From positions 1 through 29,745 of IMG/VR virus record IMGVR_UViG_3300032053_000364: a stretch of DNA of 29,745 nt; one strand, given 5' to 3'. The notes below the pieces were generated by a model. The model was not told where the DNA came from. It searched no databases and saw only the letters and a list, made by a program, of their open reading frames with translations. This stretch comes from a virus. The position numbers and the translations under genes are program-made. Each line of letters starts with the position of its first letter. Position 1 is the first letter of the stretch. Positions 1-29,745 of this stretch are shown here, in pieces.

Positions 1-1
1 C

Positions 2-1156
2 AACGGGATTGTCCGCGCGCTTGCCCGCGACGTTATCCGCCACCCCGATAACTGCCGTGCCGTCTGCGACTGGGGCAACATCATGTGGTTCAACGTCGGC
101 CTGGGGCTGTACGGCTACCTGGGGGGCACACTCGTCAACGTCGGGGCCAACGAGAAGCTCCGCCTGGAGGTCCCGAGCGCCGACGAAAGCGACCTCCAGG
201 GGCGGATTACCTGTGTTCTCGGCGGACATCCCCGCTGGCTCTTCGCAGTTATGAAGACGCTCTCGGGCAAGTATTTCCTGATGAAGTTCGACGGCGACCC
301 GACACCCGGCCGCGGCTGGCATCCGGTCTGGACGCCGGGCGGCACGACGGCGATCACGGCGCTCTACTGGTATCACGCTCAGGGACTTCCCCCCCGGCTG
401 ATGATGGCCGTGGGCAACTCTATTGCCTATATGAAGATGTCGGAATACTCCGACGACGGACTCCTCGATCCTTATTGCCGATTCACCTCCTACGGGACGG
501 TGGGGCTCCCGGCCCACTCCCTGAACCTGCCAAACGTCCAGAAGGCGTTTGTCGCCATTCACGCCGACATCGGGCATCGCTACCTGGTGGCCGGCGTTCC
601 CGTGATAGGGGAGGACGCTAGCGGGGAGACCTTCGTTGATCTCATCTACTCCGTCGACGGAGGGACAGAGGAGACCCTCGCCCGCGTCTACGAGGCCGGG
701 CTGGTGCACCGCGAGTTCAGCATCCCGACGACCGGAAAGTGGCTGGCGCTCAAGGTAGGGCTGGGCTCGTCAAACGTGAACGGCGAGAAGTGCGCCCTCG
801 TTCACCTTCTCATGGCCGAGGAGGAGCTCATCCTGCAACCGAGGCAGGAGTGGCAGGTAGATATCCTTGTCGGAGAGGGCATAGACCGGCGCGAGAGCCG
901 GGGCCTTGAACAGCAGTTGGTCGACCTGGAGACCGCGCGCGGCGCCGGGCCCGTGGACGTCACCACCATCCGGGGTGAACAGAAGGTCGGCATTGTCCGC
1001 GCCCTGCCAAAGCGGGAAGTCAACCCGCGGGAGAAAGAGATGTTCCCAACGTCGGCCTGGGTAGTGCCGGTGGTCATCAGGGAGTACGGGCCGCGGTCGG
1101 TAGCGTACTACTTCGACGACGACGAGGCGCGGTTCGACACAGCAACGTTCGCTTAG
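2..1156 (+). CDS. Tail-associated structural protein, 5' end cut by window
   Basis: The frame is open from base 2 and the first visible Met (base 83) lies mid-protein, so the true start is outside the window. About 384 residues are visible, ending in FDTATFA. The sequence is rich in Trp, Tyr and Gly and in short beta-strand-like segments, as in beta-propeller or beta-sandwich tail proteins. The last 130 residues contain charged stretches such as VDILVGEGIDRRESRG. No signal peptide or membrane segment is seen. It is followed after 12 bases by another rightward gene with a strong SD (GAGGGAGGG) and then by the lysis genes, the usual place for tail-tip or baseplate proteins. The tail role is inferred from context and composition, not from a recognised domain. 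Confidence 0.7.
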   Translation, partial: NGIVRALARDVIRHPDNCRAVCDWGNIMWFNVGLGLYGYLGGTLVNVGANEKLRLEVPSADESDLQGRITCVLGGHPRWLFAVMKTLSGKYFLMKFDGDPTPGRGWHPVWTPGGTTAITALYWYHAQGLPPRLMMAVGNSIAYMKMSEYSDDGLLDPYCRFTSYGTVGLPAHSLNLPNVQKAFVAIHADIGHRYLVAGVPVIGEDASGETFVDLIYSVDGGTEETLARVYEAGLVHREFSIPTTGKWLALKVGLGSSNVNGEKCALVHLLMAEEELILQPRQEWQVDILVGEGIDRRESRGLEQQLVDLETARGAGPVDVTTIRGEQKVGIVRALPKREVNPREKEMFPTSAWVVPVVIREYGPRSVAYYFDDDEARFDTATFA

Positions 1157-1168
1157 AGGGAGGGCATC

Positions 1169-1969
1169 ATGGGACTCTATCAGGCAACCCCAGGCGCGAA
1201 GATCACCGCGGCCGAGTGGAACACCTTCTACAACCTGCTCAAGGGCGTCGTGGGCGGAGAGGACACCGTGAGGCTGGCGGGCAACGTGGCCGACACCCTC
1301 TTGCTCCAGCCCAACACCGACCCCGCCAGCATCGTCAAGCTGTTCGGCATCAAGAAACAGGCGGGGACGGAGAGGTTCGCCCTGCGGTCGGACGGCATCC
1401 CCGTGCTGGCTGACCAGGCAGGGACGCCGGGAAGCCTTGAGAATGGGATGCTGTGGCGGAACTCGATCGGGTTCTACGGGCGGCTCGACGGGGTGACGGT
1501 GGAGCTGGGCATGTCAACGATACCCAAACTCACCTACACCACTCGCCTCGCGGGTGATCTGACGAGTACGGTGACGGCATTCGCTAACGCCACGGGGTTG
1601 TCCTTCTACATGCTTGCCAACACGGACTACTCCTTCGATGTGCGCCTGATCTTCCAAACCGCCGCGACGACCACGGGTATCAACCTTGCTATCAACGGCC
1701 CAGCGTCGCCGATATCGGTAGTCGCCCTTTGCGAAGTTGTGCAGGAAAGCCTCCTCCGAGTAGACGATTGTCGGTCATACGACAATGCCACTGCCTTTCT
1801 CACGACGGGGATTGACGCTGCGAATAGCGACAGCATCGCTACCATTCGGGGTATCGTTCGTAACGGCGCCAACGCAGGCAACCTCATCGTCCGCTTCGCA
1901 TCGGAAGTCGCGGCGAGTCAGGTCACGATAAAGGCCGGGTCCTTCATCCGCTGGCAACAACTCAACTAG
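1169..1969 (+). CDS. Putative tail fibre / appendage protein
   Basis: A 266-residue protein starting at an ATG behind GAGGGAGGGC. The N-terminus (ITAAEWNTFYNLLKGVVGG) is helical and resembles the short start segment seen in many phage tail appendage proteins. Residues 30-110 contain a passage about the entity having a value per element (VRLAGNVADTLLLQ, ENGMLWRNSIGFYGRLDG), a style common in phage fibre proteins. The C-terminal half is rich in Thr, Ala and Asn beta-strands and ends in FIRWQQLN, which would suit a jelly-roll-like head domain. It lies between a tail-type protein and two membrane proteins. A host-recognition role is an inference; no catalytic motif is visible. Confidence 0.6.
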   Translation: MGLYQATPGAKITAAEWNTFYNLLKGVVGGEDTVRLAGNVADTLLLQPNTDPASIVKLFGIKKQAGTERFALRSDGIPVLADQAGTPGSLENGMLWRNSIGFYGRLDGVTVELGMSTIPKLTYTTRLAGDLTSTVTAFANATGLSFYMLANTDYSFDVRLIFQTAATTTGINLAINGPASPISVVALCEVVQESLLRVDDCRSYDNATAFLTTGIDAANSDSIATIRGIVRNGANAGNLIVRFASEVAASQVTIKAGSFIRWQQLN

Positions 1970-1984
1970 CAGGAGGGGTGCGCC

Positions 1985-2203
1985 ATGAACCCGAAGGAGT
2001 GGGCAGAACTCGTTGGCAACCTGGGCATCGCGCCCGTGATCGCCCTCATCGTCCTGCTGCGGATAGAGCCGAGCATCCGCCGTTTGGAGAAGGCGATCCT
2101 CCTCTTCGTGGCCGCCAACGGTTCTACCCCGAAGCTAAAGAACAAGGCCCTAAAGACTCTCGGCATCGACCTGGCGGACATCCTGGAAGACGGGGAGGAA
2201 TAA
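1985..2203 (+). CDS. Small single-pass membrane protein, possible holin-like
   Basis: A 72-residue protein with a strong SD (AGGAGGGG) before the ATG. Residues 11-26 (GNLGIAPVIALIVLLR) form one hydrophobic segment. It is followed by a basic amphipathic helix and an acidic tail (DLADILEDGEE). It lies two bases before another small membrane protein and two genes before the endolysin, the classical position for holins or antiholins. Single-pass proteins of this size next to an endolysin can be antiholins or membrane-tethered accessory proteins. The lysis role comes from position only. Confidence 0.6.
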   Translation: MNPKEWAELVGNLGIAPVIALIVLLRIEPSIRRLEKAILLFVAANGSTPKLKNKALKTLGIDLADILEDGEE

Positions 2204-2205
2204 CC

Positions 2206-2415
2206 GTGTCCACTCGCGCCTTCAAGATAGCCTGGGCGAGCTGGGCGGCGGTCGGGGCAGGCCTAGAGGTCTGGGCGCTCAGGGACAAGGAGAAGGGCGA
2301 CACCCTCAGCGAGCAAATATGGGGGTTGTTCAAGTGGCCCGTGCTCTGGTGGACCGGCGCCGGGCTGCTGGTCTGGGCAGTGATTCACTTCCTGGGCAGA
2401 GGGAAGTACGGATAG
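2206..2415 (+). CDS. Small two-pass membrane protein, holin candidate
   Basis: A 69-residue protein starting at GTG, behind GGGGAGG and two bases after the previous stop. An in-frame upstream ATG at 1978 would overlap the whole preceding gene and is less likely. Two hydrophobic segments, about residues 6-24 and 44-63, flank a short charged loop (ALRDKEKGDTLSEQ), and the protein ends in a short basic tail (GRGKYG). Size, topology and position directly before the amidase fit a class II-type holin. Similar short proteins with a DTLSE-then-Trp-rich helix pattern occur near tail genes in other phages and are often unassigned, so the holin call is tentative. Confidence 0.6.
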   Translation: MSTRAFKIAWASWAAVGAGLEVWALRDKEKGDTLSEQIWGLFKWPVLWWTGAGLLVWAVIHFLGRGKYG

Positions 2416-2429
2416 AGAGGGAGGTCACC

Positions 2430-2990
2430 ATGCCGACAGTGAAGGCCTACGGTATCGAGGTCGCCGATGTGCGCTACCTGTTCCCCGACGCGCCAGACAG
2501 GAGGTGCTCGCTCTACCACCCGCCGGAGAACATCCAGGGGATCGCCCTGCACCACGACGGCATCCTCATGGCGCCGGGGGACATGGACTACAACGGCACC
2601 ACGCTCGACGAGGACATGGAGCGGCTCCTGGCGATCTACAACTCCGACCTGCAACGGCTCGGCGGCTTCCCGTACCACCTCGTCGGCTCGCCGAACGGTC
2701 GCCTCTTCTGGACCCGGTCTCTCTATACCTGGGGGGCTCACGTCGAGAGCATGAACGACCGTCTGCTTGGTATCGCCATCATGGGGGACTACCGCAAGGC
2801 AGAGCCGCCGGCGGGGGGGCTGTGCAGTCTCTCACTAGGCCTCATCGTCCTGTGGCGGTTTCTCGGGCACCTGGTGGGCGTCCAGGGACATCAGAAGTGG
2901 ACGGCGGGAACCGAGTGTCCGGGTCCCGCGCTGTGGCTGCCGAAGGTGCTAAAGTTCGCGGAGTTCAACGCGCCGCGCTTCCCCGCCTAG
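2430..2990 (+). CDS. N-acetylmuramoyl-L-alanine amidase endolysin (amidase_2/PGRP type)
   Basis: A 186-residue protein. The ATG at 2430, behind GAGGGAGGTC, is preferred over an upstream in-frame start that would overlap the membrane protein gene. It matches the zinc amidase_2/PGRP fold: IALHHDG with the first zinc His at 41 or 42, FPYHLVG around Tyr82, LLGIAIMGD at 112-120, and a C-terminal GHQKWTAGTECPG with His154 and Cys163 as the other zinc ligands. Proteins of this family cut the bond between N-acetylmuramic acid and L-alanine in peptidoglycan. No cell-wall-binding domain and no signal peptide are present, so it should need a holin to reach the wall. Its stop codon overlaps the stop of the convergent gene by four bases. 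Confidence 0.85.
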   Translation: MPTVKAYGIEVADVRYLFPDAPDRRCSLYHPPENIQGIALHHDGILMAPGDMDYNGTTLDEDMERLLAIYNSDLQRLGGFPYHLVGSPNGRLFWTRSLYTWGAHVESMNDRLLGIAIMGDYRKAEPPAGGLCSLSLGLIVLWRFLGHLVGVQGHQKWTAGTECPGPALWLPKVLKFAEFNAPRFPA

Positions 2991-3400
2991 TCGAACGTCG
3001 GCTCCGGCGGTAGAAGCTCCCCGCTCTTGTATCTGACCACACGCGCCTCTTCCTCGAGTGTGAGCGGCATGTTCGGCTCGTACCACCCCTGCGCCATCCC
3101 CTCGCGTCTCACGATCAGGAAAGCCCTGTCCGCCTGTTCTGCCGCGAAGAGCATCTCCAGATCCCGACGCCGTTCACTGAGAGAGAAGCGGCGCCGGCAC
3201 ACGGGGCAAGCGTACTCGCGGCGGTGTGCCGGCGTCATCTTCTGAGCTAAGGGCGATGTCGGGGCCTTGCTTAGCTGGATGCCGTGGCAGAGGAACACGG
3301 CCAGGTCGTCGTCTCGGTCGCGGGGCATGAGGTGGTACATCCGCATGGTGGGATAAACGATCTCAGCCAAGAGGAGCATGTCCCGCGGCGTTGCGGCCAT
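2987..3400 (-). CDS. Conserved-looking hypothetical protein with a CxxC motif
   Basis: A 137-residue protein, the last of a leftward cluster. The ATG is preceded by GAGGTGCAG, two bases after the upstream gene's stop. Residues 60-80 contain YACPVCRRRF (Cys65, Cys68), with Cys38-His39 earlier, so a small metal-binding site is possible. The rest is helical and charged, with RAFLIVRREGMAQGWYEPNMP in the C-terminal half. It converges with the endolysin, and no terminator hairpin is seen at the four-base stop overlap. I do not recognise the family. Confidence 0.6.
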   Translation of the reverse strand: MAATPRDMLLLAEIVYPTMRMYHLMPRDRDDDLAVFLCHGIQLSKAPTSPLAQKMTPAHRREYACPVCRRRFSLSERRRDLEMLFAAEQADRAFLIVRREGMAQGWYEPNMPLTLEEEARVVRYKSGELLPPEPTFD

Positions 3401-3402
3401 CT

Positions 3403-3717
3403 TTACTTCTGCACCTCATCCTCGAAGATGATCTCCAGCCGCTCCACTGTTCGCCCCGTGAACAACTCCGCCACCATCGCCAGGGTGTACTCCAGCGATT
3501 CGGTCGCCAGGAGAACGCCGGCGCCCTCGACTATGACGGCGTAGCCGACTGTGGCCGCGGCGTGGATCTCCACCCTCTTCGAGCGGGGGACCCTATCCGG
3601 TGGGCTCGTCGCCGGTGGGCTCTCCGAGGGGGGGTCCAGTGGGGTCTCCGGTCTCTCCGGCTTCGCCTTCCGCTTCGCCGCTATCGGGGTCGGCTCCGAC
3701 TGACGCTTCTGAGGCAT
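3403..3717 (-). CDS. Hypothetical protein with Pro/Lys-rich N-terminus
   Basis: A 104-residue protein starting at the ATG at 3717, behind a very good SD (AGGAGG, six bases away). A longer in-frame start at 3774 lacks this SD. The first 50 residues are low-complexity (KPERPETPLDPPSESPPAT). Residues 52-104 form an ordered-looking part, VEIHAAATVGYAVIVEG then LFTGRTVERLEIIFEDE, compatible with a small alpha-beta domain. It overlaps the upstream gene by 125 bases in another frame, both frames being low-complexity there. Function unknown. Confidence 0.55.
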   Translation of the reverse strand: MPQKRQSEPTPIAAKRKAKPERPETPLDPPSESPPATSPPDRVPRSKRVEIHAAATVGYAVIVEGAGVLLATESLEYTLAMVAELFTGRTVERLEIIFEDEVQK

Positions 3718-3943
3718 GGGATTCCTCCTGTTCCGGCTCGGCCTGCACTGGCTCGAACGGGTCTGCGACCGCATCGGTGCGGGGAACCGCCAGTCGGCCG
3801 ACGACGCGCAAACCGAAGCAGACCAGGCAGTACGTACCGTTGAGGTTCGGGGGGTCCTGCCCTTCCACGAGCAGGGCCTCGGGCCAGTGGTGCCCGACGC
3901 CGCAGCGGAACATCTCCCCCTTCTTAGCTCTCCTGACTTTCAT
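3593..3943 (-). CDS. Hypothetical zinc-ribbon-like protein with acidic tail
   Basis: A 116-residue protein with SD AGGAGAC before the ATG. The N-terminal 50 residues hold a likely metal site: FRCGVGHHW (Cys14, His18, His19) and TYCLVCFG (Cys39, Cys42). The C-terminal half is a disordered acidic Glu/Gly/Pro tail (GEAEGEAGETGDPTGP). The 3' end overlaps the next gene by 125 bases and the 5' end overlaps the gene before it by 20 bases, implying translational coupling. The fold suggests nucleic-acid or protein binding, but I see no specific family. Confidence 0.6.
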   Translation of the reverse strand: MKVRRAKKGEMFRCGVGHHWPEALLVEGQDPPNLNGTYCLVCFGLRVVGRLAVPRTDAVADPFEPVQAEPEQEESHASEASVGADPDSGEAEGEAGETGDPTGPPLGEPTGDEPTG

Positions 3944-4349
3944 GACGGTCTCCTTTCGTACCTTCGATGAACTCTGCCACTATCGCCCATCCCTTATCGA
4001 TCAGACGGTTGATGTGGCGACGGTAGGTGTGAAGGGCCCTCGCCGCTGCGTCCTGCCGACATCCCTTCACGTCGACAAGATAGACGGCGGCATGGGCCTC
4101 CGGGTCGACGAGTTTGAGCATCTCGAGGGCTTGGGTGAGCTGATAGCGGCTGAGGATGGAGCGGGATTCTACCTGTGCGCGGCGTAGGGTTTCGCGTTCT
4201 GGGTGGGAAGAGAGAGCGCCTTCATGCTGCCCGAGAAGGGGGGGCCACTCCGCGCGGACAGGGAACTCCCGCAGTTCCAGCCGCCAGAGCATCTTCGCGG
4301 CCTGGCGGTAGGCGCGCCCTAGCTGGAGCCACTTGTCGCGATCGGTCAT
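3924..4349 (-). CDS. Putative DNA-binding regulator with sigma-region-4-like HTH
   Basis: From the ATG at 4349 the protein has 141 residues. A longer TTG start at 4427 would coincide with the -35 box of the promoter at 4401-4427, so it cannot be used from that promoter. Residues 70-128 look like a sigma region 4 or ArpU/RinA-type helix-turn-helix: LTQALEMLKLVDPEAHAAVY, then GCRQDAAARALHTYRRHINR as the probable recognition unit. It heads the four-gene leftward cluster and lies near the integrase. A role in controlling phage transcription is inferred from the motif and position. The SD before 4349 is weak (AGG next to the ATG), so the exact start is unsure. Confidence 0.55.
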   Translation of the reverse strand: MTDRDKWLQLGRAYRQAAKMLWRLELREFPVRAEWPPLLGQHEGALSSHPERETLRRAQVESRSILSRYQLTQALEMLKLVDPEAHAAVYLVDVKGCRQDAAARALHTYRRHINRLIDKGWAIVAEFIEGTKGDRHESQES

Positions 4350-4400
4350 CCTGATGTGGACGTCGGGCCTGAACGCCGGAAAAGTACCGAGCACGACCTC

Positions 4401-4427
4401 ATTATACACGCTGGCGGAAAAAGTCAA
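4401..4427 (-). promoter_or_regulatory. Sigma70-like promoter for the leftward 4349-2987 cluster
   Basis: On the minus strand TTGACT (4427-4422) is followed after 15 bases by a perfect TATAAT (4406-4401). The spacer is two bases shorter than ideal. It lies 12 bases downstream of the stop of the small membrane gene at 4440 and about 45 bases before the ATG at 4349. Confidence 0.6.
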
Positions 4428-4439
4428 GAGGGGAGGGCG

Positions 4440-4616
4440 CTACCCCTTCACCACGCGCTTGACAAATGCCCAGGCCAGTCGGCAGGCGACGGCAACCATG
4501 AAAATAACCAGGCCCTCGAGGTCCTGATAGGCGATCGTGGCGACCAAGGCGACGACGATGATGACAACCCAGGCGCACCTTTCCCTGTTGCTGATGGACT
4601 TCCACAGTCGAGACAT
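4440..4616 (-). CDS. Small two-segment membrane protein (58 residues)
   Basis: A 58-residue ORF from ATG 4616 to TAG 4442-4440, behind a GGGGCAGGGG purine-rich SD. It starts MSRLWKSISNRERCAW. Hydrophobic stretches at about residues 15-29 (AWVVIIVVALVATIA) and 34-50 (EGLVIFMVAVACRLAWA) are followed by a basic end (FVKRVVKG). The positive-inside pattern fits two membrane helices with the tail in the cytoplasm. It lies just downstream of the integrase and may be co-transcribed with it. Small membrane proteins expressed from the lysogeny module are sometimes superinfection-exclusion proteins; that role is speculation here. Confidence 0.55.
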   Translation of the reverse strand: MSRLWKSISNRERCAWVVIIVVALVATIAYQDLEGLVIFMVAVACRLAWAFVKRVVKG

Positions 4617-4642
4617 AATCCCCTGCCCCCTTTCGTGCGCGA

Positions 4643-5500
4643 TTATACTACCCGCGTCAAGCGGTCGACGGGGTTGAATCTGCGTTGAGCCTCCAGCGCG
4701 CGGTCGGCGGCGAAATATCGCGCGTAGCGTAGGGACATGGCGATCGTGCCGTGCCCCAGGATTTCCTTTAGGTCGCCGACGTCCCCGCCGGCCGCTAGGA
4801 ACTCATGGGCGAAGGTGTGGCGGAAGCGGTGGACGTTAGCGCCGGCGACGCCCGCTCTTTCCCCCAGGCGTTCGACGAGGTGATAGAGCGAGTCGGAACG
4901 TAGGTGCCCGCCGTTCAGCCCCGGAAAGAGCCAGCCGCGGCGGATGTGCTCGGTGTACACGTAACCGTGTAGGGCATCGAGGACCCGTTGACCGGGGGCG
5001 ACGCGGCGGCTCTTGCCGCCCTTGCCGTTGCGGATGAGGATCGTTCCCTGCTCCCAGTCCACATCGCCCACCTCCAGGCAGACGAGCTCGTTCGCCCGCA
5101 TCCCCGTCGCCAGCAGGAGGAGGATGAACGTCCGGTCGCGGGGTCTGGGGGTGTCCCCCAGGAGTCGCCGGAGCTCGAGGTGGGAGTACGGGCGGATGGG
5201 CACGTCCCTTTCACGGGGCACGGGGATATCGGCGAGGGGGTTCTCAGCGCCTTGCCAGCGCAGGAATGAGCGCAGGGCGAAAAAATAACCTCTGACAGTC
5301 CAGCGGGCGTAGAGGCCGTAGAGGGAGGCGAGCCAGGGGGCAGCGAGTCCGGGGCAGGGGCAACGCCGGTTCTCTCGGCAGAAGCGGGCGAAGTTGCCCA
5401 GCGCCGAGAACGTTGTCTCTACAGTGTGAGGGCTCCTTCCTAGTGCTTGTAGGTGCTGGCGGTAGGCATCCGTGCTGGCCGCCCACGTCGAGCGTGCCAT
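4643..5500 (-). CDS. int: Tyrosine site-specific recombinase (phage integrase)
   Basis: A 285-residue XerC/XerD-type recombinase. I chose the second ATG (5500), because GGGAG lies six bases upstream of it but directly abuts the ATG at 5506. Residues 1-85 form the SAM-like core-binding domain (ALGRSPHTVETTFSALGNFARF). The catalytic domain shows ATGMRANEL (Arg135), NGKGGKSRRVA (Lys160 or Lys163), VHRFRHTFA (His224, Arg227), ILGHGTI (His250) and the nucleophile Tyr259 nine residues later. There is no N-terminal arm-binding domain of lambda type. It should recombine attP with the host attB, and a tRNA-Ala-like attP candidate lies about 500 bases upstream at 5998-6041. Confidence 0.9.
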   Translation of the reverse strand: MARSTWAASTDAYRQHLQALGRSPHTVETTFSALGNFARFCRENRRCPCPGLAAPWLASLYGLYARWTVRGYFFALRSFLRWQGAENPLADIPVPRERDVPIRPYSHLELRRLLGDTPRPRDRTFILLLLATGMRANELVCLEVGDVDWEQGTILIRNGKGGKSRRVAPGQRVLDALHGYVYTEHIRRGWLFPGLNGGHLRSDSLYHLVERLGERAGVAGANVHRFRHTFAHEFLAAGGDVGDLKEILGHGTIAMSLRYARYFAADRALEAQRRFNPVDRLTRVV

Positions 5501-5513
5501 GCACATCTCCCAA

Positions 5514-5539
5514 AGATACTATCGGCGGGGAAAGTATCT
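5514..5539. repeat. Inverted repeat between repressor and integrase
   Basis: AGATACT (5514-5520) and AGTATCT (5533-5539) form a perfect 7-bp inverted repeat with a 12-base loop, in the short gap upstream of the integrase start. It could be an integrase arm site, an operator or a weak transcription stop; nothing in the sequence decides between these. Confidence 0.4.
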
Positions 5540-5560
5540 GCCAAAGGGTAGAGGCCGGGG

Positions 5561-5812
5561 TTAGACGGCGGTCTTCACCTTCGGCGGGGACTCGTAGACT
5601 TTCACAGCGAGCATACCGACATCCACGCCGAGAGCAACCGCGAGACCTTCCAGGGTCTCACGCCGTGGGCGCTCCGAATCGCCTGTCTCGATGGCCTGGA
5701 CCGCCCGGAGGGTCAAGGGGTATCCCTTTTCTTGCCCGCGGGCGGCGGTCTGCTCCAGAGTGAGACCCTGCGAGATGCGAAGGCGCCGGACGAATTGACC
5801 GAGAGCTGTCAT
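5561..5812 (-). CDS. XRE-family HTH repressor, CI-like
   Basis: An 83-residue protein starting at ATG 5812 (MTALGQFVRRLRISQGL). A longer GTG start at 5851 would lie upstream of the promoter and is rejected. The helix-turn-helix covers residues 5-60: FVRRLRISQGLTLEQTAARG, then LTLRAVQAIETGDSERPRRE as the recognition and closing helices, and LEGLAVALGVDVGML. It has no C-terminal cleavage or dimerisation domain, so it is shorter than lambda CI and resembles small single-domain XRE repressors. It faces the rightward early promoter, with palindromes between them, and precedes the integrase in the same direction. It is the likely keeper of lysogeny, although a Cro-like or antitoxin-type role cannot be excluded. 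Confidence 0.75.
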   Translation of the reverse strand: MTALGQFVRRLRISQGLTLEQTAARGQEKGYPLTLRAVQAIETGDSERPRRETLEGLAVALGVDVGMLAVKVYESPPKVKTAV

Positions 5813-5819
5813 AGAATCC

Positions 5820-5848
5820 ACGGTAGCAGGTCGACCGCGTTTTGTCAA
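5820..5848 (-). promoter_or_regulatory. Repressor promoter giving a near-leaderless transcript
   Basis: On the minus strand TTGACA (5848-5843) is separated by exactly 17 bases from TACCGT (5825-5820). The expected start site falls at about 5812-5814, at the repressor ATG, so the mRNA would be leaderless, as for lambda cI from PRM. No SD precedes the ATG. Confidence 0.55.
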
Positions 5849-5883
5849 CACTTCGGGCCACCCTTCTTGAAATATATTTTGCC

Positions 5884-5904
5884 CAAGGGGGGTTTACCCC
5901 CTTG
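5884..5904. promoter_or_regulatory. Operator candidate 1 (perfect inverted repeat over -35)
   Basis: CAAGGGGG (5884-5891) and CCCCCTTG (5897-5904) are perfect 8-bp arms around a 5-base centre. The right arm overlaps the -35 box TTGACA (5902-5907) of the rightward promoter, so a bound repressor would block RNA polymerase. The XRE repressor at 5561-5812 is the obvious candidate ligand. Confidence 0.5.
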
Positions 5905-5929
5905 ACAAGACTTACCCAATGGGTACAAT
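5902..5929 (+). promoter_or_regulatory. Rightward early promoter (PR-like)
   Basis: TTGACA (5902-5907), a 16-base spacer and TACAAT (5924-5929) make a strong sigma70-type promoter with a start near 5936. It diverges from the repressor promoter and carries two palindromes. It points into the long early operon that begins at 6388. Confidence 0.75.
5913..5925. promoter_or_regulatory. Operator candidate 2 (perfect palindrome over -10)
   Basis: TACCCA-A-TGGGTA is a perfect 13-base palindrome lying in the spacer and touching the -10 box of the early promoter. Its sequence differs from the 5884-5904 repeat apart from runs of C and G, so the two may bind different proteins. Confidence 0.5.
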
Positions 5930-5959
5930 GAAGGGGCACAGAAATAGGGAGAGCTTGGG

Positions 5960-6391
5960 ATGACAGAGGAAACCCGCGAAGACACAGAACAGACCCCTTC
6001 CGCCTGCCAGGCAGGCGCTCTCCCAAATGAGCTACAGCCCCACCATTGGGAGGCAAACGGATGGAAGTCTGCCGCTCCTAGCCTACCATCTTCCCTCTCC
6101 TCAAACAACAATCGACCCATCCAGCGCGTTCCCGCCGCCGTGTCCACCTCGCCACCAGCACGGGCGGCGGTCGCGACTTCTTTCCCTGCCCCGGCCCGCG
6201 AGGTTACGCACCCCAAGCTCTCCGAACGGGCCGGGGAGCAATCATCTCTTCACGTTTGCGCGTCTGTAGGAAAGGAGAGTGCCAGTGCGATAACCAGTCC
6301 AGCCAGACAAGAGAGTGCTAATCAGACGGGGGCCGCCCGTAACGAGGGCTCGGCTCGGGCGGCCCCACCAAGAAGGCGAGGTGAAACATGA
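5960..6391 (+). CDS. Doubtful leader ORF (143 residues)
   Basis: An open frame from ATG 5960, about 24 bases after the predicted PR start site, with AGGGAGAG as a possible SD. Its stop overlaps the ATG of the next gene (ATGA at 6388-6391), which would favour coupling. Against it, the protein is low-complexity, rich in Ser, Ala, Pro and Arg, and runs through a tRNA-like segment and two strong hairpins, with no recognisable fold. The same bases are better explained as a structured leader and attachment site. It may be partly translated, but I doubt it encodes a conserved protein. Confidence 0.2.
   Translation: MTEETREDTEQTPSACQAGALPNELQPHHWEANGWKSAAPSLPSSLSSNNNRPIQRVPAAVSTSPPARAAVATSFPAPAREVTHPKLSERAGEQSSLHVCASVGKESASAITSPARQESANQTGAARNEGSARAAPPRRRGET
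5998..6041 (-). other. attP core candidate: 5' half of a tRNA-Ala(GGC)
   Basis: On the minus strand, from 6041 downward, the sequence reads GGGGCTG (acceptor arm), TA, a D-arm of GCTC / ATTTGGGA / GAGC, G, CCTGC and the anticodon loop CTGGCAG with a GGC anticodon. After that the match to tRNA-Ala breaks down, and no T-arm or 3' acceptor strand follows, so this is not a working tRNA by itself. CGCCTGCC-A-GGCAGGCG (6001-6017) is a perfect inverted repeat across the anticodon stem-loop, the symmetry expected of a tyrosine-recombinase core site. With an integrase nearby, I read this as attP for integration into a host tRNA-Ala gene at the anticodon loop. Confidence 0.6.
6080..6108 (-). promoter_or_regulatory. 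Candidate promoter upstream of the half-tRNA
   Basis: On the minus strand TTGTTT (6108-6103) and TAGGCT (6085-6080) are 17 bases apart, about 39 bases upstream of the tRNA-Ala 5' end. The boxes are imperfect. Integration would join this half to the host 3' half, and this site could then drive the restored tRNA. Confidence 0.3.
6189..6236 (+). other. Strong leader hairpin A
   Basis: CCCCGGCCCG (6189-6198) and CGGGCCGGGG (6227-6236) are perfect 10-bp arms around a 28-base loop, in the transcribed leader of the early operon. There is no U-run after it, so it is not a classical intrinsic terminator. Confidence 0.5.
6329..6366 (+). other. Strong leader hairpin B before the first early gene
   Basis: GGGGCCGCCCG (6329-6339) and CGGGCGGCCCC (6356-6366) are perfect 11-bp arms around a 16-base loop, ending about 20 bases before the ATG at 6388 and just before its SD. 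There is no U-run. It could shape translation or RNA stability of the early transcript, or act as an antitermination signal. Confidence 0.5.
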
Positions 6392-6771
6392 GAGGACAAC
6401 CACAGCACAAGGCACTGGTCGGGGCCGTGCGGCCGATACGGCCCTCGGTAGTGCTACCGCGCTGGCCGGAGGAGCAGCTCCAGGCGCTCGAATACATGGC
6501 GAAGTTCTTCGGCCACATCCAGGTCGACTTCCGCCTGCGGTCCTTCGACGAGCGGCCGGCCATTCATATCGAGTGGCGGACGAACTGTACGAAGTGCGGG
6601 GCGACGCAGGCGGGCCACTACCTGCATCGCTTCTCCTGTGAGGAGCCAGTCTTCGAGACGAAGCTGGTCTACCACTACCAGCCGGACGAGGAGCGGCAGG
6701 CGATCCTTATGTCCCGCTTCGACATCCTGGAGACACTGAAAGACTGGAACGCGGAGTGGGCGGAGAGATGA
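6388..6771 (+). CDS. Hypothetical protein with CxxC motif, first early gene
   Basis: A 127-residue protein with GAGGTG as SD. Residues 30-60 (EEQLQALEYMAKFFGHIQVD) are helical. A single NCTKCGATQAGHYLH motif around residues 66-80, with Cys90 later, could bind a metal. The C-terminus is helical and charged (FDILETLKDWNAEWAER). It is the first clear gene after the early promoter and leader and overlaps the next gene by four bases (ATGA). Early phage proteins of this size often modify host functions, but no family is recognised. Confidence 0.65.
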   Translation: MRGQPQHKALVGAVRPIRPSVVLPRWPEEQLQALEYMAKFFGHIQVDFRLRSFDERPAIHIEWRTNCTKCGATQAGHYLHRFSCEEPVFETKLVYHYQPDEERQAILMSRFDILETLKDWNAEWAER

Positions 6772-7067
6772 GCGCGAAGGATGAGGCGTGGGCTGCCCTG
6801 GACAGGTGGATGACCCGCTGGTTCACGGGAGTCTCCAGCATAACGATGCACGAGGCCGATACGGTTCGCGGTCTTGTTGCGGCCATCGCCGCCGCCGCTG
6901 TCGCTGAGGCGCGAGCGCCGCTGGTGGAGGCGCTGAGAGACTGCCACGTCCTGCTTCAAGACGCCCACTATGAGTATGACTTGTTGGGACGGAACTTCTG
7001 TGGGCCAGATGTGGCAAAGGTCATTGAGGCCGCCGCCGCCGCCCTAGCGAAGGGAGAGACGCCATGA
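6768..7067 (+). CDS. Small hypothetical helical protein
   Basis: A 99-residue protein from ATG 6768, overlapping the previous stop as ATGA, with GGAGAG upstream; an in-frame ATG at 6756 is less well placed. It is mostly helical with an Ala-rich core (VAAIAAAAVAEARAPLVEAL). It shares a start (SAKDE) and an end (ALAKGETP) with the following gene, and the internal VAEARAPLVEAL resembles VAEAGAPLVAEV there. The two look like relatives derived from a duplicated early-gene unit. Function unknown. Confidence 0.6.
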   Translation: MSAKDEAWAALDRWMTRWFTGVSSITMHEADTVRGLVAAIAAAAVAEARAPLVEALRDCHVLLQDAHYEYDLLGRNFCGPDVAKVIEAAAAALAKGETP

Positions 7068-7678
7068 ACGCGAAAGATGAGCGCCTAGAACCCATACGTC
7101 AAGCCCTACGAGCGGCGGGACTTTTGACTGCTGATACCACACCAGTAGCCGAGGCAAAGATGGTCAGTGTAGCGGCTTGGCGGGGAACTCTCGCACTTAC
7201 AGACGGTAGCGATCAGTACGAGCGAACCGAGGCGTGTGTTCTCTATGAAATTGCGGTGGATGAACTCTGCGATGCCTACGCCGCCCTCTGTGTCGCTGAG
7301 GCGGGAGCGCCGCTGGTGGCCGAAGTGAAACGCTTGAAAGCCTGGGTAAACGATCTTCAGGCTGGAATGTATATCAACTGCGTGTACTGCGGGCACCGCT
7401 ACGGGCCGGATACCGAGGTCGCGGCGTCTATGGCGGAGGTTCTCAAGGAACACATCGCGCAGTGTGCCCAACATCCGCTGAGGGCGGCGATGGCCCAGGT
7501 TAGGGAGCTGGTGGAGGTACTACGCGCCGTCGAGTGGCCGGAGATACACCACCGGACGGCCATCATCGGAAGACTCTGCCCAGGCTGCGGCAACTGGAAG
7601 GGCGATGATCCCGACTACAACTACCACGCGCCCGACTGCCCCCTTGCTGCCGCTCTAGCCGTGAAGGAGACGCCATGA
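7064..7678 (+). CDS. Hypothetical protein with two Cys/His finger-like motifs
   Basis: A 204-residue protein overlapping the previous gene by four bases. Residues 105-145 contain CVYCGHRYGPD followed by HIAQCAQHPLRAA, a Cys2/His-Cys finger-like module that recurs in many phage hypothetical proteins. Near the C-terminus LCPGCGNW then HAPDCPLAAAL forms a second similar motif. Together they suggest two small zinc modules joined by helices. It shares its first and last residues with the preceding gene. A nucleic-acid or protein contact role is likely in general terms, but the specific function is unknown. Confidence 0.65.
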   Translation: MNAKDERLEPIRQALRAAGLLTADTTPVAEAKMVSVAAWRGTLALTDGSDQYERTEACVLYEIAVDELCDAYAALCVAEAGAPLVAEVKRLKAWVNDLQAGMYINCVYCGHRYGPDTEVAASMAEVLKEHIAQCAQHPLRAAMAQVRELVEVLRAVEWPEIHHRTAIIGRLCPGCGNWKGDDPDYNYHAPDCPLAAALAVKETP

Positions 7679-7932
7679 GTGACCCGGATCTCAAGGTGGG
7701 GCAACTGGCGCGGGTGCTCGACCCGAACGAGAGAACGGACGGGAAAGGTCCGGGCCCCTGGCACTACGGGAAGGTGGTCGCTTTCACTGCCGACGCCGGG
7801 GGCAGACAGCACCCCATCCTGGAGCTTCTGAGCGTTCTGATGCCCGGCTGCGCACAGGTGACCGGCTACTACTTCACCCGCATAGACAGGGAGCGCGTGG
7901 AGCGAGCGTTTCACACGTTCTCGGATAACTAG
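7675..7932 (+). CDS. Small hypothetical, SH3-like beta-rich protein
   Basis: An 85-residue protein with an ATGA overlap with the gene before it. The sequence LKVGQLARVLDPNERTDGKG then HYGKVVAFTADAGG reads like a small beta-barrel (SH3/KOW-type) with a long loop, ending in YYFTRIDRERVERAFHTF. No catalytic residues stand out. It belongs to the run of small early genes between the promoter and the nuclease. Confidence 0.55.
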   Translation: MSDPDLKVGQLARVLDPNERTDGKGPGPWHYGKVVAFTADAGGRQHPILELLSVLMPGCAQVTGYYFTRIDRERVERAFHTFSDN

Positions 7933-7945
7933 GAGGAAGGCGACG

Positions 7946-8314
7946 ATGACAGAAATGACCGTGAAGATAGACCCAGACGTAGTAGCGGCTCACATTCAGG
8001 CGGCCGTAGCGAAGGCGCTTGGGGAAAACCCCGATGCCCTTGTCAAGGCGGTCGTCGATGAGGCCATGAAGGTCAAGCAGAATAGCTACGACAAGAAGAC
8101 CGTCTTCCAGACAGGGGTTGAGAACATGATCCGGGAGGTGGCGAGCAAGGTCTTCCGTGAGTGGCTCGATACCAAGCGCGAGGATATCCGGAAAGCGATA
8201 GAGGCGCGCCTAAAGGCAGGCGGCGACGCTTTTGTAACCCAGGCAGCCGACAAGCTGGTCGCCGCATTGAGCGACAACTTCTATGTGAGCATAAGCCTCA
8301 AGGTAGAAGACTGA
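7946..8314 (+). CDS. Hypothetical helical protein
   Basis: A 122-residue protein behind an AGGAGGAAGG-type SD. It is almost entirely helical and charged, with regular hydrophobic spacing (VVAAHIQAAVAKALGE, EVASKVFREWLDTKREDIRK), and ends in a short beta strand (NFYVSISLKVED). Such proteins often form coiled-coil dimers. It lies directly before the nuclease gene with a 17-base gap. Function unknown. Confidence 0.6.
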   Translation: MTEMTVKIDPDVVAAHIQAAVAKALGENPDALVKAVVDEAMKVKQNSYDKKTVFQTGVENMIREVASKVFREWLDTKREDIRKAIEARLKAGGDAFVTQAADKLVAALSDNFYVSISLKVED

Positions 8315-8331
8315 CGAAGGAGGAAGGCGTC

Positions 8332-9330
8332 ATGACTACAACTACCGAACCCGTGGCCGGACTCTACGCCGCTCGGCTACGGGCGGACTTCGAGCACATG
8401 ATGGAGGCGCGGTCCAGCGTGGCAACCGCCCGCTGGAACAACCCGTCGCAGATGGGCCATCCCTGCGACCGCTTCCTCGTGCTGCGCCGGACGAAGGGCG
8501 CCGTGCAAAGGCCCTTCCCGCCGAGCCTACAGGCGCGGTTTCTCATGGGGACGGAGATCGGCAAGCTGGCCGTCCGCATGATCATGGACATGGGGTGGGA
8601 CGTGAAGAGCATCGAGCGTCCGGCGGAGTGGAAGCAGTACCAGATCTCCGGCCGCCCTGACCTGGAAGCGAGACCGTCCGGCAACGGCAACGGCCACGCC
8701 AAGTACGTTCCGTTCGAGGTCAAGAGCGTCCACCCTAACCTCATGCGGGGCGTGACGACCTACCAGGACATCATCCACAACAAGAACTGGCGTGTTCGCA
8801 ACTGGGTCAGCCAGCTCATGATCTACGAGCTGCTAGACGGCCACGAGGAGGGGATACTCCTACCCATCGGTCTGACGGGCTGGTGGGAGCCGGTCGCCGT
8901 ACCCCTGGACTACGAGCACGCTGAGACGCTGCTCAAGCAGTGCGAGCGGGTGAACGCGCACGTCGCCGCCGGCACGGAGCCGGAGCCGATCTGCGACCCC
9001 GATGTCTGCCCCGGCTGCTCGTTCTTCCAGACGCCCGCCTGCGACATCAGGCTCGCACTCTCGGCGGACGTCTCGGTGGAGACCGACGAGGAGACCATCG
9101 CCGAAGTCCGGCGAATGCTCGAACTCAAGCCGCTGTCCTCTGAGTATGTGGCCATCCAGAAGCGCCTCAAGACACGGTACGAGGGGGTGACGAACCTGCT
9201 GGTGCCGGACCTGTGTATCGTCGAGGGCAAGCTCCAGACGCGGAACGTGAAGGAGGCGCCGGCGCGCGTCGATGAGTTCTGGACGCTCAAGTACATGCCG
9301 CTGGCGGCGACGGGGGAGGAAGAGGAGTGA
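8332..9330 (+). CDS. PD-(D/E)XK nuclease, Cas4/AddB-like with Fe-S cysteines
   Basis: A 332-residue protein starting at ATG 8332 behind GGAGGAAGG; an ORF start further upstream at 8161 overlaps the previous gene and is rejected. Motifs of the RecB/Cas4 nuclease fold are present: GRPD at 107-110, EVK at 129-131 and QLMIY with Gln161 and Tyr165. Cys45 (GHPCDRF) plus Cys226, Cys229 and Cys237 (CPGCSFFQTPAC) have the one-plus-three spacing of the 4Fe-4S cluster in Cas4 and AddB. It should cut DNA from ends with metal help, in phage recombination or DNA processing. The following Gp3-like gene and the RusA gene support a recombination module. It is not near a CRISPR array. Confidence 0.8.
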   Translation: MTTTTEPVAGLYAARLRADFEHMMEARSSVATARWNNPSQMGHPCDRFLVLRRTKGAVQRPFPPSLQARFLMGTEIGKLAVRMIMDMGWDVKSIERPAEWKQYQISGRPDLEARPSGNGNGHAKYVPFEVKSVHPNLMRGVTTYQDIIHNKNWRVRNWVSQLMIYELLDGHEEGILLPIGLTGWWEPVAVPLDYEHAETLLKQCERVNAHVAAGTEPEPICDPDVCPGCSFFQTPACDIRLALSADVSVETDEETIAEVRRMLELKPLSSEYVAIQKRLKTRYEGVTNLLVPDLCIVEGKLQTRNVKEAPARVDEFWTLKYMPLAATGEEEE

Positions 9331-9331
9331 G

Positions 9332-9511
9332 ATGGCGTTAGAGGTGCTGTGTGATCAGTGCGGGGCCAGCGTTTTGAACCCGGAGAGACATTGGCAGACG
9401 TACCTCAACGGCCCGCCCGGCTGGAAGTTGCCGTCGGACTGGCGCCGCATCGAGAAGAGGGGTCAAGTCGTCTATCTATGTTACGAGTGCATCGCGGAGG
9501 ACGAGGAATGA
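9332..9511 (+). CDS. Small zinc-ribbon protein
   Basis: A 59-residue protein starting one base after the nuclease stop, with GAGGAAGAGGAG as SD. CDQCG at the N-terminus and YLCYEC at the C-terminus give a CxxC/CxxC zinc-ribbon pattern with about 38 residues between the pairs. Translation is likely coupled to the nuclease. Small zinc ribbons of this kind are common as unassigned phage proteins. Confidence 0.65.
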   Translation: MALEVLCDQCGASVLNPERHWQTYLNGPPGWKLPSDWRRIEKRGQVVYLCYECIAEDEE

Positions 9512-9618
9512 GTCGGCTGATCTTCTGGCTAGTATTCAACGGGCCGCGACTGCCGGGGCCCCTGGCGCCCTGGCTTATGAGTCTGGCGCTCGGTCGTCGA
9601 CCCCATCGCAGAAAGTGA
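9508..9618 (+). CDS. Very small basic hydrophobic protein (36 residues)
   Basis: The ATG overlaps the stop of the zinc-ribbon gene (ATGA) and the ORF is 36 residues long: MSRLIFWLVFNGPRLPGP, then a hydrophobic stretch (LAPWLMSLALG) and a basic end (RRPHRRK). The overlap and the following gene's spacing (nine bases, with its own SD) make it possible, but its size means chance cannot be ruled out. Confidence 0.4.
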   Translation: MSRLIFWLVFNGPRLPGPLAPWLMSLALGRRPHRRK

Positions 9619-9627
9619 GGGCGTGAG

Positions 9628-10911
9628 ATGGCAATTGGACGCTACAAGGGACTGGGCCGGCTGCCCCGCCTCGGCAAGATCCACCTCGGCGTCAAGGCGC
9701 TAAACGCCAACGGCGTCGAATACCCAAAGGCCGTCGACTACTTCGTCTGCCCACCGGAGCTCCAGGCGCTTGAAGGTATCGGCCCCAAGCCGCAGGAGCT
9801 CCGGGTCATGTTCTTGCAGAACGAGATCGACAGGGTTGCTTCGCTGTACTACCGGGCCTACGGCAGCGGGACCGGCCTCGTCTGCAAGGGCGACGGGGAG
9901 ATAGCCAGCGCCGTCGTCGACCTGGCGGCGTGGACGCGCGCAAAGAAGCAGGTCCAGGCGGGCATCTGGGCCACCTCGCAGTCGGCGAAGACGGAGCGGG
10001 TCGAGATACCCTGCGCTGGCGAGGGCGGTTACGGAGTCGATGCCTGCCCTCACTACGACGCGAAGAAGTGTCGGCGGGTGATGATGTTGCAGGTCGTGGT
10101 GCTCGGAGCGCCGCGGCTCGGCGTCTACCAGATCGACACCGGCAGCTACTACGGCACGGTCAACATCCTGGGCTGGCTGGAGATGATCCAGGGTCAGTTC
10201 GGCGGACGCATCGCCGGCCTGCCGATGATCCTGCGCCTCGTGCCCCAGGAGGTGACGGTAGAGGGCAAGAAGAAGACCGTGAGGGTGCTTCAACTGACGG
10301 CAGAGGGCGACGCCGAGCGGTTCCTCGAGCTCGCCATGATGCCGATTCGGGAGGCGATCGCCACCCGGACCCGTCTCGCCTTGCCGGAAGGCCGAGAGGC
10401 AGAGGTCCTCGAGGGCGACCTCGTCGAGCCGGACGAACAGGGCGCGGCGGTCTTCTGTGGCGACCCCTCGGAGTTGCCGGCGGAGGAGGAGGTCGAGGGA
10501 CTGACTACGCCAGCAACTCCACCGACGCAGGCAGGCCTCGACCTAGCGCCACCGGACTTCCCACCCGCGCCGCCGGAGGACCCGGAGGGCGACGACGGAC
10601 TCGCGGCGGAAGCCGACGCTGCTATTCAACAGCGAGGGGCAAAGGCCGGGCGTGGTACTGAGGGCAGGGGCGTTACGCCTTCCGCTCCTGCTGCTCCCCA
10701 GAGGGCTCCAACAGCCGCCCGGCCCGCCCCCCAACCTGCCCGAGGCACAGAGAGAGCTTGTGTGCATCTCTTAAAGTCTGAGGTCGCCCGCTTCGAGGCG
10801 ATAGCCAGGCAGAAGCACCTAGAAGGCGGCGTCTGCCTGTGCTGTGGGGGAGCCTACGGGCCCGCAGGAGGCGGCTACTGCAAGAGGTGTGAACCCAAGA
10901 CGACCGGATGA
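9628..10911 (+). CDS. Gp3/RDF-like phage protein with C-terminal zinc ribbon
   Basis: A 427-residue protein. Residues 1-240 match a phage family often annotated as Gp3-like or recombination-directionality-factor-like: LGKIHLGVKALNANG, VDYFV, GPKPQELRVMF, GTGLVCKGDGE, then the conserved YQIDTGSYYGTVNILGWLE, FGGRIAGLPMILRLVPQEV and KKKTVRVLQLTA. A Pro/Ala-rich linker (about 290-380) leads to a C-terminal zinc ribbon CLCCGGAYG...CKRC. Cys130-Cys139 and Cys148 may form another site. The phage integrase is of the tyrosine type, whereas phiC31 gp3 serves a serine integrase, so an excisionase role is doubtful. The position after the nuclease fits a DNA-binding or annealing partner. Confidence 0.55.
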   Translation: MAIGRYKGLGRLPRLGKIHLGVKALNANGVEYPKAVDYFVCPPELQALEGIGPKPQELRVMFLQNEIDRVASLYYRAYGSGTGLVCKGDGEIASAVVDLAAWTRAKKQVQAGIWATSQSAKTERVEIPCAGEGGYGVDACPHYDAKKCRRVMMLQVVVLGAPRLGVYQIDTGSYYGTVNILGWLEMIQGQFGGRIAGLPMILRLVPQEVTVEGKKKTVRVLQLTAEGDAERFLELAMMPIREAIATRTRLALPEGREAEVLEGDLVEPDEQGAAVFCGDPSELPAEEEVEGLTTPATPPTQAGLDLAPPDFPPAPPEDPEGDDGLAAEADAAIQQRGAKAGRGTEGRGVTPSAPAAPQRAPTAARPAPQPARGTERACVHLLKSEVARFEAIARQKHLEGGVCLCCGGAYGPAGGGYCKRCEPKTTG

Positions 10912-10947
10912 GCGACTGCCGCCTGACGGCAGAGAAAGAGAGTCAAG

Positions 10948-11265
10948 ATGCAGGCCTACAATCCCAACGCCACCTGTCCAAAGTGCGGCAGCGAGGACAT
11001 CGATACCCAGTTCCGTCCGACCAAACAGGTCGAGGACGTGGTTCTCGACGGGTACTCCTACGGCGAGTTCCTGCGGCGGGACTGCCAGAACTGCGGCTAC
11101 GCCTGGGGGCAACTGACGGTGGCCGAGGCCCAGAAGGAGATTGAGCGGGAGACCAAGCAGGCACTCCAGGAAGCCATTGGCAACGCTCGAGCTGAGGCGG
11201 CGATGGAGGCGCTTAAGACTGTCTCACCGGAGGGGGTGGACGAAGAGGCACCAACCCCCGCCTGA
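10948..11265 (+). CDS. Small zinc-ribbon protein
   Basis: A 105-residue protein with AAAGAGAG upstream of the ATG. CPKCGSEDIDT at residues 10-20 and CQNCGYAW at about 49-56 form a classic CxxC-n-CxxC zinc ribbon, followed by a charged helix (AQKEIERETKQALQEAIGNA). The same arrangement occurs in other phage proteins and in transcription-factor-like ribbons. It follows the Gp3-like gene after 36 bases that contain a 6-bp hairpin (CTGCCG/CGGCAG). Function unknown. Confidence 0.65.
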   Translation: MQAYNPNATCPKCGSEDIDTQFRPTKQVEDVVLDGYSYGEFLRRDCQNCGYAWGQLTVAEAQKEIERETKQALQEAIGNARAEAAMEALKTVSPEGVDEEAPTPA

Positions 11266-11289
11266 ATGAGCCGCCCGGTCAGCGGCGAA

Positions 11290-11321
11290 ACCGGCTGGTT
11301 GTGCGGGAACCGCCAGCCGGT
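11290..11321 (+). other. Intergenic hairpin, no U-run
   Basis: ACCGGCTGG (11290-11298) and CCAGCCGGT (11313-11321) are perfect 9-bp arms around a 14-base loop, in the 155-base gap 11266-11420. The same gap holds two copies of CCCGCGGGT (11341-11349 and 11382-11390). It may be an RNA structure that separates the two gene groups. Confidence 0.45.
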
Positions 11322-11420
11322 CGCGGGAGACCAGGTCCGGCCCGCGGGTTACTTCCGCCGGTCTCAACAGCCGTTCTCCTGCCCGCGGGTCGTGAAAAGA
11401 GCGACTAGCAGGGAGGCGAG

Positions 11421-11867
11421 ATGCCACGTAGTAGGGCATACCAGGACACCGGAGTTAGCGCCTACAAGACGCAGGAAGACCTTGACTCCCTGATTTCCAG
11501 GTACGGGGTTCAGATTACGCGGTGGACGAACTTCCCTGACCTCATCCGCTTCGAGTTCCAGCTTAACCGCGTCGGTTATCGCGTAGATGTCCCCGTCCCG
11601 CCTGGCCGCGATGCAAAAGAGCGCGACCAGTTGCGACGCGAGAAGGCGCGCGTCCTGTTCTACTACATGAAGGCTAAGATGACCGCCGCCGAATCTGGCG
11701 TCGCCGATCTCGCCCACGAGTTCCTCTCCTTCATGATCACCGGCACGGACCGCGTGTTCTTCCAGGACGTTGACGACGCGATGCAGCAGGGCGCTCGTAG
11801 CCTGCCGTTCGGGCAGGATTCCCCCCTGCTGACTGAGGGAAAAGGGGACAACCCCGGAGTCGACTAG
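11421..11867 (+). CDS. Conserved phage hypothetical protein
   Basis: A 148-residue protein with CAGGGAGG as SD. It matches a recurring phage pattern: YKTQEDLDSLISRYGVQI at the start, a beta strand (FPDLIRFEFQLNRVGYRVDV) and then a helix with REKARVLFYYMKAKMTAAESG that leads into HEFLSFMITG. Phage proteins of this shape are usually found near recombination or replication genes. It directly precedes RusA (12-base gap), so a role in the same process is likely, but no biochemical activity is known to me. Confidence 0.65.
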   Translation: MPRSRAYQDTGVSAYKTQEDLDSLISRYGVQITRWTNFPDLIRFEFQLNRVGYRVDVPVPPGRDAKERDQLRREKARVLFYYMKAKMTAAESGVADLAHEFLSFMITGTDRVFFQDVDDAMQQGARSLPFGQDSPLLTEGKGDNPGVD

Positions 11868-11879
11868 CAAGGAGGCAAC

Positions 11880-12410
11880 ATGCCAGCAAGGACGTTCGAC
11901 GTGTTCGTGCGCGGCATCCCGAAGCCGCAGGGCTCCGGTCGCGCCTTCCTCAACAAGAAGACTGGACAACCCATCTACGTCAGCAAGACGCGCAACGTCA
12001 GTGAGTGGCGTCAGGCGGTCAAGGGCATCGTGGCGTGGCAGTGGGAAGGGCCACCGATCGACGGCGCCGTCGCCCTCTCGCTGGTCTTCATCTCTACCCG
12101 CCCGAAGTCGGCCCACAAGCGGGTCTTCCACACCGTTACGCCGGATGTCGACAAGCTCACGCGCGCTGTCAGCGACGCCTTGAAGGGCGTGGCCTACACC
12201 GACGACTCACGGGTCATCAGCAGCGCACCTACCAAGCTCTACGGCGACGAGCCGGGCGTCCACATCCTGCTACGTGAAATCGAGAGTCCCGACGATCTCT
12301 TCGCGTTCTATCTGGCCCACGGCCAGCGAGTGTTCGACCTGCTGAATCCCCTCGAAAGGAGTCAACATGGCAAAAGCAACACCGAAGAAGGACCCCCAGC
12401 AGCACTTTGA
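11880..12410 (+). CDS. rusA: RusA-type Holliday junction endonuclease
   Basis: A 176-residue protein with AAGGAGG as SD. It carries the RusA motif TPDVDKLTRAVSDALKGVAY then TDDSRVI: Asp89, Asp91 and Asp109 match the acidic residues of E. coli RusA (Asp70, Asp72, Asp91) and Arg95 lies at the position of its Lys76. It should cut four-way junctions to resolve recombination or replication branches before packaging. The C-terminal 40 residues (ERSQHGKSNTEE and onward) go beyond the domain and overlap the next gene by 44 bases. It belongs with the nuclease and Gp3-like genes in one recombination module. Confidence 0.85.
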   Translation: MPARTFDVFVRGIPKPQGSGRAFLNKKTGQPIYVSKTRNVSEWRQAVKGIVAWQWEGPPIDGAVALSLVFISTRPKSAHKRVFHTVTPDVDKLTRAVSDALKGVAYTDDSRVISSAPTKLYGDEPGVHILLREIESPDDLFAFYLAHGQRVFDLLNPLERSQHGKSNTEEGPPAAL

Positions 12411-12672
12411 GGAGGAGTTCCTCGAAGACACCGAGCTGGAACAACTCATCACCGACCGCCTGCTGACGGCGGAGGCAGCGCGGAAGCACGGGAGCGCCAA
12501 CCGCAAGTTGAAGGACGCGATAGCGAAGAGGGGCCTCAAGGACGACGTCCGCTACCGGGTCGACCAGTACGTCTTCCGGCTGGCGAGCCACAGCCGCGCG
12601 GCGCATGAGGTCGACGGCGGCACCACCCGGCGCTTCGCCGAGCTGGAGGTTGTGAGCGAGGGCGAGGAATAG
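12367..12672 (+). CDS. Hypothetical protein overlapping RusA
   Basis: A 101-residue protein with the strong SD AAAGGAG seven bases before the ATG, inside the end of rusA. It is acidic at the N-terminus (QHFEEEFLEDTELEQLIT) and then helical and basic (AARKHGSANRKLKDAIAKR), ending in FAELEVVSEGEE. The 44-base overlap in another frame and the good SD suggest translational coupling with RusA. No domain is recognised. Confidence 0.6.
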   Translation: MAKATPKKDPQQHFEEEFLEDTELEQLITDRLLTAEAARKHGSANRKLKDAIAKRGLKDDVRYRVDQYVFRLASHSRAAHEVDGGTTRRFAELEVVSEGEE

Positions 12673-12674
12673 GG

Positions 12675-12703
12675 CGCGGCAGTAACCCCGCTGTCCTGCC
12701 GCG
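12675..12703 (+). other. Intergenic hairpin, no U-run
   Basis: CGCGGCAG (12675-12682) and CTGCCGCG (12696-12703) are perfect 8-bp arms with a 13-base loop. A second, imperfect GC stem follows (GGGTTCGGGCT against CGGCCCGACCC, 12712-12752). They fill the 101-base gap before the gene at 12774. Confidence 0.45.
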
Positions 12704-12773
12704 TTCGTGGTGGGTTCGGGCTGGAGAACCAAATGAGACTCGGCCCGACCCGCCTATGTAGGGAGGTACAGAT

Positions 12774-13001
12774 ATGGCAGTCAGAGATCGCGTACCCTGC
12801 GCCCACTGTGGAAACGAGCGGCGGAAACCCATACCCCTTGGCGTGGTGATGGGACTCTCCGGGGAGACGGCGGACCTCCTGGTTTGCCACGAGTGCCACA
12901 AGTTTATCCATGACCACTTTAGTGTCTCCCGCGCCATTCGTGTGCGGCTACAAGTCGCAGCTGAGGAAGCGGCGTTCCTAGCGGGGACATCAGCGGAGTG
13001 A
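12774..13001 (+). CDS. Small CxxC/CxxC zinc-binding protein
   Basis: A 75-residue protein with GGGAGG as SD. CAHCG (Cys9, Cys12) and CHECHKFIHDHF (Cys38, Cys41 and three His) give a treble-clef or HNH-like zinc pattern, but a full HNH active site is not visible. The C-terminal half is a charged helix (AIRVRLQVAAEEAAFLAG). The next gene starts with GTG overlapping the stop. It may act with the replication genes that follow; this is inferred from position. Confidence 0.55.
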   Translation: MAVRDRVPCAHCGNERRKPIPLGVVMGLSGETADLLVCHECHKFIHDHFSVSRAIRVRLQVAAEEAAFLAGTSAE

Positions 13002-13825
13002 CACACGACCACTGTAGCGACCAATGCGCCTGCTGGAAGGCGGGCTTTCGCGCCGCCGAACGCGACGTCACTCCCGCTGTCCACGAATACTGCACCGAGC
13101 ACAACCGGCGCTGCCTCTGCTACGACCGCGGCCGGCACGCCGTCAAGCGCCCCTTCGTCAACCTCGGCCATCTGCCCCTGCCGGTCGACAGGGAGACGGA
13201 GCAAGCCATCCTCGGCCTCATGATAGACGCTCCCCATGCCGCCATCCCCATCGTGGAGGGGAAGCTGGCGCCGGAGGACTTCGCCGACATCTTCCACCGC
13301 TATCTCTTCGAGAAGACCCTGCTGGCCTGGACCTGGGGGCTGATGGACGACCGCGGCCCGGAAGAGATGAGGGTGGTGCTCCTGACGGCGCTCGTCCTCT
13401 TCTGGCGGGACACCTACTATCCCGAGGACGACTACGTCACCCAGTGCTACAACATCCTGGAAGCCTGCTCGTTCCCTATCACCACAGAAGAGCAAGAGCA
13501 CGGCGCCGGTTGTTCGCTCGATGCCTGGTTCCGGGGCGTGGAGGCGTTTACCGCCGACTTCCGGGACCGTCTGATCGACGTCACCTTCCGGCGGGTCTTG
13601 TTGCAGGAGTCGCCGGCGATCCTGCGCCCCCTCCTGGTGGACGAAGACCCCCGGCGGACGTTGGCGGCCGTCCTCTCACGCCTGCGCCTCGCTGCCCACC
13701 GTGCTCGCCGGCGGCCACTGACGAAGAAGCAGGAACGGCGCCTCGCGGTAGCGGCGCCGGGTCTCATGAAGTTCCCCGACAGCCTGGCCGAAGGTCGTCA
13801 ACTGGTATGGGGTGAGCGCGAATGA
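12998..13825 (+). CDS. DnaB N-terminal-domain-like replication protein
   Basis: A 275-residue protein from a GTG that overlaps the previous stop. The first 45 residues are Cys/His-rich (HCSDQCACW, YCTEHNRRCLCY), a possible zinc module. Residues 60-165 read like the DnaB helicase N-terminal domain: LPLPVDRETEQAILGLMIDA, VEGKLAPEDFADIFHRYLFE. No Walker A or RecA-like helicase domain follows, so it lacks the motor. The next gene, overlapping by four bases, supplies an ATPase, so the two may act together in replication: this protein as a loader or primase contact and the partner as motor. This split is an inference. Confidence 0.6.
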   Translation: MTHDHCSDQCACWKAGFRAAERDVTPAVHEYCTEHNRRCLCYDRGRHAVKRPFVNLGHLPLPVDRETEQAILGLMIDAPHAAIPIVEGKLAPEDFADIFHRYLFEKTLLAWTWGLMDDRGPEEMRVVLLTALVLFWRDTYYPEDDYVTQCYNILEACSFPITTEEQEHGAGCSLDAWFRGVEAFTADFRDRLIDVTFRRVLLQESPAILRPLLVDEDPRRTLAAVLSRLRLAAHRARRRPLTKKQERRLAVAAPGLMKFPDSLAEGRQLVWGERE

Positions 13826-15027
13826 CTAACGCAGCTCCCCCGCCCTTCGGCGTCGCTTACGAGCACTATATGACCGAGAAGACGGACTCGCCGCTCGCCT
13901 TCCACCACTTCGCCGCGCCGGTAATCTGTGCTGCCGCTCTGGGGAATCGGGTCTGGGTGGAGACCTCCTGGGGCCGCGTCTACCCCTCTATGTGGCTGGC
14001 CTTTGTCGGGCCCTCGACGGTCCGCAAGAGCACGGCCGTCAACTTAGCCTGCGATCTCTTGTCGGAGGCCATCGAGGGCATCGAACTGCCCGATGACTTC
14101 TCCCGCGAGGCGTTCTATGACCGGCTCGCACAGCAGCCCGCCGGCATCCTGCGCTGGCGGGAGATGGGTTCGGTCCTCGAGGTCTTCAACCTCGACTATA
14201 TGAGAGGCGTCTCGGCCACCCTGACCGACTTCTGGGACTCGCCGCGGAAGATAGTCCGCGAGCTCAAGGCCGGCGGCAATCAGCAGCGACGCCGGGTCAC
14301 GATCCAGCGGCCGGCTATCACCATCCTTGGCGCGGGCAAGGTCTCGTGGTTCGTGGAGAACGTGAAGCGGCGCGATATCCAGGGCGGCTTCATCAGCCGC
14401 TGGCTCTTCGTCTACGGCGAGGAGAACAGCCGCTCGCGCGACATCATCGGGGACAAGCCGCGAGAGGACCACATCGTCAGAGATAGCCTGCTGGAGCACC
14501 TGCGGGCCCTGTCAGCGCTGGAGGGCGCGGTGGATACAAGTCGGGCTCAGAGTTATCTCAATGCGCGCGTCAAGGAGCTCACGGAGAGGTACGCCAGCCA
14601 GGGGCTCGATTTCGACTCCGCCGACTTCACCGGCCGGGCGGCAACGCAGATCCTCAAGCTGGCGATGGGGATTCAGGCGTCCTACGGCCCCGACGAGGCT
14701 CTGCGCCTCAGTGTCCGGGGCGTCGACCTGGCGATCAACATGTTCCAGACGGCACTGAGACACGACCTGCACCTCATCGACGACATCCAGGGAGCAAGCT
14801 ACGTCCAGAGCATGATGCAGCGGATGGACACGATCATCGACGCCAGCGACGGGGTAATCAGCCAGCGCGACCTCTGCCGAGCGATGGGTCTCACCAGCGA
14901 CCGGTTGGCCGTCCTGGTGACCACCAAGATCGAGATGGGCGACTGGGCCAAGGAAAGCACGGAGAGCACAACGAAGGGCGGGCGCCCAAGCGCCGTCTAT
15001 CGCAGGGTGTTGCCCTGGTCGACGTAG
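13822..15027 (+). CDS. DUF3987-type phage ATPase, putative replicative helicase/primase partner
   Basis: A 401-residue protein overlapping the previous gene by four bases. Residues 63-71 (GPSTVRKST) are a P-loop of the DUF3987 style, with Lys69 as the probable phosphate-binding residue. Further matches are LRWREMGSVLEVF, then ITILGAGKVSWF and DIQGGFISRWLFVYGEE, where GFISRW resembles the conserved GFxxR motif of DUF3987 proteins. A C-terminal winged-helix-like part (VISQRDLCRAMGLTSDRLAV) may bind DNA. Proteins of this group lie in phage replication modules in place of a standard helicase. ATP hydrolysis on DNA is expected from the family. Confidence 0.65.
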   Translation: MTNAAPPPFGVAYEHYMTEKTDSPLAFHHFAAPVICAAALGNRVWVETSWGRVYPSMWLAFVGPSTVRKSTAVNLACDLLSEAIEGIELPDDFSREAFYDRLAQQPAGILRWREMGSVLEVFNLDYMRGVSATLTDFWDSPRKIVRELKAGGNQQRRRVTIQRPAITILGAGKVSWFVENVKRRDIQGGFISRWLFVYGEENSRSRDIIGDKPREDHIVRDSLLEHLRALSALEGAVDTSRAQSYLNARVKELTERYASQGLDFDSADFTGRAATQILKLAMGIQASYGPDEALRLSVRGVDLAINMFQTALRHDLHLIDDIQGASYVQSMMQRMDTIIDASDGVISQRDLCRAMGLTSDRLAVLVTTKIEMGDWAKESTESTTKGGRPSAVYRRVLPWST

Positions 15028-15036
15028 GAGGTTTCT

Positions 15037-15435
15037 ATGGCAGACCACAAGGCCAAACCAGTCATCGCCCCCGATTTCTGTGGGCTCGTCATTCTCACTA
15101 CGAGCACGGGGGTGAACCTTCTGGCGGAGGTGCGGGACGGGAAGGTGTTCCGCAACGTCGCCGTGTTCCTGGTCCCGCGAGAGGTGTTCAGCCCCATCTT
15201 GGAGGAGTACGTCACGATGGTGAAGCCGGGGGAGGCGGCGAGGGTTCCCACAGATAGGCCCTTCATCCCTGGCGATATCGTGAGGCGACGCCTGGGCGGA
15301 AACCCGCAGCGCGTCCGTCGAGTAGACGGCGAGACCGTGTATGTCGAAAGCCTGGACGGTTTGAGCCGGGGTTGTAGTCAAGCCGGGAGCCTGGTTCACG
15401 CAGACGAGGCGAGAGCGGATGGGCAACCAGCGTAG
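15037..15435 (+). CDS. Hypothetical protein with YodC/SH3-like C-terminus
   Basis: A 132-residue protein nine bases after the ATPase, with GTAGGAGG as SD. The N-terminal half is beta-rich (GLVILTTSTGVNLLAEVRDG). The C-terminal half, FIPGDIVRRRLGGNPQRVRRVDG, resembles the small DUF2158/YodC barrel pattern (GDxVxLxxGGP). The next gene, which overlaps it by 17 bases, has a similar barrel-like segment. The pair may have arisen by duplication. Function unknown. Confidence 0.55.
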   Translation: MADHKAKPVIAPDFCGLVILTTSTGVNLLAEVRDGKVFRNVAVFLVPREVFSPILEEYVTMVKPGEAARVPTDRPFIPGDIVRRRLGGNPQRVRRVDGETVYVESLDGLSRGCSQAGSLVHADEARADGQPA

Positions 15436-15691
15436 GCGAGAGGCGGGGTATGGGGACCCGGCACCAACCGTCGAGGACCTCGCGCCGCGGACTGTACTGA
15501 TCCGGGAGGCCGATGTCTGGCGCCCCCAGGTCGACGAGCGTGTGAGCTGGAACGGCTTCCCTGGCAAGGTGATTGCGATCGATGGACGCGAGGCTGATGT
15601 CGAGCTCGACGAGCCGCTCTATGTCGGGGGTGACTCCCGCGTCAAGTTCAACATTGAAAGGTTGAGAAGCATGAATGGAGAGACGGCATGA
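15419..15691 (+). CDS. Small SH3-like hypothetical protein
   Basis: A 90-residue protein starting within the end of the preceding gene, with GAGGCGAGAG as SD. The middle part, WRPQVDERVSWNGFPGKVIA then IDGREADVELDEPLYVGG, reads like a small beta barrel of KOW/SH3 type. It overlaps the DUF5131 gene by four bases (ATGA). No further motif is seen. Confidence 0.55.
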   Translation: MGNQRRREAGYGDPAPTVEDLAPRTVLIREADVWRPQVDERVSWNGFPGKVIAIDGREADVELDEPLYVGGDSRVKFNIERLRSMNGETA

Positions 15692-16662
15692 GCAAAGGCA
15701 TCATCTACGCGAAGTCCTGGAACCCCATCAGTGGCTGCTCGCCGGTCTCGGAGGGCTGCGCTAACTGCTGGGCGAAGGCTATGGCCCGACGCCAGCGCCA
15801 GGAATGGGGGACGGTTCACCTGCACGAGAAGCGCCTAGAGCAGCCCCTGCACTGGCGTAAGCCGCGGACGGTGGCCGTCGCGTTCATGGGCGACCTCTTC
15901 CATGACCAGGTGCCGGACGCCTTCATCGACAAGGTGTTCGCGGTCATGGCCCTGACGCCGCAGCACACGTACCTACTGCTGACAAAGAGGCCGGAGCGGA
16001 TGAAGCAGTACATAGACAAGGATGATGGGCGGTACGGGCCTATGGGGGTTCGCGTCGCTCTTGATCGGCTGAAAACTGGTGGACTGGAGGAGTACATCTA
16101 CCGACACGGGGGGTTCCGTTGGCCCCTCCCGAACGTTTGGCTCGGCGTCTCCTGCGAGAACCAGGCCCGCGCCGACGAGCGCATACCGCTGCTGCTGGAC
16201 ACGCCCGCCGCGCATCGGTGGGTGTCGCTGGAGCCGCTATTGGAAGCCGTCGATCTCGTTTGGAAGGGCAGTCCAACATCATCAGGCTGGCTCGATTCCA
16301 TTGACTGGTGCGTGATCGGCGGCGAGTCCGGCCCTCATGCCCGCCCGTGCGACCTGGGCTGGATACGGGACATCCGCGACCAGTGCAAGGCGGCGGGTGT
16401 GCCGTGCTACATCAAGCAGGTCGGGGCAAAGCCGATGCTGCCGTACACGCCTGCTGGACAGCATGAATGGACATCAATGGATAAGGTGGCTCTAGGGTGG
16501 CGACTTGGTGTTGGCGAAGGGGTCAGTTTCCGTCGTGGCCCGAACGGTGAACGCCTGGGCTATGCTTTCCGCCTATGCGACCGCAAGGGCGAAAACCCAT
16601 CGGAATGGCCGCCTGACCTGCGGGTGCGGGAGACGCCGGAGGGAGGCGATGATGCCAACTGA
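15688..16662 (+). CDS. DUF5131 family (phage Gp37/Gp68-type) protein
   Basis: A 324-residue protein that matches the DUF5131 family: WNPISGCSPVSEGCANCWAK at the N-terminus with Cys17, Cys24 and Cys27, VAFMGDLFHDQVPDAFIDKV, LLLTKRPERM, LPNVWLGVSCENQ, RWVSLEPLLE, WCVIGGESGPHARPCDLGWI and FIKQ-like CYIKQVG. The Cys spacing and TIM-barrel-like order of motifs recall radical-SAM or related iron-sulfur enzymes, and the family is widespread in phages. The reaction is not established to my knowledge. An iron-sulfur enzyme acting on DNA or nucleotides is a reasonable inference from its context beside a DNA methyltransferase. Confidence 0.8.
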   Translation: MSKGIIYAKSWNPISGCSPVSEGCANCWAKAMARRQRQEWGTVHLHEKRLEQPLHWRKPRTVAVAFMGDLFHDQVPDAFIDKVFAVMALTPQHTYLLLTKRPERMKQYIDKDDGRYGPMGVRVALDRLKTGGLEEYIYRHGGFRWPLPNVWLGVSCENQARADERIPLLLDTPAAHRWVSLEPLLEAVDLVWKGSPTSSGWLDSIDWCVIGGESGPHARPCDLGWIRDIRDQCKAAGVPCYIKQVGAKPMLPYTPAGQHEWTSMDKVALGWRLGVGEGVSFRRGPNGERLGYAFRLCDRKGENPSEWPPDLRVRETPEGGDDAN

Positions 16663-17068
16663 GAGCGGTGTGTCCCAAGAGGGAGTCAGACATGGCATGG
16701 AGTACGCAGAGGCCGAGATCGAGCGCCTGGAGGCCCGCGTCAGGGAGCTGGAGGCGGCGCTGGAAATCGAACGTAACACGAGGATTGTCCAGGAATCAAA
16801 CCACGACGAAGACCAATACGAAGACGAGGCCGCCGCCACTGACCCTGAGCGCGACCTGGCGGAGCAAACGCTGGAGAAGCTGGAGTGGCTGGTTGGCAAA
16901 AGTAAGACCATTGGAGCAAGGAAGGAATGGTACGACAAGGGGCGGCAGTGGCTCGCCGTAACTTGGGACGGTGGGCAGTACGCCTACTTTACACGAGACG
17001 GCGAACGCACCCGCGCCGAGGCCCTGGCGCTGCTGAAAGGAGCGAAGGATGGGCCGAGCATATCGTGA
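16652..17068 (+). CDS. Hypothetical coiled-coil protein
   Basis: A 138-residue protein. The ATG at 16652 has GGGAGG five bases upstream; the adjacent ATG at 16649 is closer than usual. Residues 15-47 form a clear coiled coil (EYAEAEIERLEARVRELEAA), then an acidic stretch (DEDQYEDEAAATDPERD). The C-terminal part has WLAVTWDGGQYAYFTRDGER, probably a small beta hairpin. It overlaps the DUF5131 gene by 11 bases and the next gene by 20. Function unknown. Confidence 0.55.
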   Translation: MPTESGVSQEGVRHGMEYAEAEIERLEARVRELEAALEIERNTRIVQESNHDEDQYEDEAAATDPERDLAEQTLEKLEWLVGKSKTIGARKEWYDKGRQWLAVTWDGGQYAYFTRDGERTRAEALALLKGAKDGPSIS

Positions 17069-17279
17069 ACTCAAGACTGGGCATATCCCAGGCCACAAGT
17101 CGGTCTACCTCTATCGGGAGACGGCTAACCTTGTCAGTGTTCTCGCGCAACTGACACAAGAAGAGGATCGCTTTTGGCTGGAACTGGGGCAGGCGCTCGG
17201 CCTGAACTTCAAAGTTGAAGCCGAGATCGACCGCCAATTCGGACTGCCGGAGGAGCTGACCCATGTCCCGCATGAGTAA
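17049..17279 (+). CDS. Small hypothetical protein
   Basis: A 76-residue protein whose start lies in the end of the coiled-coil gene, with AAAGGAGCGAAGG as SD. It has a basic start (GRAYRELKTGHIPGHKSVYL) and a helical acidic end (LTQEEDRFWLELGQALGLN). It overlaps the methyltransferase gene by 17 bases. No family is recognised. Confidence 0.5.
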   Translation: MGRAYRELKTGHIPGHKSVYLYRETANLVSVLAQLTQEEDRFWLELGQALGLNFKVEAEIDRQFGLPEELTHVPHE

Positions 17280-17772
17280 CCCTGGCACCAAGAGCCGCGA
17301 CGACTGGGAGACGCCCGACCCCCTCATCGACGCCCTGCGCCGGGAGTTCGGCGACTTCGACCTCGACCCCTGCGCGACGCCTGAGAATAGGAAGGCCGAC
17401 CACTTCTTCGGTCCCGGCAGCCGCCTCTTCGAGGATGGGCTGGCTGCCCCTTGGTTTGGCCGGAGCGCCTACGTCAATCCGCCCTACGGGAGAGGCGTCA
17501 TCGAGAAGTGGGTCGAGAAGTGCTATACGGAGGTCGCCTGCGGCCGGGTAGGTGTCGTCGTGGCACTCCTGCCGGCTAGTACAAGCGCCAGGTGGTGGCA
17601 CCAGTGGGTCATGCAGGCGACGGAGATCCGGCTGCTCAAGGGCCGGCTCCGGTACAAGGGCGCGCCGGCTGCGGCGACATGGGACAGCGTGATCGTCGTC
17701 TGGCGAAAAGGACAGCTCGGGCGCCCACTGTGGGGCGGGTGGGACTGGAGAAAGGAGGCCGCATCATGCTGA
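17263..17772 (+). CDS. dam: Phage DNA N-6-adenine methyltransferase (Dam family)
   Basis: A 169-residue protein with GGAGGAG eight bases before the ATG. It fits the phage Dam family: DDWETPDPLIDALRREFGDF, then FDLDPCATPEN (motif I region with Asp33 and Asp35, Cys37), YVNPPYG with the catalytic NPPY at 72-75, and WWHQWVMQATEIRLLKGRLR. It should transfer a methyl group from S-adenosylmethionine to N6 of adenine in DNA, probably to mark or protect phage DNA. The gene ends seven bases inside the csrA-like gene. It is among the better supported assignments in the early operon. Confidence 0.85.
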   Translation: MSRMSNPGTKSRDDWETPDPLIDALRREFGDFDLDPCATPENRKADHFFGPGSRLFEDGLAAPWFGRSAYVNPPYGRGVIEKWVEKCYTEVACGRVGVVVALLPASTSARWWHQWVMQATEIRLLKGRLRYKGAPAAATWDSVIVVWRKGQLGRPLWGGWDWRKEAASC

Positions 17773-18179
17773 TCCTCAACCGAAGGGCCGGGGAAGCGAT
17801 CATCATCCAGGCCGGCGAGCACCGGATCTTCATCCGGATCGACAATTGCCGCCCCGGTCCGCTCAAGGCAAAACTCCTGATAGAGGCGCCGGAAGATGTG
17901 AAAGTGCTCCGTGAGGAGCTGACACACGAAAGGGGGAACCATGATCCACGCAAGGCAAGACTACCAGCGTATCCAAGACCCAGAGGGGAAGATCCCCGAC
18001 GACGAGCCGGTCTTCCTCATCCGGGGCCAGGACGTGCTCGGCTGGGAGGTCGTCCGGTGTTGGGCGACCCTCAACGACAGGGCCGGGGGGGACCCCGCGC
18101 TGTCGAAGGCGGCCCGAGCTCACGCCGACAAGATGGAGGCCTGGCCGGTCCACAAGCTCGCCGACCTGCCGGGTCCTAG
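17766..18179 (+). CDS. csrA: CsrA-type translational regulator with run-on C-terminus
   Basis: The first 55 residues match CsrA: MLILNRRAGEAIIIQAGEHR (Arg6, Arg7, Gly9, Glu10), FIRIDN, LIEAPEDV and VLREEL with Arg49 in the place of the RNA-binding Arg44 of CsrA. CsrA dimers bind GGA motifs near ribosome-binding sites and block translation. GAAAGGAGG precedes the ATG. The usual length is 55-75 residues, but no in-frame stop occurs until 18179, giving 137 residues. The last 80 (Arg, Pro, Gly-rich) look like a chance frame over the next gene, which starts at 17941. A lost stop codon, a sequence error or true C-terminal extension all remain possible. Confidence 0.75.
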   Translation: MLILNRRAGEAIIIQAGEHRIFIRIDNCRPGPLKAKLLIEAPEDVKVLREELTHERGNHDPRKARLPAYPRPRGEDPRRRAGLPHPGPGRARLGGRPVLGDPQRQGRGGPRAVEGGPSSRRQDGGLAGPQARRPAGS

Positions 18180-18198
18180 TGGAGGCGAAGACGTCTGA
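17941..18198 (+). CDS. Conserved phage hypothetical protein
   Basis: An 85-residue protein with AAAGGGGG as SD. It has the recurring phage pattern IQDPEGKIPDDEPVFLIRGQ then DVLGWEVVRCWATLND, followed by an Ala-rich helix (KAARAHADKMEAWP). I recognise the style of sequence from other phages but not a function. It lies over the run-on part of the CsrA frame, overlapping it for 239 bases. Codon positions here favour this frame, so it is the more likely product of the region. Confidence 0.65.
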   Translation: MIHARQDYQRIQDPEGKIPDDEPVFLIRGQDVLGWEVVRCWATLNDRAGGDPALSKAARAHADKMEAWPVHKLADLPGPSGGEDV

Positions 18199-18227
18199 GG
18201 TGGCCGGCACGCCGCGTCCTGCTGATC

Positions 18228-18764
18228 GTGATGGTGGGCGCGGTGGTAGTCTGCGCGAAAGGGGGAGTGAATGGACTACGTAGTGATGTTTCTTCTTGGG
18301 ATGGCGGTGGCGAGTGGGCTGGCAACACTGTTGCTCCTCCACCAGATGCACAATGCCTGGCCGAAGCCTGGCGTTGGCCTCGCATCAGCCAGGAGGCGCG
18401 ACGAGCTCCTCCGACGCCGATTCGGGCTACAACCGCGGCGCCGACTGCTGTCCCGTCTACACTTGCCGCAGCTCCGGCTCCGGCGGTAGACCCACCGACC
18501 GGGGGGTGCTGGATAACGTGGTACAGCTACGAGAGTTGCGACGACGCCGACTGCTACATGGCGAACGGCGAGCCGGCGCACCCTGGCGCCGCCGCCTGTG
18601 GCTATGCGTGGGAGCTCGGGACGGTGCTGCGGCTCTCGACGGGGGAGGTCGTGGTCTGCGAGGACCGGGGCGGCGGGCCGTACTACTGGGTCGATGTCTG
18701 GCAGGGGACGTTCACCGGCCGGGGGACATGCGAGGTAGTGAGATGCCGTGGAGGTTTGTATTGA
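18228..18764 (+). CDS. DPBB (RlpA/3D-like) domain protein, possibly secreted
   Basis: From GTG 18228 the protein has 178 residues. The C-terminal 85 read like a double-psi beta-barrel of the RlpA/3D type: WYSYESCDDADCYMANGEP, AACGYAWELGTVLRLSTGEV and CEDRGGGPYYWVDVW (Asp of VDVW as the likely key residue). An upstream in-frame stretch from CTG 18195 adds RWPARRVLLIVMVGAVVVCA, a good signal peptide or membrane anchor, with GGAGG nine bases before the CTG; ATG/GTG starts at 18228-18234 lack an SD. A cell-wall or surface role for the domain is likely. The linker (Pro/Ala/Thr-rich) contains another gene in a different frame. Confidence 0.55.
   Translation: MMVGAVVVCAKGGVNGLRSDVSSWDGGGEWAGNTVAPPPDAQCLAEAWRWPRISQEARRAPPTPIRATTAAPTAVPSTLAAAPAPAVDPPTGGCWITWYSYESCDDADCYMANGEPAHPGAAACGYAWELGTVLRLSTGEVVVCEDRGGGPYYWVDVWQGTFTGRGTCEVVRCRGGLY
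18271..18489 (+). CDS. Small membrane protein nested in the DPBB gene
   Basis: A 72-residue ORF in another frame within the DPBB gene's linker. AGGGGGAG lies before its ATG. It starts MDYVVMFLLGMAVASGLATL, a single hydrophobic helix (about residues 3-23), and ends in a strongly basic Arg/Leu tail (RRRLLSRLHLPQLRLRR). The arrangement resembles Rz/Rz1 nesting in form, but it is not near the endolysin. The SD and the TM helix support expression; the basic tail could be a chance result of the GC-rich DPBB linker. Confidence 0.45.
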   Translation: MDYVVMFLLGMAVASGLATLLLLHQMHNAWPKPGVGLASARRRDELLRRRFGLQPRRRLLSRLHLPQLRLRR

Positions 18765-19344
18765 CCGGCTCGCGGGTTGCTTGACGGGGATGTATCCAGT
18801 ACCGGAGTGAGTTGCTCGGCTGACCGGCCCCGCCGGTCTGAAAGGCAGCCGAGACAGAGAGGGGGTCGCTCGCGCGGCCCTCTCTCGCTATCCAACCGAC
18901 CGATATGTGTAGCACCCCCGACCGGGATGTGTACTACGCCGGCACCGGCGTCGTGGGAGCTCTTAGAGTGCCGTCCCGAGCGCCCAAGCGTCCCGCGTTG
19001 GTGGTCTCTCGACCACCTCACCCCGGCCCGTCTCTCCCTGTCGCCATCGGCGTGCTGCTACCGTGAGCATAGCGATCCCCCATCCACTGACCCCGTCGGC
19101 CCAGTCGCCGGCGGAGCGGTCGTCGGCGTAGCACGTCGAGGATCGCTACTGATAGGCCCCCAGCGTGGTCTTCGGTATCGCCAGGCCTCCCCGTAGGTTT
19201 CTCATGGTCTGCCGTCCTCTACTACTCCTCCGGCCGCCGGTGGGGTGATCCTCGCTTCCCTTCTCCCGTCCCGGTGTGCGCGCTCATCATAGGGTCGGGA
19301 TACCTGGCGAGTGAGTCACCCCGCTGGCCGCCGGAGGAGGCGGC
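18765..19344 (+). other. 580-base region without a convincing gene, rich in inverted repeats
   Basis: Between the rightward early operon and the leftward genes at 19345. ORFs here are low-complexity and lack SDs. Perfect inverted repeats are GACCGGC/GCCGGTC (18822-18838), AGAGAGGG/CCCTCTCT (18856-18885), GGTGGTC/GACCACC (19000-19017), TAGCGATCC/GGATCGCTA (19070-19148) and GGCCGCC/GGCGGCC with loop GGAGGA (19326-19345). The hairpins may include transcription ends for the two converging operons, though none has a U-run. A structured RNA is also possible. Confidence 0.4.
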
Positions 19345-19800
19345 CTATCCCGTGATCACGTCATACCCTGCGGCCCGGAGTCGCCGGTCCCGGTCGGCCT
19401 TGTATTCGTCGTCGTAGGCCTGAATCTCCACGCCGAAAGCGCGGAGGATCTCTGCGCCGGGATGTGGGGCTCGGCGCCACGGCCCCTTTTCCCCGTTCTC
19501 CCATGCCCTCGTCCAGATGACGCCGTCGTCGTCAATGCACAGATAGCGGCGCGTCATTCCGTGCTTGTACTGGTGGATCGCCGTGTCGTCGTCGGCCCGC
19601 TCGGTGCCCATATACATGAGGCTGCACACGTGCGAGTCGTGGCGGTGGTCGGCGTCGGCGTGGCACTCGCCGAACACTGCGATCGCCGGCTCCCATGTCG
19701 GCTGATAGTGGCCGGCTTGCACCCTCTCGAGCTTCACCGTCTGGATGGCCGCGCGGATGGGCGCCTCGAGCTCGCCCGTTCCCAAGTCGATGTCTCTCAT
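19345..19800 (-). CDS. Hypothetical protein, last gene of the leftward early group
   Basis: A 151-residue protein, with GGAGAAGGCGAAAG before its ATG like the DUF2958 gene in the same group. It has His/Asp-rich stretches (ECHADADHRHDSHVC) and a section rich in charged residues (DDDTAIHQYKHGMTRRYLCI), then GVIWTRAWENGEKGPWRRAP. The His/Cys pattern could bind a metal. A 7-bp hairpin lies at its stop codon. No family is recognised. Confidence 0.6.
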   Translation of the reverse strand: MRDIDLGTGELEAPIRAAIQTVKLERVQAGHYQPTWEPAIAVFGECHADADHRHDSHVCSLMYMGTERADDDTAIHQYKHGMTRRYLCIDDDGVIWTRAWENGEKGPWRRAPHPGAEILRAFGVEIQAYDDEYKADRDRRLRAAGYDVITG

Positions 19801-19853
19801 CTTTCGCCTTCTCCTCTCCCGCTACATCCGGCCCGCTCCACTACGGGCCAGGT

Positions 19854-19874
19854 CTAGGGGGAGAGCCCCCCTAG
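19854..19874 (-). other. Hairpin at the end of the 19871-20053 gene
   Basis: CTAGGGGG (19854-19861) and CCCCCTAG (19867-19874) are perfect 8-bp arms around AGAGC, overlapping the stop codon of the leftward gene. No U-run follows on the minus strand, so a processing or attenuation site is more likely than a full terminator. Confidence 0.4.
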
Positions 19875-20053
19875 CTCGTCCGCTTCGTTACCCAATGCAC
19901 CATCGCTCTCACCGGCTCCGCCAGCCTGCGCGCCGGGCATCCCGGCCTCGCCCTGCATCCCTCCGCCTTGAAGTGCGGCGCGGTCCGGCTCACTCCCACC
20001 AGCACCCAGCGCCCCGGTCCCTCGTGGTTGTGGTCGTCGTCGCGGGGGTTCAT
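19871..20053 (-). CDS. Small hypothetical basic protein
   Basis: A 60-residue protein from ATG 20053 (MNPRDDDHNHEGPGRWVLVG), behind a GGGGGGAGAGG purine run. It overlaps the small membrane gene upstream by four bases (ATGA). It has two Cys (CRARPGCPARR) and a basic end. A longer in-frame ORF exists, but its N-terminal part is Arg/Gly-rich and lies over the membrane gene. Function unknown. Confidence 0.5.
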   Translation of the reverse strand: MNPRDDDHNHEGPGRWVLVGVSRTAPHFKAEGCRARPGCPARRLAEPVRAMVHWVTKRTS

Positions 20054-20211
20054 CCTCTCCCCCCGATGCTCGCTACCCCCACGCCGAACGCCACCAGCCC
20101 CACCAGGAGAAGGCACAGCGACAGCGCCGGCGCCCCGATCCCGACCACCAGCGCCAGCACTACGCACGCGGCGCCGGCGCCAACCTCGATGTCCCACGGC
20201 GCGCGGGTCAT
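20050..20211 (-). CDS. Small two-pass membrane protein (53 residues)
   Basis: A 53-residue protein from ATG 20211, whose first base is shared with the stop of the upstream gene (TAATG). GAGGAG lies eight bases upstream. Residues 11-30 (GAGAACVVLALVVGIGAPAL) and 31-49 (SLCLLLVGLVAFGVGVASI) are two hydrophobic helices. It sits in a leftward operon driven from 20602-20630. The role is unknown; small two-helix membrane proteins in phages may be exclusion proteins or holin-like. Confidence 0.6.
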   Translation of the reverse strand: MTRAPWDIEVGAGAACVVLALVVGIGAPALSLCLLLVGLVAFGVGVASIGGRG

Positions 20212-20534
20212 TACCGGCACTCCTCGAGCGGGCGCGGCGTCCAGTACAGGTCCCGCTCTATCGGCAGGCCGAACTGACCCCGGAACGCCACGAGCTCGGC
20301 CATGTCGACATATCCGTACTCGCGTTCCTGGATGACTGCGACGCCGAACGCGCGCCGGGTCTCCGGGTCGTACTCGCCCAAGTACCAGGTCCCGGCTCCG
20401 GTCGGGTTGAAGAGCTTGACGCGGGCGATCCCGTCGCCGTCGTCGCCCTCCGCCATTGGGGGCATCTTGTCCGACTCGCGGATGTAGCGATAGCACGGCC
20501 GGCGCTGGAAGGTGCTACACTCTAGGTCTGCCAT
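20211..20534 (-). CDS. DUF2958-family protein
   Basis: A 107-residue protein from ATG 20534, with AAGGAGAAGGCGAG before it; longer in-frame starts lie over or upstream of the promoter at 20602-20630. The core ARVKLFNPTGAGTWYLGEYD, then FGVAVIQEREYGYVDMAELV and IERDLYWTPRPLEE, fits the DUF2958 pattern (VKLFxP, WYxxE, ExGYxxxxEL, ERD). The family is spread by phages and mobile elements and has no established activity that I know. It is the first gene of the leftward group, so likely the most strongly expressed. Confidence 0.75.
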   Translation of the reverse strand: MADLECSTFQRRPCYRYIRESDKMPPMAEGDDGDGIARVKLFNPTGAGTWYLGEYDPETRRAFGVAVIQEREYGYVDMAELVAFRGQFGLPIERDLYWTPRPLEECR

Positions 20535-20601
20535 CTCTCGCCTTCTCCTTCCCTTGTACTCGGCGGGTGTAATCCCCGCTGCCGTCAGTAGATACCACTC
20601 C

Positions 20602-20630
20602 ATTATCGGGCCTTCTCCCTCATTTGTCAA
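20602..20630 (-). promoter_or_regulatory. Near-consensus promoter for the leftward 20534-19345 operon
   Basis: On the minus strand TTGACA (20630-20625) and GATAAT (20607-20602) are 17 bases apart. The predicted start near 20595 gives a leader of about 60 bases before the DUF2958 ATG at 20534. One of the strongest promoter matches in the window. Confidence 0.75.
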
Positions 20631-20659
20631 GGGGGCGTGTATCTTTATTTTCGGGTGCC

Positions 20660-20698
20660 GCGTGTGCTCTGTAAATAATACCTGGCGTGTGCTCCGTA
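20660..20698. repeat. Paired 14-base direct repeats upstream of the promoter
   Basis: GCGTGTGCTCTGTA (20660-20673) and GCGTGTGCTCCGTA (20685-20698) differ at one base and lie 25 bases apart, 30 to 70 bases upstream of the leftward promoter. Two copies of TGTCGCA follow (20715-20729). They look like binding sites for a regulator, possibly one shared with rightward transcription toward 20750. Confidence 0.45.
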
Positions 20699-20774
20699 GA
20701 CAATAGATGTCTTTGTCGCAGGTGTCGCAACCCGCTTGCCTCCCTGCGTTATAATTAGGCTTGCAGGCGTCGCG

Positions 20775-21032
20775 GTGGCGCCTTTCCTGTCTCCGGGGGT
20801 GCTCGTGTTGCCTCTGTGGTCGCAATCTGGCGGTTCTGTGGGCCCGGCGGGTGGTGTTTCACTGCTCGGCGGGCTCTTGTTGTCTCCTGGCCGGCTCTGT
20901 GTCCGCCTCTGGCGTTGGTGGTGGATGCGGTCGTGGCGATGGTGGTGCGCATGGTTGAGGTCGCGGCGGGTAGAGAAGAGGCGGGCTGCTCGTGCTGCGC
21001 GGGTGGCTCGGTCAGGGCTGGTGCGATGGTAG
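20775..21032 (+). CDS. Doubtful Trp/Arg-rich membrane-like ORF
   Basis: An open frame with a hydrophobic N-terminal part (VAVAPFLSPGVLVLPLWS, then GGVSLLGGLLLSPGRL) and an Arg/Trp-rich basic end (LWRWWWMRSWRWWC). The start is uncertain: GTG 20775 lacks a good SD, and a TTG at 20736 lies upstream of a TATAAT at 20750-20755. Its stop overlaps the ATG of the following ORF (ATGGTAG). The G/T-rich sequence of this region could produce such a protein by chance, so this is a weak call. Confidence 0.25.
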   Translation: MAPFLSPGVLVLPLWSQSGGSVGPAGGVSLLGGLLLSPGRLCVRLWRWWWMRSWRWWCAWLRSRRVEKRRAARAARVARSGLVRW

Positions 21033-21334
21033 GGCTGGCGTGGTTGCGGCGGCTGCTGGGCAGCGTAGGGACAAGGCGGGGCATCCCGGAGGGTGGGGAG
21101 GGTGTGGTCGGGGCTCCCGGGGATGATATCGGCGTGGTGGTGGGTGTGGAGGCGCTGGCTCGGGGGGCTGGCGCCGGGGAGGTGGTGCTGCCGGAGCTGG
21201 CCCTCGAGGACGTGCGGTGGTGTCAGACGCTCGAGCATGGGCGGGTAGAGGCGGGGGGCGAGGAGGAGGAGGAGGAGGAGGAGGAGGAGGAGGACGAGGA
21301 CCGCCCGCTCTTTGATGATGCCCAGGGGGGCTAG
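21026..21334 (+). CDS. Doubtful acidic ORF with poly-Glu tract
   Basis: From ATG 21026 this frame has 102 residues with a high GC third-position bias. It starts MVGLAWLRRLLGSV, contains a Gly/Val-rich middle (GEGVVGAPGDDIGVVVGVEA) and ELALEDVRWCQTLEHGRVEA, then eleven Glu from a GAG repeat and DEDRPLFDDAQGG at the end. The overlap with the preceding frame and the acidic, plausible ending argue for it. The weak SD and odd base composition argue against. Confidence 0.35.
   Translation: MVGLAWLRRLLGSVGTRRGIPEGGEGVVGAPGDDIGVVVGVEALARGAGAGEVVLPELALEDVRWCQTLEHGRVEAGGEEEEEEEEEEEDEDRPLFDDAQGG
21260..21293 (+). repeat. GAG trinucleotide tract
   Basis: About eleven uninterrupted GAG units, encoding poly-Glu in the 21026-21334 frame. 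Such a tract is prone to slippage, so its length may vary between phage copies or be an assembly error. Confidence 0.8.
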
Positions 21335-21400
21335 GTGCTTCTGCGAGCTATGCGCGCGGCAGGGGTAGGGGGTGCCGGCGGACCAGGGCGGGACGCAGGA

Positions 21401-21440
21401 GAGGCGGTGCGCAGGGGAGGCGGTGCGCAGGGGAGGCGAT
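21401..21440 (+). repeat. Tandem 16-bp repeat
   Basis: Two exact copies of GAGGCGGTGCGCAGGG (21401-21416 and 21417-21432) and a partial third (GAGGCGATGG). They lie at the left edge of the gene-free, origin-like region. Confidence 0.75.
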
Positions 21441-21539
21441 GGCAGTGATGGGGCCCCCTAAAGACGGATGGGACTCAGTAAGGGGAGGTAACGCAGACCA
21501 TAAAAATAACCTATCCCCTTACACCCGCCGTGTGCAATC

Positions 21540-21935
21540 CCCTCGTCGGGAGGTTGTGGATATGGAAATGGGCATCCCTGCTCCATCGGGGGCGCAGAAA
21601 ACATGACAAAACCCTCGCGCAGATTCGGGTGGGACGTGTGGGAGTATGACAAAACCATCGAGGTTGTGGATATGATGGGAAGCCTCGGTATACCCCCCTG
21701 GTAGATACAAAGAGGTACGGTCTACGGGGGTGATGTGCCCAGTGTTAGATATAGAGAAGGTGTGGCTATGTCAGGTAGTGGCAGGACATATCCACTACCT
21801 GGGTTGAGGTGATGGCAGTTACGGCACAATGTCAAATAATGTGCTATGTATGTCATATATGAGAGATACGGTATTCGTATCTAGGGGTTCATTTACCCTG
21901 TAGGGGATCGCGCGTGACACCGTTATCCACTATCT
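21540..21935. other. Putative replication origin region
   Basis: A stretch lower in GC than its surroundings and without a convincing gene up to 21922. It holds DnaA-box-like 9-mers: TGTGGATAT at 21555-21563 and 21665-21673 (each 8 of 9 to TGTGGATAA), ATATCCACT at 21788-21796 and TTATCCACT at 21923-21931. The first two are inside an exact 15-base repeat GAGGTTGTGGATATG (21550-21564, 21660-21674), exactly 110 bases apart. ATGACAAAACC is also repeated (21603-21613, 21646-21656). A palindrome AGATACG/CGTATCT lies at 21864-21882. The set resembles a DnaA-type or iteron origin; host DnaA binding is inferred. Confidence 0.5.
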
Positions 21936-22468
21936 ACAACCTCGGCCCGCCCCGTATCTATTTCCCAGGGCAGCGAACCGATGGGCCGGTCGCGCCGGCC
22001 GAGCATCCGTTGGTAGGCACCGACGTTGAGCATGTGGTCGAGGGTACGTTCGCGTCGAGTAAGGGGCCGCTGTCGGGTTCGCCGGACGCAATCCAGGTTG
22101 ACGGGGCGGTTGTCGGCCTTATCGCCGTTGATGTGGTTGACCTGGATGAGCCGGAACGCCAGGGGCTCGGTAGTGGGGCCAAAGGTGAGGGCAATCAGGC
22201 GATGAACGGGGAAGTAACGGCGCTGGCCCCCGTAGCAGAGGCTAACGCGGAGGAACCCGCCGGGGCCGGTATTCGGCTTGAGGATGTGGCCTGCCTGGGC
22301 ACCCCGGCTGGGGGTCTCGCGGCGGACCCGGCCGAGGGAGCTGCACGAGTAGACGCCTTCCCACTCCTTGTAGAGCGTGATAGGACGCCACTCTTCGGAC
22401 GCTGGGGGCTCGGGGGCTGGCGTGGTAGACTGAGGACACATCGGAAGGGTTACTCCTTTCGCTGTCAT
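21923..22468 (-). CDS. NUMOD4/HNH endonuclease (homing-type)
   Basis: A 181-residue protein; an internal ATG at 22441 is an alternative start, with AAAGGAG about 11 bases before it. Residues 26-50 match NUMOD4 (EEWRPITLYKEWEGVYSCSS, LGRVRR). Further on, PVHRLIALTFGP and VNHINGDKADNRPVNLDCVR form the HNH_3 motif with His and Asn residues that bind metal and cut DNA. The gene points opposite to the late operon and lies between origin-like sequence and the terminator at 22469. Free-standing HNH genes often sit between phage modules as mobile genes; no intron is seen here. Confidence 0.85.
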   Translation of the reverse strand: MTAKGVTLPMCPQSTTPAPEPPASEEWRPITLYKEWEGVYSCSSLGRVRRETPSRGAQAGHILKPNTGPGGFLRVSLCYGGQRRYFPVHRLIALTFGPTTEPLAFRLIQVNHINGDKADNRPVNLDCVRRTRQRPLTRRERTLDHMLNVGAYQRMLGRRDRPIGSLPWEIDTGRAEVVDSG

Positions 22469-22508
22469 GGCAGCCGGAGGTCATCCGCCTCGCGGCTGCC
22501 CTTATTTT
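22469..22508 (+). terminator. Rho-independent terminator upstream of the late operon
   Basis: GGCAGCCG (22469-22476) and CGGCTGCC (22493-22500) pair perfectly around a 16-base loop with inner GAGG/CCTC pairing. They are followed by CTTATTTT on the + strand. It ends rightward transcription 19 bases before the late gene at 22527, starting next to the HNH start codon. The only classical terminator I see in the window. Confidence 0.7.
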
Positions 22509-22526
22509 AGCACGGAGGGGTGTGAG

Positions 22527-22772
22527 ATGCCATACGCGACTCGGAAGGTCAAGGGTGGCCGGGTGAAGGTGGTGAACAAGGCGACGGGGGCGGTACACGC
22601 GAAGGCGACAACGCCGGCGAAGGCGCAGGCGCAGATGAATTTGCTGCGGGGGGTGGAGCACGGCTGGGAACCGACGGGGAAGCCAACGAAGAAGCGGGAG
22701 GAGATGAGTCCGCGGGAGATGATACACCACGGACTCAAGACGGCGAAGGCCTCGAAGAAGAGGCGGAAGTAA
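22527..22772 (+). CDS. Small basic phage protein, first late gene
   Basis: An 81-residue protein from ATG 22527 behind GGAGGGG; an upstream in-frame ATG at 22467 is across the terminator and rejected. The sequence VKGGRVKVVNKATGAVHAKA then KAQAQMNLLRGVEHGWEPTG follows a pattern common to small phage proteins upstream of terminase genes. It is very basic with a Lys/Arg tail (KKREEMSPREM, then KASKKRRK). DNA or RNA contact is plausible. Function unknown. Confidence 0.65.
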   Translation: MPYATRKVKGGRVKVVNKATGAVHAKATTPAKAQAQMNLLRGVEHGWEPTGKPTKKREEMSPREMIHHGLKTAKASKKRRK

Positions 22773-22818
22773 GGAGCGGACCGGATGGCCGCGAGCAAGA
22801 GCAAAGGAGGGACTGACA

Positions 22819-22971
22819 ATGGCAGACGGAACGGGAAAGGCCGGGGGCGGCCCCGCGCCGAGCACAGTTCACAAGGGGTTCGCGTTCACGCAGAAGGGCA
22901 ACCCCGACACAGTAGCGCCGACGAAGAGCCCGAAGCTGCCGGGGCAGGACGTGGGGAAGATCGGCGGGTAG
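22819..22971 (+). CDS. Small Gly/Pro-rich protein (50 residues)
   Basis: A 50-residue ORF with a strong SD (AAAGGAGG, eight bases before the ATG). It begins MADGTGKAGGGPAPSTVHKG and ends in KLPGQDVGKIGG. Codon third positions are very GC-rich in this frame, unlike the overlapping frame that continues into the terminase small subunit. It is likely expressed. Role unknown; it lies just before the packaging genes. Confidence 0.6.
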   Translation: MADGTGKAGGGPAPSTVHKGFAFTQKGNPDTVAPTKSPKLPGQDVGKIGG

Positions 22972-22982
22972 CCAGGAGGCCG

Positions 22983-23504
22983 GTGCCGGCGGTCTCGCAG
23001 CAACGGAACAGGCAGGCCAAGAAAACGGCCGCCGGCCTGGGTGCTACCGAGCTCCTCTTCCTGGCCTACTACCTCCAGAACGGTCGCAAGCATATTGCGG
23101 CGGGAGACAAGGTCGGCATCAACCGCCGGACGGCGATGCGCTGGATCACGCCGGACTATCCGGTCGGCCGGTGGCTGGCGACGGAGGCACAGGTCGCCTT
23201 CCAGACCGTCGCGGCAAGGCGAGAGGACCTGGAAGACCTACTGGTCGACGCCCTCTTGAAGGGGTTGCAGTCGGATGACATCCTAGCGAAAGAGAAGGCC
23301 GCCGACCTGACGGCGCGCGTACTCGGACTGGACAAGGGTGGGAGTGAACACGACCTTAGCCCCTCCACAAAAGCTGTCTTTGAGGCGATGGGAGTGGCCC
23401 TCTTTGCGGTTGCCACTCGAGGCGAAGTTGCCTGTGTGGAAGGAGACGGGATACCAGCCAACGGAGGCTGCCCTGCCCTTCCATGCGGCGATGGTGAAGA
23501 TTGA
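22983..23504 (+). CDS. terS: Terminase small subunit-like DNA-binding protein
   Basis: From GTG 22983, behind AGGAGG only three bases away, the protein has 173 residues. The frame is also open back to an ATG at 22785 with its own SD, but that part overlaps the better supported 50-residue gene. An N-terminal HTH is visible: ATELLFLAYYLQNGRKHIAA then GDKVGINRRTAMRWI. It is followed by a helical part (EDLEDLLVDALLKGLQSDD, AKEKAADLTARVLGL). These are features of terminase small subunits, which recognise packaging sites. It overlaps the large subunit frame by up to 167 bases. The assignment rests on the HTH and position. Confidence 0.6.
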   Translation: MPAVSQQRNRQAKKTAAGLGATELLFLAYYLQNGRKHIAAGDKVGINRRTAMRWITPDYPVGRWLATEAQVAFQTVAARREDLEDLLVDALLKGLQSDDILAKEKAADLTARVLGLDKGGSEHDLSPSTKAVFEAMGVALFAVATRGEVACVEGDGIPANGGCPALPCGDGED

Positions 23505-24837
23505 GATCGTTTCTGGGGGGGAACGCGGGGGCAAGAGCCGTAGTGCGGGGGAGGATCTCCTCCCCTACACCATCCTCGAGCCGAGCGTGTTTGGCCGCGG
23601 TGAGCCCTACCTGCATTACGGCCTGATCGCCCAGGAGTTCGACGACACCCGTGAAGAGTTCGAGTACCTGGTCGACGGACTCTCCAAGCTCGGCATGGTG
23701 AAGCGGGGGACACTCTCAAGGCCGGATCAGGGGCGATGGAGGGTCGTTACCAAGAGCGGGACGCTGGTTGACACCTGGAGCGCGAAGGACCCGGAGCGCA
23801 TCCGGCGCGTCTTCTTTCACGGCGCACTGATATGCGAGCCGGGGCGCCTCGCGCACGATGCCTTCACCCGCGTCCTTGGCCGCGTGTCGCAGACCGGCGG
23901 CTGGGTGAACGCGGTAGGCACCTTTGAGGGGTCAGTGGGATGGTATCCCGAATACTACACGATGGGCCTGACCGACAACACGCGGGGGGTTGTCTCCTTC
24001 ACCTTACCGAGTTGGGCCAACCCCCACGCCTACCCCGGAGGGCGCGATGACCCAGAGATCAAGTTCCTCGAGGAGCACTACAAGCCGGACACCTTCCTGG
24101 AGCGCGTCGGTGCCGTGCCGGCGCCACCGAAGGGTCTAGTGTTTAAGCTCTTCAAGAACCACATCCATGTCTCGGGCGAGTGTACCTACGTCCCCGGACT
24201 TCCCGTATGGCTCGCGATCGACCCCGGCCGGGCCCACGCCTACGCGGTCGAGGCGGTCCAGTTCACCAGCGACGACGTCGCCCGTGTCTTCGACGAGCCC
24301 GTCTACCATACCGGACTCACGAACATGATGGCGATCAACATCTGCACGGCGAAACCCTGGTGGAAGGACGTCGTCGGCATCGTCATGGACATCGCCGGCC
24401 GGCAGCGTACCATTAACCACGAGCAGTCCTGCGCCGAGGTCTGGCACGACGCAACGAACCTGCCCATCTTCACGAACCGCGTGGGCATCGAGGACGGGAT
24501 AGAGCGGGTGGACACCTTCCTCATGCTCGATCCCGTGACCGAGCGGCCGCGGATGCAGGTCAACCCCGTCTGTCAGGGCCTCATCTGTGAGATGGGAGCT
24601 GGCCCAGAGCCGCCGCACGTCGACGTCGGCGGCGCCTACGTCTACCCCACCGACAACGACGGCAACGCCCGCTCCGACAGGCCGGTAGACAGGTTCAACG
24701 ACGCTTGCAAGGCGCTGGGTTATCTGCTCATCCACGAGTACGGCTACGTCAAGAAGCCACAGAAGTCAAAGGCGCCGCGTTCGGCCTACGGCCCGTGGCA
24801 GGGGGAGGAAAGCCATGTCGCTTCCGTCAACCGCTAG
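23338..24837 (+). CDS. terL: Terminase large subunit
   Basis: A 499-residue protein. The GTG at 23338 is the longest start; GTG 23344 is nearly as good, and later TTG/GTG codons near 23430 cannot be excluded. Walker A is SGGERGGKS (59-67). ALICEPGR (163-170) fits the Walker B/catalytic Glu region, with NAVGTFEGSVGWY as the coupling motif. The nuclease domain starts WLAIDPGRAHAYAVEA (Asp295), has VGIVMDIAGRQ (Asp351) and DRFNDACKALGYLL near the end. It should power and cut DNA during packaging into the prohead. It overlaps the portal gene by 23 bases. Confidence 0.85.
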   Translation: MGVNTTLAPPQKLSLRRWEWPSLRLPLEAKLPVWKETGYQPTEAALPFHAAMVKIEIVSGGERGGKSRSAGEDLLPYTILEPSVFGRGEPYLHYGLIAQEFDDTREEFEYLVDGLSKLGMVKRGTLSRPDQGRWRVVTKSGTLVDTWSAKDPERIRRVFFHGALICEPGRLAHDAFTRVLGRVSQTGGWVNAVGTFEGSVGWYPEYYTMGLTDNTRGVVSFTLPSWANPHAYPGGRDDPEIKFLEEHYKPDTFLERVGAVPAPPKGLVFKLFKNHIHVSGECTYVPGLPVWLAIDPGRAHAYAVEAVQFTSDDVARVFDEPVYHTGLTNMMAINICTAKPWWKDVVGIVMDIAGRQRTINHEQSCAEVWHDATNLPIFTNRVGIEDGIERVDTFLMLDPVTERPRMQVNPVCQGLICEMGAGPEPPHVDVGGAYVYPTDNDGNARSDRPVDRFNDACKALGYLLIHEYGYVKKPQKSKAPRSAYGPWQGEESHVASVNR

Positions 24838-26722
24838 CGAGGTCCTCAGCGCGGCCAACGGCCTCCGCACCTACTACTCCACCATGCATAGCGAGATGAT
24901 GACCCTCGACAGGATCTACAACCTCAAGTTCCTCGTCAAAGCCCCCAAGCAGTTTCCCACCGTCATCCCCGGCACCGGGCGGCGCCAGTGCGACCGCATG
25001 ATCTCGCACATCTCGTCGGGAAACCTGCGCCTCTTCTGCCCGCCACAGTCGGATGGCAAGAAGTGGCAAGAGATCGCAGACAAGAAAGAGAAGTGGATCA
25101 GGGTCCTCTACAACAAGTTGCCCAGGTACGCAGCACAGCACATGACGGTGCCGCCGGTGCGCGCTATGGTCACCTACGGCGTCATCCGCGGCCTGGGGTG
25201 CCTCAAGGACACCCTGGACCCGGATTTCTGGATGCCGGAGCCGGAGCGATTCGAGGGAGAAAGCGACGACGCCTTTGAGCCCCGCCTGCGGCGCTGGCAA
25301 CGGATACAGGGCAGCGGTTCCCCCATCGCCTGTGTCGCCCCCGACCCCCTCATCCTTCTGCCCGACCCGGACGGCCGCTACGTGATCGAGGACGTCAGGA
25401 TTCCCAAGGCGCGGGCGGAAAGGATGCTGGGCAGGACCATCCCCATAGGCGTATCGGCCGGCACCGCAGACAACAACCCGGCGACAAACCTTGTGCGCTG
25501 GACTGAGTTCACGAGCGCCGAACGTAAGATCATCCTCGTGAACGGCGGCGAATACCTGAACAAGCGCAACGAGATGGGGTTCGTCCCCTACTCCTGGCTG
25601 CTCCCCGGCTTCGGGGAACCGGCACCGGTTGCCAGTATGTATAACGCAACGATGGCGGGCCCGGAGGTGGTTCACAGGTCTTTTCTCTACATCGTGAAGT
25701 CCATGCTCGAGGAGGAAGCCCGCCGCGAGACGCAGATCGGGGCAATCCTTCACGGGACGGCCTGGCGCGTCTGGAAACTTACCCGTGACGCCAGCATCCC
25801 CGAGGCCGAGACCGACCAGAACCCCCAGGTCAGTGTCGCCCCCGGCGACCTGAACGAGCTCAAGGGCTGGGATCTGGAGGCCATCGAGATCGGACGCTTT
25901 CCCCGTGAACTCTTCGACCAGCTCGGCCACCTCTCGGCTGGCATTGACGATGACACCCTGCCGCCGGTAGCACGCGGGCTCCGCCAGGGGGAGAACACCG
26001 CCTACCAGTCGCAGATCTACCTCGGCGTGGCGCGGCTCATCATGGACCCGCTCAAACAGGCAACGCAGGTCGCGCTCGAGCAAACATTCGAACACTGGCA
26101 GATGCTCGCCGAGTACGTCGAGGACGACGTAGAGGTCGCCGGGCCCTACCGCGGCGGCTGGTGGAAGGGCAGCATCTCGGCGGAAGAGATAGGCGGATAT
26201 TACGCCGTTCAAGCCATCCTCGACCCCAACCTGCCGCAAGACCAGATCACCCGCCGCAGCGAGGGCATCAAGGAGTTCCAGGCCGGCGTCATCCCGTGGG
26301 AGCAGCTCCAGGAGGAGTTCCTGGGCAACGAGGACGCCAGCGGGGTTTTGCAGAAGGTCCTGAGAGACAAGGCGTTGTTCTCGGACCTCATCCAGCAGCT
26401 CCTCAGCCGACAGGCTGCGGAAGAGCAGGGATGGAACCTGGAGGAGATCATGGCCGCCGAAGAAGCCAAGCAGACGGAGCAGGCGGGCGGCGCGGGGCCA
26501 ACGCCGGAACAGATGGCAGCAGCAGGAATGGGTGGGGGTCAGACATTGGCGGCACCTGGCGCTGGACTCGGAACGTCTATGCCGCCAGCGGAGGGGATGC
26601 CCGCGATCGCCGGCCGGATTAGGCCGAACCCTGCGCCTGTTCCCGGCGGGACAAAGGAACTCGATCTTATTCTCCGGCAGATGGCCCGCCGAGGCTCGCC
26701 TAAACCCGCGAGGCCGGTGTAA
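24815..26722 (+). CDS. Portal protein
   Basis: A 635-residue protein starting inside the terL end, with GGGGGAGGAA before its ATG. Features that fit a portal are size, position after terL, a helical stem-like part (LFDQLGHLSAGIDDDTLPPV, then QSQIYLGVARLIMDPLKQAT) and a C-terminal Ala/Gly/Gln/Met-rich tail (EQMAAAGMGGGQTL), as often seen in podovirus- and siphovirus-type portals. The N-terminal half has alpha-beta segments (VPYSWLLPGFGEPAPVASM). The portal forms the 12-fold ring through which DNA enters. No conserved motif is fully diagnostic, so confidence depends on the neighbouring terminase. Confidence 0.75.
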   Translation: MSLPSTASEVLSAANGLRTYYSTMHSEMMTLDRIYNLKFLVKAPKQFPTVIPGTGRRQCDRMISHISSGNLRLFCPPQSDGKKWQEIADKKEKWIRVLYNKLPRYAAQHMTVPPVRAMVTYGVIRGLGCLKDTLDPDFWMPEPERFEGESDDAFEPRLRRWQRIQGSGSPIACVAPDPLILLPDPDGRYVIEDVRIPKARAERMLGRTIPIGVSAGTADNNPATNLVRWTEFTSAERKIILVNGGEYLNKRNEMGFVPYSWLLPGFGEPAPVASMYNATMAGPEVVHRSFLYIVKSMLEEEARRETQIGAILHGTAWRVWKLTRDASIPEAETDQNPQVSVAPGDLNELKGWDLEAIEIGRFPRELFDQLGHLSAGIDDDTLPPVARGLRQGENTAYQSQIYLGVARLIMDPLKQATQVALEQTFEHWQMLAEYVEDDVEVAGPYRGGWWKGSISAEEIGGYYAVQAILDPNLPQDQITRRSEGIKEFQAGVIPWEQLQEEFLGNEDASGVLQKVLRDKALFSDLIQQLLSRQAAEEQGWNLEEIMAAEEAKQTEQAGGAGPTPEQMAAAGMGGGQTLAAPGAGLGTSMPPAEGMPAIAGRIRPNPAPVPGGTKELDLILRQMARRGSPKPARPV

Positions 26723-26982
26723 TGCCTACGAAGGAAAACCCCATCAGCAAGGCGCTGGAGATGACGCGGGATGTGCTATCCCAGAACGCTCAGGCCTCAC
26801 GGCAGAACCGCGCCGTCCCGTTCGGGGACAGACAGAGCCGCCGGCAACTGCGAAGCGACTTCGACAACTTAACACCGGAGAAACTCGCCGTGCTGATCCA
26901 AGAGCACGGGCGGCCGGCGGTCAACAACTGGATAGGGCGCGAGATCACGCTGCGCGAGCGGCGCCAGAGGATAGGAGGATAG
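26722..26982 (+). CDS. Small hypothetical late protein
   Basis: An 86-residue basic, helical protein whose ATG shares a base with the portal stop (TAATG). It includes ISKALEMTRDVLSQNAQASR, then FDNLTPEKLAVLIQEHGRPA and a basic end (GREITLRERRQRIGG). The position between portal and structural proteins fits a head-associated or scaffolding helper, but no motif supports it. Confidence 0.55.
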   Translation: MPTKENPISKALEMTRDVLSQNAQASRQNRAVPFGDRQSRRQLRSDFDNLTPEKLAVLIQEHGRPAVNNWIGREITLRERRQRIGG

Positions 26983-26986
26983 GACG

Positions 26987-28723
26987 ATGGCAGACGGTCA
27001 GCCGAAGATAACGCCGCCGTTTGGACCACGGCAGCAATACGGTTCGATTCCCGACTGGCTGAGGAGCATATACGGCAAAGAACGGAGTTGGCTCGCGACG
27101 GCGAAAGACCCCAACCAGGCCAGCCTCTTGAGCCGGCAGCGCGCCGCCGATACGACAAACCCGCCAGCGGTCGGCGGGTTTGCACAGCGAGTACAAGACC
27201 TGATGAACGCCGGGTACGACTATGACCAGGCGATAGAGATGGCGTCGACGGAACTGGACTACGCCAATCAGACCAGCGGTGGCGGCAGTGATGGCACGGC
27301 GGCCGCGCAGATCTCCGCTGAGGCCAGCCGCGACGTCGCAAGGATGGAGGTTGACGCCAGACGCTATGAGGCGGACCTCGCCTACCGCGCCGCCATCGAC
27401 GTCGTCACCCGCCAAGTGGACGCCGACCGTTACACGGCGGATATGGGCTACCGTCAGGCCGTCGACGTGGCCCAGATCAACGGTGATGCCGCCCGCGACG
27501 TGCAGCGCATGGACGTTGACGCGAGACGGTATGAGGCCGACGCCAGCTACCGCCAGGCCGTCGACGTGGCGCAGATAGGCGCCTACACCGACCGGATGCT
27601 TGGGCTGGGGGAGATCGGGCTGGGGTACTACAAGACGCTCGCTGAGATGCAGAAGAACCCCGCCGATTGGGTGAGCTACTGGTACGCCACGCAAGGAAAG
27701 GAACTCCCGGAGGGCTACCAGGGCGCGGGCATCCCGGAGGGGCTACAACTCCCAGGTTGGCTCCAGAGCCTCAATGAGGCGGCCGGTTACGAGCCGACGA
27801 CCTGGAAGGCCCCCGTGCCTGAACTGGGTGCGGCACCGGAGCTGCTGGGGCCGCCTCAGTGGCAACCGACCGCAGACCCCCAGAGACAGAGAGCACTCGA
27901 CCGCTACGCAATGTCCACGCAGGGGGAGAAGGATGCCCTGGCGCGGGCGACGCCGGAGCAAATTGCAGCACTCTGGCGAGGGGGGCAGACCCCGTCCATG
28001 AGTGGTGGCGGGAGAATGACTATCCGCGAACCCGCCGGTATCGTCGGCCTGCACTCGGGAAGGACCTATGCCACTCTCGCTGAGGAAGCCCCGGAAGAAG
28101 TGAACATCAAGTCCCAGAAGAGTACCGCCCAGGAGCAGGGTACACAGGTCTATGGTGAGACGGGGGCAGAGCCCCGGTCGTTCGCCTCCGGGGGTTCGGT
28201 GCACGCTTACGACTCAAGGACAGCCGAGGCAAGGGGGGTCGCTACATATGACCCCAGAGGTTTCCAGTCGAGGCGTGCTATGTCAGCAGGTTCGCAGCAC
28301 TACGGGCGTCGGCGTAAGGCGGCTGGGCATATCAGCGGCTACGGCCCCAAAACCGAAGCGGCATGGGAGACCACGCCGGACCCCTACACGTTCAATTCCG
28401 AGACGGGCGTGGGCAGCGTGGCGGGGGATACCAGCGGGACGGACGTTGCTGCTGCTGCCGCTGCCGAGCCGACTATGCCGCCCTGGTTGGAGACGCTGAG
28501 CAAAGGGGGGCGTCAGGCCTATCCCGCCGCCAACCTCGCCGGCCTGCCGCCGGCGCCGAGCGCCCAGTACATGCGCGGGATGAGCGAGAGCCAATTCCAG
28601 GGGCTTCAAGGGGTGGTGCAGAAGGGGGGCGGCTACATCCCCGACTGGCTCAAGTACATCGCCTGGCTGATGCCACAAGGGGCGCAGTTCGCCAGGCCGA
28701 GTAGTATCGCCCAGAAGTACTAG
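26987..28723 (+). CDS. Repeat-rich virion structural protein
   Basis: A 578-residue protein with ATAGGAGG as SD. Residues 112-200 contain a degenerate helical repeat of roughly 20 residues: DARRYEADLAYRAAIDVV, DADRYTADMGYRQAVDVAQI and DARRYEADASYRQAVDVAQI, with DVARME or DVQRMD before two of them. Around it are GSIPDWLRSIYG near the N-terminus and GYIPDWLKYIAWL near the C-terminus, a mirrored IPDWL motif. The middle is Pro/Gly/Gln-rich and disordered. Such long alpha-helical repeat proteins next to portals are often internal virion or ejection proteins. That role is inferred. Confidence 0.6.
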   Translation: MADGQPKITPPFGPRQQYGSIPDWLRSIYGKERSWLATAKDPNQASLLSRQRAADTTNPPAVGGFAQRVQDLMNAGYDYDQAIEMASTELDYANQTSGGGSDGTAAAQISAEASRDVARMEVDARRYEADLAYRAAIDVVTRQVDADRYTADMGYRQAVDVAQINGDAARDVQRMDVDARRYEADASYRQAVDVAQIGAYTDRMLGLGEIGLGYYKTLAEMQKNPADWVSYWYATQGKELPEGYQGAGIPEGLQLPGWLQSLNEAAGYEPTTWKAPVPELGAAPELLGPPQWQPTADPQRQRALDRYAMSTQGEKDALARATPEQIAALWRGGQTPSMSGGGRMTIREPAGIVGLHSGRTYATLAEEAPEEVNIKSQKSTAQEQGTQVYGETGAEPRSFASGGSVHAYDSRTAEARGVATYDPRGFQSRRAMSAGSQHYGRRRKAAGHISGYGPKTEAAWETTPDPYTFNSETGVGSVAGDTSGTDVAAAAAAEPTMPPWLETLSKGGRQAYPAANLAGLPPAPSAQYMRGMSESQFQGLQGVVQKGGGYIPDWLKYIAWLMPQGAQFARPSSIAQKY

Positions 28724-28725
28724 AT

Positions 28726-29745
28726 ATGCCAGAGAGAATATCGTTCAGGGACAGGCTCCAGGCCCGCCGCGACGAGCGTGAAGCGGCGCGCCGCAAGCGC
28801 ATCGCCCGCCGGTATGCGCGGATGGTCGAAAGCGGTGAGCTGCAACTGCCCACGGGCGGGGTCTCGAACGATATTCTCCAGTCGCCCATCGTGCAGCAGC
28901 TCCTCAGCCCCCAGGAACAAGGCGGTGGGGAGCCGCAGATGAAGCCGCAGGGCGGCTCGATGCCCGTGCTCGGTGGCCTGGGGAGCCTCATTCGCAAGGG
29001 CCAGCACACGGTCGAGCCGGTGGCGGGGCCGGCGATCAAGTTTTTCGAGCCACAGCCGGAGACCAAGAAACTCCTGGGGGAGGCTGGGAAGACCTGGATG
29101 AAGTTTCAGCACCACATCGTCGAGCCTGCGGCAGGGGCACTCATAGCAGGTGCGAGGGCATCCGGGGAATCGGGAATGGGCACCCCGATAGGAACGCCCG
29201 CGGTTGGCACCGGCAAACCGGTAGAGGTGCCAACCACTTATCAGGGTTTCAAGAAGGAGTACGAACAGGCACCCGGTGCCGCACAAACCGCGGCGAGCAT
29301 GGCCGTTGACCCGACCACCTATGCCGGCTGGGGCATTGCCAAGAACTTCGGCCTCAAGGCGGCCGGGAAGCCTGGAGTCCTGGCGGCGATCATCCGCGCG
29401 ATCGGTAAGGGAGAAGAGGTGGGCATGAAGGCCGCCGACTACCCCTTCAAGAAGGTCGGGGGAGCCCTGGCGAAGGGCTGGCGCGCCGCGCCTAAGCCCA
29501 CGGAGTACAAGGTCACTGAGCTGGCAGACGCAGCCTTCGACAACGTGAGAGTGTTGGCCGACCGCTACGGGGCGGCTCACGGGGTCGACACGATGACAGG
29601 AGATGCCAGCCTAACCCACCACATGCTCACTGCCGCTCGGAACGACCCGGAGTACGCCAGCATCAGCGCCATCCTTGGGGATATGGCGGACGGCGACCCG
29701 GAGAACTGGCTCCCCATGATGCAGAACATCGCCAGCAAGAACCCC
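28726..29745 (+). CDS. Large virion-associated protein, 3' end outside window
   Basis: The frame is open from ATG 28726, two bases after the previous stop, to the last base: 340 residues without a stop. It starts with a basic helix (RISFRDRLQARRDEREAARR) and then alternates Gly/Pro-rich and helical parts, such as FEPQPETKKLLGEAGKTWMK and AASMAVDPTTYAGWGIAKNF. The part near the end has HGVDTMTGDASLTHHMLTAA. The shape fits the start of a very large multi-domain virion protein that may carry enzymatic domains further on. No motif is diagnostic in the visible part. Confidence 0.65.
   Translation, partial: MPERISFRDRLQARRDEREAARRKRIARRYARMVESGELQLPTGGVSNDILQSPIVQQLLSPQEQGGGEPQMKPQGGSMPVLGGLGSLIRKGQHTVEPVAGPAIKFFEPQPETKKLLGEAGKTWMKFQHHIVEPAAGALIAGARASGESGMGTPIGTPAVGTGKPVEVPTTYQGFKKEYEQAPGAAQTAASMAVDPTTYAGWGIAKNFGLKAAGKPGVLAAIIRAIGKGEEVGMKAADYPFKKVGGALAKGWRAAPKPTEYKVTELADAAFDNVRVLADRYGAAHGVDTMTGDASLTHHMLTAARNDPEYASISAILGDMADGDPENWLPMMQNIASKNP

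Follow-up and report, generated by a model that had tools for sequence, protein, structure and literature searches.

The locus examined here raises the question of how a phage that carries only part of a host tRNA gene would integrate, and what would become of that tRNA once it had done so. The locus lies in a linear IMG/VR virus record of 29,745 bases, the whole of which was analysed and is referred to below as the window. On the minus strand, positions 6041→6003 (GGGGCTG TA GCTC ATTTGGGA GAGC G CCTGC CTGGCAG G) correspond to positions 1-39 of tRNA-Ala(GGC) on inspection of the window sequence. The parts can be assigned as the acceptor strand GGGGCTG, the D arm GCTC-ATTTGGGA-GAGC, the anticodon strand CCTGC and the anticodon loop CTGGCAG (6004-6010, minus strand), which holds the anticodon GGC. 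BLAST searches against tRNA-Ala genes agree with this assignment: a phage tRNA-Ala gave a match of 86% over 57 nt, and tRNA-Ala of single Chloroflexota genomes gave E values down to 3e-10. The original prediction of a minus-strand tRNA-Ala(GGC) 5' half starting at 6041 is therefore upheld by both sequence and BLAST. It had also stated that no T-arm follows the half, and this too was confirmed, as neither ARAGORN nor Rfam reported a tRNA in the 29,745-base window and the 3' half is thus undetected there. By the same two programs, a full-length tRNA-Ala gene of the phage itself is likewise absent from the window, though the contig is linear and a region outside it may hold one. BLAST matches to Erythrobacter phages were rejected as att sites because they are ordinary complete tRNA-Ala genes, and an Rfam match to aceE-II at 24960 was rejected as far below the gathering score.

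The half-tRNA adjoins an integrase-HTH module. A tyrosine integrase of 287 aa is encoded on the minus strand at 4643-5506 (PF00589, E 2e-29; PHROG integrase families), followed by an HTH regulator, probably the repressor, on the same strand at 5561-5851 (PF13560 and PF01381). Other proteins of the window include a DUF3987 primase-like protein, RusA, a Dam-type methylase, an amidase-like protein and a large terminase. Contigs 84-93% identical to the window in the portal-like protein (24815-26722) are present in the same collection, and one of them, G007 (IMGVR_UViG_3300032053_000303), also carries the att region and an integrase 80% identical to that of the window.

Comparison with G007 showed that positions 6003-6044 (42 nt) are identical in the two contigs, set in an att region that is otherwise about 71% identical. 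The identical block covers tRNA positions 1-39 and the 3 nt that precede them, and beyond the anticodon loop both contigs turn to unrelated sequence at the same place. Identity over 42 nt exceeds what chance would give, the probability (0.71^42, about 6e-7) being only a rough figure because the two contigs have other long identical stretches in common. Syntenic phage genes continue on both sides of the block in both contigs, so that what is shown is an attP and not a prophage junction. Among the other virus contigs searched for the same half, G007 was the sole match. An 8-1-8 inverted repeat at 6001-6017, which may provide core sites for the integrase, is exact in the window as first described; the anticodon arm makes up most of it, however, and in G007 it is reduced to 6-1-6, which means that the outer part lacks conservation.

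The original prediction had proposed a tRNA call on a reconstructed attL. We joined the window half at the anticodon loop to the 3' halves of five Chloroflexota tRNA-Ala(GGC) genes, and ARAGORN called the product as tRNA-Ala(ggc) for three of the five hybrids. Of the remaining two, one received a call with no clear anticodon and the other failed; their source genes differ in the anticodon stem. The G007 half likewise gave tRNA-Ala(ggc) in the sole hybrid tried.

A genome scan using an alignment of the integrase yielded distant relatives, mainly from Chloroflexota and Actinomycetota MAGs, several of which directly adjoin complete tRNA genes. In longer regions, we defined the ends of the elements by direct repeats. 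The elements L070 (tRNA-Arg tct), L072 (tRNA-Pro tgg) and L074 (tRNA-Val gac) are integrated in Chloroflexota genomes in the 5'-half orientation: the direct repeat is the 5' half of the tRNA (40-43 nt) and stops at or just past the anticodon loop, the intact tRNA stands at the integrase end, and an orphan 5' half is found at a distance of 9.3-15 kb. The two repeat copies share no sequence in their upstream flanks, the intact tRNA is preceded throughout by element DNA, and joining the host flanks by script gave an intact tRNA, i.e., the empty site can be restored. All three are in the integrated state and exemplify the mode proposed for the window. The ordinary 3' half is used by L071 (tRNA-Gly) and L076 (tRNA-Thr). 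Beside the integrase of two phage contigs we found a tRNA-Gly(TCC) 5' half (L003; Gly(TCC) was read from the sequence by eye) and a tRNA-Arg 3' half (L004), respectively. In a tree of 18 integrases, the window and G007 form their own long branch and the 5' and 3' modes are mixed elsewhere, so orientation is not a stable property of clades in this sample.

We also searched bacterial genomes for a host half matching that of the phage, as had been suggested, and no match was obtained. An exact 37-mer of the 5' half was absent from 84,980 bacterial and archaeal species; a 39-mer with up to three mismatches was absent from 400 Chloroflexota, 296 Actinomycetota and 299 Pseudomonadota genomes; and a 33-mer with up to three mismatches was absent from two further phylum draws, the first of which mostly repeats the searched Chloroflexota genomes. 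No integrated copy of the window phage, with an intact tRNA and a displaced 5' fragment, was found in the genomes searched. As no host genome was found, the window phage was nowhere seen integrated, and the proposed comparison of prophage junctions succeeded for the three distant integrase relatives, which show 5'-half junctions, but yielded none for the window phage itself.

To the right of the HTH gene, a strong sigma-70-like promoter on the plus strand (TTGACA-16-TACAAT at 5902-5929, 11/12; TTGACA-16-TAAAAT in G007) reads across attP. It was the sole plus-strand site of its class in the scanned interval of 5500-18300, and attP lies between this strongest, lytic-type phage promoter and the rightward genes, a placement of larger consequence that the original prediction had overlooked. 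The first conserved gene of the right arm is a plus-strand ORF at 6388-6771, with DNA about 80% identical in G007. The frame of another plus-strand ORF, at 5960-6391, crosses attP and has a Shine-Dalgarno-like sequence and an ATG at 5960 that are conserved in G007. In G007 this frame runs on into a NUMOD3-HNH protein (L023 5057-5797, minus), with no in-frame ATG, GTG or TTG from attP to the NUMOD3 motif as read from the sequence and translation. The NUMOD3-HNH endonuclease gene stands just to the right of attP in G007 and is absent from the window. We also noted inverted repeats, GGGGGTTTACCCCC and TACCCAATGGGTA, that flank the plus-strand promoter (5880-5930) and are operator-like, of which only GGGGGTTTACCCCC partly recurs in G007, and a GC-rich hairpin, GGGGCCGCCCG...CGGGCGGCCCC (6329-6366), shortly before the 6388 gene, which lacks a T run and is nearly unchanged in G007.

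Taken as a whole, we put at roughly 85% the probability that 6003-6044 is the attachment site of the 4643-5506 integrase and that its use rebuilds the tRNA with the phage 5' half. The half-tRNA is very probably an attP in the rare 5' orientation, and the core of the original prediction is very likely right. Strand exchange would take place in or beside the anticodon loop, the crossover region indicated by the divergence of both phages and by the ends of the relatives' repeats, and would leave the original 5' half of the host gene, with its promoter, at the far end of the prophage. With the 5' half in attP, the tRNA rebuilt on integration would combine the phage 5' half and its upstream region with the host 3' half. 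The predicted junctions are phage 6041→6004 followed by the tRNA-Ala 3' half, and the host tRNA-Ala 5' half followed by GGCAGGCGGAAGGGGTCTG. That the phage would supply both the 5' half and the upstream region, as first claimed, is supported by the conservation of the half in G007 and by the mode seen integrated in three relatives. Weighing against this explanation, neither a host nor an integrated copy of the window phage came out of the genomes searched, the integrases of the integrated relatives share no more than 27-34% identity with that of the window and lie upstream of the rebuilt tRNA in L070, L072 and L074, the window integrase being on the other side of the core, and the candidate tRNA promoter is weak.

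This candidate, TTGTTT-17-TAGGCT on the minus strand (6080-6108; -35 at 6108-6103, -10 at 6085-6080), was named in the original prediction. The pair is present and has a counterpart in G007 (TTGCGG-17-TAGACT), with the same spacing and position and with TTG and TAG(A)CT kept; however, it has 6/12 consensus matches, and about 70% of shuffled sequences score as well. Of 51 tRNA genes in related loci, 5 have TAGRCT upstream, compared with about 0.4 expected, for a motif picked after being seen, and we treat this recurrence as a lead and not as proof. From geometry alone, the region upstream of the rebuilt tRNA would be phage DNA.

Phages frequently carry tRNA genes, and a phage tRNA gene that had decayed and was never used by the integrase would lack its 3' half just as this one does. 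We nevertheless find this very improbable given that the 42 nt are unchanged in two phages and end at the same anticodon position, that the repeats of the integrated relatives stop at this position as well, and that the half adjoins the integrase-HTH module. The block might instead be kept for the plus-strand ORF at 5960-6391 or for a leader RNA, its likeness to a tRNA being the relic of a disused attP. The conserved promoter and ATG that are read across the block, and the continuation of the G007 frame into the HNH protein, would suit such a role, yet codon-position counts to the right of the block gave no sign of protein constraint on the window ORF, the block follows the boundaries of the tRNA, and the integrase ORF is intact in both phages; we hold this account to be very improbable too.

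A rival of another kind accepts the same attP and disputes only its consequences for gene expression. The main explanation includes, with less certainty and as judged from the map, the view that integration would leave the displaced promoter of the host tRNA facing the HTH and integrase genes and would sever the promoter at 5902-5929 from the rightward genes until excision. Integration could then act as a promoter switch at attP, a reading suggested by the anatomy of the locus. In the circular form of Tn916, too, a promoter at one end meets the genes of the other end only in the excised circle, as proposed here; Tn916 is a conjugative element and not a phage, and unlike in the window no tRNA is involved. 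It is a tentative and rather doubtful proposal that integration is itself part of the lysis-lysogeny switch, with the rightward promoter disconnected, the host tRNA-Ala promoter captured for the HTH repressor and integrase, and the host tRNA made dependent on the phage. There is a slightly better than even chance that the attP has no regulatory role, the right arm having other promoters and the displaced host promoter being terminated before the HTH gene. Our promoter scans used one consensus only, the 5'-half orientation needs no regulatory reason, and the modes are mixed in the wider integrase set, all of which favor this simpler account; against it stand the lack of any other plus-strand promoter of the 5902-5929 class from 6045 to 18300 and the terminator-like sites between the core and the HTH gene, which are weak, near chance and without a counterpart in G007.

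Returning to the proposed promoter switch, in each of the five independent 5'-half cases examined (window/G007, L003, L070, L072 and L074), the first element gene past the displaced 5' half ran in the direction of the orphan host promoter; with a chance of about 3%, this is suggestive only, as judged from ORF calls alone and with a test chosen after looking. In L070, this gene starts an operon for an ABC transporter, permease, binding protein and FGGY kinase. The L070 element (593-15666) is a 15-kb island in a Chloroflexota MAG, in which the displaced tRNA-Arg 5' half and host promoter precede the sugar-transport operon by about 60 nt.

The original prediction called the arrangement an uncommon design. 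It is indeed rare, as 159 of 3,919 tDNA islands in Islander have 5' fragments and 3,760 have 3' fragments (PMC4383910), and a passage in PMC6563490, citing Zhao and Williams (2002), describes recombination at the 5' region of tRNA genes as considerably rarer than at the 3' region. A 5'-half attP is thus a rare known orientation and not a new design. Like the tDNA elements with a 5' fragment (PMC4383910), the window has a tyrosine integrase (PF00589) and an anticodon-region attachment site, its attP fragment rebuilt a tRNA in silico (3/5 hybrids), and the element would provide the rebuilt tRNA with its 5' half and the DNA upstream. Unlike those elements, the window presents a phage-type attP that is read directly and is crossed by a strong phage promoter, and its integrase lies on the opposite side of the core from that of the three integrated relatives found. 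Mycobacteriophage BPs (PMC4557955) also has attP in the integrase-repressor control region, with leftward integrase and repressor genes and a gene structure altered by integration. In BPs, however, attP is inside the repressor gene and the repressor is shortened, whereas the attP of the window (6003-6044) is outside the HTH ORF (5561-5851), between the divergent promoter and the right arm. In tRNA-dependent lysogeny (PMC10865867), as here, the function of a host tRNA gene struck by integration must come from phage DNA. In that system, about 10 bp are common to attP and attB, the tRNA is not rebuilt, and a complete tRNA gene is carried by the phage; the window, in contrast, carries half a gene, from which the tRNA would be rebuilt.

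If the main reading is true, the prophage would hold the first half of a host tRNA gene as well as its control region, and an ordinary host tRNA promoter would be open to use by the element. The 5'-half and 3'-half relatives found can be used to test whether tRNA orientation sets which element genes the host promoter drives, and they also make silencing of the right arm by integration alone testable.

Two further observations concern the integrases of these elements. The protein encoded at 9628-10911 of the window gave a Pfam match to 'Gp3-like', a family of recombination directionality factors that takes its name from a serine-integrase phage, and the sole integrase identified so far in the window phage is a tyrosine integrase. 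In L071 (9657-16491), tandem islands occupy one tRNA-Gly gene, with three copies of a 45-nt 3' half and two integrase genes, one between each neighbouring pair of 3'-half copies.
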